This document shows positions 1 to 64,000 of a stretch of 64,000 nucleotides of DNA, piece after piece. This DNA comes from Polytrichum commune (lineage: Eukaryota > Streptophyta > Polytrichopsida > Polytrichales > Polytrichaceae). The position numbers and the translations under genes are program-made. The stretch is from positions 2,358,001 through 2,422,000 of the forward strand of contig OX485809.1 of NCBI GenBank assembly GCA_950295325.1, in the 5' to 3' direction. The notes beneath the pieces are model-generated. The model did no database searches and had not been told where the DNA came from. It worked only from the letters and a program-made list of their open reading frames with translations. How positions within the stretch are numbered: the stretch's first letter is position 1; the number at the start of each line of letters is the position of its first letter.

Positions 1-93
1 TTGTTAGTAGAATTAGGGAAATTAGGTAGGAAGATTAGTTAAGGGCTTGAATAATTAGTGAGGTAGTTGGGAATTACAACTACAAAGTTGTGG

Positions 94-460
94 GTTCATG
101 AAGGAGCTGGGTTTATGAAGGAGCTGGGTTTGTTTAGTTAGAAAGTAAAGAGCTGGGTTTATGAAGGACCTGGGTTTGTTTAGTTAGAAGCTAAGGAGCT
201 GGGTTCATGAAGGAGCTGGGTTTATGAAGGAGCTGGGTTTGTTTAGTTAGAAAGTAAAGAGCTGGGTTTATGAAGGACCTGGGTTTGTTTAGTTAGAAGC
301 TAAGGAGCTGGGTTCATGAAGGAGCTGGGTTTATGAAGGAGCTGGGTTTGTTTAGTTAGAAGCTAAGAAGCTGGGTTTATGAAGGAGCTGGGTTTATGAA
401 GGAGCTAGGTTTATGTAATTAGAAAGTAAAGAGATGGGTTCATGAAGGAGCTTAGTAGAT
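94..460. repeat. Minisatellite with 109-bp higher-order unit
   Basis: The phrase GTTCATGAAGGAGCTGG recurs at 94, 203 and 312, an exact 109-bp spacing, and the blocks between are nearly identical. Inside each block a ~17-bp subunit (AAGGAGCTGGGTTTATG and variants) and a TTTGTTTAGTTAGAAG spacer alternate. The third block degenerates into tandem 17-mers by about 450. It has no coding potential. Confidence 0.85.
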
Positions 461-1238
461 AGCCTACCTAATTAGCTCATAGACAAGTAGTTAGTTACAT
501 TATGCTAGTTAGTGTTATGTGTGGCTTTCACAAGTAAATGTATTTGAGATTGACTATAGAGAATAGTGTTTTTTTAACACTTGCATCCTCTCTTTAAAAA
601 TAAACCACGTGCACAACTTAATGGAGAATGTGGAGCACTCTCGCGATGGCAAGACAAAGGAAGCAAAGACCAAAGGTGCGAGGGAGAGATTGACATAAGT
701 CACATAAGTATTTCTTAATACTTAAAGGCTTATGTACGGTATGGAGACACCAAGTGAGACCTCTTATAGTAGCGATACGGAATACACAAGTGATAGTTCA
801 AGTGGTAGTATAGAGTCAACGGCACAGACTCCATTTAGGAGAGGGATATCCTTAAGGGCTTGTGTAGCTAAAGCAGCCGGATGGACGTTAGAAGCAAACA
901 AAGACAAAATAGCACCCGAGCATAAGGAGGTTAAAATAACATAGTTAACTTGTGCATTCTCCACATACGTATTGAAATCGTACATTGAGTTGTTAAAAGT
1001 GAAATTCCAGTTAAATCCAAGACCACTTGAAGGGTGAACCTTGCACTATGGACTCATCCAAGTCCAAATCCAATACCGCGGAGGAATGTGAGCCCAAACC
1101 CACTACTCGGACTACGGACGCTTAAGGGTGGGGGGTTTGGCTTCACACCATACATTTCAGGCAACCGCCCCCACTCTCCAGAATCTGATTTTTCTCAACT
1201 GCACCATAATGCGATCATTCGTTCTCACATGCATGCAC
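461..1238. other. No supported gene; 3' flank of the TNP2 gene
   Basis: A 70-codon Ser/Thr-rich plus-strand reading frame at 732-944 matches no family I recognise and has no splice support. A short imperfect hairpin (CATAAGTATT...AATACTT...CTTATG) sits near 700-736. The left end of the CACTA element to the right could lie here or outside the window; I found no convincing CACTA terminus. Confidence 0.4.
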
Positions 1239-1968
1239 CTAAAAACTCGCTAGTGCCAATAAGTTCTCGGAATCAGAAAGTTCTATGGCTCCCACTAGGG
1301 AGACGGTGGTAGGAGATGGCTGCATACGGTTGTCTATGTCCACTCCATCTACTTGTGCGCCCGTAGTAATGAAGACATCCGTTGTGCATTGTTCGTGTCT
1401 TCTTGCGCGTGCCTCCTTTGCCAACACAACTCTCCATCCCGGTCTGCCCACTTCCTCTGACCAAAACACTTGTGTTGCTTGGCTAGGAAAAATAAATGAA
1501 TCTAACATCCGTGGCACTTTGTGTCGGAAATTTACGACCATGAATCCAGCCTCATCTCTCACATAAGAAGGATTCCCCCAATTGTCACGTTGTTTCATCC
1601 ACTCGCACCTAAAAACTATAATAGGTGTACGGAGCGGGCCATAGTTCAATTTCAGTATATCCTTTAGTACTCCCACATAGTTCAATGTTGTTGATTCTGA
1701 CTCCGTGGACGACATGTGGAACACGGACGCCACACCGCTGTCATAAGTTTGAAGCGTGGTCGATTGCTGGTCTTCTACCCGAAAGTGGTTTCCATAGGCC
1801 TTCATCCTTATGTAGCGCGTGGCTACTTGTGATGGTCTACTGCACAACAGCACTCGGTCCATGTCATCCGCATTGTTCGGGTCCACAGGGTGCCTGTGCA
1901 CTACATCTTTAATCCAATTCTCGAAAATTGGGATGTCGGGGTTCAGTCCCTTTTCTTCTTCCCATTGC
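1239..1968 (-). CDS. CACTA TNP2 transposase, exon C (DUF4216)
   Basis: This is the last coding exon of the TNP2-type transposase. Running from an acceptor (GTGCAG/GCAATG) at 1968 to a stop at 1239, it encodes about 243 residues. The layout is that of DUF4216, the domain C-terminal of TNP2 in plant CACTA elements: an 'AYGNHFRVED' block, a 'DSGV' turn, 'NYVGVLKDILKLNYG', then 'VVFRCEW'-like and 'VNF' segments and a 'FPSQATQVFW' block. The upstream intron (1969-2224) joins exon B in phase 2 and recreates an Arg codon followed by Gln-Trp-Glu. No frameshift or internal stop is visible. Domain names rest on remembered family patterns. Confidence 0.8.
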
Positions 1969-2224
1969 CTGCACATGCACAGCCGCCACATTCAATACCG
2001 GTATTACAAACTTGCAGTAAACAACCAACATTGTTTTCATTTAATAACCACTGAATGGTGGTGAACGTATGTACTGCTGGGCCATTTGACAATTACGTAG
2101 TTCCTGTACTTCAGTGCTTTTAGTTGTGGGGGTCCATAATGACTGCTACTGGGTCTGTTATTGTGTACTACTTCTGTAGAACTCACAGTCATTGTTTGGT
2201 TTCAACGAGTAAATAATGACTCAC

Positions 2225-3123
2225 CTGTGCCACGGCTCCATGAGAGACAAATTAGATAGTGCATATTGGTGTGCAAGATCTCTCAGCGCTGGCGACATCA
2301 AGTACTTTGCTCCAGCCCCTTCCACCACCTCCTCTGCATCCCCATACTCTTCATCTGCGTCCCAGACTCGGCGGTCAACAACCTCGAATCTTTGTAAGTA
2401 CTCTGTTGTGAATCCTAGGCATTCGTCCCTCACATATCCCTCTGCCATGCACGCCTCCGGTCTTGCCATGTTCCTAACATATTCCTTTAATGTCTTCATG
2501 TATCTTTCAATGGGATACATCCACCTTGATGATACAGGTCCACACACGTCCAATTCATCCACAAGGTGGTACACTAAATGTGTCATAACATCGAAAAATG
2601 AAGGTGGGAAGTGTATCTCCAGAAGTGCCATGCTCCGTGCCACATCTGCTTGTAGTGCTTGGATCTCCGAGGGATTCCACACATTGTTGCATATTTTGCG
2701 AAACACCCTACAAATTCTCATGACCGCCATTCTTGGTCCACGTTGTAGAAGACCTCGTAGGGCTAGAGGCATCACTTGTTGCATAAGCACATGGTAGTCA
2801 TGTGACTTCAAGCCCCCAAATTTCTTCTTCCGTATGTACTGTGCCATGTTGGAAACCAAGCCTGTTGGTGGCTTCAAGGACTCAATGGTGTTGGCAAAAC
2901 TGTCAAATTCATCATTTGTCAGCACATACGGGGCCATGGGTTTAAGCATTCTGCCATTTTTTTTGGGGTGGGGAGTAAGCCACAAATGTCTCCTAATGCC
3001 TCTTCGTTGGAGGTCTCGCCTAACCTTCACCGTGTCCTTCAGTCCGGTCACGGTCTTCAGGATATTTTTCGCAACATTCTGCTCGCAATGCATAACATCC
3101 AACGTGTACCGTATGAGGAGGTT
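2225..3123 (-). CDS. CACTA TNP2 transposase, exon B (DUF4218)
   Basis: This 899-bp open exon continues the transposase. It starts after TATGCAG at 3123 with the TNP2 signature 'NLLIRYTLDVMHCEQNVAKN'. It then carries the DUF4218 pattern: 'KSHDYHVLMQQVMPLALRG', 'IHFPPSFFDVMTHLVYHLV', 'CGPVSSRWMYPIERYMK', and 'RPEACMAEGYV'. The donor at 2224 (CACAG/GTGAGT) is good. Phase 0 at the 5' end and phase 2 at the 3' end both match the neighbouring exons. DUF4218 is the usual partner domain of TNP2 in plant En/Spm elements. Confidence 0.85.
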
Positions 3124-3231
3124 CTGCATATCCACAAACACAAAATTATATTTTACACAACAAAACACCACTGCGACGGTCTCAACAAACAACAACGTTG
3201 TTTATGACTGCGAATTCAGTTGTAAGGAGTA

Positions 3232-4260
3232 GTTTCTCAGTCATTGAGGGAGTCCGGGAGGACATTGCATAACATTTGCAAGCAATGCATCACATCCAAC
3301 TTTTAACGTGTGAGGAGGTTCTCAACGTACACAAAGTTGGCAATGGGTTCTACGCAACAAGGACGGCTGCAATATGATCGTCATGCAGCACCTCTGCTCG
3401 AGGGGGTTGATTTCAATAGTAAACAGTAGTAACTCTGTTATTAATGGACTACTTAAGGACAATGCAGGAGATTTTGCGGCAATACTGAACATGCAATGAT
3501 TACCGACTGTGGAGGTCATCCACATCGTCAAACTTCACATTCTGAATGACACAGAGACCACCACTGCAACAAAGGGTATAAACAACATATCTGTTTATGA
3601 CGTGGATTTCAGTAGGGAAGAGTATTAACTCAATCATTAAGTGAGTACTTAAGGACATTGCATAACATTTTCAACCAATGCATTGCATCCATCGTTTAGA
3701 GTGGGGGGACGTTCTCATGATCCAATGAGTAGACATTATACTCTACACAACGAGCAGCACTGCAATAACATGGATGGACAAGAACTCTATCTATGATGTT
3801 GATTTCAGTAGTACAGAGTGGTAAATCAGTCATTAAGTGAGTACTTAGGATGATGCATAACAAGGGCCGGCAATGCATAGCATCCACCATTTAACGTGTG
3901 AGGAGGTCCTCAATATCCCGGAGAAACAACATTGTGACTGACAAACATGACCACCACTGTGTGGTGGGTTCCGTATAAACAACAACTCCCTCGATGACGT
4001 TGAGTTCAGTATAGAATAGTATTTTCTTTAGTCATTAATGTCTGTACTTAAGGACAATGCATAACATTGACCGGTTGTGCATTGCATCCTACGTTTAGGG
4101 TTTAGAGGAGGTCCTAAATATCCACCGTCTTTACATTATGTTCTACACAACAACCACCACTGCCAAACAAACCGACGTCCAACACGTCTGTCTATTACGT
4201 AGATTTCATCAGTATGCAATTGTAAATCAGTCATTAAGTGAGTTCTTAAGGACGACCAAT
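3232..4260. repeat. ~198-bp intronic tandem array in the TNP2 gene
   Basis: Diverged units begin near 3232, 3424, 3625, 3820, 4020 and 4222, each opening with a TCAGTCATTAAGTGAGTACTTA-like block and containing AATGCATAACAT, GTGTGAGGAGGTTCT and TACACAACAACACCACTG motifs. The array fills most of intron 3124-4463. Each unit also contains a degenerate copy of the 5' edge of exon B (the LDVMHCEQN coding stretch and its acceptor), so the array appears to have grown from a duplication across that exon boundary. Confidence 0.75.
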
Positions 4261-4463
4261 CCTTAACTCCTTCCTCAGAATTGTCAAGTTATGTTCTGCT
4301 CTTCATGACCTGAATCTACATTCTTAATGTGAATAAGTGCGAGGCAATCATACATGCATTGCATATGAAAATTCAGATGGCAGGTACACGGAACGTTGTA
4401 TTCTCATAGTCCACATCACCTTCGACTCCTACATCTAGTCTTAATAAGCAATTGATCCATTAC

Positions 4464-5712
4464 CTTCCAATAGGGCAGGTTGTGTAGAATACTCCTCCTT
4501 TTGACACCATGTACTTTCGACGGATCTCCCGCACCCCCTTGATTGTTGCCCTCGTCCAGCCAACTTTGGTACTCATTTGCTCGATGCACTTGCTCCTCCG
4601 CAGTGACTACATTGGGTTTCCCTCGATCTTCTTCGCGGCCATTAAAGTGCTCTTTCATTGTCGTGGACCTCCAAGGGTCGTCGTGTGGAAGCCACCTCCT
4701 GGTGTCCGTGTACGTTTGCTTCCCAAGTTCAATTGAGTGTTCACCTTTGAATTGCGGACCACAAATTGGACACGCAGCATAACCTTGATGGGCAACACCT
4801 GCAACAGTTCCATATCCCGGAAAGTCGTGGATTGTCCAAAGCAACACCGCTCGTAGTTTGAAAGGCCGGGAGCCAACATCTTTTACAACATCGTAGGCAA
4901 CCACACCCTTCCAAAGCTCCACCAACTCCTCAACCAAAGGCTCCAAGTACACATCAAAAAATTCCGAAGTCACGGATTGTTTTCCAGGAATCAACAAGGC
5001 TAACATGATGAAAAATTTCTTTGTGCTCAACCAGGGTGGCAAGTTGTAATTCAACAACATTACCGGCCATGTGCTCCAACTAACACGTTGCAATTTGAAA
5101 GGATTCACGCCATCCGTTGCCATTCCTAGGTGGATGTTACGGTCGTCATTGCCAAAGCTGCAATCTACGACTTCATGTACATGCCTCCATGCCTTGGAGT
5201 CACAAGGATGTCTTACTAATCCATCCGTACTTTTATTTTTTGCATGCCACAACAAAAGCTCAGCTATGGCTGGCGTGCGAAACATACGTTTCAGTCTAGG
5301 AATCAGGGGGAAGTGCCTAAGGACTTTCCATGGTCTTTGTTTTTGGGCCTCATCTTTGTACCTCGGTTTCTTGCACTTTGGACAACATGTGGCATGTTCA
5401 TATTGGCCCCTGAACAACACACAACCTGCTTGGCATGCATGAATTGTGTTGTAATTCAATCCGAGTTTCTTAATCAATGTTTTAGCGGCATGGTAGTTTT
5501 TGGGCAAATGATTCTCACTTGGAAGAAGGTGCTTGCGGAATAATGCGAAAAGTTGATCCGCGAATTTGTTGCTCACGCCATGTATCGTGCACAGAGTCAT
5601 TATCAATATCGTGGCTGCCAGTACGGATGACCTCGCTCCATGGTACAACTCCTCCAAATTGAATGCTTCCTCCAAAAGGCGTGGGTCTTCATGGTAGTCT
5701 TCTTCTGCACTG
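4464..5712 (-). CDS. CACTA TNP2 transposase, exon A (Transposase_21)
   Basis: This is the TNP2 / Transposase_21 core of an En/Spm-type DNA transposon, which cuts and moves the element in the nucleus. The 416 codons carry an 'EEAFNLEELYHGARSS' start, a 'CPKC' pair, 'GMATDGVNPFK' (the block with the conserved Asp), 'WPVMLLNYNLPPWL', 'LLIPGKQS', 'YDV', 'LLWTIHDFPGYG' and 'ACPICGP'. The exon ends in 'LPYWK', and donor AAG/GTAATG joins exon B in phase 0 to give the family's 'YWKNLLIR' junction. The reading frame runs upstream of any Met to an acceptor (TTGTAG/CAGTGC) at 5712, so the start codon is in another exon. The three exons together encode about 959 residues without a lesion, so the gene may still be functional. 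Confidence 0.85.
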
Positions 5713-6248
5713 CTACAACAAAACCACTGTAAATGATTGCAAATCCATTGTAGAACAACTGCAAGGACAGTTTGCAGTCATTATTTCAGTGGAGGGAAAA
5801 TTCAGGGATGAAGTGCCGGCACCTCAAACCCCTTGCATGGGGCACCATGTATCGTGCACAATTGTCGTAGAGAGAAAGGGAGGTGGTGAGACAGAGAGAC
5901 TGGAGGGTGGAGAGAAGTGCCATGTGCAAACTTAGGGTTGCACTACTGTGGTCACGACAAAGCCCAGATTGTTGGAGGTCTTCTTTATGACTAAAACATT
6001 GCAATTTCAGGGAATCTAGCACATATATTGGCGCTCTTATTAATCTGTTACATATGGTGTATGCTTTGATATTATATAAAATTGGATGCTACGAACAATT
6101 CATTCACAAATCCAAAAAGCTACAAGGTATATAAATTCGTGTTGTTGGAACTCAAGTGAGGATGAATGCGGGTAATAGACATTTCATAACTAGACCTACA
6201 GATGCATGTTGAAAATGAACTCTCAAGCCATCTTCAACAAATTCTTAC

Positions 6249-6353
6249 CAGGTGTGGAGCGGTGGAGGGTCGAGGACATCGGACACCAACATACTGTCCA
6301 CAATCACTGCAGTCACCCTCGCATGATGAATGTTCGGACTTGTCCACCACTGC
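6249..6353 (-). CDS. Possible small Cys-rich exon upstream of TNP2
   Basis: A 105-bp minus-strand stretch lies between an acceptor (TATGGCAG/GCAGTG) and a donor (CACCTG/GTAAGA). It encodes 35 residues with four clustered Cys (CEGDCSDC...C). It could be a 5' exon of the TNP2 gene. Its phase (0) does not fit exon A directly, so another exon would be needed in between. Evidence is limited to splice sites and composition. Confidence 0.25.
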
Positions 6354-6399
6354 CTGCCATAAAAGTAAGGTTATTTACAATGCCCACACTTGCAGGAAT

Positions 6400-6497
6400 G
6401 CAACGCACTAATTTGAACCACTCGCAGCTAATAAATAGGCAAATGAATTAGTGATTAGCCTCGTACCCTGTTATTTCTATTTGATTTGAAAATGTAA
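6400..6497. repeat. Direct repeat, copy 1 (pair at 8981-9079)
   Basis: About 98 bp starting CAACGCACTAATTTGAACCA recur nearly unchanged at 8981-9079, with only a handful of substitutions. Both copies lie in non-coding DNA between the divergent TNP2 and TnpA-like genes. This supports, weakly, that the two genes belong to one large element. Confidence 0.8.
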
Positions 6498-6499
6498 CC

Positions 6500-8470
6500 G
6501 CAAATGGTTCATTTGTGGGGAAATTTGTGAGGAGATCCAAATTATGGCCACCAATGTAGTAGTAATTATTGCACTAGCTCTACTTGTGGTCGTCATTAAT
6601 CTCCAATTGAAGGATGTAGTGATTTAGTGGCCTTGTAGTAATAAACTATCCAGGACAAAGTGGATGGGCACATGGCTGGGAAGTGAGCATGGGAGGCCAT
6701 GCACAAAGGGCCCCATACACTTATGCCCAAGTGGGATAACACATGAAACTGTAAGGAGCGTACCCATACACTTATGTGGGACTTAATGAAACATATAATA
6801 TGAAATTATGAACATCTGGCTAATATGAAGAGCAGATTTTAGTTACTGCTCCGCTCTATAAATGTTGGTCCCTGTAATCATTGATGAAACTTCCATGCTA
6901 GCGCTTAGTGGAGGAGTATTCGCAAAAGGATACCCTCTTCTACGTTCCCTGCCAAACAGGTCCTTCAAGAATCACATATAATTGCTTATATGATACCATA
7001 AACTATCTCAATCTGTCACAGTTCGCTCATGCCCAAGTTGACTTTATGTGGTCATAAAGTAGTTGTTAATGTTGTGAAGACATAACATTTGTCTATCTAT
7101 GACTGCCCTAGTCATATACCTGGTCATTGACCGGGGCAAAGACGTCGTTGTTTAGTCATTTAGCAGTCATTTAGTCTGTGGGTTTAGCCTGATGTTTAAA
7201 CCCTACCACGGCGGGAGGCTGGCGCGGCGTCTTCAATGCATAAAGACATCTAACCGTTGGGAAGCAAGGTCTAAATACCCGGGCGTATCTGGACATTACG
7301 TATTTTCGCGGAGAGGAAAGGAGAGCAAGTTCAAGTGTGTTAAGGCGGATTGCATAGACAGATCGCTATTCGCAATTCGCTGTGTGCAACATACATTCAG
7401 GGCAGGCACAAACATTGCGCTGCAATGCGGCTACATAACTGTGGAGTAAGAGCGTAGTTTGTCTGTAGGTGATTGTAGATGGCCGAGAGTATGTCAGCTC
7501 TCAAGCCACGTGCGGAAAGACATGTGGCCGCGGAAAAATCGCCGAGGACCGCGCGTACATGCCCCGAGGCTGATTCGGATGAGGAGAGATGCTCTTATGA
7601 GGTGGAACGCGACAAGAGAGTAGCAAAAATGAGAGAACTCTTGAAGCCATTGGTGCTCGCAAGCAATAATTTGTGAGCAGTAGAAGAGACTTACATTCTC
7701 ATCCCCTGTTATGCTGGGTTGTTCGTCGTTCTGCCTCCGCGTTCGGTGCGCGTCTTTTCCGGAAGAGGTTACGGGGATGCTGGTGGTGAAAACTAGCAGC
7801 CCCCGACTAGGGTTTGGTGCCACCAGGGTAAATGGGAAGTCATAGTAGGTTCCACGTGGCTACTGCTCATAGGTCCCACACGGACGGTCACGATCACAAC
7901 TGGTGGCATCTCCCGCGTGGGAAGCCTTTCTCCAACTCTGCTGTAGACCCTGTGTTTCCTCGTCGTCGTTGTCGTTTCTCTTCTTTGGCATCTGTAGTAG
8001 GTGTTGCGTCCTCTCGGCGTTTCTGTCCCACTTCCATCAATGTGTACAGCGACACTAGTTTGTTGATTGTTGCATGAATTGTGTTGGTGTCTTCTGCTGC
8101 GGATCCAACTTGAATCTGCTCCGGCGCCTCCTAGGTGAATCTGCTCACGCGGGTCATAAAGCTAGGTGAATCTGCTCACAAGTGTCGTAAACCTACTGCT
8201 ACAAGGTTTTTCTTCATCCCCTCTCCTGCTGCTGGGTGTTGAGTCCTTGGGTGGGTCGCCCTCCTTGAAGACAACATGGCTGGGGGGTTCTTATACAACG
8301 CCTGCACATGTCCCACCTCCCGAGGTTTAGGGTTTAGGCCCAGAGTGCACAGGAATTCGCATCCCGCGAGGACTCTCAGTTGGCCCTCTCTTTAGCGCGC
8401 TCTTAGATCACTATATAAAGTGGGAAGAGGATCTCACTTGCATTTGTTGTCATCATAATGATGTTATTTC
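6500..8470. other. Intergenic stretch between divergent transposase genes
   Basis: Many short AGTCATT/GTCGTCATT words occur here, resembling CACTA subterminal repeats. A 65-codon frame at 7479-7676 has a 'YEVERDKRVAKMRELL' tail, a pattern I associate with N-terminal exons of plant transposon proteins. It has no start or splice support and is not called as a gene. TATATAAA-like sequence near 8410 may belong to the promoter of the next gene. Confidence 0.35.
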
Positions 8471-8624
8471 TTTCATGTGTGAGTGGGAGGATCTAACTTC
8501 AGTTTGGTGCAGGCGTGAGAGTGTGAGAGGTCAGAAGCGTGTAGGGCAGTCTGCGGCAGTGCGCCGCAGCCGCAGGCAGTGTTCGAGGATTACGCGGTTG
8601 GGAGTATTGGAACATACCCTCGAA

Positions 8625-8679
8625 ATGGAGGGCGAGGAGGAGTCCGCAACAACGAAGACCAGTGACGAATACAGTCCAG
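8625..8679 (+). CDS. TnpA-like gene, exon 1
   Basis: An ATG at 8625 opens an acidic peptide (MEGEEESATTKTSDEYSP) that ends at donor AG/GTGAGT after 8679 in phase 1. Splicing to the acceptor at 9647 (GAGCAG/AT) gives an uninterrupted acidic run rich in Asp and Glu. The same frame is open upstream to about 8475, so an earlier start is possible. The phase fit is the main evidence. Confidence 0.55.
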
Positions 8680-9647
8680 GTGAGTTGTAACACACAGCTT
8701 CAAGCCATCTTCTTACCTTGTACACCCTTCTTACCCTAAACCCTAAACCCTTACCTTGCTTCAAGTTTTTTCTTATCTTTGTTTATTCAGTGAGTCAGAC
8801 AGTGGATCTTAGAAATCAGAATGAGTTGCATTTCTGCTTTCAATAGATGCACAGGGTATTTGGAAAGGCCCAGATCAAGCACATTCACACATGAATCAAT
8901 TTTTTTAGATCCATTGCCAAGTTCAATGCTTTCGGATTTTAATGAACATTATGCAATGAATACTGACTACTGAACATTCTACAACGCACTAATTTGAACC
9001 ACTCGCAGCTAATAAATAGGCAAATGAATTAGTGAATAGCTTCATACTCTGTTACATCTATTTGATTTGAAATTGTAAAGTCCGGAATTGTGAAGTCGTC
9101 ATTGTAAACTCTCAAATTTTAATCAACATTCTGCAATGAATACTGAAGTCTAACATCATTCTATTGATGTGACTATGTCGCTGATGTGCTAGTGCTGTTC
9201 ACGTGAGCTGATATTGTATTCCTGATTCTCAGTCGAAATGGTCTCATACTAGGTTCGGCGTTTTCCACATTTTGTAAACGTCATCTTTGTTCTTAGAATG
9301 CACATTGTTCAGTGCAACAATATTTGTCGTCATTGTAAATTATGTTACACAAGTATGGGCATTGTAGCTCGCCATTCATCGCATGACTTATGTGCGATTG
9401 ATTACCACCTTAAAAATGGTAGATGAGATGCAAGACTGGGCATCTGTCTGTGCAACTGGAATGGTGAAAATAAAAGTCAGCTGACTGTAGTAGTCGTTTA
9501 TTAGTGAATCCTCAGTCAATTCTGTGTCATTTTATAGTCAATGATTCAATTAATCAGTGAATAAGATTCATGTTACCACAGCTGAGTCACAAGGATAGGG
9601 AGTCCTGATATTTGTCCCGGCGTTACATTTCACATGGCCCTGAGCAG

Positions 9648-10511
9648 ATGAGGAGGAGGACGATGAAGCCCAGTCACCTAAAGAACACACTGTGGACCTG
9701 CCCCGGTCAAGTGCCACGAAGAGGAAGCCGAGGCGAATTTTTAAGTCCCCCCCCCGGAAGAAGCCAACAGCCCCAAGTCCATCTGGGTCTGCACCATCAA
9801 ACGCTGCTCCATGGATGCAACAACCATGGATGCAGGGTCCACACAATCAGCAACAGCCCTGGATGATGGGCCAAGCGAACCCCTGGATGATGGGCCAACA
9901 ATTCCCCGGCCCGTGGTTACCGCCACAGCCCCCCCCCCAATGCGGCAACGCAGGAGGGTCCTACAACAAAGTCGGAGAGTGAAGCAAGGGCAGCAAGGAG
10001 AGCAAATAGGAAGGAGATGGAGGAACGAGTGGATGCAAGGCGCAATCAAGGGCAGAAACCTCATCGTGTGAGGGTGAAGGCAGGAGGAGGCATAGATGGA
10101 GGATGCGAGGGCAAGAACGAGTGGGACGAGGCTCTTAGGAGCTTAATCCCTAGGATTCTGGACGTAAGTTGTGTCAAGTGGGAGGAGCAGTCCCCAAACA
10201 GTGTTGAAAAATTGAGGAATGCGTTAGACAGTGAGTTTGAATATGTGGGGACTAACCTTTCGGACAAGGGCTTCAAGAACGCGGTGAAGAGACAAATGAA
10301 GACGGAGAGGTCAAAAATGAAGGGATGGTTTCTTAGCGGGAAGAAAGACTGTCCTATTACCATTGAGCCCGTTCAATGGGCAAGGTTGTGTGAGTACTGG
10401 TCAAAACCAGAAACGGAGGAGAAGGCACAAAGAATGGCAAATGCGCGCAAACAAGTGAAGAGGCAGTCAAATGTCGGGCGGGCAGGCAAAGCTGGAAAGG
10501 AGGCCCAATTG
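9648..10511 (+). pseudogene. TnpA-like gene, exon 2 (Transposase_24-type), frameshifted
   Basis: This exon encodes an acidic start, a basic patch (KRKPRRIFKSPPRKK), a Pro/Trp/Met/Gln-rich low-complexity stretch, then a conserved domain from about 10110: 'NEWDEALRSLIPRILDV', 'GFKNAVKRQMKTERSKMKG', 'CPITIEPVQWARLCEYW'. This matches the Ptta/En-Spm Transposase_24 pattern, the TnpA-like accessory protein of plant CACTA elements. The frame changes at a run of ten C (9929-9938): before it the frame of position 9650 is used, after it the frame of 10017. A second C run (9747-9755) shows the same hazard. This is either a true lesion or an assembly error in the homopolymer. It ends at donor TTG/GTATGG. 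Confidence 0.65.
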
Positions 10512-10808
10512 GTATGGTTCCATGTCTTGTATTCTTTCATACATCTAGATAGCTGGTTATGTTCTTTAAATTTTATTTTATATAGTACTTAACTGTCAAT
10601 AACCTGCTGTGAAAGCATAATGTTAAAATAGAGTCCCACTAGCCTCTGCAGTCATTTAAAAGCTCAATTGTTAGTCAATTATTAGCCATTTATTGTGAAC
10701 ATCAACTAAGTTCTTGGATTGTAAATGCGAGCCCTTTTTGGAGTGACATCAGACCTTTAGCTATAGCTCGATTTTTTGGTGCAAGTTGAAGTTCATTAAC
10801 ATAGGCAG

Positions 10809-10838
10809 GACAATCCAGCTGGAAAGGAGGCCCAACAG
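10809..10838 (+). CDS. TnpA-like gene, duplicated 30-bp mini-exon
   Basis: Between acceptor TAGGCAG and donor GTATGC lie ten codons, DNPAGKEAQQ. They repeat the end of exon 2 (AGKEAQL). The following intron also repeats the start of intron 2 (10512-10640 against 10839-10965), so an exon edge and its donor were duplicated 327 bp apart. Phase 0 on both sides keeps the frame. Confidence 0.45.
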
Positions 10839-11311
10839 GTATGCTCTGTGTCTTAACTTAAGGCATACTCTTAGATAACTGGTTGTGTTGTTTACATGCT
10901 ATTCTGTATAGTACTTAACTGTCAATAACGTCCAAGAAAACATAATATTTCCTTAGAGTCCCTCTGCCCTAAACCTTGCATATCATAGTTGATTTATACA
11001 TCTTATATTAGTCAGCTATTGTAAACATCAAATTGGTTTGCTTGCTGTCAAGATATACCCATTATTTCAGTGTAATCAGTGTCAAATTGCGAGCATGTTT
11101 AAACCCTAAACCAAACACTAGAATACGCGTGAGAAGGCCTTCTTGCAGACATGAACCATGACATCAGTGTTCCACAACATAAACCATGACATCAGTGTCC
11201 CGCCACTGTAATCTCCTTTGCATATTTCGGCACCACCGTGTGTTTATAGTCCGTTTTGTAGTTGCAATTGCTAATGTGCGACATGGGACCGCTTTGTGTT
11301 GACATTTGCAG

Positions 11312-11395
11312 AGAGCGAGAAGAATGAGGAGCCCTGGAATCACGGAAATTGCAGAGGATTTCCAAGGATCGGAGCAAACAGGGGCCTGCACCTCT
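11312..11395 (+). CDS. TnpA-like gene, probable internal exon
   Basis: An 84-bp open stretch lies between TTTGCAG and TCT/GTAAGT and encodes 28 residues, phase 0 on both sides. It starts basic (RARRMRSPG) and ends 'EQTGACTS'. No domain is recognised. The call rests on splice sites, phase and position. Confidence 0.4.
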
Positions 11396-12110
11396 GTAAG
11401 TCGCTTCACAATTTTCCCCCAATGGAGAACTAAATTGGCATACATAGTTCGCTGCATCACGCAATTTTATGGGAGACACATAGTTTTACTATTATATTGT
11501 ATGTGCTAGAAATCAGATTAGTATTACATAGGTTGCTAGACGTCATAGTATGAGGTGTTCACCTTAAGTCTTGTTTACCAACATTTTGTTCATAACTTTT
11601 AGATCCACAAGATAAGTCAAGGTTATTGAAGAAGTTGAATGCGCATAATTAATTTGCAGTTTTGATGTAGGCCATGTGCAACCACTTGTGTGAAAATACT
11701 CTTTGTACCTCGTTTAATGACTTTACTGAAGAGCACTTTGGATGACATGCCAAAATGTGTTGATGAACTCCAGTATGAACTCCAGTGTGAAGTTTTGCCT
11801 TTGAAAGTGCACATTGTTCTCAAAATTTAATGATTCTTGCAGTATTCTGCATGAGGCACATCCAACATAATGTTATGCAAATAGGCCTTAGTTGGTTACT
11901 TTTTGCTACGGGTCTTATACTACTCAAATTCGCAAGTTTGAAATTTATGTACATCCGCAAGTGTATATGAAGAAGCCGTGGTCAATCCCAGTGGATTTCA
12001 GGGCCAATCTAAAATTGGTATGCAATGTCAAAGTCCACCAACAAATAGACGACAAGAAGGTCACTTAGGATCGGCCATTTATGTTGAACATTAAATTAGT
12101 ACGATTGATT

Positions 12111-12232
12111 GTTGTAGTAAATACCGAGTTGTTTCTTGGACTGGACTCAGCCACTGTTGTAGTGAATACTGAGTTGTTTCTTGGACTCGACTCAGTCATT
12201 GTTGTATTAAATATTGAGTTGATGATCAATCA
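12111..12232. repeat. Short tandem duplication (~60 bp, two copies)
   Basis: GAGTTGTTTCTTGGACT and flanking GTTGTAGT/GAATAC words occur twice in succession, about 60 bp apart, with a third degenerate start. The copies sit in the intron just before the coiled-coil exon. Confidence 0.6.
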
Positions 12233-12325
12233 TTGTGTAGTTGTTTTTGCATAGTGTAGTGAGTTGATTCCTACTGGTTGGCATGTCTGCACTCTAAGAT
12301 TGGTTGGTGTGTGTGGTGTGATCAG

Positions 12326-12600
12326 CAAGCTGCGTCCGGCAGGGTGTCTGCACGCATCACTGCTGTGGAGACTAACCAAACTGAACTCAGGCGCCAATTG
12401 GCCGAACTCATGATGACTAGTTCGAACAATGAGGAGCGACTGAAATCGTGCACAACAACTTTGGATAGCTTGGCCATTATGGTAACGAGCATAATGAAGA
12501 AGCTAGAGTCGAAGTCCATGGCGAGCCCTCCCACCCACAGTGCTCTCAATCAGCATCAAAATCCGAGAAGCCCGCACAAGTCAGCTGTTGAGAATCAAGC
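12326..12600 (+). CDS. TnpA-like gene, coiled-coil exon, 5' part
   Basis: From acceptor GATCAG/CAAGCT the frame encodes an amphipathic helix with heptad-like spacing (TELRRQLAELM, EERLKS, LAIMVTSIMKKLESK), then a Ser/Pro/His-rich stretch. Coding stops being host sequence at 12600, where a solo LTR begins. With the LTR and one copy of the 5-bp CAAGC duplication removed, the frame continues exactly into 13602 (ENQ-AQSK). Exon plus continuation equal 1609 bp, consistent with phase 0 in and phase 1 out. Confidence 0.6.
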
Positions 12601-13596
12601 TGTCGCAACCCTTGCTAGCCTTCCTTGACCATCTTGCCAATTTTCATTTCCTAGCAAAGGTTACGAGCGCTAACCATTCGCATACCGCCATGCTAATGGT
12701 TAGCTCCTCTCACCCCGGACCTTATAGTTCATAGGAGGGGAACCAACCCTCCTACTTTGCTTTCGGGACTCACCCCTTCAATCGCTAACCAACCCCTTTA
12801 ATCGGTAACCAATCCTTAGATGTGGACTTCCATCCATGGAAGTCCAATCTTATGTTGATCATCGCGTTGCCGGAGCAACACTACAACAACCCGAACCATA
12901 CTAGGCAACTATGGCCTCACATTAGGCCAATGCCAATGGAGGCCGTGCCGTTCGGCCTCGGGTGGGTGAGGCCACACCACCTCACCCATATAAGCCTCTA
13001 GGACTTCACGCGGGGCCCCTACCCCACCGTCAACCAACCTCTTGTCTCCCTACCAAGAGTTGGGGCCAAGTGGACATTTTCCTTTAGCTGCTGGGCCTAG
13101 AACCCCCCAGCAGCTTCAGACCATCATAACTTCCTTGTTTGATGTTGGATCATAACAACCAACCACTCCATCTTCATCTACGTTTCACGTAGATGCCGAT
13201 GAACTCCTCACTTGCCCCATTCGGGCAAGTTATGAGGACGTTATGCCTCTTTGAACCTTGGCAGTCCCGGGAGTCACTCCCAGGCACTGCTGCACCAGGG
13301 CGCTGTCCCGGGACAGCGCCCCACTCAAATGGCCATAACTCCTAGCTCACACCTCCGATTGAGGTGTTCTTGAGCATTCTAGAATCGCCACGCCATGAGC
13401 TACGCATAGCTCATGGCCTTGCCCTTGTGCCTCCTAGTCTTCGTGGGTGGGAGGCGTTCCCAACGCCCGGGGCCCTCACCCACACTAGGATCACTTGGGC
13501 CCTCTCACCAACGGCGCCACAAGTCCCGGGTGTCACTCCGGGGTCCCCCTTGTGCCCATGGTGTTTCGGCCACTCCTCATGGAGAGGTGCGCGACA
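12601..13596 (+). mobile_element. Solo LTR, copy 1 (996 bp, TSD CAAGC)
   Basis: The segment begins TGTCGCAACC and ends GGTGCGCGACA, so it has TG...CA ends with a short inverted repeat (TGTCGC/GCGACA). It is flanked on both sides by CAAGC (12596-12600 and 13597-13601), a 5-bp target duplication typical of LTR retrotransposons. No internal retroelement sequence adjoins it, so it is a solo LTR. A nearly identical copy lies inverted at 19626-20597 and a truncated one at 21748-22157. The element interrupts an open reading frame. Confidence 0.92.
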
Positions 13597-13601
13597 CAAG
13601 C

Positions 13602-14935
13602 ACAGTCAAAAACAGCGCGCATTGGAGCGTCTAGTGGCAACCCCATAGATGTGGTGGATGTCTCATACGTTCCTAGCGAGGACGAGAACCCCCCCAAACA
13701 ATCAGTCAGGATGACTAGGAGCAAGGACGTGAAGTTCAAGGGCGTTAGCGGGGCCACAACTGACAGCGAGGTCGTCATGAAGGGCGGTAGAAGCGAGAAG
13801 GTCTACAAGAAAAAAAAGGCGACAAGGGGAGGAGGCAGCAAGGGACGTGGGATCGAAGAGGGCAGCGAGCAACCTGTAAGTGCAGGAGGCACAGAGGAGA
13901 GGGGGGGCAGCCAAGGAGGGTTCGTGGAAGATGGAGGTGGCCCCGAGAAGAATACAGAGGGCGGCAGCGAGGTGGAAGGCGTTACTGGGAGCGGGGTTGT
14001 GGAAGAGGGAATTAATGGAGGAGGGATCATGGGAGAGGAGGGTAAAGTGGAGAATGGGCAGGCTGCGAGTGGGGGGGTGGGGAGTGCACTTGTTGGGAAA
14101 GGGCAGTCTCATAGAGGGGAGAGAGATGTAGTAGGGGGTGGTGAGGTAGGGGTTGCCGCAGAGGAGGTAACGCCGGCATTGTCACCGGGAAGGGGGGTGA
14201 CTGCATTTTCAGTGCAAGTAAGAAGTAAGAATATGTCACCAAGCAGGGTAGGAGGTAATGGCGCCCAAAACAATGCGCCAGGCAGTGAGGTGAGTCCACC
14301 AAAATGGTCCCCTATTCCATGCATACCAGAACCCTACACGCCCACGAAGTTGTTGGTATTCAATGTGCACGGGACTCTTCTAGACACCAGTTTATTGTCA
14401 CAACCCAATCCAAACCCTAACATCCGGGTAACAAAGAAAACATTGACTCGCCGCTTTGTGTTCAGACCGTGGATGATGGAGTTTCTGGGAAGGTGTTTCA
14501 GAACATTCAAAGTAGGCTTTTGGGGATTAAAGAGTGGAGAGTATATGGAAGAGGTCCTCCGGGAGATATTGCCAGTGTTTGAACACTTGGAAAGCCACCA
14601 ACCAATTTTTGCTTGGTCAGGAAAGGATTGTGAGATCATACAGAAAATTGGCGACATTACAATATGGGGGAAACCGCTGACAAGGGTGTGGAACAAATGG
14701 CCATGTTGGAATGGCATTAACACGATCATAGTGGACCATCATGGTCCTAGGGTGGCTTGCAATCCAAAGGCGAATGTCATTGTCCCCCCCTCATTCTATG
14801 TTGCAAATTTGAAGGATCTTGGTGAAGACAATGAATACTTAAAGCACATATTATGGCCAGCACTTCAAGGCCTTCATGGGCATCAAGATGTTGGAACATT
14901 CTGGTCCAGTTTGCATGTTTCCGGATTGACAACAG
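13602..14935 (+). pseudogene. TnpA-like gene continuation: acidic linker and degenerate FCP1-like HAD domain
   Basis: After the LTR the frame encodes a Gly/Glu/Lys-rich linker (to about 14230), then an FCP1/NIF-type HAD phosphatase fold from about 14320: 'KLLVFNVHGTLLDTS' (motif I), 'FVFRPWMMEFLGRCF', 'VGFWGLKSG' (motif II), 'QPIFAWSGKDC', 'INTIIVDHHGPRV' (motif IV), 'DVGTFWSSL'. Catalytic FCP1-family enzymes use DxDxT and an Asp-Asp motif IV. Here motif I reads N-V-H-G-T and motif IV D-H, so phosphatase activity is unlikely. The exon leaves at ACAG/GTGTGT. The domain sits between the Transposase_24 and TNP1-like parts on the same strand, which suggests capture into, or fusion with, the transposon gene. 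The LTR insertion separates it from its upstream exon. Confidence 0.65.
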
Positions 14936-14989
14936 GTGTGTATGAAGTAAATTTTTGAGGAACATGGCCCCGCATCGGCCATGCACTGT

Positions 14990-17345
14990 CATTGGAGATT
15001 GAAGGCCCTACAAGGTTTTTGGCCCTTCACATCTGGACCTTTGTGACCTAAATGGTCCAGAACGACTTTATTTCTAAAGAATTGAGTCAGAAAAGACCAT
15101 GTAAGTCACGAAGGACTAGTTATAAAGGACCAAAATCCTTGTAGGGAGGTTGCATTCACGTGGAGGTGAGGGGACTTGTGGACTGTAAGTTCACATACCT
15201 CCATTGTCCCCTCACCTGTAAATCCCTGCAAGACTAACTGAATTTGTGTTTCGGCTGCGTGTGTGTAGGTGGTTCAGGGGAGGGAGTTGCGGGGACGGGC
15301 GGCAAAAACACAGGATAGTTTGTCAGAGAACACTCTATGGACGAACCGACTGGTTAGTTGAAACCCTGAAGTCTGATTGTTGTAAAGGTTGTTATTTTAG
15401 AATGCATAAGGCAAGCTGTACGAATAACGTCATGCATAACCATAACCAGTCATTTGTGAGTGACACAGACCCAAAGGACTGAATGCAATAGATATTCAGT
15501 TGGACTTGAAGTAGTTCAGTCAACAAGGACCCGTTAGAATGGACCCCAACTGCCTGCCTACATCCAACTGCAATCTGTCTTGTTGTCAGTGTTCATATGC
15601 ACCATGTAGGACGTTCAGAAAATGTGATCATGATGGTTTATGAAGAACCCATGGCGAAGACCATGCAGTTGAAACCATACGTGTCAGTCTATATGCACCA
15701 CATCTATGCTGCTGATGCGTTTTTTGAGGTATTCAGGTTTGGTATTGACAACCATGTGAACTAGATGTCAGTGTAGATGAGTTGTTCTAGAGTTGTTCAA
15801 GTAACTTAGGACGAGATATGTAGGACCTAATTCATACAAACAATATACATGTCTTACACCAGATGCCATAATATGTAACCCGATTGCAGCATTGATGAAA
15901 ACTACATGTGAAGGCATTTGACTGAATCATATGTGGATGCTATGTGAATGCAGTTCAGTGTGGGCCAATCAGTGCACATGATGAACCCTAGAAACAACAA
16001 GCAGAAGGTGGGAAGCGGTAAAGTTAGCGGCGTGGGGGGCGTGGACAAATTCCACTTTAAGACCATCCCCGAATTTTGTTATAAAGTGGATGTCAACATT
16101 GCGCATTTGGGTGAAGTGCGTCTTCCATATCCACATGAGGCCGGGGATCAATGGGTAGTTGAGGATGTGCTCGGAGGGTGCACGTTGTGGAATGAGAGGA
16201 ACTTGAGGCCTGCATGAGTACCACCACATCCTAATCAGGTAGAAGGCATAGGTCATTTACGGTGCTAATCAGTACATCCATTTGAACATGCGCATGTGTT
16301 TTGTATGGATCAGAGGAATAAAATTCATGTAGTTCATGCCTGCGATGCATGATTGCCACTGGCATATCCAAAGTGAGTCCGTATGTTGTATAAGTTGTCC
16401 TTAAGGGTGTTGTGAAAGTGAATGTTGTTTGTTGTAGCGGTGTCACTTCCAGTCCTGGGCATATTTCGCTTCAGAAGATGAATGGTATTATACATTGTGG
16501 GTAATCCCAGGGTGGGAGCAGTAATTATGCTCAATGTATGACTGCACACGGTTTTGCAATGTAGTCGATATCGGAGTCATTGAGGTAGTTTCCTAATGAA
16601 AGTACACGACAATGACTTGTTGTAGAAAGTTAGTTATTTTTAAATGTGAAAGGAGAAATGACTGAGCCAATTTGAGTCGTATCCTGAAGACACGTGGACA
16701 CATCTCATAACGTTACGACTCAAAGAAAGAGTGAACGTAGACAGAACAAGGAGTGGAGAAAGACTGAACAAAGACTCAACAATGACTCATGATGATGCCG
16801 TCCCCAAATTGGGACGGACAAGTGTCTAGTTTGAAGTTGGAAATGAGTAACTGATTAGTCATTGGCCGTACAAATTGGAGGTTGACAATGCCCCAACAGA
16901 CAGCCACGTGGGCACCATGTCATCCCTAAAAACACTCTATGACTACAAAACAACTACAGAAATGCACACGTGGTCAAATCAAAAGTCGCCACATGTACGG
17001 TATCCACGCACACAAAGTATTTATACAGGTGGCACTAGAATGACATGGCTCCATGACTGGATAGACACGTATGCAATGACATGGCGTCACAGCCACGTCC
17101 ACTAATGACATGGAAGGGAGGTAATGCCGTGGAGGGCCATGTCACCACAGCATGACACGTGTGACACACATGTTTATGACTGTCCTCTATGACTTCATTC
17201 TGTACATTGCCACGTCCCGTCCTGAACGACTTCATGTCCGTTACAAGTCGTCCATAATAACACAAATAGTATCAGTCATTATTGTCCTTTACAACCAAAA
17301 TGACGGTCGTAAACATAGTTGTTATTTGCCCATTTTCTTCTAGTG
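14990..17345. mobile_element. 3' portion and right terminus of a CACTA element
   Basis: The plus strand ends ...CATTTTCTTCTAGTG at 17345. Read inward on the minus strand this is CACTAGAAGAAAATGGGC, a canonical CACTA/En-Spm end. Non-coding DNA to its left is rich in short GACT/AGTC and ACGAC words, as expected of subterminal repeats. No matching left end was found down to position 1, so either it lies outside the window or the TNP2 and TnpA-like genes are in different elements. Confidence 0.6.
15948..16217 (+). CDS. TnpA-like gene, C-terminal TNP1/En-Spm-like exon
   Basis: This 90-codon frame, entered by an acceptor-like GAATGCAG, contains 'VGQSVHMMNP', 'GSGKVSGV', 'FCYKVDVNIAHLGEVRLPYP', 'WVVEDVLGGCTLWNERNLRP'. 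This is the layout of the TNP1/En/Spm-like (Transposase_23) domain at the C-terminus of plant TnpA proteins, which usually reads VG..V.L...VA.G.I...EV.V......LP.P....DA.G..I.W. It lies downstream of the HAD exon on the same strand and is probably the last exon of that gene. Assignment is by pattern only. Confidence 0.5.
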   Translation: MQFSVGQSVHMMNPRNNKQKVGSGKVSGVGGVDKFHFKTIPEFCYKVDVNIAHLGEVRLPYPHEAGDQWVVEDVLGGCTLWNERNLRPA

Positions 17346-17540
17346 TTCCCTGGGTTTTGTTGTTTTGAGACATAGCAAAAACTTACTACAGGGGGCTAGT
17401 AATTTTTTCCCCACTTCACCTCTACTTTGCTGACATGTCATCACACGTGGACATCTTACATCGTACGTGTCCGAAATGGGGTAATGTAATTACACACAAA
17501 ATTCGGTAAAATTCAAGTCCGTCAGGATAAAGACAACATC

Positions 17541-17590
17541 CGGCATAATGTCGTGACGGATAAGTGTCGTGACGGCACGACATTATGCCG
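17541..17590. repeat. 50-nt perfect hairpin upstream of the NLR gene
   Basis: Arms CGGCATAATGTCGTG and CACGACATTATGCCG (15 bp each, perfect) enclose a 20-nt loop that itself repeats GTCGTGACGG. It lies between the CACTA terminus (17345) and the NLR start codon, within the likely NLR promoter. Confidence 0.8.
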
Positions 17591-17811
17591 AGATTAGCCT
17601 CTGTCACGACACAATAGACAACCCTGATTCCAAGAGTTTGTTGTGTTTGTATGTCATTATAGTAATGTGCAAACTCAATGTCCTTTATCAAGGTAAATGT
17701 ATTTTGGTAGTGCTCAAATCTCAAGTCCCATCAACATTATAATGTAATAAACATATTGGTACTATTATTGGAATTGACAACCAACCTGGGTAATATTTGT
17801 TTGCATGTAAG

Positions 17812-19625
17812 ATGGGAAAACCAGATGTTGTGAACGCAACGCTAGGTGCTGCATTTGGTGTTGCTTTTGGAGGCGTTTGGACCTTGCTTGCAAAGGTGAT
17901 TGAAGGATTGAAGTTTGTTCACCATTGCCAAGAACAATGCACATCTTTAAGAGAATATTTGGAGAAGATCAAACCTATGTTGTTAGAGATATCCAATCAA
18001 TGCCAATCACAGGAAGCATTGGAAAATTGGTTGGGTGCGTTTCAAAAGTGTGTTGAAGATGCCAACGAGATTTTGCAAATTTGTAGAGATGGCTCTAATT
18101 GGGAACGGATCCGTGAGGTGAGATATGGGCTTCGAATATTGAAGCTAAAAGATGAAATCAAGGAAAATGTGAATATATCACCCATGGCACTTTTGACACA
18201 CAAGAGTAATATTAGCAAATCCAACATGGGCACTAGTGTGATGATGCAAGAGGTTCCCCAAGAGATTCTTGGAATTGGAGATCTCTTCAAAAGAGTGAAA
18301 TCGAAAATCATTGAGGGGCAAAGTGTGAGTCAAAGTGGTAGATGCATTGCCATCCAAGGCATGGGTGGATGTGGGAAAACCTTGGTTGCACAAATGGTGA
18401 ACAACAATGGAGAAATCCAAGATTTTTTTGGGAAAGACTCCATCTTTTGGATCACGGTTGGACGTGATGCATCCGTTTCTGCCCTTTACGTACGGATGAG
18501 GGAGTATCTACGTGTTCAAACTAGTTGCGAAACACCTCTTGAAGACCAACGCACACATTTGATGAATGTGTTTTCAAATCGGAGAGTTTTGTTAATATTG
18601 GATGACGTGTGGGATAATGTGCACGAGTATAGAGAGATTGTAGAATGGTTGAACATCGCAAAAGGATTGGGGAGTGTGACATTGGTCACTACAAGAGATT
18701 CGTCGGTCGCATGCCGCATTAATGCAAGTGTGGAGGTTATTTTATCACTTTCAGAGGAGCATAGTTGGATATTGTTTTGTACACATGCATTTGGTACGAA
18801 TGGGCTTCCATCAAACCAAGAATTGATGAAATTGGCTAAAGATGTGTGCAATGAATGCAAAGGCTTGCCGTTGGCTTTGAAAGTCATTGGGGCGGCAATG
18901 AAGAGTAAGGATGATATTGCGGAATGGAGATCAAAATTGCAAGATCTACGGAAGTCCAATGCAATGGTTAACAAAATTGTTGGACAGCAACTTTTCAATC
19001 GCCTCCAAATCAGCTATGACCAATTGGAAGAACCCACAAAAACATGTTTTTTATATTTTGCAGCCTACCCTGAAGACTCAGAAATACTACCAAAGGAATT
19101 ATTTGATATGTGGGTTACCGAAGATTTATTTGGCGAGGACCTTGATGCGGAGGATGCTTTGGATAAAGTGCACTCTACTTTGAATGAACTAAAGAGGCGA
19201 TCGTTAGTTGATGATTGCAAGGATTATTGTGGTGAGAAGTGTGTCAAAATGCATGATGTTTTACGTGATCTTGCAATGCACATGACAAGAAAATGTGAGG
19301 AGGTTGTACGCGAGAACTTATTCAAGCCCGGAATGGAAAATCTGAAGCAATTTCCGATTGCTTGGCTAGGGAAACCATTGAAGGTGAAGAGGATGTCATT
19401 ACTTGGCCAAAATATCAAAAGATTTCCCAACAACTTCATAGCTCCAGAGTTGGCAATATGCATCATTGGTGATTCTCCATCCTTTCGAATGCCACGCTCA
19501 TGTGTACAAGAATGTGTACAAGAATGTGTCATAGAAGAGGGCTTCTTTGAAAATATGGCCAACATTAAATACATGCGACTACGTTTAGGTGCAACTTTGA
19601 AAAATGTACCTTCGACCATTGGGAC
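17812..19625 (+). pseudogene. NLR immune receptor, N-terminal half (RPW8-like + NB-ARC)
   Basis: This is an intracellular immune receptor; NB-ARC is an ATP-dependent switch that oligomerises when active. From the Met at 17812 (an upstream Met exists at 17797): residues ~1-130 form a hydrophobic then coiled-coil region resembling RPW8 (CC-R). NB-ARC motifs follow: P-loop GMGGCGKT (~183), kinase-2 LLILDDVW (~262), TLVTTRDSS, GLPLAL (~351), CFLYFAAYPED, and MHD 'KMHDVLRDLA' (~480). The Trp ending kinase-2 marks a non-TIR type. The frame is open to 19625, where a solo LTR starts; reading into it adds about 20 foreign residues and a stop near 19687. Removing the LTR and one GGGAC copy joins 19625 in frame to 20603, giving 948 codons. 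Confidence 0.9.
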
Positions 19626-20597
19626 TGTCGCGCACCTCTCCATGAGGAGTGCCCGAAACACCATGGGCACAAGGGGGACCCCGGAGTGACACCCGGGACT
19701 TGTGGCGCCGTTGGTGAGAGGGCCCAAGTGATCCTAGTGTGGGTGAGGGCCCCGGGCGTTGGGAACGCCTCCCACCCACGAAGACTAGGAGGCACAAGGG
19801 TAAGGCCATGAGCTATGCGTAGCTCATGGCGTGGTGATTCTAGAAAGCTCAAGAACACCTCAATCGGAGGTGTGAGCTAGGAGTTATGGCCATTTGAGTG
19901 GGGCGCTGTCCCGGGACAGCGCCCTGGTACAGCAGTGCCTGGGAGTGATTCCCGGGACTGCCAAGGTTCAAACAGGCATAACTTCCTCAAGACTTGCCCG
20001 AATGGGGCAAGTGAGGAGTCCATCGGCATCTACGTGAAGTGTAGATGAAGATGGAGTGGTTGGTTGTTATGATCAGACATCATACAAGGAAGTTATGATG
20101 GTCTGAAGCTGCTGGGGGGTTCTAGGCCAAGCAGCTAAAGGAAAATGTCCACTTGGCCCCAACTCTTGGTAGAGAGACAAGAGGTTGGTTGACGGTGGGG
20201 TAGGGGCCCCGCGTGAAGTCCTAGAGGCTTATATGGGTGAGGTGGTGTGGCCTCACCCACCCGAGGCCGAACGGCAAGGCCTCCATGGGCTTTGGCCTAT
20301 TGTGAGGCCATAGTTGCCTAGTATGGTTCGGGTTGTTGTAGTGTTGCTCCGGCAACGCGATGATCAACATAGGATTGGACTTCCATGGATGGAAGTCCAC
20401 ATTGGGGAAATGGGTTACCGATTAAGGGGTGAGTCCCGAAAGCAAAGTAGGAGGGTTGGTTCCCTCCTATGAACTATTGGTCCGGGGTAAGAGGAGCTAT
20501 CCATTAGCATGGCGGAATGCAAATGGTTAGCGCTCATAACCTTTGCTAGAAACAAAAATTGGCAAGATTGTTAAGGGACCTAGCAAGGGTTGCGACA
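19626..20597 (-). mobile_element. Solo LTR, copy 2 (972 bp, TSD GGGAC), inside the NLR
   Basis: This is the reverse complement of the LTR at 12601-13596. On the plus strand it begins TGTCGCGCACC and ends GGTTGCGACA. It is flanked by GGGAC on both sides (19621-19625 and 20598-20602). Its own target duplication shows that it is an independent insertion and not half of an inversion. It lies between the codons for the NB-ARC-to-LRR linker and the first LRR. Confidence 0.93.
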
Positions 20598-20602
20598 GGG
20601 AC

Positions 20603-21635
20603 GCTAAGTTTACTTCAACATCTCGATATGAGATTTTGTCATATGTTGAAAGAGCTTCCGGAGAGCATCGGAGGATTGGAGTCCCTTCAACACCTCGATT
20701 TGAGCAGTTGTAGGGCGTTGAAAGAGCTTCCGGATAGCATCACAAGATTGGGTTTCCTTCAACACCTCAATCTGAGGTATTGTGGGGCGTTGAAAGAGCT
20801 TCCGGAGAGCATCGGAGGATTGGGGTCCCTTCAACACCTCGATCTGAGCTGTTGTCGGATGTTGAAAGAACTTCCGGAGAGCATCAGAGGATTGGGGTCC
20901 CTTCAACACCTCAACATGAGCGATTGTGAGGCGTTGGAGAAGCTTCCGAAGAGCATTGGAGGATTGGGGTCCCTTCAACACCTCATTCTATGGAGTTGTG
21001 AGGCGTTGAAAGAGCTTCCGGAGAGCATTGGAGGATTGGGGTCCCTTCAACACCTCGATCTATGGAGTTGTGAGGCGTTGAAAAAGCTTCCGGAGAGCAT
21101 CGGAGGATTGGGGTCCCTTCAACACCTCGATCTATGGAGTTGTGAGGCGTTGAAAAAGCTTCCGGAGAGCATCGGAGGATTGGGGTCCCTTCAACACCTC
21201 GATCTATGGAGTTGTGAGGCGTTGAAAAAGCTTCCGGAGAGCATCGGAGGATTGGGGTCCCTTCAACACCTCAACATGAGCGATTGTGAGGCGTTGAAAG
21301 AGCTTCCGGAGAGCATTGGAGGGTTGTGGTCCCTTCAACACCTCGATATGCACAAATGTACGGTGTTGAAAGAGCTTCCAGAGAGCATTGGAGGATTGGG
21401 ATCCCTTGAACACCTCGATCTGAGCTTTTGTGGGGTGTTGAAAGAGCTTCCGGAGAGCATCGGAGGATTGGGGACGCTTCAACACCTCGATCTGAGATAT
21501 TGTGGGGCGTTAAAGAAGCTTCTGGAGAGCATGGGAGGATTGGGGTCCCTTACATTGCTTGATATAAGGAATTGTGAGGCATCGAAAGAATTTCCATGTT
21601 TCACAAATAGTTCCCGACTTCAAATTTTATGCTAA
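20603..21635 (+). pseudogene. NLR immune receptor, C-terminal LRR half
   Basis: This part continues the NLR after the LTR and ends at a TAA (21633-21635). It encodes a partial first repeat and 13 further 24-residue LRRs of the type LPESIGGLGSLQHLDLxxC, then a short tail. Each is a 72-bp DNA unit. Units around 21060-21240 are almost identical at DNA level, so they duplicated recently or are being homogenised. The solvent-exposed residues after LDL (SSC, RYC, SCC, WSC, MSDC, SFC) vary most, as expected for ligand-facing positions. Alone this half lacks a start codon; an ATG inside the LTR (20559) could start it but has no promoter evidence. Confidence 0.9.
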
Positions 21636-21747
21636 TTTAGTATATTCGCAAGTTTAGTTCATGCATTCAACTAGCTAATCGTCTAGAAAATGAACTTACA
21701 TGCCATATACATAAGACTTCAGGATTATCTACTCTACAGTTTGGAGA

Positions 21748-22157
21748 CGTTGATGTCAATGGACTCCTCTTTTACCCCATTCAAGCAAGTATTGAGGAAG
21801 TTATGCCTGTTCAAACCTTGGTAGTCCCGGGAATCACTCCCAGGCCACTGCTGTACTAGGGCGCTGTCCCGGGACAACGCCCCACTCAAATTGCCATATC
21901 TCCTAGCTCACACCTTTGATTGAGGTGTTCTTGAGTATTCTAGAATTTACATGCCAAAAGCAATGCATAGCTCATGGCCTTACTCTCGTGACTCCTAATC
22001 TTTGTGGGTGGGAGGCGTTCCCAACGCCTGGGGCCCTCACCCATACTAGGATCACTTCGGCCCTCTCGCCAATGGCGCCACAAGTCTCGGGTGTCACTCC
22101 GGGGTCCCTCTTGTGCCCATGGTGTTTTGGACACTCCTCATGGAGAGGTGCGCGACA
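21748..22157 (+). mobile_element. 5'-truncated LTR, copy 3
   Basis: About 410 bp match the right part of the 12601-13596 LTR, from the ATGCCGATGAACTCCTC-like region to the terminal GGTGCGCGACA at 22157. Divergence is clearly higher than between copies 1 and 2, so it is older. The left part is missing and no TSD can be tested. Confidence 0.85.
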
Positions 22158-22514
22158 AGCAATCAACTCTGAGCCCCTTTAGATGACCAACCTTGAAATG
22201 AAATGAAATTTAACCAGTTGTATGAGAGTTGTGTGGCATTTTGAAGGTTCCCAAAGGGTTCCCTAAGTTCCCAATGGAGTTCCCCTAATGGTCTCATACG
22301 ATGGGATGAACAATCAATCCTCTCATTTGACGAACATTGATTTTCCATCCGCCAAAATTTCATCAATCTGAAGGTTTTTTTTGGTTGCCCAAGCAATTTC
22401 GTAGACAGTGGGATGGGGCTTTGTGAATGGATGGCTTGGATGTGGTCAGCCCATCACTACACACCCTTCATTCACAGTGCCTCAGTGACATAGAAAGCAA
22501 ATACCAAACCCGTC

Positions 22515-23228
22515 GTGAGAGAGCTCTTCCAAACCTGCAACACCCTCTTCTCCTCATGGCCCTGGATGTTGTTTTGGACTGCAACGAGCGGGAGCACAGA
22601 CGTGAAAAGCTTCAATGGGGCCCTATATAGTTTGTATTGGCAACACTTGCGCCGGTTGTGCAACACAGAGCTCTTCACCTCCAAGCGCCATGCATCTTAC
22701 AAGCGAGTACAGACCGAGGAGATTCACGACATGATGAAGACGCTTCTTGAAGACTCCAGGAATGGGAGCTCAAGCCAACCCCTAACCCTAAACACCCGGT
22801 TGTACGGTTTGGCTGCCAACAACATTACCCGGATGCTAACCCACAAGCGGTATTTTGGGACTTGCATGAATGTGAAGGATGAGCAAGAGAGGGAAGATTA
22901 CAAGCGACTCGTTCGCAGGCACCTCGACATGTTTTCCAAGTTTGTTGTGAGTGACTACATGCCATGGTTGAGCTTCGTGCCAAAGTGGCAGGGCATTCAC
23001 GTGGAGTTTAAGGCCTTTTATAAGTTCGAGCAAGCCGTCACAGAACGGATGTTTGAAGTGGAGAAGCACAAGGAGTGTGCGAAACAAAGGAGGCAGCAGC
23101 AGCAGGAGGGCGGCTCAGACTTGGGGGAGGATGTATCATATGTGGCAGACTTTGTGGATGTGCTGTTGGCAGTGCCTTTGGAGGGTGGAAGACCGCTCTC
23201 TGACAAAGACATCAAAACGGTACTCACG
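22515..23228 (+). pseudogene. Cytochrome P450 fragment (exons 2-3 equivalent)
   Basis: The frame covers P450 helices B'-H: 'ELFQTCNTLFSS', 'YWQHLRRLCNTELFTSKR', 'TEEIHDMMKTLLEDS', 'AANNITRMLTHKRYFG', 'SDYMPWLSFVPKWQG', 'DFVDVLLAVPLEGG', ending at donor ACG/GTAAGG in phase 0. The same donor position and phase occur in the minus-strand P450 at 26540. It differs from that gene in having no intron at KR^YFG. The membrane-anchor exon and the I-helix/heme exon are missing, so this is a partial duplicate. Confidence 0.75.
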
Positions 23229-23559
23229 GTAAGGAGAGGGATATTCTTCATGCGCCACTGTATCTCAAGTAATAATTTCACACTAATAACATGATCCAAA
23301 ACTGGTTCTTGTTGCCATAACTTTACTAAGCCCTCTTTACAAGTCCTGCGTGTCCAGGAGTAAGAGATGTGGGTGGTATCCAAATCGTTTTACATGTTCT
23401 CCACCTTCTACAAGTTAGATTTACACAAATTGACTTGTGTTGCATTAGCAAATCTACGATAAAGCATCAACAAAAACTGGATTGAAAATTAAGCCTCTCT
23501 TAATTCAATTATGGTTAACTTATCGAAAATGCATGTTTGTCGATTCCTTAATGCATAGC

Positions 23560-23790
23560 TGGGATTTGTTAATGGGTGCAAGCACGGTAAAGTGGACAAT
23601 TCTTGATCCCTACTTTATCTCAAGTGAAAGTGATTCAATGTTATGTACTAACTTTGAATTTTTGTAAACAAAAAAAAATTAAAAAAATTAAAAAAAACAT
23701 GCCGATCTACAAAGCCAAGCAATTTATGATGACAAAAAAATTTCCAAGAAATCTCTACATATTTTAGAAGACGGTGCAAGTGTTGTGCAG
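23560..23790. repeat. Dispersed repeat, inverted relative to 38920-39120
   Basis: GGGTGCAAGCACGGTAAAGTGG, the CTCAAGTGAAAGTGATTCAA block and CAAAGCCAAGCAATTTATGATG recur in reverse complement at 38920-39120. A fragment of the same motif (GTGCAAGCATGGTAAAGTGGAC) is at 38503-38525. It is non-coding. Confidence 0.7.
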
Positions 23791-23869
23791 TTTTGTAGAC
23801 ATGTTCCGATATAAAAAAGCCATGCGTTTTGAAGAGATAGACCTACGTCCTCCATAGTCAACACAACTT

Positions 23870-24090
23870 GGGGACCTATGTGACCTTTTAATGAGCACAA
23901 AAATCTTCACTTTCATAATGAGTTAGATATTCATAATTTGTCAAGTTCCGAAATATATGAGGAACATGACTACAACCTTGTGCATCTGCTAACCATCCTG
24001 TACTGACATGTGTTTCATATCCCAGGAGAAGTGGGCTACTTGGCAAGAAGTAACCATTTAAGACCCATCTACCTGACAGTTAAAAGGTCA
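23870..24090. repeat. Dispersed repeat R2 (also ~26975, ~28985, ~56165)
   Basis: The family is recognised by GGGACCTATGTGACC, AATGAGCACAA...ATCTTCACTTT, GAAGTGGGCTA and AAGACCCATCTACCT in fixed order. Related copies lie at 26975-27200, 28985-29345 and 56165-56505, all in the same orientation, next to P450 exons or a HIT exon. No ORF is conserved among them. Confidence 0.7.
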
Positions 24091-24394
24091 AGTAATAATT
24101 GCACATATTGATTAACTTATTCAGGAGATGAAAGAGTCAGAAGAGAGGCCCACAGCTGCTTCTTATATAAGGTGGTGAGTCTGACTGGTACAATTTGATT
24201 ATTCATGAGATGAAAGTCTTGGCATGCTGATCTGCCGATGATATATTTCCTGTGCAGGGTGCCTACAGTTCCAGTACCAATAGTTTTGCAGGTTTACTAG
24301 CCAGCTAGCCAAGGAGAGCATTGCCATTATGTTTTCTTGTGCTGGGTTTGTTTGGATTGGGGCAAAAAAATTATTCTTGGAGTGCTTTACATAT

Positions 24395-25036
24395 CTAGTA
24401 CAAAAATGCAGGGCTCCTTGGTTTGGCAACCAAGAACAGGGGGTTCTTCAACGACACTACAATTCCAAACTTTTCGTTCATGTCAACGTCTTGTGCAATT
24501 TGACCGTCTTCAGGAAGAGTCCAATTGAAGCTATGCAGAAGGTGCGCAATCACCACAGAGACCATCTGATAGCCTAACGCATAGGCTGGACACATGCGTC
24601 GTCCGGCACCAAACGGCATGAGCTCGTAGGAACTAAAGATCGCAGTTGCATCCATGTTGCGATGTCGATCGTCCATGAACCAGTTTACATTGAACGTGTC
24701 TGGGTCTTCATACACACTCGGGTCACGCTGAATGGCAAAGACGTTGAATAGAAGCCGTGTGTGCGCCGGGATCTTGAAACCCAACACCTCGCAAGCTCAG
24801 GTCGATAGATGAGGAACGGACAAAGGCAAAACATGATGCATGCGAAAGGCTTCCTTGGTGATGGCTTGCAGGTATGGGAGGTTGGGAATGTCTGATTCTT
24901 GCACAAGTCGGTCAGTGCCCACCACCGTGTCCAACTCTTTGTGTGCTTGTTCCATCACATCCGGTTGCAAAATGAGCTCTGCCATCGCCCACTCTATTGT
25001 GCACGAAGTCGTGTCCGTAACACCAACGATTATGTC
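24395..25036 (-). pseudogene. Cytochrome P450, exon 4 (I-helix to heme loop)
   Basis: This is the C-terminal exon of a plant A-type (CYP71-clan-like) P450, an ER-bound monooxygenase. Order: '[21 protein letters not shown]' I-helix with the oxygen-activating T-D-T-T; 'KELDTVVG'; '[15 protein letters not shown]' (ExxR of the K-helix); 'IPAHTRLLFNVFAIQRDP'; 'FGAGRRMCPA' heme loop with the Cys ligand (the usual Gly after Cys-x is Ala here). The acceptor GGTACAG/GACATA at 25036 joins exon 3 in phase 0. An in-frame TGA at 24797-24799 sits between HLST and ACEVLGF; it needs only CGA to TGA. Stop is at 24395. Confidence 0.85.
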
Positions 25037-25687
25037 CTGTACCAATCACCCCATGCACATCAATTTTAGAAGCTGCAGCGTCAGTCCTTAGTCGATTGCG
25101 TATATGATAATATTCAATGTTTGGGGGCCGGTTCCCTGCCAAGCCACGTAGCAGCGAGGCGGGAACATGATCCCACATTACAGCTGATAACATGTTTCCA
25201 AATGTGATGATTATTGGAAGTAGTCGAAATCTAGAGCCTCATTGCTCCTACAATAACCGGTTAAGCAAGTTAAGAAGAAAGGTGAATAAATATATATGAC
25301 CCCATACATGTATGAAATATGATTTATGAACTTGAGGAGGCATGTATAAATTGTGTATGTGGTTGTCATGGGAGTTGCACTCAATGTGGCCCATACAATC
25401 CCACGTGGGTGCACAAAAAGAATATTGATTATGCTTGGAGGTTACAAAATATACACGATCTACATGTGTTATTTAATTTTAGGTTTGTAAATATACTAGG
25501 CACATTATTCATATACTCCTAGTTGGATTTCTACCTTTAAGTCCCTAGTCAAGCATAATGAAGTGGGTAATCTACAAGAGGTCCAAATGAATATTTCATC
25601 CAATATGTGAGTTGAATGGTAATCCACATTTTCCAAGGATAGGTTCACTAGAATTAAATATGGTATGTTGTTTGCCAAGCCTAAAGT

Positions 25688-25911
25688 TTGACTATCTAGA
25701 GCCAGGGATAATGATTTCTTATTGAAATTGAGATGTGATTGTGCATAAATTTTTATACCTCAAGCAATAGTTGGAGGAGTGAAAAAATAGGGCTCGATAA
25801 AGAAAGCCGGCTAAATCATTGACCACTAAGACTTGGTATTGGGGAAGGCTCTAAAGGATGCGTTGTAAAATTGGCAATAAGTGGATGGAATATCAATAAC
25901 CAATTGACCTA
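25688..25911. repeat. Dispersed repeat R3, copy 1 (pair at 52232-52465)
   Basis: About 225 bp from TTTGACTATCTAGAGCCAGG to CAATAACCAATTGACC recur in the same orientation at 52232-52465 with few differences. This copy lies in P450 intron 3. It has no coding capacity. Confidence 0.85.
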
Positions 25912-26539
25912 TGGGATTGGCTTTGTAATATGGAGCTTGGGTTATGTTGGTATCAAAATAAGAATGGGTTAGTATGGACCCATAATTTGTCAGATCATTT
26001 GATAGTAGAATTAGAATCCATCATTGCATTGGGTACAATGACTTATATTGTAGAAACAAGTTTGTATGATTTACAACCAATGGATGACCAAGGGTTCAAT
26101 GATAAATAAAATTGTCCCGCTCAGAGTATTTTAGCCATATTTTCCACGTGATCTTTTTGGTGTATGCATATGATTGGGGTCTATATGATTTATTTATTTC
26201 TCACTCCTATTTTTATTCAAGGAGATTTCCTACCTACGTATTGTACATATATCATTTTTAAGAGGGGGGATAACTTGCATATCATGGATATTAACTTCAA
26301 AGTTTAATTCCGAAATTTCCATATGAAACCCCAAAATTAATGCAATGAAATTTAGTTGAAATGGATTAGCCCTCCATTGTATAAAGAACTTGTTCTTATA
26401 AGAGCCCCTTCATCCACAATGAATGCAGTTTACACAGATGCCACGAATCCCAAGCTGTTAAGGATACCAATAAATCTTATACATTGGTGTTAATAGTACT
26501 GGCACAAAATATATTAATTGAGATGTGGCAGATCCTTAC

Positions 26540-26897
26540 CATGAGTAAGGAGATGAGCTCTTGGTCCGAAAGTAGCTCCTTGTTGTTGTCTTGAGGCGCT
26601 GCCAACAACAAATCAACAAAGTCTGGCACGTAGTTTGGAAGGTCTCCTTTGTGAAGCTGCTGCCTTTCCTTGGCACGCTCCCTGTGCTTCTCCACTTCAA
26701 ATACCCTGCCTGCCACTCCCTTTCGGAAGTTGGTGTATTCCTTCAGCGCTGAGTAAAGCCCTTGCAATCTTGGGACGAAGCTCAATCATGGCACGTAGTC
26801 GCTTATAGCGAACTTAGACACCAAAGCAAGGTGTTCATCAATCAGTCGCTCGAGATCTTCCTTCTCTTGCTCATCCTTCACCTCTGCTCCAAAATAC
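26540..26897 (-). pseudogene. Cytochrome P450, exon 3
   Basis: Acceptor TATATAG/GTATTTTGG restores 'KR-YFGAEVKDEQEKEDLERL' from exon 2. The exon continues through 'SKFAISDYVP', 'LSFVPRLQGL', 'GRVFEVEKHRE', 'YVPDFVDLLLAAPQDN' and 'LLSDQELISLLM', ending at donor ATG/GTAAGG in phase 0. An in-frame TGA at 26786-26788 replaces the Trp seen at the same place in the paralogue at 22515-23228 (MPWLSF); TGG to TGA is one transition. The 358-bp length fits phase 2 in, phase 0 out. Confidence 0.85.
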
Positions 26898-27559
26898 CTA
26901 TATATCCAAGATTCACAGTCCATGTAAGGTAGCTGTGTCTAATTCCAAACTAGAAACTTATTTGGACACCTTGAGTATATCCGAGTGGTATGTGGTTAGG
27001 TGAGGATCTTAGAACAAACATCAAATAGACGTGTGTTCCAAAGAGATTGGACTACGTGATCGAATTGTGTTGACTATTTTAGTTTTCATAGTTAACATGA
27101 TTGGGGGAACCTATATGATCACTTAACGAGCACGTGAATCTTCACTTAGATGATGAATTAGTTGATATTCATACGAGTTCCATTAATTAGAAGGCAAATG
27201 ATTACAGGCACGATTCAGATTTGCGAATCATCTTGCACTAAATTGTGAGGTTCAAATCTTACTAGAATCTGGCGGTGGAGAGAGAAAAGTACCTGCATTA
27301 GGCACATCTACCTAAATCATTTTCTTGGTTGGTGTGGGATAATAATCAGGAGCAAAGCTTTTAAAAAAAATGATATCCAAGGAAATACATATTTTGCATG
27401 CAGTGCATGTGAATTGTCAATACCACTTATCATTACTAAACTCTCCCAACTTGCTATGTGCGCCCATGAAAGGAATTGTCCTAGCTTTATATCTTTGAGG
27501 TCTTCCTATGACCTACACCCGTATTACATGTTGAATTTGGTAGGAAGTTATACTAAATA

Positions 27560-27945
27560 GTCCTATTAGTGTGGGTGGAAAATTAGCGTGGGCCACACTA
27601 ATTTTCTTGTCAAGGTGGAATTAACGTAGGTCCATGATCATGGGTCTTTACCTAAGTCTTCATAAAGATCTCTGACCAAGTATACATTGAATATTACTTG
27701 TACGAAAAAAAGTAGCACAAAATAAAACAATCACCCACATGAATTTCCTAAGAAAATAATTACTGTGACTCATGCTAATTTTTTACCATAAACTTAACGT
27801 GGGTTGAAAATTAATGTGGCCGACACTAATTCTCATTATGAGAATCAACGAGGTCTATAGAAATTACTATGGCCCACTATTTGGTGTAGTTTAGAGTGGA
27901 TGGCACATACCCACCGAAATGGTGTGACAATTGCGTTGGCCACTA
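27560..27945. repeat. Dispersed repeat R1 (also 62385-62800, partial 54440-54575)
   Basis: Shared blocks in order are GGTGGAAAATTAGCGTGGGC, CACACTAATTTTCTTG, CATGGGTC, AAGTCTTCAT, AAAGTAGCACAAAA, AACGTGGGTTGA.ATTAATGTG and AATTCTCATTATGAGAAT. The copies are diverged and non-coding. This one is inside P450 intron 2. Confidence 0.7.
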
Positions 27946-27950
27946 GCCCA

Positions 27951-28199
27951 CACCAGAAGTAATGTTATAGTCCATTATAACCACCCATTGCAGCTTTTCA
28001 ATTGCAACTCACAATAAGATCATGTGTAAATAAATCATTTTAAATGGTAGCTGGAGGTTTTTGGTTGTGATTTTTGGACAAATGGAAACCAAAAACCTCC
28101 GGATGCGAACCAAAATTATTTATTTACACATTTTCTCATGATGAGTAGCAACGGACAAGTTGCAATGAGTGGTCGTAATGAACAAGTTTTCTTCTAGTG
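27951..28199. mobile_element. CACTA-type MITE (249 bp, TSD CCA)
   Basis: The left end is CACCAGAAGTAATG and the right end, read inward, CACTAGAAGAAAAC; CCA flanks both sides, the 3-bp duplication usual for CACTA elements. Most of the element is one long imperfect inverted repeat centred near 28078. The end sequence CACTAGAAGAAAA and a nearby TTACGACC are shared with the CACTA terminus at 17345, so that family could have mobilised it. No ORF is present. Confidence 0.8.
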
Positions 28200-29363
28200 C
28201 CAATTGCAAGATTGGAAGGACACCATGATGGGAAGGTAAGACTAACATGAGGATAGATTGTGTCCTAGGCAGCAACCAATGGGTGGGACATGCTAAGGCC
28301 GGCTCTTGGAAAGGTTCCAAAATTTTCGTTTAAATGTTCAAATTTTATGATAGGGTTGCTTAGAGAATGCAACACAACATGATTTATGAAACCTTTGAGG
28401 GATCTCCCTTTTTCTATTCTCGCTTCAATTATATATCTCCAAGGTTTCTCATGCATTATTGTTGAGCAAGCTCTTATGAGTCAAAATCACATTATTACTT
28501 ATCTTCACACATGAAGCTTTCTTGCAGTATCCAAAGTCCATTCAAGAGATGTGCCCCAATTGGAATAGTTCTTGGTTCAACTTGGTAACTTGCGAATTAG
28601 TCAATTTGCGCAGGGAGACAACTAAGTACACTATTCAAGAATGTTTCTTGTTCCATATTGTCATGGAACTAAACAGCTTGACTCTAGTCTTACATTTTCT
28701 TTAGTGGAGATGGCTTTCCTTGATGAACATAACATCGTCAAGCTGCTAATACAACCACCCCTAGATGTGGAACCGAAAGTCATTACACCAAGAATAAAAG
28801 GACCAAATTCATGCGCATTTAACTTGGATTTGTAAATTTATGCGTGCTCAAAATATGCTAGCTTCCCTAGACTACCCCTTTTGGGAATTTAGGATTCGCC
28901 TACCTTGGTCCTAACAATGCAATGAAAGAGGCAATCAAATCACAACTTTATCTAGTAATATAGACGTGCTTAAATCGGACACCTATTTTTGAGTGATACA
29001 TTGTGGTTAAGTGTGGCTCCAAGAACAGGTATGAACAAGACATGTGTTTTAAAGAGATTGGACTACACAGTCAAAACATGATAACCATTCTATGCTTAGT
29101 AGTAACATGATTGGGAAGGACTTATATGACCATTTAGTAGTGAGCACGTGAATCTTCACTTTGATAATAAATTAGATATTCATAATATGAGCTCCAGAAA
29201 TCATGAGAAAAGCGGCCACGGCCTCGTTTTACATTTGGCAACCAGCACGTACGAACCGCACAGTTCATGGCCGAGGAGAAGTGGGCTAGTCGGAGAAAGC
29301 AACCATCACAGACCCGTCTACCTGAGCTTAAGTGGGTGGTCGTCCAAATTCAACAACACTTAC

Positions 29364-29712
29364 CTCTTGTTAATTGACATCCTCGTGAGGTTGTTGGCAG
29401 CCATGGCGTGCAACCTAGGTGGTAGAGTCAACGGGGCTCCCTTCTCGGAGTCTTGTAAGAGACCCCTCACCAGGTCTCGAATCTCCTCTGTTCGAATTCC
29501 CTGGTATGACGCCTGCCGTGTATGAGAAAAGAGTTCCGTGTTGCACAGTCTGCGCAGTTTCCGCCAATATGGTCCATCAGGAGCCCCAGCAAAGCCTGTC
29601 GAGCTAAATGCCCAAAACAAAGTTTCTGGACGTGATAAGAAATCCGTGTCATTGGTTTGGATCACCTCCTTGGCCACGGCCGCAGTCGACACCACAAGGC
29701 ACGGCTGGGCCC
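29364..29712 (-). pseudogene. Cytochrome P450, exon 2
   Basis: Acceptor GCTTGTAG/GGGCCC starts the exon in phase 1. It encodes 'GAQPCLVVSTAAVAKEVIQ', 'FLSRPETLFWAFSSTGFA', 'PYWRKLRRLCNTELFSHTR' (the WRKLRR C-helix motif that contacts heme propionate) and 'MAANNLTRMSINKR'. It ends AG/GTAAGT in phase 2. Exons 1 and 2 join to LRLG-AQPC exactly as in intact plant P450s. The exon itself carries no lesion. The gene is classed as a pseudogene because of stops in exons 3 and 4. Confidence 0.85.
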
Positions 29713-30513
29713 CTACAAGCACAAAGAGAATTTCAGTGAAACCCATGGATGGGGAGAACCGACAACAGCCCGTCGCAGGTGAACCAGTTGAGTTTGAGAT
29801 GTAACTGGCTGATCATGAAGTTCAAGACGTCAGGAGAACTGCCCATTGTTGTAGAGGAATGTAAAGAAGATAATACCTCAAATTAATAAGAGAAAAACCG
29901 ACGGATGTCAACATGTAACCGGCTGGACTTGGAAACACTAGGATCTCGAGCGATTATGCCCAAAAATCTCTCCGGACACTGAGTGAAACCACAAATGAGA
30001 ACTCAATTGTCGCGATTAGAGAACTACACCTGAAGTGCTTAGCCCTTATGAGACTAATAGCCTGAGTTTAATAGGCACTTCAATTTGCTTGCCCAAACTG
30101 AATTTATTTCTTTTCAATGTCACATATCACCTTCTGCACGCGTTGCAACCAGTGTTGGTATGGTGTACAGGTGAATGCATGGTATTAGTGATCAATATCA
30201 ATGATGGTATCAAAATACTTACCAGTGGGTATCAAAATTCTAGTTCCAATCAAATATCGATATTTAGTAGGTATCTCAAGGTGAGAGAATTTTTGTACGT
30301 GCCCGAGTCATCAAGGGTTGTTGTCATTGGTTTTTTGCCTCTACAAGGTAGATTTTGAGTGTCCAAATCTATTAGTATGTAAGAGTTCAATATCAAAAAT
30401 CTATCATGTAGTGGCACAAAACTAATGGCAACAACCTGTTGTTCTTGTTAATACCAAACTCAACCATTTCGATACCAAAATGATTTTACGCCCAATATAA
30501 AGATTTCTTCCAT

Positions 30514-30541
30514 AACACTATATTCGTTAATTGGAGACTTT
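30514..30541. repeat. Left terminal inverted repeat of the 17.6-kb element
   Basis: AACACTATATTCG, one variable base, then TAATTGGAGACTTT. It is followed by GGAAAGTCTC, which pairs with the GAGACTTT just before it to form a small internal palindrome. CCAT precedes it. Confidence 0.8.
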
Positions 30542-31170
30542 GGAAAGTCTCAAAATAAATTGGACCCGTAGTTTCGGATGCGAATATTGTGAACGTAGGG
30601 AACATGGGGAACAATGGCAACATAATGTTCGAAAGATCCATATGTGATGAATATATATGTTTCTAAATATAGTAATTATTTGGGGTATAATCAAAACTAC
30701 GCCAACACAATATTCCAATGTCACAAATTCACAAATATTTTTTATTTTTTATTTTGTATTGAACAAAATTAACGAATCTATAAATAGCCATCTGATTTTA
30801 TATCTAGGGACTCTTGGATGCGTATCCCAAACATAACATCTTAGCCAATTGTGGGTGAATTGAACGGCACATCCCAAACGCAACAATATTAAAATAATTT
30901 GACAGTGTGTATAAGAAAATGCAAATTAGCATCTGCAATATAATTATATAGTTTGGACTCCACATCCGTAAACACAAACATATAAAAAACATTTGATAGC
31001 GCATGTGAAGTTGGATTCCACATCCGTAAATCAATACAATCATGATATATAATTGTAATCTATAAAATTGCTATAAAATGTGTCTAATATAGTATTCGAC
31101 CCCAATGTCATATATTTCATGAAAAACCAAGACACATTTCAAATAGTTGTGGTCCAACCCTACGTCAATA

Positions 31171-32703
31171 TCATTCTCCCTCTTCATCTTCAGCTTCATC
31201 TTCAGCTTCATTTCCATTCTCGACATCGTTTTCTGCAGCAGCAATACGTGCCAAATTGTCTTTGGCAAAATCTATATGTTTTTGGGGAATGGTCATTGTC
31301 TCTGATTTGGAACCTTTGCGTGGTTTCCAAGCACAAAGTATGGTATCTGTGTTTATCCATATTGGTTCGTATACTGAGTCCATTGTCCATTTGAAACCTT
31401 TTTTGGTGTCCCACCCTAAATATGTGCGGAGCACATTTTGATCTTTGGTGCTGGGACGGCAATATTCCACCTCAATTTGATGAAAATTTGGGCTAGTTGG
31501 AACAAAATTTGGTGATGACAATGCTTTTACCAACCAAATCGGTTTAGGGTGCTCCTCATCTCCAGGACGTACGAGGATCATATACCCTTCGTAGCAATCA
31601 ACAGCCACACGAAATGATGGAGCCGGACGATTACGAGCTGGGCCAACATAATGGTCGTCCACTACGAACTCTTCACGGATGTCCCCATTGTCGAAGAACA
31701 TGGCCTCAGATTCCACGATTGTCACTCGGCTTTGTGGCCAAAAACCTTGTGTCAAACATGAATGTGTTTCGACATCGGGTGCTAGCAATGCTGAGCGAAT
31801 GCGATCCCAGTACGTAATCAATGGTTCGTGGGTATCCCGAACACGCCTTGTGATGTCTTCCTCGCACAATTCTTTCCAATATTGGATGAATCCGGATATA
31901 CCTTTGATGATTTCTGGTCCATTCCTCATGGGGTTGGGTTTGCAAGGCTTCGGCTCCCCATCAAGTAGCATACATTTGCCCTCTTCGTTTTGGCGCCAGA
32001 CGAGTATCCCTTCTTCTGGACCCCAATCCGGGGAAGTGCACAAAACTTTGAATTGCATGGCCGGCAGACCATCATCACGCATATAGAATCGGAATTGTTG
32101 AGCCTTGGTATGGCCCACTAAGCGGTTACCTCCCTTAAGAATGAATGGTTCGATAAACGCTTTGAAATCGGGCACTTCTTCAATCAAATGCGGGATGACT
32201 GGCACATTATCCAAATCCATGTATGATTTCATGAGAAGAGGAATCGTCGGAAAATCCTCCTCGTGCAACTTCATACTCCAACGTCCAAATGAAGCGTCAA
32301 TGTCATCATGCGTGTGGCCAACCATCAAAAAAGACACAAACACTTCTTTGAAAATGCCCTTGGCTACGAGCAATGACCAAAAACAAAACACGTATCGACA
32401 TTTGTTGTCTTTGGCACAATTGTCCAGTTGCACATGTAGAGTTGGAGGCAAAGGTTTAGCAAGAACGGTTTGTTCAGGCGGTTCTTGCAGTGACGATAGA
32501 CAAACTTCTTTCCCCTCTAGCACAGCCTCATAAATCGGTGTTGTTCCACATCCAACAAAAAGAGCGCGGGAGGATGATGTTGGCGGACTCTCAAGATCTC
32601 GTAGAAGTTTTGCAAAAGACCCTACGGTATGATTGGCGTCGCCTGGATAGAAATCCAAGCCATAATGTGCATACTTGACGTCCACATGGCCATGTGCAAT
32701 CAT
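31171..32703 (-). pseudogene. DUF7869-like transposon protein, 3' exon
   Basis: The exon resumes at 'MIAHGHVDVKYAHYGLDFYP' and encodes about 510 residues: 'NHTVGSFAKLLRDLE', 'LHVQLDNCAKDNKCRYVF', 'VFVSFLMVGHTHDDIDASFG', 'WSMKLHEEDFPTIPLL', a long C-terminal part and an acidic tail. The QLDN...HTHxDID block is the hallmark of DUF7869 (name from memory), a family repeated in plants and animals and often next to mobile DNA. The spaced Asp residues could be an RNase H-like catalytic set; that is my inference. The intron acceptor expected before MIAHGH lacks an AG (reads ..TCAT/GT), so splicing may be lost. The frame is otherwise open to the stop at 31171. Confidence 0.7.
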
Positions 32704-32801
32704 ACATGAATTAAGACATACAAATGAGAAGTACATTCTAATATCATATATGATAAGGAAATTCAATTTTTTCGCAAGCAGGCCAAGAAAATGAACAAAC
32801 A

Positions 32802-32822
32802 TTTACGGACGTACATCCGTAA
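32802..32822. repeat. Palindrome copy in the DUF7869 gene intron
   Basis: TTTACGGACGTACATCCGTAA is a degenerate copy (21 nt, centre changed to GTACAT) of the TTACGGACGCGCGTCCGTAA family. Half-sites ATCCGTAAA also occur near 30966 and 31023, close to the element's left end. Confidence 0.75.
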
Positions 32823-32874
32823 CTCTTCATAATGAGTATGTGGGTGCGCAAAAAAAATATGAAAACCAACGAAC

Positions 32875-34279
32875 CTATGACAGATATTGGGAGCTTGAAA
32901 TATCCATCTGTAGCCTTTATTTTCCGTGCATAACAAGGGCACGCAGTCTTCGCATGGTCCATTTTGTCATGAATGATTGTCAAAACCTCATTCGGCCTCA
33001 TTATCGATAATGCGCGATTCTTGTAGTAGTCTTGACGGTGTGCCTCCTGGTTGTTGACATGCTCAATGTATTTTCATTGATGTCTATTGTGCGACTCAGT
33101 CCCTATTGGATGTGCATCTCGAAGGCCCTTATATTTCTCACAAGCAGAACACCTAGCAAACTTATCCCCAGGCCTCTTCGTAATGTACTCTGCAAATTGT
33201 TGATTCTTGATCACACTCAATTTTGACAACGAAATCGGCCCACATCCAGCCTTTTCGCCAACCTCATTAACATCCATAAGTATGTTCTTCCATTTTGTCC
33301 CTGTAGGCAAAACCATCTGGACAACCTTTTCCCCCGACGGCGGAGTCCGTGTCTTGTGTGGCATCGCATCCGCTAATGGCATAATGATGGTTGATAGTGT
33401 TGCAGCCGCTTGGAGTGTTGCCTCCCTGGGCTTCTTTGTACCAGAGTTGCCATGGAACCGAGAACGCCGTCCTTGCAGCGAGTAGTTCCGGAACCTATAA
33501 AAATCTGCCTTTGAAATAGCATGTATAATGTACCATGCCGTGCAACATACCTCTATATTTTCCAAGGTCACAACCTTACGACCTTCGGCATCAAAGTGCA
33601 TGTTGCGATGGACTTCAAGTTTCTTTGCAGATCGCATACGAAAGTCCGCAAGCCACATCTCTTGTCTCAAAGATTTGATTTTGTCACGGGGAAATAGTTG
33701 GCAACACCTCTTTGCACAACAATCCTTTGTTGCTACGGACCTAATAGATGTGTCTCCCAATGTTAGATCTCGACGACGTTGCGTGGGTTCACGGGGCACG
33801 CGAACGGAATCATATTTACGCCGACCTTGTCTAGGACGCATTGTGGCGAACAAATCCTTTTGTATTTCCTCAAAACGACGGGCATGATTCCACAAGTTCA
33901 CACCATCGTGAAGAACACTTCGCAACGGCCATCGACGAAGAGAGAATCTCCAACCAGGAGGTACTTCTAAAGGATTCAAGGAGTTCAAAATGCACACCCC
34001 AACATCTTCCTCCCCAAGGGGATTTGCATCAATACAATCCGTAGGATTCGAGTTCCGACAAACACCATCGGCCACGGGGACACCACATCCATTGACTAGG
34101 ACAACATCAAGATCAATCCACTGTTCCCGCGAATAACCCTCACATGGTGGTATGAAATCATCCTCTGCATTTGCGACATCAATTGTAGTTTCCCGTTCCA
34201 TGACACCTTCAAATTCGCTACCATAGCTTGACGATTCCGAAGAGAACTCAAATGCACTATCACCGACGTTGGAATCCAT
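32875..34279 (-). pseudogene. DUF7869-like transposon protein, 5' exon
   Basis: The start is the Met of MDSNVGDSAFEF at 34279, just after an acceptor-like CTTGTAG. The N-terminus is acidic. A Cys cluster follows (CCAKRCC...F..DKI), then 'ADFRMRSAKKLEVHRNM', 'CCTAWYIIHAISKADFYRFR', 'MPHKTRTPPSGEKVVQMVLPTG', 'FARCSACEKYKGLRDAH' and 'HDKMDHAKTACPCYARK', ending in 'KLPISVIG' at a GTTCGT donor. An in-frame TGA at 33074-33076 interrupts 'SHNRHQ-KYIEHVNNQEAHR'; a Trp codon (TGG) is the likely original. Together with the 3' exon this is one protein of about 980 residues. Its intron (about 32704-32874) contains a copy of the palindrome. Confidence 0.7.
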
Positions 34280-34418
34280 GGCCACTACAAGTGATCCAAA
34301 TGAAGAGTATGTCAAAATATCCCATTCAATAAATGTCATGGATAGTCATAATGCTTATTGTCAATGAAACACAATGTGAACAATAGTGGATTTCATGGCC
34401 TGGAAACAAAGACACATT

Positions 34419-35057
34419 GGTATACGAACGCGCGTTCGTATACCTCCATGTAACAACATTATTAGTGCAAGCACACACGTATACAAATTCCTTTATTTGT
34501 TCATAGTCGGCGGACAGGTCCAGACAACAAAAACATGACATGTTTATGGACGCGCACCCGTAAAACTCTTCGTGCTCAAAGAGGTCAGTAACATGCGCAA
34601 ATGGTTTCGCAAACTATACAAAATAGGTATACGGACGCGCGTCCGCAAACATCCCAATGTCAAAAGTCAGTGGTGTCCAAGACACACAGAGGTTTAGGGA
34701 ACCAAAATGTCCATGTGCCACGGACACGTATACCCAGGCCTGACGACTATGCATTTGAAGAGGTTAACATACGCGCTTCCTACTGTGTTTTATCAATGTC
34801 AAAATATTATACTATGACACATAGGGTGATGTAAGTTTAGGATTTAAGGATCTTATACCTCCATTGACCGTACAGTCTCAATGTAATATTCTACATGGCA
34901 CATGGTCGAAATTATGGCACAAGAGGTTTGCAGGTTTACGGACGCGCGTCCGTAAATCTCTCTGGACGTCATTATTACCACTAAACCCGTAAACGATCAA
35001 GGCAAGAAAGGATTAATGCGCCCGGAGGTTTAAGGTTTATGGACACGCGTCCGTAAA
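34419..35057. repeat. Dispersed palindromes upstream of the DUF7869 gene
   Basis: Copies lie at 34419-34444 (26-bp perfect palindrome with an ACGAACGCGCGTTCGT core), 34543-34566 (degenerate), 34627-34648, 34935-34956 (22 bp, perfect) and 35036-35057. All share the ACGxACGCGCGTxCGT core, while flanking DNA is unrelated from copy to copy. They lie in what should be the 5' UTR introns or promoter of the left gene. Confidence 0.85.
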
Positions 35058-35157
35058 TTTTCAGGACAATACAGTCTCGTTGGCAGACTCACATAGCAAG
35101 TGGTCATGATGTCAGTTCAGGTGCAATGCCGAACTATGGTTCCATAAGGTACGTAGG

Positions 35158-35664
35158 CTTACGGACGCGCGTCCGTAAACCTCATTGTACATGAGTAATA
35201 CCTAAAGTACAATTCTCAAAGCAATAGATATCCAATTAACCAACAGGTTTAAGGTTTACGGACGCGCGTCCGTAAACCTCATTGTACATGAGTAATACCT
35301 CAAGTACAATTCTCAAAGCAATAGATATCCAATTAACCAACAGGTTTAAGGTTTACGGACGCGCGTCCGTAAACCTCAGTGTACATGAGTAATACCTCAA
35401 GTACAATTCTCAAAGCAATAGATATCCAATTAACCAACAGGTTTAAGGTTTACGGACGCGCGTCCGTAAACCTCAGTGTACATGAGTAATACCTCAAGTA
35501 CAATTCTCAAAGCAATAGATATCCAATTAACCAACAGGTTTAAGGTTTACGGACGCGCATCCGTAAACCTCAGTGTACATGAGTAATACCTCAAGTACAA
35601 TTCTCAAAGAAATAGATATCAAATTAACCAACAGGTTTAAGGTTTATGGACGCGCGTCCGTAAA
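35158..35664. repeat. 97-bp tandem array, one palindrome per unit
   Basis: Palindrome starts fall at 35158, 35255, 35352, 35449, 35546 and 35643, exactly 97 bp apart. The spacer (TGTACATGAGTAATACCTCA ... CAACAGGTTTAAGG) is nearly identical in every unit, so this is a satellite-like array and not a CRISPR. Two palindromes carry single changes (GCGCAT; TTTATGG). Confidence 0.95.
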
Positions 35665-36870
35665 CCTCCGCGATTTGCGGCGCCATAATAGGAACCTTGC
35701 AACAGGAACGATACCTGCCATAAACAAAAAAAAATCAATCATACTAAGTGCAATCCACATAAAAATTGGCTCCACTAATGGGTTTAGAGCTTGGAATTTA
35801 GTATTTGGGGTATAAAAGGTCCATTGCAATAGGATCTGTACCTGCACAAAATAAACATCCAGCACGCTACAAGGGTCCAAGCAGCGCAACCCACATCTGA
35901 GATGCAAAAAGAGTCCCTTGGTGGGGGGGATGTCCCCTTAAGTACTCATCGTTTTCCCTTGGATCCGTTTTCCAACATAGGATACTAGCCACCAACTACG
36001 TCCTATAAATAAAAACCTAACATTACTACATTCCATGTGCCAGCCTTACAATGGAATGTGTATTCATAGTAGACAACATGCATAGACCATGAGTCCACAT
36101 AATGACAAAGCAAAAGGCATCTACATATTTATGGTGGACAACAAAGAAAATTGGCTAATAAGATATGAACATTGAGCATTGTTGAGGGGGGGTTTTAATA
36201 TTGAAGTACCTAATATTCAAAGTTCATTGTAGAATTAGTAGACAAAAAATTATAGTATCGTGTAAAACATTAACCACAACAACAACAATAGTACATGGAG
36301 AATAAAAATACATGTCATTCAAAATTAAACTAGCCTCTATTTTATTGTTTTGCATACGATGTAATGATATTCACTCCAATATCATGTTATCTCCTCTCAT
36401 CTTGCATTTAATATCGTAATTACATTGGCCACCACCCTACCATCCAACCCGTTTAATTTACCCACCTTTACACACCTATATATTATTGTATTAATACGTA
36501 CACAAATTTTGAGCGCCTAGAGGCCATGAAAGTAGCACATCTATTGTCATAGATACTATGGGTTGCATTAAAATCAATATTGTCAATTACCTCTCTTAAC
36601 CTTAGGGCCCCCTTCAATACATCAACATTTATTTCAAAAAAACTAATACTAGCCTTCTTCATGTACTATACGTGAGAAAAAAACCAATTTTCGTACCCCA
36701 TGTACATTATCTACAATAATGACTCAAACAATAGCAATTGTTGTTCCAAGTACCATTATGAGCCCAACAAAGCATAATGGAAAGAAGGGGAGGGTGGGGT
36801 ATCCAAATATTATTAAGGCAAGCAATATTAAGTAGGTGACAGAAGGGGGATACTCTCAGTAGTTCATACG
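35665..36870. other. Probable 5' UTR exons of the left gene, then AT-rich DNA
   Basis: On the minus strand, TTTGTGCAG/GTACAG near 35840 and TTTATGGCAG/GTATCG near 35716 are acceptor-like. They bracket short stretches resembling the non-coding 5' exons of the right gene. No coding frame is supported. 35950-36870 is AT-rich without a recognisable gene. Confidence 0.35.
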
Positions 36871-36873
36871 TGG

Positions 36874-36900
36874 TACCCTAAACCCTAAACCCTAAACCCT
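36874..36900. repeat. Interstitial telomere-like repeat
   Basis: Nearly four tandem CCCTAAA units, the Arabidopsis-type plant telomere motif. A shorter run (about two units) is at 8738-8753. Both are too short to be telomeric; telo-box promoter motifs and repair patches are common explanations. Confidence 0.85.
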
Positions 36901-37198
36901 ATAATCGCCCAACCCTAAACAAACACGAGGACATAGTGCAAGCATGGTTAACTGAATAACTCCCAATACATGTCAAGGCTTAAGTGGAAGTAATTCAAAA
37001 CTAATATATGACTACCTTTAAATTTTGTAAAATAAAATCATAAACATTTCAAAAGTGAAGCAAATTTATGGGTAACCTTACCTTTCATTTTTTTAAATCT
37101 TTCTTTGGCTGGGTAAAATCTACCCCTTAGAGGCAAGTACAAGATTTGGCTGATACTTGTTATCCTTTGATGTGAGCTTAAGATAGCATTATTCAAAT

Positions 37199-37333
37199 CC
37201 ATAACAATGTTTTGTGGGATTGATAGTATTTTATAAAATATTCCTTTATATTCCCATATTAAGAGTGAATGTGGGAATATGAAGGAATATTTTGTGGGAT
37301 ACTATGAATCCCAGAAAACAATCATGTTATGGA
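37199..37333. mobile_element. Foldback MITE-like hairpin (~135 bp)
   Basis: The left arm starts CCATAACAATGTTTTGTGGG and the right arm, reverse-complemented, starts CCATAACATGATTGTTTTCTGG. The arms pair over about 58 bp with mismatches around a short centre near 37262. It has no ORF, and no clear TSD was found. Confidence 0.6.
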
Positions 37334-37802
37334 CTTCAATAATGTTATGAATGGAAAAATCCACCTACATTATTAATATGATGTCGTTGTTAAATTGTCC
37401 AAACATTACATCACATAGATGGATTTATGTTGTAAGCCATATTTTACCATTTGCTTTAAACCTTTACTTTTGATTAAAGGTTTTCAAGATCATATATTGG
37501 TATTCTATAATCGAGTACTTAACACAACTTACCACTGAAACAAAAACTCCAGTATAAACAAGTTTGCTACTACTTATAAGCGATAATACAAGCTCAGGCC
37601 TCGGTGTGGAAAGATTGGATGAATCCCGAAGGTTGTGTAATGTGCAAGAGGGATGCAAATTCAACACATACCCATTCGTTTTGTTTTAAAACAAGCACCT
37701 AGTATGTGTGGAGATACAGAATTAATCCGTAATGTTGTTTAAGATATTATAAACATATGAATTCAACCCATATCTCGATGTTTCGGTTTTGTTAATTGCG
37801 TT

Positions 37803-38048
37803 TCAACTATGCTTAAATTTAAATATCATGGATAATGATACTCGCATCAAAGCATCCAAAGTGTCCAACTTCAATGAAGTTTGCAAGTGGCTCTTGATAG
37901 CATAATTTAGGTTTGAAAATCCCCTTTCACAACTTATTGCGATAATTGAGGGAGTCACAAGTATGACATGGCAAAGTTTCATGAGAATTTGTGGCCAATT
38001 GGTATATTGTCCCAATTGCATTTGAATCCCACCTTTGAGAAGAAACAA
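37803..38048 (-). pseudogene. hAT transposase C-terminal dimerisation fragment
   Basis: The 81-residue frame contains 'WPQILMKLCHVILVTPSIIAISCERGFSNLNYAIKSHLQTSL' in pieces, the hAT C-terminal dimerisation pattern (P...A.SERGFS..N.IK...R..L....L..L.RV). No catalytic region is found nearby. It is a remnant of an hAT element nested in the 17.6-kb element between its two genes. Confidence 0.7.
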
Positions 38049-38919
38049 ATCTTATACAGAAGTTAATCAACAAGAAATATATAGTCCCCTCCATACATGC
38101 TACAATACAAATGGTATTTAGTTTCTCTCATTGTTTGGAGTTACAAAATGCTTTCTTTTTATTATTATTGAAGGGTTTTAATTGTTGACAATGACATAAT
38201 ATACAATGAATAGTTATAGCATTCCAAACAACTAAATATTAAGCGATACTACTTACAATATTTAGTGTACTAGTAATTTAAAGCCCGCTTACGCTTATGG
38301 TCATATAGGTCCCTGCAATTATGTTGACTATTGAACCTACATGGTTATCATACTTTGAGCATTGAAATTCAATATTTTTTGGTTTGCAAGTGTTTTTGGT
38401 ATCCGTTCTTGGAGTCAAACCACATACCACTCAAACGAATAATGTTGGTCAACTTGGTCCTATTTGCCAAAGCTACAAATGAGATGTCTCTTTTTATATT
38501 TGGGTGCAAGCATGGTAAAGTGGACCAAAATAGTGCTTTGCTATACTAAAACCATAATTTTTTTGGTCAAAGGCCTAAAAGTAGTAGCAAAGAGTTATTT
38601 AAATTGGATTTTTTTTATGATGACCTCTATTGTTGTGTTAAATACACAAATGTAGAATATCAAGTTGAGATCTTCAATACTTAGCATCAAAAGTGATGCT
38701 CAAAAACAAATGGTTGAGTCTGGTTTTGGATGTAGATTTCATGACCTTAACCAATTTGGAGTTAGAATTTTTTTTATATTCCTTGAAATCATTATCTACT
38801 TGAGGGCATCACCACAAAACTTTGTAAAAAACCATCAATTTAATGTAATTTTATCATATTTTAAACAAATTTTAGACAGTCACTTATTCAATATCACCTA
38901 CTTGCACGCCACTTGCACC

Positions 38920-39120
38920 GTCTTCTAAAATAGGTAGACTTTTCTTGGAATTCTTTTTGTCATCATAAATTGCTTGGCTTTGTAGATCAAGATGTTTTTA
39001 AAATGTCTATGGTTTATTTCTTCACAAAATTCAAAGTTAGTACATAAAATTGAATCACTTTCACTTAACACTAGGCATGGATCAGGAGTTGTCCACTTTA
39101 CCGTGATTGCACCCATTTAG
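38920..39120. repeat. Dispersed repeat, inverted copy of 23560-23790
   Basis: The reverse complement of this segment matches the GGTAAAGTGGAC...GTGAAAGTGATTCAA...CAAGCAATTTATGATGAC order at 23573-23745. It lies just upstream of the right gene's promoter repeats and has no coding capacity. Confidence 0.7.
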
Positions 39121-39298
39121 AGATGGATTTAGTGTGACTTTTAACTTGCCTTAGCATAAACATAAGATGTTATTATGACATATGATAATAACATCAACGA
39201 ACTAAGTATAAATCACACAAATAGACTAGTTTATTGAGAAAGATGAGAGTCTATACCACTTGTTGTACCAGTAGGGTTATGCCACGTAAGGGTTTAAG

Positions 39299-39364
39299 GT
39301 GGCGTTTGGGCGCGGGGTTGATGTGACGTTTGGGCGGGGGGTTGATGTGACGTTTGGGGTCGGG
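39299..39364 (+). promoter_or_regulatory. 24-bp GC-rich tandem repeats with TGACG cores
   Basis: Three head-to-tail units begin at 39299, 39323 and 39347: GTGGCGTTTGGGCGCGGGG, GTGACGTTTGGGCGGGGGG and GTGACGTTTGGGGTCGGG. Two carry TGACGTTT, a TGA/bZIP-type core. They lie about 60-100 bp before a TTTTAGGGTTT telo-box and the pyrimidine-rich 5' leader of the right gene, so they are probably upstream promoter elements. Function is inferred from position and sequence only. Confidence 0.5.
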
Positions 39365-39419
39365 ACACCTGGAGGCCCTCTTTTGTTTTAGGGTTTCATA
39401 CTAGCCAGCTCCTCTTCGC

Positions 39420-39860
39420 CCTCCTCTTCGCGTTTTTGTTTCGTGCTGTTGTTGCTCTTCGTGTTATTGTTGCTCTTCGTGTTGTTGTTGCTCTTCGTGT
39501 TGTTGTTGCTCTTCTCTTGCTACTATCTTGCTTCTCTTCACACATTGCTACTATCTTGCTTCTCTTCACACATTGCTACTATCTTGCTTCTCTTCCACAC
39601 ATTGCTACTATCTTGCTTCTCTTCCACACATTGCTCTTCGTGCTCTTGCTGCTCTTCTTCCACACATTGCTCTTCGTGCTCTTGCTGCTCTTCTCTTAGT
39701 TCTCTTAGTTCTCTTGCCTCACACACTTAGTTCTATTAGTTCTCTTACCTCACAGACTTAGTTCTCTTACCTCCTACTTCTCTTACTGCTCTTCATGCTC
39801 TTGCTGCTCTTCTCTTCCTTCTCTTCCTTCTCTTGATGCTCTTCCTTCCCATTATTGCTC
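39420..39860 (+). repeat. Pyrimidine-rich minisatellite leader (CTCTTC-type)
   Basis: Successive short arrays occur: TTGTTGCTCTTCGTGT (four units), GCTACTATCTTGCTTCTC with CACACATT (four to five units of ~28 bp), CACACATTGCTCTTCGTGCT (two units) and TTCTCTTAG. All frames look Leu/Ser-rich and are low-complexity. The position suggests a long pyrimidine-rich 5' UTR of the right gene. Confidence 0.75.
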
Positions 39861-40302
39861 CTCCCATTCTTGCTGCTCTTCTCATTCTTGTTGCAAAACC
39901 CATTCTTGCTGGTCAATTGCGGAGGCGCCTCAGAGCGTGAGTAAGTTTCTTGCATGCTGCTGCCCATTAGGATGCTCTAGGAGTACTTTCAGTTGTTGCA
40001 AGGTTTTAGGGTTGGAGTAGTTTTCCCCCCCTTTCATCTTGAAGCATGTGTTTTTGACAATTCAAAATGAGTAGCTTCAATTTGTAGTTCATTGTTTTTT
40101 TTGCATACATATCAAAATGTTTCAATCTGATTTATGAGCAACTTGTTGTAGACTGTATTGGAGTACTTCTAAATGTTGTTCTTCCATAGATGATTTCCTT
40201 AGAGAGCATTGAAAGAGTATGCGACAACAGTTTCATTGAATCATGCATGTGTACATTGAATTACTAGAGGTTTGTAACCTGAATTATATTGTAAATTTGC
40301 AG

Positions 40303-40590
40303 TTGGTCCTACCTGTAGCACAAGGAAGAGGTGTGGTTTAGGAGCAAACATTCTACAAAGGTAAGAATTTCTATAACATTGCAATTGCATTTTGTATGAT
40401 TGCGTTGTTGTGGTTTAGGGCTTAAGGTTTGCTTGAAAACATATGAGCTACAACAACACTGAGAGCAAGTGAGATTCCAATTTCAATACTTTTTTAATTC
40501 CTTTGGCACTTTTGATTGCAGAGTCTGGTATTGCAGTGCAGAGCCATATTGCATTCGCATTTGCTGATCAAAACCATATTGGAAGACAAG
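40303..40590 (+). other. Two probable non-coding 5' exons of the right gene
   Basis: TTTGCAG/TTGGTC to AAG/GTAAGA gives exon 40303-40360. GATTGCAG/AGTCTG to AAG/GTAAGC gives exon 40522-40590. Neither keeps a useful reading frame. The next acceptor (TTTTTGCAG) directly precedes the ATG at 41345, so these look like spliced leader exons. Confidence 0.5.
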
Positions 40591-40658
40591 GTAAGCCTCC
40601 GCAAAATACGGAATCACCCCAAATATTTAAATTTAGAATAATAAGAAATTCCTTAAAG

Positions 40659-41286
40659 TTTACGGACGCGCGTCCGTAAATTTTAGGGACATTTGTGCGA
40701 GTGAGAAACAAGACACTCACACAATGTGTGCAGAGGTTACGGACGCGCGTTCGTAACTTCCAGAGATTTAAGTAGGATGATCTTCTCCAGCATAAAATAT
40801 TTGCAAAGTTTACGGGCGCGCGTCCGTAAACTAGGCAAACCAAAGTGAGAATCCATCATATAATATATGTGAAGAGGTTACGGACGCACGTCCGTAACTT
40901 CTAGAAAGAAAATTCACCTCTTAATATATTAAAAAGTTTACGAACGCGCGTCCGTAAACTAGGGAAAGCAAATATAAGTAAGAAAATGCTTTTCTGAGAA
41001 AGCAGATCCCTTTCTAAGAAACTACATCCCTTTCTATTAGACCAAATCCCTTTCTATCATATATGTGTAGAGGTTACGGACGCGCGTCTGTAACTTCTAG
41101 AGATATTATATACACAATGTCATATAAAATATTTAAGAAAGTTTACGGACGCGCGTCCGTAACCTCTTCATATATTTGAGTATGTAGTGTACGCGCTATG
41201 CGTATTCACTACAACTGGATGTTTTCATTTGAATATATAATACCTAGATGACAGAATACGCAATCTTTACGAACGCGCGTTCGTAT
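40659..41286. repeat. Cluster of eight palindromes in the 5' intron of the right gene
   Basis: Copies start at 40659, 40737, 40809, 40877, 40937, 41073, 41142 and 41265. Two flavours alternate at first: AAGTTTACG...CGTAAACT and GAGGTTACG...CGTAACTTC. The core ACGGACGCGCGTCCGT varies by single bases (GGGCGC, GCACGT, GTCTGT, GAACGC), and changes in one arm are often not matched in the other. The cluster ends about 60 bp before the start codon. Confidence 0.9.
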
Positions 41287-41344
41287 ATTAGTATCTTTAT
41301 CCATTGACCACAATACTAACTTGTTGTCTATCTTATTTTTGCAG

Positions 41345-42637
41345 ATGGCATCTAAAAAGAGACCCGCAATTGAGATGTTCGCAGAGGCTCTCATTCCTCC
41401 GCTGCCAGAAGCTATCAAAGACATCAGCCCCAACGACCACTACAAGCCACAAGATGACATTGTAGATAATTGGACAGTACTGGTAGAAAAAGACGAAAAA
41501 GAGATATTTGTGCTTAGATTTGCCTACCAAATTAAGACGGACATAGATGATGCGGAGAAGTGGCTAAAACTTAAATCGTGGACAGTAGAGTGTGCAGTGG
41601 CCCAAGGGGATTATGTAGTAATTGACCTTGAGAAGAAAGAAGATCGAGTCACATTCATTTTGCACGAATCTTACCATCCCTTTAACAAAAATGAGTGTGA
41701 AAATGGTAGTCCCGATGCGGCTTGCTTCAATCTCCAGACGGAGTTCCAAGACTATGCATGCAATGCACCTTGGACGGGTAAGCGGCTTGGACGACTCTTG
41801 AACAATGTTACAAGAGTGAATGGGGCCTTGCTAGAGGCCAGAAAGGGGAAGGAGAAAAAGAAACAAGTCGTTCCTGAACGGCCCAAGCGTGTCCCTAAAC
41901 CTGTGCCGGAATCCTCAAGGCCCTCGCAGAGTGGTGCATCAAGGGGGAGCAGACAGACGAGTAAACGCTCTCACTCGCAGATGGAGTCATCAGGGCTAAC
42001 AGAGGGCCCGGATGTCAGCTCAACACTCACTGTCGCTCCTCTCCTTAAAAAAGGTCAACGTCCTGACGCCGAACTCTCCACAAAGATATTCCAAGAGTTC
42101 GATGAGAAGACAAAGGGTTGCTGGCCGCTTGGCAGGTATTTCACTTTCGACGTAGACGTCTACAAATGCCACAAGGGCACCGAAAGTATGAATACCAGAG
42201 CGAAAGAAGAGAGCAGGGTATGGTGACAAATGAACAACATCATGAACAACCCCAAATTTGACAGGCAGACGATTTGCGTCACACCTAAGGATCCTATCGT
42301 TGAAGTGAACGAAAAAAATTGGCCCATTCTCAAGAATGGAGAGTTCTACATAATCGACGGCCAACATAGTGTGATGGCTGCAAAAGCTCTCCTTGAAGAT
42401 GACGAGTGGAAAAGCCCATTGAAAGAAACGATACGATATTGGAAGGCATTCGTTGTGCATTCCAAGGACTCGAACCAACTAATTGCAATTTCTGCTTTCA
42501 TGAACCAAGGGAATAAAGTGAGGCAGTTCGAGGCTTCATGGGCAGCTAACATCGTGGCTGGGAGGACCTTGTGGGTGGAGCACGAATGTCCCCCAAAAGA
42601 AAGAGACAATGCAGTCGTCAAGAACCCCAAATGGCAG
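41345..42637 (+). pseudogene. Right gene, exon 1: N-terminal domain and DGQHS (ParB/DGQHR-like) motif
   Basis: ATG at 41345 follows an acceptor, TTTTTGCAG. Residues ~1-165 form an unknown domain ('MASKKRPAIEMFAEALIPPLPE'-type start in the track of the frame, 'WTVLVEKDEKEIFVLRF', 'PWTGKRLGRLLNNVTRVNGAL'). A basic Lys/Ser/Pro linker follows. From ~300 the frame reads 'DRQTICVTPKDPIVEVNE', then 'FYIIDGQHSVMAAKALL', 'WKAFVVHSKD', 'RQFEASWAANIVAGRTLW'. The IDGQHS-xxAAK turn resembles the DGQHR/ParB-N fold; this is fold-level resemblance only. An in-frame TGA at 42224-42226 (codon 294) separates the halves; CGA to TGA explains it. The exon has 431 codons and leaves at CAG/GTATGT in phase 0. Confidence 0.65.
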
Positions 42638-42655
42638 GTATGTCACTCATATATA

Positions 42656-42677
42656 TTTACGGACGCACGTCCGTAAA
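42656..42677. repeat. Palindrome in intron 42638-42769 of the right gene
   Basis: TTTACGGACG-CA-CGTCCGTAAA in a 132-bp intron with good splice sites (CAG/GTATGT and CTCTTGCAG/AC). Only the central CG step is changed, to CA. Confidence 0.9.
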
Positions 42678-42769
42678 CCTGGCCATTCTCCTCCCACTGC
42701 TTCAATTCTTTGAATTTAATGTCTGCTAATTTTGATGTACTGATTTCTTGCAATTCATGCCTCTTGCAG

Positions 42770-44079
42770 ACATTCAGCAATGCCATCTTGACAAAGTTCT
42801 CGAGTATAGACATGAAGACAAGCGGCATGAAGACAGTGCATGAATTAAAGGGTGAACTCAAGCTCATCACTGCAACAGAGGAGACGTGGGCAATATGGTT
42901 GCGACTCTTCGATGCCCACAACAACGGGGACCTTGTGAATCCAGATACGGAAAACACGTACAAGAGCGATTCAAAGATTAAGGTACCACCAATCCTGCGA
43001 GAGTTCTTTCGTCCCCTCCAAGGATTGATGGACTCGGAGCTGTACAGGGCAGCAGAACACATTCTTCTAGAAACTCCTAGAAGAACTCTGCCCTATCCCA
43101 AAATCTTTCTGAAGCGGCCGAAGCATATGAAGCCATCCATGTACCATATAAAGGAATGGTGCGATTACAGAAAGAAGAAGACCATGGCTGTAAGGGCGAT
43201 TAGCAAATTGCTACCCACCCACAACCTCATTAATAGTGATGGTGAGATCGTGTGGGAGAATTGGAGGAAGCTGAAGAGTGAATACCACATCAATGGCGTC
43301 TCCATGCGAGCTTTGATAAGAGGGGCATCATCCTTCCTAGCCCAACGATCCAGGAGGAACGAAAAGAAGGGATCTATCGACGAGAGGGAGGCAGGGTTGT
43401 ACGTGAACTTTCTCGATAGGAAAAAGAAAGCGAAATTCGGAGGGTTTGCAAGATTCTGCACGGTCACAAAGGGCATGAAGTTCGGCACATGGGACACCCA
43501 TGCTTCAAGAGCCTCTGTGAGAGATGACCCCGGGGTTGCCCTTTCGCCATTTTTTATTTTCGTGCAATTCCCGGAGCTTGGAAACAAGACGTTGCGGGAT
43601 CACCCTTCTACGACCCCTTCTTAAAAGCCTTTAAGAGCTATCGCTCGCCTGCCCTCTTTGAGCCTCATGTGTGGTTATGGATTGTAGAGCAAGAGAGGTC
43701 CACATCCATTGTCCATCTATACACATCAACGATGGACCTCGAATACGATCTGTACCACAGCACCTACATCCCGGCGAAGACAGAAGGGATCACTGTTATT
43801 CAAGAGGCAAGAGGGGTGAAGCAAGTGGGAGCCGTGCAACTTTATTTCTTGACACGCAAGTCCTCACCAACTGGGCGATTGCCTATTAAACCACACAGGA
43901 AAGTCTACTCGTTGCCCCCACCGCACCCCAAGGAGCTTGTGGAGGAGACAATGCATGCCGTCTACCCGGCGTTCGAGCTCCGGATGGACTTTTATATAGG
44001 AGTCTTGAAGGCTTTAACTGCCATGAGTGAGACAGTTTACAACGTCTTCGGAGGCACGAAGTTTATGTATGCAGCATTG
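42770..44079 (+). pseudogene. Right gene, exon 2: unknown domain, one-base frameshift
   Basis: This exon continues in phase 0 from exon 1: 'TFSNAILTKFSSIDMKTSG', 'ILREFFRPLQGLMDSELYRAAEHIL', 'YHIKEWCDYRKKK', 'LYVNFLDRKKKAKFGGFARFC', then after a frame change 'WKQDVAGSPFYDPFLKAFKSY', 'HVWLWIVEQERSTSIVHLYTST', 'VYSLPPPHP', 'AVYPAFELRMDFYIGVLKAL'. The change falls in the T-rich run near 43545-43560. At 1310 bp the exon is one base short of the 1311 needed for phase 0 at both ends, so one base was lost, or missed in sequencing. I do not recognise the domain. It exits at TTG/GTGAGT. Confidence 0.6.
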
Positions 44080-44125
44080 GTGAGTAGTTGTTTGTCTTTC
44101 AACCCACCTATCTTTGCATAGTTAT

Positions 44126-44239
44126 TTTACGGACGCGCGTCCGTAAAAACCCAGTATCAGGTGCATGTGAATTTTACGACCGTGCGTCCGTAACATTGTC
44201 CAACTTTTGAGTGGTGGTTTTACGAACGCGCGTCCGTAG
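44126..44239. repeat. Three palindromes in intron 44080-44313 of the right gene
   Basis: Copies lie at 44126-44147 (perfect core), 44173-44193 (ACGACCGTGCGTCCGT, degenerate) and 44218-44239 (ACGAACGCGCGTCCGT). They are spaced about 46 bp apart inside a 234-bp intron with canonical splice sites and phase 0. Confidence 0.9.
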
Positions 44240-44313
44240 AATGTGTTGGCATCTGGCCTCATTTATATGTCATCACCACAATTGTTCCTATCTAATTTTC
44301 TTGTTTGGTGCAG

Positions 44314-45726
44314 ATGCTTGGATTGCAGGTGAATTCTTTTGTGGAGGATTCCGACTACGATGACGCCCATACTCACAGGGTTATTGCCTCCAAAATGGAT
44401 ATACAGGACATCATGGACGTCCTTACACCCCATCCTGCGGTGCCTCTTGCTTCTAGAGAAGAGGCAATGCCCGGAATGGAGACAGACCCTGAAGAGGACC
44501 AGGATCCCAGTTCCCCAAGAGCGCAGCCCTCCACACAGGAGCCTTTACACGGCCTTGTTCGGGACCCAATTAATCCAAGTGTGTTCCTGCTGGGAACAGA
44601 CGACACGGATGCGCAAGAGGCACGCGTTAACTTCACTCCGATAAGGGTCCCACATACCCCTGTTCTCTCACCTTTTGGGACTCCCACCTCTCGAGTTGGG
44701 TTTCCTTCAACTGCGGGTCCATCTCGTGCTGCAGGTGTTATTGCGGAGAAGGATGTGGACCTTGCGGCAGAAGGCGGATGCACGGCTTCATCTGGAGGGG
44801 GGTCTCAACATTCAGATCTACCCCCTATGGAGGGGAGGGATGTGCTGGAGTTGATATTGAGGCCTGATATCTCTCTATATCGTGAGAGTCGACGAAAGAG
44901 GAACAAGACACCATACAACGAATACCCTGAAGGCGCGGTCTTGGAGCTCTCCGATGAAGACGAGGATGAGATTAGGATCCACAATGCCATCTCTGCCTTG
45001 CCTACCGAACCTGGCAAGGTGAAGAAAGAGCCGATGTCAGTGTCCGAATTGGACGAGAAGATGGAGAAGCGAATGAAGGAAGAGCTTGACCAACGGCTTC
45101 GAGAAGCTAACGAGGAGCACGCCAAAAAGATGGCCGCCATCCAAGCTGAGATGGAGCAAGCTAGATTGGAGTCTGCTCGAAGGCACGCTGATCTCATGGC
45201 TCAAAATCAGCAGTTCTTGGCCTAGAGCCAACAATTCATGAGCTTGATGCAGAGCTTGCAGGCAAGGCCCCAAGTTGTATATGCAGCTCCCGAGGCGGGC
45301 ATGTCGATGCCCACCACTCTCATGCGGCCTCCATCTAGTAGCCATGCTGTTTATATTCCCGAGCATGCTTATCCAGCTCCCACGTTGATTGTCCCGCCTT
45401 CTCCCATTGTTGTCGCCACTCCAGAGCCCCCCTCTCTTCCAACAGGAGTGGAGGAGATACCGGCACGTGACACGGCGGGTGCCGCCGAGAGAGATGTCAA
45501 TGAAGGCCACGCCCCCATCGGCGATGAAGATGTACATATGCGGGGCAGCGAAGACTCCATTGATGAGGATCAGCCTTACGTGGATACTCAAGGATCGCAA
45601 GCGGCTGGAGACACTTTGTTGGTGGTCGAAGATCTAGACAATTTTGCGGACGCGCGTCCGCATCCTGTGCCCATGACGGGGCCAGGTGAGGGAGGCACTG
45701 CTGGCGCGGACCTCGCCCCTGAAGAG
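44314..45726 (+). pseudogene. Right gene, exon 3: acidic/Pro-rich region and coiled coil
   Basis: A phase-0 exon of 471 codons. It has an acidic start ('VEDSDYDDAHTH'), a Pro/Ser-rich linker with 'TPIRVPHTPVLSPFGTP' (SP/TP sites), a basic 'RESRRKRNKTPYNEYP', an acidic 'LSDEDEDEIRI', then a coiled coil ('VSELDEKMEKRMKEELDQRL', 'NEEHAKKMAAIQAEMEQARL'). The tail is Pro/Ala-rich and ends acidic. An in-frame TAG at 45223-45225 lies between NQQFLA and SQQFMSLMQSLQ, a Gln-rich stretch, so CAG to TAG is the likely change. A copy of the palindrome lies within the coding sequence at 45642. Donor GAG/GTAATC is phase 0. Confidence 0.65.
45642..45663. repeat. Palindrome within coding sequence of the right gene
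   Basis: TTTGCGGACGCGCGTCCGCA has the same core with TGCG/CGCA arms. It is translated as Phe-Ala-Asp-Ala-Arg-Pro and keeps the frame open. Compared with intronic copies, both arms carry the compensated T-A to G-C change, so the palindrome is preserved. Confidence 0.85.
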
Positions 45727-45753
45727 GTAATCAACCTTTGAGCATGCCTCCCA

Positions 45754-45775
45754 CGTTACGGACGCGCGTCCGAAA
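45754..45775. repeat. Palindrome in intron 45727-46067 of the right gene
   Basis: GTTACGGACGCGCGTCCGAAAC: intact core with one arm changed (GAAAC for GTAAC). It lies 28 bp after the donor GAG/GTAATC. Further degenerate copies occur near 47397-47419 in the 3' intron, with a half-site at 47183. Confidence 0.85.
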
Positions 45776-46067
45776 CTTCCTTGTCTGCCTCCTTCGTGGC
45801 GTGTGTATATTATCGAGTTCAATCCTCGACTTCGCCCGGCGGGTGGATACAATTTTGTTAGCATAGATTCCATTAACTTCAACAGATATTTTTTGCGACA
45901 ATGTATATTATTCACCAAATGTGTATCACCAATTACATTAATACCAATTTTTCAACTAGATGGTTTGGATTATTTTTGGCCTTATAATTCTTTTTTGAGT
46001 TCATCCATGCTTGTCAATTGGTTTTCTTGAGTAATACCATTTACCTAGATAGAATGTTCCATCACAG

Positions 46068-46835
46068 AGTCCGTCGGAGATATGTCGCAACCCCGCGGGA
46101 AAACCAAGCGCGCCCATGAGGAAACCGTTCATAATATTTGACCTCAATGGGGTGCTTTGTCATTCCAAACATATCTCGAATAGTGCGTCCAAGGGGCCCT
46201 TCCGTAGTCCACAAGACATGGATTACGGCGGACAATTCGATACTCTCATAAATAAGAAGGTTGTACGTGCCCGCCCCGGCTTGAGGAGCTTCCTTCGTGA
46301 GGTCCTTGGCTTCGCACATGTCATCATCTGGAGCTCTATGCTCATGGACAACACGAAGGCCATCGTCGGTTTCCTTTTCCGAGAACTCGCAATGCCATGC
46401 TTGCTTCTCGGTCAAGAACACTGCGATGACCTCTATGACCGTAGTGGCAATATTGTACCCAAGGTCGGAGGAGGTCGTGGGCCTCAATTCTTAAAGGTCC
46501 TGAGGAAGAACCTCTGGGTGGGCGTCCCTATGTTGGAGGGGGTTCCCCACGGTTGTTGGCCCACCCCGGATAACACACTCCTCATTGACGACAGCCCGGC
46601 AAAGAGTATTCTCAATCCCCCGGGCAATTGCATATTCCCGGATCCTTGGGAAAGCGATAGAAATGACAACCTTCTAGAGAGTGAACTAGGACCCTACATT
46701 AGGAGGCTTGCCTATCACCCCGGAAGTGTCCCGGATTTTGTGCTCTCCAACCCAATTGGCAATAGGCCTCTAGGCCCACAAGATGAGGAATTTAGGAGAT
46801 TGTACGGCTACGCTAGACTCAATAAATTAATATGA
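46068..46835 (+). CDS. Right gene, exon 4: FCP1/NIF-like HAD phosphatase domain
   Basis: Acceptor ATCACAG/AGTCCG joins exon 3 in phase 0. The 255 codons hold an FCP1-homology HAD domain: 'FIIFDLNGVLCHSK' (motif I), 'VVRARPGLRSFLREVLGF', 'HVIIWSSM' (motif II), 'CLLLGQEHCDDLYD', 'LWVGVP', 'NTLLIDDSPAKSILNPPGNC' (motif IV with Asp-Asp). Catalytic FCP1 proteins have DxDxT; here the second Asp is Asn (DLNG), as in many plant FCP1-like paralogues, so activity is uncertain. The frame is intact and ends at TGA 46833-46835. If upstream lesions are ignored the four exons make about 1,594 residues ending in this domain. An internal Met at 46116 could start a separate HAD protein. Confidence 0.75.
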   Translation, partial: SPSEICRNPAGKPSAPMRKPFIIFDLNGVLCHSKHISNSASKGPFRSPQDMDYGGQFDTLINKKVVRARPGLRSFLREVLGFAHVIIWSSMLMDNTKAIVGFLFRELAMPCLLLGQEHCDDLYDRSGNIVPKVGGGRGPQFLKVLRKNLWVGVPMLEGVPHGCWPTPDNTLLIDDSPAKSILNPPGNCIFPDPWESDRNDNLLESELGPYIRRLAYHPGSVPDFVLSNPIGNRPLGPQDEEFRRLYGYARLNKLI

Positions 46836-46927
46836 AAACTTTGACAATTTTGGGTTTGTACTTGGACTCTCCGTGTAAATATCTAACCTTTCTCCCCTTA
46901 TTTTTGTAATGTATTCTTGTGTCTTAG

Positions 46928-47812
46928 TTGCCTCACCAAGCACCCCAAAGTGTCGTCAATGGCATGTCTGCATCACGGTCAGGCCCCACATCTCCTTCCC
47001 TTGGTATGAGCGACGTTGCAATGCCTTCACTATTCCAATATTCGGCCGTCGATGCTGCCTCTGCTGTTGATTACTCCAAAGACTCCGGGTTTGAAGACGG
47101 AGTCGTGGATAGCCCTCCTGCAAAGGTTGCAAAACTCAATTACGCTCCAAGTCCATCTCCATCTCCCCTCCGCAGTGAGAAGCACGTCCGTAACCCACGG
47201 TCGACCAGACGCCTTTGCATGGATGAACCCCAAATTGATGTCCCGGCGTTTACGAGCGTCCCTGTTGTGCTTGTGGCCCCCCTCGATGTCCCAGAAGCTC
47301 AAACCATCGCCCCGCAAGCCAAGGTGCCCAATTATTGGCATTCTCAAGTTTTTCCTTCATGATTTCCGTGTATTAGTGCATTTCATATTCTTGGGTTTTT
47401 CGGACTTCCATCCGTAACTTATACTAACCCACGTCATTATATGTATTTATGGTCATTGTTTCAGACCCCAATACACATGAATGTGGGCCGTTCATCCTCG
47501 ACTTCGTCATTGGATAGGCGAACACTGAAGACTGCTTCTTGCGAGTCTGATCGTTGTTTGGCCCTACGGAAGAGTGAAAGACGTTCGTTTTCCCAATCGC
47601 ATTCGTATTCCACTTATTCGGTAGGGGGTCGGCAAATATGGGCAAATGGCACATATTCGGGGTCGACAAATACACAAGGTTTTAGCCGCGGACCCGAGAT
47701 CTTTAGAGCCATGGAGGCCATGAAAGCAAAAGAACGTGAAACGGCCATAAATGCTAATAATAGTATTGCAAAAGCAAAAGTAGTGAGTCGTAATCATGAT
47801 CCGAACGTATAG
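46928..47812 (+). CDS. Ser/Pro-rich 3' exons of the right gene or a small separate gene
   Basis: Frame 46928-47350 ('GPTSPSLGMSDVAMP', 'YSKDSGFEDGVVDSPPAK', 'PSPSPSPLRSEKHVRNPRS') is followed by 47465-47812 after acceptor GTTTCAG, in matching phase 0. It ends 'GPEIFRAMEAMKAKERET'...'SRNHDPNV'. The donor between them (CAA/GTTTTT) is weak. The HAD exon ends in a stop with no donor, so these exons need either alternative splicing past the HAD exon or their own start. The last exon and its 3' flank recur inverted at 49765-50310. No known domain. Confidence 0.4.
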
Positions 47813-48093
47813 GCTATATTAACATACAGGTAGTTGTGGAATTATGTTTCTAGGACTTTCGCCTAATATTGGATATTCCACTTGCATTTTGTACTTCAAC
47901 CCCTATTCAATAAATATGATATTGATTTTCCATATGCAAATGTTTTCATATATCCCATTTTCTTATTTTTATGTGTAGTTCCATGCATTTGAGTCTCTTA
48001 TTTGTTTCCAAAATTGGGAACATACCATATTTTTAGTGTTTTCCTTCCTACAAATGTGAAAGCCACGTCCTTAAATAGTCTCAAAATCAACAA

Positions 48094-48121
48094 AAAGTCT
48101 CCAATTACCGAATATAGTGTT
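48094..48121. repeat. Right terminal inverted repeat of the 17.6-kb element
   Basis: AAAGTCTCCAATTACCGAATATAGTGTT in plus orientation (written as two blocks: AAAGTCTCCAATTA and CCGAATATAGTGTT) mirrors the left end with one mismatch. CCAT follows at 48122. Confidence 0.8.
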
Positions 48122-48565
48122 CCATGGTATATAGACCCAAATGGTATCAAAAATAGATATATTGTCCAATACCCACACCCTACTTGGTGATTTTTTTTAC
48201 AAGATAAATCCACATCATAGATCATAACAATATTCAGTTGACTGACCAAGTTGGGTGGGGTTGGGAATGTCATGTAAGGCGCTAGAATTATATCTTATGG
48301 ATGCTTCTGAATAAGTAGATTCAACTTGAAAAAAGAATGAGATTCAGGTGAAGCGTTGTCACTAAATATAATTCGAATGGAACAACTGATACCAACTACG
48401 TAATGTTATGAAACATGACTAGTATCATAAAAAAGACAATACCAAAGCAGCAACTGCATGACACATCGCACCATCACGATCATCAGCATTTTAATTTTAT
48501 AAAAACAATTGTGCTCAAATGGACCCTAGCCCAAGAAGAAGTCTGTTGAGATTGCAAGGTCATAC

Positions 48566-48779
48566 CCAAGCGAAGATACATGAGGCCCCCAAACTTGGCC
48601 GCCAGCGAACGAAGGGCTCGATGCGGGAGCCCGTCCCTCCCAGCCATGTCAAAAATATTACCCACAATGGGATACGGCCGAGGTCCCGGGGGAAGCAGTT
48701 GCCTTCTCTTCCGCTCAAGAAAATGCCAATGCACATTCATTACTATCAGCATCAATATTATACACATCAATGCGGACAT
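48566..48779 (-). pseudogene. Cytochrome P450, exon 1 (membrane anchor and Pro hinge)
   Basis: From Met at 48779: a hydrophobic anchor (MSALMCIILMLIVMNVHWHF), basic ERKRR, then the Pro-rich hinge 'LPPGPRPYPIVGN' and 'LAAKFGGLMYLRLG'. An upstream in-frame Met exists, but this one places the anchor at the N-terminus as in plant microsomal P450s. Donor TTGG/GTATGA is phase 1 and joins exon 2's GG/GCC to read LRLG-AQPC. The four exons give about 520 residues, a normal P450 length. Intron 1 is 18,853 bp because of the nested element. Confidence 0.8.
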
Positions 48780-49764
48780 GGCTAGGGTCTGAATATCACT
48801 CCCAGATTGCTGCACCCACAAATTCATCCCAGCTCTTGACAGGATTGAAATTCTGTCGGAGCCAGAAGAATACATGCCATCTTGGACAATCAAGTGACTA
48901 TCGCGTCGGCCTTGCAAGTCTTCTTCCATCGAAACTCGCTGCCTGTGAAGTAGTTCTTCCAAAGATGAGCCAATCCTCACACAAATGACTCAGAGAAGTA
49001 TACTATCTATTTCCGAATGCAAAGTAAGCTACAGTGGTTCGAAGTCGTGCCAAGGATATGATGTAATTCAGTCAGGATCTTCAATATATAGAGCATGAGC
49101 TTATATGTGGCGTGCACAAAGTGGCTGTTACATAGAAATTCACATGGGCCGGATTTACCCACGTCCCCAGCAACATCACACCTCAACGTGATTCGATATT
49201 TTGAAAAGCTGTAAAAGCTTGACAGATGATGGGCTACCTGCAGGTGCGTGAAATTTGTGTCACTTTCTCAGCAGGCAGATTGTGGGACCAGCGAATCATA
49301 TGTAATGATAGTCCACATATGGCTTACTCATGTTGTTTAGGAAGGTCTTATGATTAAAGAAATAAGTTGAGATTCGGGTGCAAATAAGGTTTAAATGCAC
49401 AGGAAGGAATATAACATAGAATTAAATATAATATATAGTATTTGTAGTCACCATTTCTACACATGATTGTATGTTTTCCAACATTTCAAAGTGGGCAGTG
49501 CATATTAGGTTACTTTTGAGCTTTGAGACACATTTTCGTTATATTATATTTTGACACAATTTTTAAAACTTTAAAATTACAAGGAAAACCTTGTACACAG
49601 ATCTATGCTATGTCAAGATGCTAGATTTAAACGTCAATTCTAGTTTTATTGTGACTTGTAACAAATTTTATTCTTTGTGTCATGAGGAAAATATTTGAGT
49701 AGTGAAAGATGTTCATCTTCAGCCATCTAATTTTTTGGGGGAATCTTCAATGAGTATCTTGGGA

Positions 49765-50310
49765 CACTATATTCAATAATCGAAGAATTTGCGATGATTT
49801 TGAAACTATTTAAGGACGTGGCTTTCACATTTGTAGGAAGGAAAACACTATGAATATACTATGTTCCCAATTTTGGATACAATTATGAGACTCAAATGCA
49901 TAAAACTACACACACCGAAATTAAAAAATGGGATATACGAAAACATTTGCGTGTACAAAATTGGTATCATATTTATTGAATACTATTCAAATAAAAAATA
50001 CAAGTGGAATATCCAATATTAAGCCAAAGTCCTTGAAATATAATCGATCACCAACTAGTACATTTGACAACTAATTGTATAATAATATGACCTATATGTT
50101 TGGATCGTCAATACGGAGCATTACTTTCATTTTCACAATAGCTTTCGCGGCTTTTTTTTGTTTTGTTTTAATGGCCTCTATGGCTCTGAATATCTCGCAC
50201 CCGCAGTTGTAACCTTGTTTGTACACTAGTTTGGAATATGTGCCGTTTGTCCATATTTGCCGACGTGCTACCGAATTGTGGGATGTGGTATTGTAAGTGG
50301 AATCTCGGGG
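49765..50310. mobile_element. Inverted, truncated 3' end of a related CACTA-ended element
   Basis: It starts CACTATATTCAATAATCGAAG (shared with the 17.6-kb element's right end read inward, more diverged), then runs through the reverse complement of 47590-48119. This includes the AAGCCACGTCCTTAAATAG block, the 3' flank and the last exon's 'GPEIFRAMEAM'-like codons. Homology fades near 50310, and no second terminus was found to the right. It is an older relic in opposite orientation just upstream of P450 exon 1. Confidence 0.75.
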
Positions 50311-52100
50311 GGGTCACACCCCCTTACATTTTGTAACCACGTGCGATAATGGGGTATTTAATGGGGGGATATTTATGCACCCCTCAATATTTTTTTCCTT
50401 CCTATTTGTAGATATAAAGCTACTTTGACGTGCTTTTTAGCAGCCTATATGTATTTGTAATTCTTTAGAGAGGATAACTTTTGGCACCATATTTGTTTTA
50501 TAAATTGTACAAGTACCAAATAATAGATGGAATACTATAGCATTGCAAAATCAACTATGTGAGCAACAAATGTTCCATACCATCCATCTTGTCATTAAAT
50601 TGGTTTCAATTATTTGTACTAATGCTAAACCATTCAAAGTCGCATTCAAAACACAACCAATAGCACTTGGATACTAGTTAAAAGGTTACCAATAAACATG
50701 GAGATAATAAAATGTACAAACTAACATAGACAAATTATAGCGCAGATAGAACAAAACAAAAAATACAATCAATTGTCACAAGACATGAAAATTTATACAA
50801 CTATCTACTCCAAAAACAAAAGATTACATTTAAATGAAAGAAAGCTAAATACAAAAATTGAAAAAATATTTTTTAATTGTGTTCACAAATACATTCAACC
50901 TTGTATCAAATATTTACCTTGTGAAGGGTTAGGATATAACTATGCACCCTCCAATACATGTCAAGGTATATGTCAATATCCTCTACAATGTCATGATAAG
51001 ACTAAAACATTTGAAGAGGTTTGATACCAATGATGACGACTAACTAAAACTAATTATTGACATGAGGCAGACAACCTTCAAAGTCTCCAACCACTCCAAC
51101 ACGTCTTCATCCAAGGCAAAGCGCAATCCTCCGTGTCTACCATGGTGAGGTTGCCAAATGTTGTAGCGCACCATCGATCATCTACAAAAGGTTGTTGTAG
51201 CAAAAAGGCAATCAATAGAATATTGGCATATTGGACACTACTAGCAAGACAAGTAAGAGCAACAATAAAAATTGATGAAGAATGAACCACAAACCAACCT
51301 GAATTCTCATAATTTCATGGCTTAAAAACTAGGTTTTTTTATTTAGAAAATTAATATGTTCATTCAAAAATCTATAGAAGACCAAACAACAAGAAAATGT
51401 GTAAATTCAAGGTTTAGGAAAACATAATACCTAGCTTTCTCCGAATTTGGATTGAAAGTTAACTCATTATTTTCATGCATTTAAAAAGTCTAATACATGC
51501 TTATCACTTCAACTATCCAATGCTCATCAATAAATGACACCTTTGAATGAAGTAAGAGAATTTTATATATTAAATAACACCTACTAATTTAGATTCCATT
51601 TTCTACACTAATCATTCATAAATTGTATACTAGAAAGAAAATTAGTCATTTTATGGTATGGGTATGGGGTTACTATCAATATCCTACATCGCTATCCATT
51701 TCATGTAGATTTTTCAACAAATTCATTCAACGAGTTCCCATCAACCGGATCAAGCTCAAAGACATCCCTTTTCTACATCAAATGACAGTCACTATGCAAA
51801 TTACGCTATCTATATCAACCCAAAGATAATCGGAGTGGTCATATTTGAATTTGAAGTATCCGGGGACTTTTCTAAAATAATTAAGATAGACCATAAAAAT
51901 GGATTTGGCAATACTTGTTTTTTTACCTTGGTTCACCTCCCGATTAAGAAGGTCAATAGGATGCCTGCAACTTCCCCACCTTGTACCTATCTTCCGTCTC
52001 AATTTTTGAACTCGTCATATACACCACGTACCCCAGTCAATTTCATTGAGGACACATGTAGGTTGCAAATTTTTTGAAGGTCTTCCCCTAGTCCTTCTAA
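50311..52100. other. No supported gene
   Basis: AT-rich DNA with short unsupported frames on both strands, none with a recognisable motif. A GGGGGG...TCACACCCCC inverted tract at about 50308-50325 is minor. Confidence 0.5.
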
Positions 52101-52106
52101 CAACTG

Positions 52107-52565
52107 ATTTAACTGTAGATGAGATAGTTTTCGTACTTCTCTACATAAAATACACTCTACATTCCATCTCAAGACTCAACAACATTCTTTATGTAGAAGA
52201 TGAAACATTGATGTTTGTTTGTCAAACTTAAAAGTTTGACTATCTAGAGCCAGGGATAATGATTACTTATTGAAATTGAGATGTGATTGTGCAGAATTTT
52301 TTATTCCTCAAGCAATAGTTGGAGGAGTGAAAAAAATAGGGCTTGATAAAGAAAGCCAGCCAAGTCATTGACCACCAAGAGTTGGTATTGGGGAAGGCTC
52401 TAAAGGATGCGTTATAAAATTGGCAATAAGTGGATATATGGAATATCAATGACCAATTGACCTCTCGCATCTAATTTAACTATAGATGAGATAATTGTTG
52501 TACTTCTCTACATAAAATACACTCCATAATCCATCCCAAGACCCAACAAAATTCTTTTTATAGAA
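52107..52565. repeat. R3 copy 2 flanked by ~115-bp direct repeats
   Basis: R3 (52232-52465) matches 25688-25911. On both sides lie copies of a segment starting TAGATGAGATA and including CTTCTCTACATAAAATACACTC and AGACTCAACAA (52118-52205 and 52487-52570), in the same orientation. This could be a small composite insertion or nested duplication. Confidence 0.7.
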
Positions 52566-52573
52566 GATGAAGC

Positions 52574-52985
52574 CCTGGGAGTGCACTTAAAGTTAAGATT
52601 AGGAATACACGTGAGTGCATTTTAATGGCATACCCCCTACAATACTTGGCCTTAAAATAGTTTTTAAATTAAGACTTTTAAGTGCCAAATCATTACTTAT
52701 ATATCTATCACTTGGTATAAATTTCAGGACAAAAAGTTTTTAAAAATTATTACAAAAAACGATAGAAGTTTGAACTAAAATGTATTGTTTTTTGCTTCAA
52801 AAATTAATTTTAAAATATTTACAATTGATTATTTTTTAAAATTTATACAACAAGAATTTTAGATTGTGTTTAAAAACTTCATTTTTTTTTTACAATTTTT
52901 AGATGATTTTTTAGTACATACATAAGAGGGTCAAAAGTACGCGCTCACGTGATTCCTAATCTTAACTTTAAGTGCACTCCCCGAG
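52574..52985. mobile_element. MITE with ~40-bp TIRs (412 bp, TSD GATGAAGC)
   Basis: The left end GGGAGTGCACTTAAAGTTAA... and right end ...TTAACTTTAAGTGCACTCCC pair over about 40 bp. GATGAAGC flanks both sides (52566-52573 and 52986-52993), an 8-bp duplication like those of hAT or Mutator-type elements. The interior is A/T-rich without an ORF. The undisturbed neighbour segment at 52196-52211 shows the empty target (AGAAGATGAAACATTGATG). Confidence 0.8.
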
Positions 52986-52999
52986 GATGAAGCATTGAT

Positions 53000-54056
53000 G
53001 TAATCATTAGCATTTCATTTTTCTACGCTCACATTCATGTCTTGAACCTTGTCATCTTTCTACATCTCACATTCAAGAGGGCGTCGGAAATCAATAGCAA
53101 GTCGTCAAAAAATGGACAGTGGAAGAGAAAAATCGAGTTGAAGTTTGAAATCGACTCTTACTGCACAAGAGCAGAGCAAGCCAAATTTTCGACGCTCGTG
53201 AAACACCATGTGTGAATGCTATGGAGCAAAGAAGAAAGCTCCAAAAAATGTATCTTACCTACCGCCTTTGCACCACGCCTCATCACTTCACACTTCACCG
53301 ATGCAAGACCTCCTACCCGAATGCTTCACCGCCTTTGCACCACAACCAAATCCTAAGCAAGCCCAAGGGCCGTTGAGAAGTCACAACATTCCTTCCCCAA
53401 AAAAAAATCATAACATTTTCCTCCATACTAACACGTTTCACTCAAATTTGGACAGAATTTATACAATATTCATCCAAATAGTCCAACCCATAATTATTCT
53501 ATTGATCCTACTACACACATTTGGGGGGATCCAATATCTATATCTATGACCCTATTTTTTTTACTACTGATTACTAAAATGAAGGAATTATTCACCACCC
53601 TATTTTACATATAATCATGTAGGGGACATATTTCCAATGCTATGGTAGATCTAACAAACTTATAAATTTTACCCTCAATGAATTAAATTGACCCTACTTT
53701 TTATCTCACGTGGTTTCTAAAATTCTTATAATCACCTCCCCGAGTGTCTCAAAAAGGTAGATAGACCACAAGGATCTAGCAACCACATTAGCAATTCCAA
53801 TTTAATATGGTTTCTAATGGAGGATGTTAAACCTCCCCCTACGAGCTTTTTAGGGGAGGTAGATACAAAAAGGGTTGGGGCAAACCAACCTGTACATTGG
53901 TTCCTCGGAGGCAAAGGTTTAGGCATCCAACAAGGAACAAGTGTATGGGTTGGTTCGCCTAAATCATACAGGAAGGGGTAGCCCCCACAAAGAAATTGAC
54001 ATTTTCTAGACCCGACCAAAAACTTCGACCCGTCCCGCTCAACTTTGAAAAACGAT
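53000..54056. other. No supported gene
   Basis: Short frames at 53208-53549 (plus) and 53732-54019 (minus) have low-information composition and no domain or splice support. Confidence 0.5.
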
Positions 54057-54075
54057 TGTGTGTGTGTGTGTGTGT
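54057..54075. repeat. (TG)n microsatellite
   Basis: About nine uninterrupted TG units, followed by irregular CATG/GCAT-rich sequence to about 54190. Confidence 0.9.
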
Positions 54076-54439
54076 CGGGTCATGGCAGACTTATGAGCAT
54101 GGACATAAGCATACATGCATAAGACAAGCATGCATACACATGAGGGGCATATGGACATGGACATGTGAGTGCATGAGTGCATGGGTCTGTGGGGGTTGGG
54201 TTGATCCGGGAGATTAGTTCATATGCACGGGTGCAATGGGTTGGGATAGCGCAGATCCAAGCTAGTCTATATACAATAGGCAGCATGATGGTGGTTATAG
54301 GGATGCTCCACCATTCGTGGTTGGGATGGCAAGGGGACCACATTAAAGTAATGTGTTATTATGCATGGGAAGGGCCAGAACAGCACAAGCCCATACCATG
54401 GCTTACTTGAGGGCCACATTTTCATAACAATGTACTAAA

Positions 54440-54575
54440 TTGTCTTATTAATGTAGTCACAACAATTTTGTAGAGCTCACATAGATTCTCATGGTAAGAA
54501 TTAACATGGACCACATCAATTTTCGAACCACGTTAAATCTTTAGTTCGAATTTAGTGTGGGTCAAATTAACCCCT
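54440..54575. repeat. Dispersed repeat R1, partial copy
   Basis: ATTCTCATGGTAAGAATTAACATGG and GTGTGGGTCAAATTAA-like blocks correspond to part of the family seen at 27560-27945 and 62385-62800. It is more degraded than either. Confidence 0.45.
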
Positions 54576-55658
54576 AGATGCTTCCGGGGTCATATACGAC
54601 CCAAAATTTCAGCAAATCTTTTGTTCTGGCATCTTAGTGTATCCAATTTCAGCCAAATTTTTGAAAAAGCTACGTGACTAGAAGGGTGGCCTACTACAAA
54701 AACAGAAAAATGTGAATTTATGTAAATGTGTCACCTGTAGAATTTTTTTACCCCCACGGGGGTTGCACCATTCAATCAGGTCGATGCTTGTCCCAATAGT
54801 AGTCTGGCAATTATTAAATGACATTAGAACACATTAGCAGTTGTAGGGCAGCTAACTTCCAGTAATTGCGATGGGGTCCGTTAACCCTTCAAAACCACAT
54901 TGCAGTTGCCACATCATTCCTCCAACCCAGTTTAGAACCAGTGTAGAGTGTTCAAGATTACTTTATAACAATACTTTGAGAAGTAGATTTGGGTGTACTG
55001 TGCTATCTATGGTTCTCTATTGAGAGGATAGCCAACCTCCCAACTAGTGAACGGTTTTCCCAACAAAATCACTATATTCCTGAAAACTACTGACTTTCAA
55101 TCCTCGAATGTTGTTTCTCTCCGAATTAGAGTTGATAGGAAAAAGATGAGCACCAGATCTATGATTTACAGAAGTTCCAGAAGCACCGTTGCGGTGGGCT
55201 CTGTTCTTGTATAAAACAATATAACATTGTAACTCATGGAATGGATTAACAAATTGGAGTGAATGATGCATTGATGATGTATAGCTCTTCAATCATGGGA
55301 TTGCGTACCCATAGGTGCAACTCATAAAAACAAACACAAAAATATGTCATGGGATAAAGTCCTCTTTGTTGAAGAACATGTGACGAGCACACAATTGCCA
55401 ACAGTCATAATCACCAATTGATCATTGTTGTCAACAAAGCCCCTACAACAGACCTGGTTATCTATCTAGCAAATCATGCACAGGTGGAGCAAGCAACTCA
55501 TTTGATCTAGCTAAACAATAAGCATATTCTGGATTACTTGAACATTGTTTTAGCATTTTGCCATCAACTGATTAAAACAGGATAGATATTCATTCAGATG
55601 ACCATTTCTTTACTTCAAAATTATTTATTAATATGTTGAGACATTTGGGAGTAGAATG
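54576..55658. other. 3' flank of the HIT gene; no gene supported
   Basis: An 82-residue minus-strand frame at 55044-55292 has no recognised motif and no supported splice sites. Otherwise nothing is visible. Confidence 0.4.
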
Positions 55659-58600
55659 TTATTGAGAAACTACCCTTTCGGTTGGCAACAATTTTGAACG
55701 AACCAAGTGGGCAAGAAGCTTCGCCTCCTGCAATTTCTGTAGCGGCCGTCGGGATGCACTCTACATACAAGATCAAGAGGCAATTAGTGAACCCCTATGC
55801 ATCCAGAAGGCCCAATTTAGGCCTCTCCATCCACAAACAACATGTATTTTAGCTGCAAAGTTCAAAAATTGTGTAGTATAGCTAATTGTGTCAAAAATGA
55901 CCCTACCTATGATTAACTCATTCTTCATGTGCACTTTAATGTTGTTGAAGATTTGTTTCATTTCTAATAGCATTTTGATTAACTGTTTCACATATGAGTA
56001 CATGTGTACTTTCTCCTTGACATAATATACTAAATAAAGTTTCATCCTCATAAATATAAAAAATACGATTCTAAGACTTGGTGAGGCTCATAGAAATTAT
56101 GTGTACAGGTTATACATTAAAAGGAAGATGTGTCTGCTTTGGTTACTTCTCTTAATCAAACACCTATATTGGAGTGATATGTGGTTAGGTGTGGCTCCAA
56201 TAACAGATACCAAAAAGACATGGGTTTTAAAGAGATTGGACTACATGCTCAAGATATATAACCATTCTAGGTTCAATAGTCGACATAACTGGGGGAACCT
56301 ATATGACCACTTAATGAGCACAAGTATCTTCACTTTGGTATGTAATAAGATATTGATATGAGCTCTGAAAATTATGAGGTCAGTGGCTCCGCCCTCAATT
56401 TGGATTTGCAAACCATCTCATGCTAGTTACATATTTCATATCCTGGGAGAAGTGGGCTAGTCAGAAAAATTGAACAATTTAAGACCCATCTACCTTACGT
56501 ACCTCCGATTTCCAGAGTCCATCACCCATGCACCTTGGAATAATGTGGAAGTGGGTCTGTTGAACCAGCATGAAAATCATCGACTGATGTTACTGAAAGG
56601 TAAATATAAATACCAAGAGTGTTGTTACACAGGGTAACGCTCTATTCTTTGGATTTGTATAAATGTTCATTATACGACAACAAGGAGAAATTTATCAATA
56701 CTAACTGAAGTAGAACTGGTGAAACTACATCACATCAACATGAGTCATTCTACACTCTTTCTTGCACATCATATTACTCTGGAGAAAACTTCTACTTCTA
56801 TTGAGCATTTTGAAACTGGGAGATTCAGTATTCTTACATGGAAAATGACTTGGCCTGCTGCAACACCACTATTCACAAGCATATTGAAGGAATCTGCAAT
56901 TTTGTGCCAACAAACAACTTTATCAATTGCAATTTTTAAGTGATGTATTCATCCACATTATATGCATTAAAAATCTGTATCTAGAAGTATGAATGAGCTG
57001 AAAAGGAATAACGGGAGTGGGAATTTACCACACTGAGTGGCTGCCAGAAGGGCACTACTAATCAACGGAACTGCTGCACACATGGCTGCTGCAATCTGCA
57101 CATAATTTACCAATTTACAAAATAGAAAAGAACTTTAAACAAACTTGCAGAGCAAACATCCATGTTTTGTACCATGACATGTTTCCCTTTCAAATGGATG
57201 TGAAAATTTAGAGCTCTTCTAATGCTCGTCATGGACAAAAAGCTGATCACAAGTCAGCACCAGGCTAAATAAGACCCGTCACCAGGCATTTGCACACACA
57301 AATGAACATTGCTTGTCGATGTTTTGTGTAATCGCACCCTGCCAACTAAATTTAAAATTGATGCTAGTAAATATTGAGCCATCAAGTGGATATAAGATGG
57401 TAGGTGATCCAAACTATTGTTTGTTGCGTGACTCATGCATCAAGTGGAACATCATCAAGGTGATTTACAATTTGAAAATTTGAGCAGGTTCTGACCTGAG
57501 GCGGTGTGCATTCCAAGGAAGAAAAATGTGCTTTTGGAAGAACCAAAGAGTGCCTGCAAGATTCGTTGTTAAATCTGTCAAGTGTTCAAACCTGATATGC
57601 ATATCATATCCAGAAGACATTCTTCCAAAAACCACTACCTTCAAAATAATGAATTTTAGAATTTTTGTAACCGGGTATCCTTAGAGAGGACAGCAGTCCT
57701 ACCTTCCTATTAAGTCACCTCACATAATGAACTTACAGCTACAAATTTGGGATAATAGTTGAATTTGTCTAATCAAACATGATCTTCAATTAATCTAGTC
57801 GACTACTACATAACTAACACACAAACATGTATTCTTCCTTAAATGATCCAGTGAAGGTCTAAAATGTTACAAAACTAGTCAAGAAAATCCGATGTGTTGT
57901 AGGCCTTTAGGGCATTACCCGAAGCTGAGAGGGTTGATGTCAAGTATACATAAGCAATACTCATCTTCGTAAAGCTGGCACAAAACACATAGAACACCTT
58001 AGCCAGCTGCACAAACAAATTTTGTGGCATAGATTCGATCCTCAAGACCTTAAAATTGAAATGTGGATACATTAACTTCAAATCAGATTGCAATGTTCAA
58101 AAACACCCTCTAGGATCACACACATCTATGCAGAATGCAAACCTACTTTCGAGTGTTAAATTCTATCCCAGGAAACTTCTCCTATTTACTAATTTAAAGG
58201 TCTAGCCACACCAAGTGTTAAACGTCCTGCCAAGATATTAAAGGCCTAACAACAATAGAGAATGGCACATTAACATTCTGTGTTATTAGTGCAACTGTGC
58301 TATTATTATTATTATTATAGGATTCAAATGTCCACACTCAAGTGGTTAAGTAAACATCGACTTAATTGGTCGTTTTTTGATCATGTGAAGTACCACCTCA
58401 CTTTGAATTGAAAGTCCAGGCTTCACAGTGAGTGCCAATGATAACCTAGCCCTAAGTGGCCTCTTACCGCTTTATTTAACACATCGAGTGGCACCTCATA
58501 AGCCACGTAAGATTCGATGATAACTATGACATAAGGTGTGCTCAAAGTTCTCTGTTTGTTAATTTTCTAACATTGTGTTACCATAAGTTATAACATCATA

Positions 58601-59402
58601 ACATCTGCCAATACATGTAAACTTTGCTTGGGCCAATGATTCCAAGGAATAAGGAGGTCAAATAGATCAATTTCACCTTCAAGCATGGGGCCGCGCCATG
58701 GATGATATCACAAAACACGCATGCTGCGACTCGGGTGCTAAGCGAGCTGACCGAAACACCCTCCTCCATTTTCAAGTTCAAAAATAAACCTTCTCCCGGA
58801 CCCGTCATTTGGTCCTCCTTCGAAAGCGCTTGTGCGCTCGAGATGCCTACTTGAACCAACCTCCCTGAATTGGGGGATTCTACCCCAAGCTCAGATACAA
58901 CAAGCCTGTTATCACCAACATGATGGATTCCGCACTCATCATTTTTCTGTGCTTTCGCATCACCGTCGTCCATTTCCTTTTCTTTTTCTTTTTCCTTTAC
59001 CTCTAAACCCTCCATTTCCAAGATGGCCCACTTCTTTTTCAAGATCCTCCCTGAACCTCCACACGATTCCAACCCTAACCCTAAATTTTCTGTAGACACT
59101 GGAACTTCTGAAGGTGCATAATCTTTCTGTAATCGCACTAAAATTAGATTCTCTAAGAGCTTACACTCTCTAATACTATTTGGTCCTCTAAACTCAATAC
59201 ATGAAAGTCTCATATTCTGCCTTAACTCTGCCTCTCTATGTGTATGACCACCTTGTATATCTTGAACTCTGCTAATTCTGTCTCTGAGTCCACTTACATC
59301 TGCGAATTGATCCGATGAGGACCTTGAACTACAAGAGATTATTGGAGGAGATATGTGTGAAAAAACATTTTTCAAGCGCCGTTCTCCCATCATCTTATCC
59401 AT
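55659..59402 (-). CDS. HIT (histidine triad) family protein, seven exons, intact
   Basis: A nucleotide hydrolase/transferase-type HIT protein, closest in pattern to plant HINT3-like proteins. Exons: 59402-58677, 57974-57919, 57553-57496, 57095-57029, 56893-56838, 56556-56503, 55727-55659; all borders are GT-AG and every phase matches, giving 361 residues. Residues ~1-225 are a Ser/Glu/Lys-rich extension with no known domain. The HIT domain starts at 'CVFCDIIHGAAPCLKLYEDE' (Cys-x-x-Cys metal pair) and continues 'CILDINPLSFGHSLVLPKAH', 'AAVPLISSAL', 'FNMLVNSGVAAGQVIFH', 'THFHIIPR' and 'GDGLWKSE'. The triad H-x-H-x-H-x-x (HTHFHII) is made by joining exons 5 and 6 (FH + THFHII). Stop is TAA at 55659. 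No lesions; the only clearly intact host gene here. Catalytic role is inferred from the triad. Confidence 0.9.
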
Positions 59403-60450
59403 TGAAGTTTACTACAACATGGAAGTCTTATAAGTACATATTGCTTGTCTACAACTCTTCAGGTTGTGTGCAAGTTTGAGCTTCCACAGAAAATCTTCAA
59501 GTGTTCCTCCCTCTGTAACAGCAGCACCAAGATTTTGCCAAGCCTATCTCTGAGTTGCAATTTTCCTGAGACGCCACCCGATTCGAGCGTAAGAAATTGA
59601 ATTTCAATATAGCTTATAACAAGAGCAGTATCAATTTCTGCTTACTAGTTCAACAATCCAAGCTCCGTCTCGCCTGTACAAAGGGCTGACAGCATTACAA
59701 GGAATAAACTTAGTCCAATTCATGGTGATACACTTGATTGTAAATATGTAATTTATGTTGATCCCAACTCCAGAGACTTGCACATTATCTTATGATGTAA
59801 GGAAAAGGAACCTCAATTCAAGCTTAAATTAAAGAAAAACCAACCACAAAGATTCCGTCCAAGATAGCTTGTCCTCAAACTCAAAAGTGGGACAAATGAC
59901 ACACACTTGAATATAGAGATGCAATTCATGTTGAGCCCAAATAAAAAAAAATTCACATCCTCTCACGGTGTTGACAAAAATCTCAACTCAAGCTTGGAGA
60001 AAAGAAAAAATCAACAAAAAAACACCTCCAACATAGCTTCTCCTAAAACTCCAAAGTGGGTCAGAATTAAGGATATCTCAAAAACTGCGCAAATTTTAAA
60101 AAACTCACCAGGTTCAACCGCAATGTGAACTTACAGCTCAAATTCTATCAATCTTCTCTAAAAAAGAGCATATAAGGAGGCTCACAATGCAAAATTTGGG
60201 GCAGCCATCTCGAGTAATCGTTGAAACTCTCGGAAAACAATTTCGAGCTCCGGAATTCCTCAGACTGTGAAGCCCACCGCGTGTATTAGAACTCAAAATG
60301 ATTCTGAAAATGCTCCCAAAAAGAGCACCCAGTTCAGGAAATGGCCACATTCTAAGGTGCGAGCAATCGGAATCCACATTGGGCGTCGGAGTTTTCTGGG
60401 CCCGCAGTGAGGAGCAATTGTGGCCACTGCTTTAACCAGGGGTGCTACCG
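59403..60450. other. Upstream region of the HIT gene
   Basis: Probable 5' UTR and promoter. TTTGAGCTTCCACAGAAAATC near 59475 and GTATTAGAACTCAAAATG near 60283 have no distinctive elements. A 79-residue minus-strand frame (60138-60377) has no motif. Confidence 0.35.
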
Positions 60451-62384
60451 GGGTTAAGTTAAGGGTCCTTAACCATGGTTAGTTAGCTCTCGAGCATTTG
60501 TAATAAAATCTATTTGTTGGGCCCAGTGTATTTATTTTTGGCAAACAATTGCCAACATAGAAAGAAAAAAAATTCCAAAGATGTGCTTCTAGTCCAACAT
60601 GTTTTTTAGCTTCCTGGTCTTTACAATCAATTTCATCTCATTTTATCATTGGCAATGAATTCACGTTTTACATAAATGATATTTTCATTAAAAAATCCCT
60701 TGACAATGCTTTAAAAATGGATGATCTCAATCACTTCAAAATTGGGATGAGTTTGCATACAGTAGGTGATAAGAAAGGTCCACACAAAATGTATCCAAAT
60801 TAGAGAAAAATATCACGTGTCACTCTTTTATTGGTCAAAACATGTACAAATCCTCGTGTGTTACTTCGAGACATTAGTAATTTGGATCATTGCAAAACTT
60901 TGCTTATCACCTACGATATATTTATATGATAAAATGTACTCATATCCAAAATTTGACTTCAGCACTCCAACAATTGTTGCAAGTTCAGCTATCTTGAGAT
61001 ATTATGTAAATTAGGTGTGTTGTCCTAGTCGTTAATCCAACCCTACACAAGCTCCATGTGATCATGTTGCACATTAGCGTACCTTTCATCCATGCATGTT
61101 AAAACACTCGACCCCAATAAGCTCTAATTTGGGGTCTATGAAGTTGATTCCAATGTCAAGTTGGCTATAAAAACTAACATCCAAGCTACATACTATTTCA
61201 CAGTAACTTTATTGGATGAATATGTAGCGTGTCACCACTGCGTTTAGTTGGATCTAACACCACGTTATTGGAAAAAACGAACATGTGTTTGGCCGGCAGG
61301 GGGGCAGGGAATGGTTTCTGATGGTGATATGATGGACGTTGACAAATGGTATATATAGGTGAGAGCCACACGGGGAAGGTAACGTTAGTGATGAAGCTCA
61401 GTGTATTTTGTTGCTAAGTGACAAAGGTGGTGTATTGTGTTGTTGTTGTAACTTAAGAAGGCGGTGCAACATAACTATATATAAGCAATTCATTATGCTT
61501 GGCGAGCTTGTTTTGTTTTTTTGTTGTGAGACAAGAGGATGAGAGCTGCAACGAACTCTATTGGATTTGAGCCTGCTGGCTAGGCTAGCACCGTTCCTGC
61601 TTTTAGTGGAGCTTCTTGGGAGAGTGGGGGTTCCTTTTAGACATCCTCCTTGCTTGTTCTTTCTATTGATGAAATTTACTCTTCTTCACCCTATGGAACT
61701 ACAAGCATGTTTTTTTGTTATGTTGTTATTTTCTTTTTTTTCTACTCAACCTTCCCCTTAATTAATACATCTACCATTAGATACATACATGAGAGGCGCG
61801 TCCATATGTGAGAATTCCCTCTCACAATGATCATGTGTCTATGCAATGTAGCTCTAAAACCAATAACTCATACCAATTGAAATGTATATTGCACATAGTC
61901 ACTTTTGTTATCCATGAGCATAGCTTGTCTCAATGGCATGTTGTAGTTAGGGAACATCCATGATTTGTGTCAAAATTGTTTACTCCCAACCATTAGTACA
62001 AAGTGGGATAAAGAGGGACGAATCATCACATTTGAACGAACCTTTCATTCGTCCAACATCAAAACCTTTAAATAGTATGCAACCCAAATTTTAATGTTTT
62101 TTAGTTTATTTGATGCCCTAATTAGCAATAAAGACCACCCAAAATAATCAAATCTAGGTCATTTGAGGTGAATCAATCACAAACCTACTGGGAGTCAAGT
62201 TTACATGTTGGATGGATGAGAGGTGCACTTACATGCTATAAACCCTTTCCCCCAAAGTAGGTGTTGTGCTCAAATACGATAATCCACCTTAAAATAAAAG
62301 TTGGCTTCATTAGGTGCAAATTAGGCTCAAGTCATGTATATCCATCTTAAAAACTTGTCCAATCACATTGGGTGTACACTAAAT
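60451..62384. other. No supported gene; possible LTR-like segment
   Basis: A perfect 12-bp inverted pair GTAGGTGATAAG / CTTATCACCTAC (60757 and 60902) spans about 157 bp and could be a MITE remnant. At 61340-61760 a TATATATA box, a transcribed-looking leader and T-rich DNA resemble an LTR or promoter, but no TG...CA ends or partner were found. The hydrophobic frame at 61561-61761 is not supported. Confidence 0.35.
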
Positions 62385-62800
62385 GATAATTTTAAGTGTC
62401 GGTGGAAAACTAAGCGTGGAAATACTTAACATGGGCCACACTAGTTTGTTTAGTCATAATGAAATTATCATGGGTCCAAGAACCCAAGTCTTCATGTAAG
62501 TCGTCATGTAAGTCTTCATGAAGACTTCGTACCAACACATTACATAAATTAAAACGGTTACCTTATATCAAAAGTGGCACAAAAGCAAATAATGACTCAC
62601 ATTAATTTTCTAAAGAACAACTATTGTGGCCCAAGCTAATTTTCTACTAGGATTCTAGCGTGGGTTGAGATTTAATGTGACCCGCATTAATTCTCATTAT
62701 GAGAATAGTTGTGGGCTCTAGAAAATTATTATGGCCCACAATAATATGACTATTTAGTATACCTTTGAGATGGATCATTGTCATTAGGTTTTAAACTAAT
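62385..62800. repeat. Dispersed repeat R1, copy at right end
   Basis: It shares block order with 27560-27945: GGTGGAAAACTAAGCGTGG, GGGCCACACTAGTTTG, CATGGGTCCA, AAGTCTTCAT, AGTGGCACAAAA, AGCGTGGGTTGAGATTTAAT, and TTCTCATTATGAGAAT. A local duplication (TCATGTAAGTC, three times) is private to this copy. Confidence 0.7.
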
Positions 62801-64000
62801 CATGTTCCACATGTTTTAGGAAATTAATGTGATTTACACCCATAAAATTTAAACCTAATTTATTTTGGAACTAAATGACTTCTTCAATAAAGAAGGCATC
62901 GAAGCATAGGTCTAAGAGAAAGAATTGTTGTGATTTCCTTCAAGTTTCCATTATGTATTATGTTAAGGGTCGATTCACACTAGAGCTTGAGTGTGCTTGA
63001 CCCATGACATACAAACTATGTGATTGGTCGAGGGCTAGAGACGGTCCAATTTCACTTTACACTACACCTTGAAGCCTAAGGGACCAAAGAAATGTGAATG
63101 GATGAAAAAAACATGGCAACAAGTGGATATTGTTTCATGATCTACCGGATATTGTGTTAGGCCTATCAAAAAGTGGTGGGTTTGACGCAAAACTAGGAGC
63201 CATGACAATCAATTAAAGTGCCATTCGCTTTTTAAATACTATAATACCATGGTGGGGACCCAGACCCGAATCCGAACGTATATTTGGGTCCCTCAACATG
63301 TCCACTTTCACTCTACACTAAGGTAGAGGACCCACCAATTGCAAATTTGGATTTCTATTTCCCAAATGGATAATGCCCTTAGGTTTTCATGGTCGAGACT
63401 CTTGGTTTGTGTGTAAAACGGCCATCATTCAACAATGTCACAAGCAGTTGTCACCTTGACCAACAACACATTCTCACAAAACATGATAAGATTCACGTTT
63501 TCACCCTTGTTGTGTGATTGACTAAGGTGATTTGGTGATTTTGCATATACAAAATGTGGTTGCTAAACTGATTATCCCATTTAGTGCATGTTGCTATTTG
63601 GAAATATGCAATGCAATAACACTTTACTCAAGAGTTCAATTTTTGCTAATGAACGTTTAAAAGCTTGTTTGGACATTATAGAACATAAATGACTTTAATT
63701 AGTAAATTATTACATTCTCGTTAAATAGTTATACACCTAGTTATAGCACTACATAACTTGGAATAGTAACAAGCATTAAATGGGATAATTAGTGTAGTAC
63801 ATGAAAACCTCAACAAAAAAATTTGTTTATTAGGGTCTAGAAATGTATTAACATTTTACACCGTTGTGTTGCTCAATCAAATATTGCTTATGAGGGGCCA
63901 ACTGGTCCATGACATTCGTGGACTTATTGATAGTTAGGGCCAATTCATACAAGGTCCCAAGTCAATTGAGGTCGATTCGTTCAATCTTAGCCGTTGAGAG
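62801..64000. other. No supported gene
   Basis: No open frame of useful length, no splice-supported exons and no strong repeats seen on either strand. Confidence 0.5.

Follow-up and report, generated by a model that had tools for sequence, protein, structure and literature searches.

The locus analysed here raises the question of what mobilises an element whose ends resemble those of CACTA transposons when no TNP2 transposase is found inside it. The element lies in a 64,000-nucleotide stretch of the Polytrichum commune genome (the window), where it occupies positions 30514-48121 (17,608 bp). We consider it highly probable that it is a cut-and-paste DNA transposon with a DUF7869 protein as its inferred transposase, a second gene, and palindromes specific to its family. 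From its ends alone, the element family would be filed as CACTA; it is now explained as a large repeat family. Its boundaries, located by arm comparison and genome end count (inverted repeats) and by sequence and target site duplication (TSD) statistics (duplications), are as follows.

30510..30513, left TSD copy CCAT, 4 bp
30514..30541, plus strand, left terminal inverted repeat AACACTATATTCGTTAATTGGAGACTTT
48094..48121, minus strand, right terminal inverted repeat
48122..48125, right TSD copy CCAT

The two arms are 96% complementary, and CACTATATTCG is matched exactly in both the left and the right end, in agreement with the sequence-only reading, which had described 28-bp mirror-image ends with one mismatch, flanked on both sides by CCAT. 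Its description of the element as CACTA-ended holds for the presence of CACTATATTCG in both ends and fails for the extreme terminus, which is not CACTA because AA (in long copies) or mostly AT (in miniatures) stands outside CACTA and inside the TSD. A genome-wide search with the 26-bp end yielded the many copies that had been expected, with 1527 + 1537 = 3,064 matches at ≤3 mismatches in the 408-Mb genome and none for a reversed control. Miniatures of ~250 bp with the same ends as the window element were abundant. The window element is one decayed copy from a large family, with one stop codon in each of its genes, and the family is recently active. Recent spread was also seen in two related families, where two copies of family A, whose ends are unrelated to those of the window element, are 99.5-99.8% identical, and two copies of family B are 96.3-99.1% identical.

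Of 13 long copies, 12 had a TSD of exactly 4 bp (0.85 with shuffled flanks), as had 15 of 26 miniatures (0.91 with shuffled flanks), and no other length was enriched at the element boundary in either set, which bears out a single conserved duplication length. An exact 4-bp match was absent in 11 of the 26 miniatures and in one of the 13 long pairs, L011/L012, which had been paired by proximity only. The long-copy set omits two pairs that came from ten long copies fetched (L021/L022 and L039/L040, with one end missing within the fetched stretch), and six single-ended stretches (L015-L020) were left unpaired; the miniatures comprise six from the first set and 20 of 39 others scored, and this sample is therefore biased toward well-kept copies. 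In family A, 4-bp TSDs were found in nine of ten cases (0.91 with shuffled flanks), the flanks of one pair differing by one base, and in family B in both of the two read. Unoccupied paralogous sites, for which the queries were the 15 miniatures whose TSD is exact, placed the boundary at the 4-bp target and not elsewhere. All 12 of the junction-spanning matches fetched (7 loci) aligned without a gap inside the target, which was identical in eight and differed by 1-2 bases in four; one match had a 1-base gap 2 bp from the target.

Two divergent sets of coding blocks, as had been read from the sequence, lie between the ends, with DUF7869 on the minus strand and the IDGQHS and NIF/HAD exons on the plus strand. 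Introns were inferred from frame breaks.

31171..34345, minus strand, DUF7869 gene (PF25273, E 2.7e-39), candidate transposase; family B conserves the blocks 31219-32709 and 32867-34154
41300..42673, plus strand, right gene, first conserved coding block with IDGQHS; stop in the window copy at 42224-42226
42758..44085, plus strand, right gene, further conserved coding blocks (comparison)
44296..45633, plus strand, right gene, open frames, weakly conserved (open frames; comparison)
46119..46832, plus strand, NIF/SCP-type HAD domain (PF03031, E 3.2e-14) with DxNG (domain search; comparison)
46928..47812, plus strand, right gene, C-terminal coding parts with weak conservation in family B

The DUF7869 gene of the window copy contains a stop codon at 33074-33076 that is absent from all ten other copies read. 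Three acidic motifs, I-x-D-x-M-D, Q-x-D-N, and H-T-H-[E/D]-D-x-D, are conserved in the protein, the Asp of QxDN being replaced in two of eight aligned proteins (L061 and L068), which are possibly decayed copies. Other DUF7869 loci carry the same ends: a perfect inward end was located 541-884 bp 3' of 17 of 30 DUF7869 copies, among the ends listed. These distance counts cover C1 and C2 together with the initial 38.9 Mb of C3; of the scored genes, 30 of 80 for DUF7869 and 73 of 150 for TNP2 fall there. The RNase H-like fold anticipated by the sequence-only reading was not demonstrated, the family A structure model being of low confidence (mean pLDDT 48.3, pTM 0.30) and without a Foldseek match at E≤0.001. 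PDB sequence searches returned nothing useful, and no relatives were found in viral contigs, where scans with single proteins detect close relatives only, or in one scan of prokaryote genomes. The uncharacterised Pfam domain DUF7869 gains a testable role, that of a transposase with a 4-bp footprint.

The D/NGQH and NIF/HAD exons are taken here as one putative second gene. In divergent orientation, they accompany DUF7869 in all three families compared. A divergent DGQHS exon lay within 15 kb of 62 of the 80 scored DUF7869 copies, confirming the predicted linkage (chance 0.24, in a random control with contig sizes partly rounded), and within 45 kb of 73 of them; the count used 121 of 150 rows, 29 rows of 57-58% identity being omitted. 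Pfam and NCBIfam gave no match above cut-off for the DGQH region (DUF6551 at E 0.085), and because its structure model reached a pLDDT of 40, no DNA-binding domain was identified in the second gene.

In the mechanism that we favour, the DUF7869 protein with its three acidic motifs would act as a DDD transposase on AA/AT-CACTATATTCG ends, insertion leaving the exact 4-bp duplication documented above. The ~250-bp miniatures would move in trans, and the decayed window copy would depend on copies elsewhere. The main inference of the earlier reading, in which DUF7869 is the transposase of a separate lineage with CACTA-like ends, is largely right and partly supported. Copy number, TSD, gene linkage, and the lack of TNP2 speak for the lineage; the CACTA-like ends do not characterise it, since the ends of a second DUF7869 family are unrelated although its TSD is likewise 4 bp.

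We give about an even chance to the alternative that the element belongs to a named superfamily, most likely Sola, or else Lanisha, both compared by description only. Lanisha comes from moss workers. The citation for it is a Repbase report whose authors are Maumus, McDaniel and Carey; it was proposed as a superfamily in 2020 and is placed in the CMCT clade (EnSpm, Mirage, Chapaev, Transib, Lanisha), for which two patterns, C(2)C and H(3-4)H, are described as lying between the second D and the last E (PMC12730594). Like the present element, Lanisha is of the cut-and-paste type, but neither of the two patterns is present in the DUF7869 exon of the window. For Sola, 4-bp TSDs, variable terminal inverted repeats, some elements >15 kb, and presence in Physcomitrella are described (PMC10741241; PMC9033089), and the elements analysed here match in their 4-bp TSDs (three families), very variable termini, size, and moss host. 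A DDD transposase is claimed for Sola; the candidate transposase here has three conserved acidic motifs, with exceptions, and a fold model of low confidence. The DGQH/HAD gene and the palindrome arrays go unmentioned in the available text of the Sola description (PMC10741241).

The family-specific palindromes are new in the present analysis. Each of the three families compared has its own palindrome of ~20 bp, with 22-37 sites per element that are concentrated in non-coding DNA, for the most part upstream of the two genes or in the gaps separating coding blocks. A site scan of the window element gave the following positions.

32803..32822, one site between the two DUF7869 coding blocks (inferred intron)
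34422..35663, 11 sites of the 20-bp palindrome TTACGGACGCGCGTCCGTAA (≤4 mismatches) in one array, directly upstream of the DUF7869 gene
40660..41286, second array of TTACGGACGCGCGTCCGTAA, 8 sites, directly upstream of the DGQHS gene
42657..42676, one site at the end of the right gene's first coding block, the sole one of 26 overlapping a conserved block
44127..44239, three sites between coding blocks (inferred intron)
45644..45775, two sites between coding blocks (inferred intron)

The window element contains 26 sites and family B 37 (both at ≤4 mismatches), and family A contains 22 (≤3); shuffling gave 0 in 5, 5, and 10 shuffles, respectively, and none of the three palindromes was found in the element of either other family. 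Genome-wide, the window palindrome has 1,026 sites (control 0), and 49 of 50 distinct sites, among the matches listed, lie <10 kb from a family gene. Conserved coding blocks contain one of the 26 sites in the window element, of which they cover 35%, and two of the 37 in family B (38%), the two elements in which avoidance was scored. In family A, four of the 22 palindromes lie away from the main positions, two of these no more than 250 bp from an end, and two palindromes lie inside open frames. Neither DUF7869 nor a bryophyte or palindrome precedent appeared in the literature searched, Repbase and bioRxiv being outside its reach.

That the palindromes are not regulatory targets, and serve as transposase binding sites or are tandem repeats growing by slippage and recombination, has in our estimate somewhat less than an even chance. 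Part of the array at 34422..35663 is a regular 97-bp tandem repeat, and the spacing of ~78 bp in family B and the two family A sites near the ends point the same way. However, the window element has no site <2.2 kb from either end, isolated sites stand between coding blocks of both genes, the main positions are common to three families despite unrelated palindromes, and the sites avoid conserved coding DNA in family B as in the window element. As the palindromes' whole meaning, subterminal transposase sites agree badly with the window element and with family B; this reading keeps some probability because two of the family A sites are close to an end. Our own proposal is tentative and a little less probable again: a self-encoded protein, most likely the product of the second gene, may bind the palindromes and keep copies of its own element transcribed or free of silencing, in the way of VANC. 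More doubtful still is its fuller form, in which DUF7869 elements would be a lineage of their own and the DGQH and DxNG HAD gene would be a sequence-specific self-recognition factor, switching on or unsilencing only its own kind through the palindrome that each family would have evolved around its genes. If true, VANC's role in Arabidopsis would have been invented independently. Three related elements with different palindromes open the evolution of private anti-silencing codes in selfish elements to testing outside Arabidopsis.

The lack of TNP2 claimed for the element was upheld by an HMM trained on nine TNP2 proteins from the same genome, which found no match in its six frames (best E 0.17); the same HMM matched the TNP2 at 4419-5777 in the window at ~1e-222, that TNP2 being one of the nine training proteins. 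TNP2 genes are abundant in the genome (643 candidates, 150 scored), and a perfect end lay within 5, 10, 20, and 30 kb of 0, 1, 3, and 6 of 73 of them, the random expectation being 0.4, 0.8, 1.6, and 2.4. Kinship of DUF7869 with TNP2 was rejected by profile comparison, which detected no similarity (probability 0.1%), a weak negative because the alignments were thin. A classic CACTA element that lost TNP2, with DUF7869 as cargo moved by TNP2 in trans, would account for CACTA...TAGTG within the ends and could draw on the abundant TNP2 genes, one of them in the same window, but is very improbable and was rejected on the 4-bp TSD, the two element bases outside CACTA, the lack of TNP2 inside, of TNP2 enrichment near perfect ends, and of profile similarity (thin alignments), and the DUF7869 family with unrelated ends and the same TSD. 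CACTA elements have a TSD of 3 bp (PMC10741241). With CACTA/EnSpm the present element shares CACTATA...TAGTG in its ends, large size, and two genes; it differs in its missing TNP2, its 4-bp rather than 3-bp TSD, the two more bases outside CACTA, and the unrelated ends of its sister family. The CACTA look is incidental, because the second DUF7869 family combines unrelated ends with, again, 4-bp footprints.

VANDAL elements are MULE transposons, and TnpA of the maize element En/Spm is an element-encoded regulator with subterminal repeated sites. Like the protein proposed here, TnpA acts on repeated sites of its own element; its sites are subterminal, whereas most of the palindromes stand where the genes start or in the gaps separating coding blocks. 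According to the available text of the sources, the anti-silencing VANDAL/VANC systems of Arabidopsis have family-specific short motifs, often in tandem, in introns and intergenic DNA, and related VANDAL elements have different motifs (PMC5735166; PMC10398659). The palindromes resemble these VANC targets, being likewise family-specific motifs in non-coding tandem repeats. The VANC motif is the 9-bp YAGTATTAY (PMC5735166; PMC10398659), in contrast to the 20-bp palindrome of the window element, and the MULE TSD is 7-12 bp (PMC10741241), as against 4 bp in the elements described here.

The transposon occupies 17.6 kb of the window and is bounded, as the sequence-only reading had it, by 28-bp inverted arms with a single mismatch and by CCAT on both flanks; CACTATATTCG is exact in both arms. 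Its left gene, on the minus strand, matches Pfam DUF7869 (E 2.7e-39). The plus-strand exons on the right side, which include one matching NIF of the HAD phosphatase family (E 3.2e-14) and one with the motif IDGQHS that matched no Pfam family above the cut-off, are taken as one gene from their sequence. Putative introns were placed using breaks in the reading frame and the blocks that different families conserve. Features of the window are as follows.

4419-5777, minus strand: open frame of TNP2 (Transposase_21), the usual CACTA transposase, unconnected with the element
30514-48121: the element
36875-36901: short run of the telomere-type repeat ACCCTAA, inside the element
46119-46832, plus strand: HAD exon of the second gene
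49755-49982: inverted, decayed fragment of the element's right end, 82-87% complementary, carrying CACTATATTCA; it lies past the right boundary and is a second, broken copy nearby

The element is a high-copy transposon. In the 408-Mb genome its 26-bp end has 1,527 forward and 1,537 reverse occurrences at up to three mismatches; the reversed pattern gave 0 matches genome-wide. Among the 100 ends listed, six pairs lay ~250 bp apart and represent miniatures; one miniature used as a genome query returned 1,151 candidates, 40 of which were scored (93-100% identity). In the window copy, the DUF7869 gene has an internal stop codon that is missing from 10/10 other copies read. A second stop comes ahead of the exon with DGQHS, in a place where close copies commonly keep a frame of 474 codons open. 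Copies free of both stops are present elsewhere in the genome.

A single target site duplication (TSD) length, 4 bp, was observed. The duplication was exact in 12 of 13 long copies (the window element and 12 fetched pairs), against 0.85 with shuffled flanks, and in 15/26 miniatures, against 0.91. Other lengths were not enriched at that boundary in either set. The end starts with the two bases AA in the long copies read (AA-CACTA) but with AT in most of the miniatures (AT-CACTA; L001-L006 and L041-L060, stretches fetched from the genome), so that the second base differs by size class. For 15 miniatures the two flanks were joined and used as genome queries; 12 fetched unoccupied paralogues from 7 loci aligned without a gap inside the 4-bp target, which was identical in eight and differed by 1-2 bases in four; one alignment contained a 1-base gap 2 bp away from the target. 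Since unoccupied sites align through the target, the boundary lies outside the two element bases before CACTA, in agreement with the boundary first proposed.

DUF7869 accompanies these ends; TNP2 does not. An inward-pointing perfect end was located 541-884 bp 3' of the gene in 17/30 DUF7869 copies, while none of 73 TNP2 genes had a perfect end closer than 5 kb (both sets being those in the genome part spanned by the listed perfect ends). Within 10, 20, and 30 kb, 1, 3, and 6 of the 73 had one, compared to 0.8, 1.6, and 2.4 at random, with no clear excess. Of the genome's TNP2 population (643 candidates, 150 scored), nine proteins were used to build an HMM, which found no TNP2 in the element, as claimed earlier, and recovered the frame at 4419-5777, itself one of the nine. 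The proposed linkage of the two genes was evident in 80 scored copies of the window DUF7869 exon: a divergent DGQHS exon lay within 15 kb in 62 (0.24 with randomly placed partners) and within 45 kb in 73. In one stretched copy, a TNP2 gene (G000:C1:37091003-37091620) is found between the DUF7869 (37084330) and DGQHS (37110464) hits; it looks as if a CACTA element landed inside.

The genome contains 1,490 candidate DUF7869 loci, and all 150 scored exceeded the Pfam cut-off. In family B, the DUF7869 exon is ~65% identical to that of the window over 497 residues, the ends are nearly the same, and a 4-bp TSD is present in both copies read. Family A is ~50% identical across the core and 32% further on, and has unrelated ends (ATGGGGATATTAACTAAAATGAG), yet among ten copies of 22-28 kb the 4-bp TSD was exact in nine and off by one base in the tenth. 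CACTA-like ends, which the sequence-only reading ascribed to the lineage, are therefore not a property of it: the footprint goes with the DUF7869 gene, and only one branch looks like CACTA. Identity reaches 99.5-99.8% across ~12 kb between two family A copies and 96.3-99.1% between two of family B, so the lineage moved recently. A more distant DUF7869 lineage (L061, L062, L064) has a shorter spacer between acidic motifs one and two. Gypsy-like polyprotein frames, recognised by eye only, adjoin a family B copy (L075:3219-5881).

The divergent companion gene is present in both families. In family B its DGQH and HAD exons are ~44% and ~40% identical to those of the window; in family A it has an NGQHT motif and a NIF/HAD domain (E 4.4e-11). 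The HAD nucleophile motif is DxNG in 3/3 families (L100:1827-2648, L102:2432-3274, and window 46119-46832). NIF-type HAD phosphatases usually have Asp in place of this Asn, which suggests that phosphatase chemistry may be altered or lost. The DGQH motif is reminiscent of DGQHR/ParB-like proteins.

Each family carries its own palindrome. There are 26 copies of TTACGGACGCGCGTCCGTAA (up to four mismatches) in the window element and none in the remainder of the 64-kb window, 37 and 31 copies of TTTGGGTCGATCGACCCAAA in family B copies B2 and B1, and 22 of CCACGGGTGNNCACCCGTGG (up to three mismatches) in a family A copy. First-order shuffles (5 for the window, 5 for B, 10 for A) contained 0, and none of the three palindromes was found in either other family's elements. 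The main clusters sit immediately 5' of both gene starts in all three families, with more sites between coding blocks. Coding blocks that the window element and family B both conserve make up 35% of the window element and 38% of B2 but hold only 1/26 and 2/37 sites. Of family A's 22 sites, 8 precede the second gene and 4 the DUF7869 gene, another 4 separate open frames, 2 fall within such frames, and 4 are elsewhere (two within 250 bp of an end). Genome-wide, the window palindrome has 1,026 sites (reversed control, 0) and that of family B 1,661 (control, 0). Among the matches listed, 49/50 distinct window-palindrome sites had a gene from one of these families no more than 10 kb away; the sole exception, G000:C1:25983579, is >10 kb from a DUF7869/DGQHS hit and could be an element remnant.

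The DUF7869 protein is a candidate DDD transposase, judging by its conserved acidic motifs I-x-D-x-M-D, Q-x-D-N, and H-T-H-[E/D]-D-x-D, although the Asp of QxDN is replaced in 2/8 aligned proteins. In a family A AlphaFold model (pLDDT 48.3), the predicted strand/helix order near these motifs is compatible with, but no proof of, an RNase H-like core; Foldseek returned no significant match to this model. The DGQH region was modelled at pLDDT 40. Single-protein scans of viral and prokaryote collections revealed no relatives.

By footprint and termini, compared by published description, Sola is the best candidate superfamily (PMC10741241, PMC9033089). Lanisha, likewise compared by description (PMC12730594), comes second. 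CACTA membership is rejected, since a TNP2 gene, a 3-bp TSD, and a terminus starting CACTA/CACTG are all lacking.

The elements thus form a mobile family with a 4-bp footprint, two linked genes, and private palindromes mainly in non-coding DNA. An element protein may read the palindromes and so control transcription or silencing; such a palindrome-based regulatory system would be the novel part of the finding. The closest described design is VANC, the anti-silencing protein of Arabidopsis VANDAL elements, which binds introns and intergenic and terminal non-coding DNA at targets that are often tandem repeats and differ between related elements (PMC5735166; PMC10398659). The likeness would be a functional analogy, with homology not claimed.
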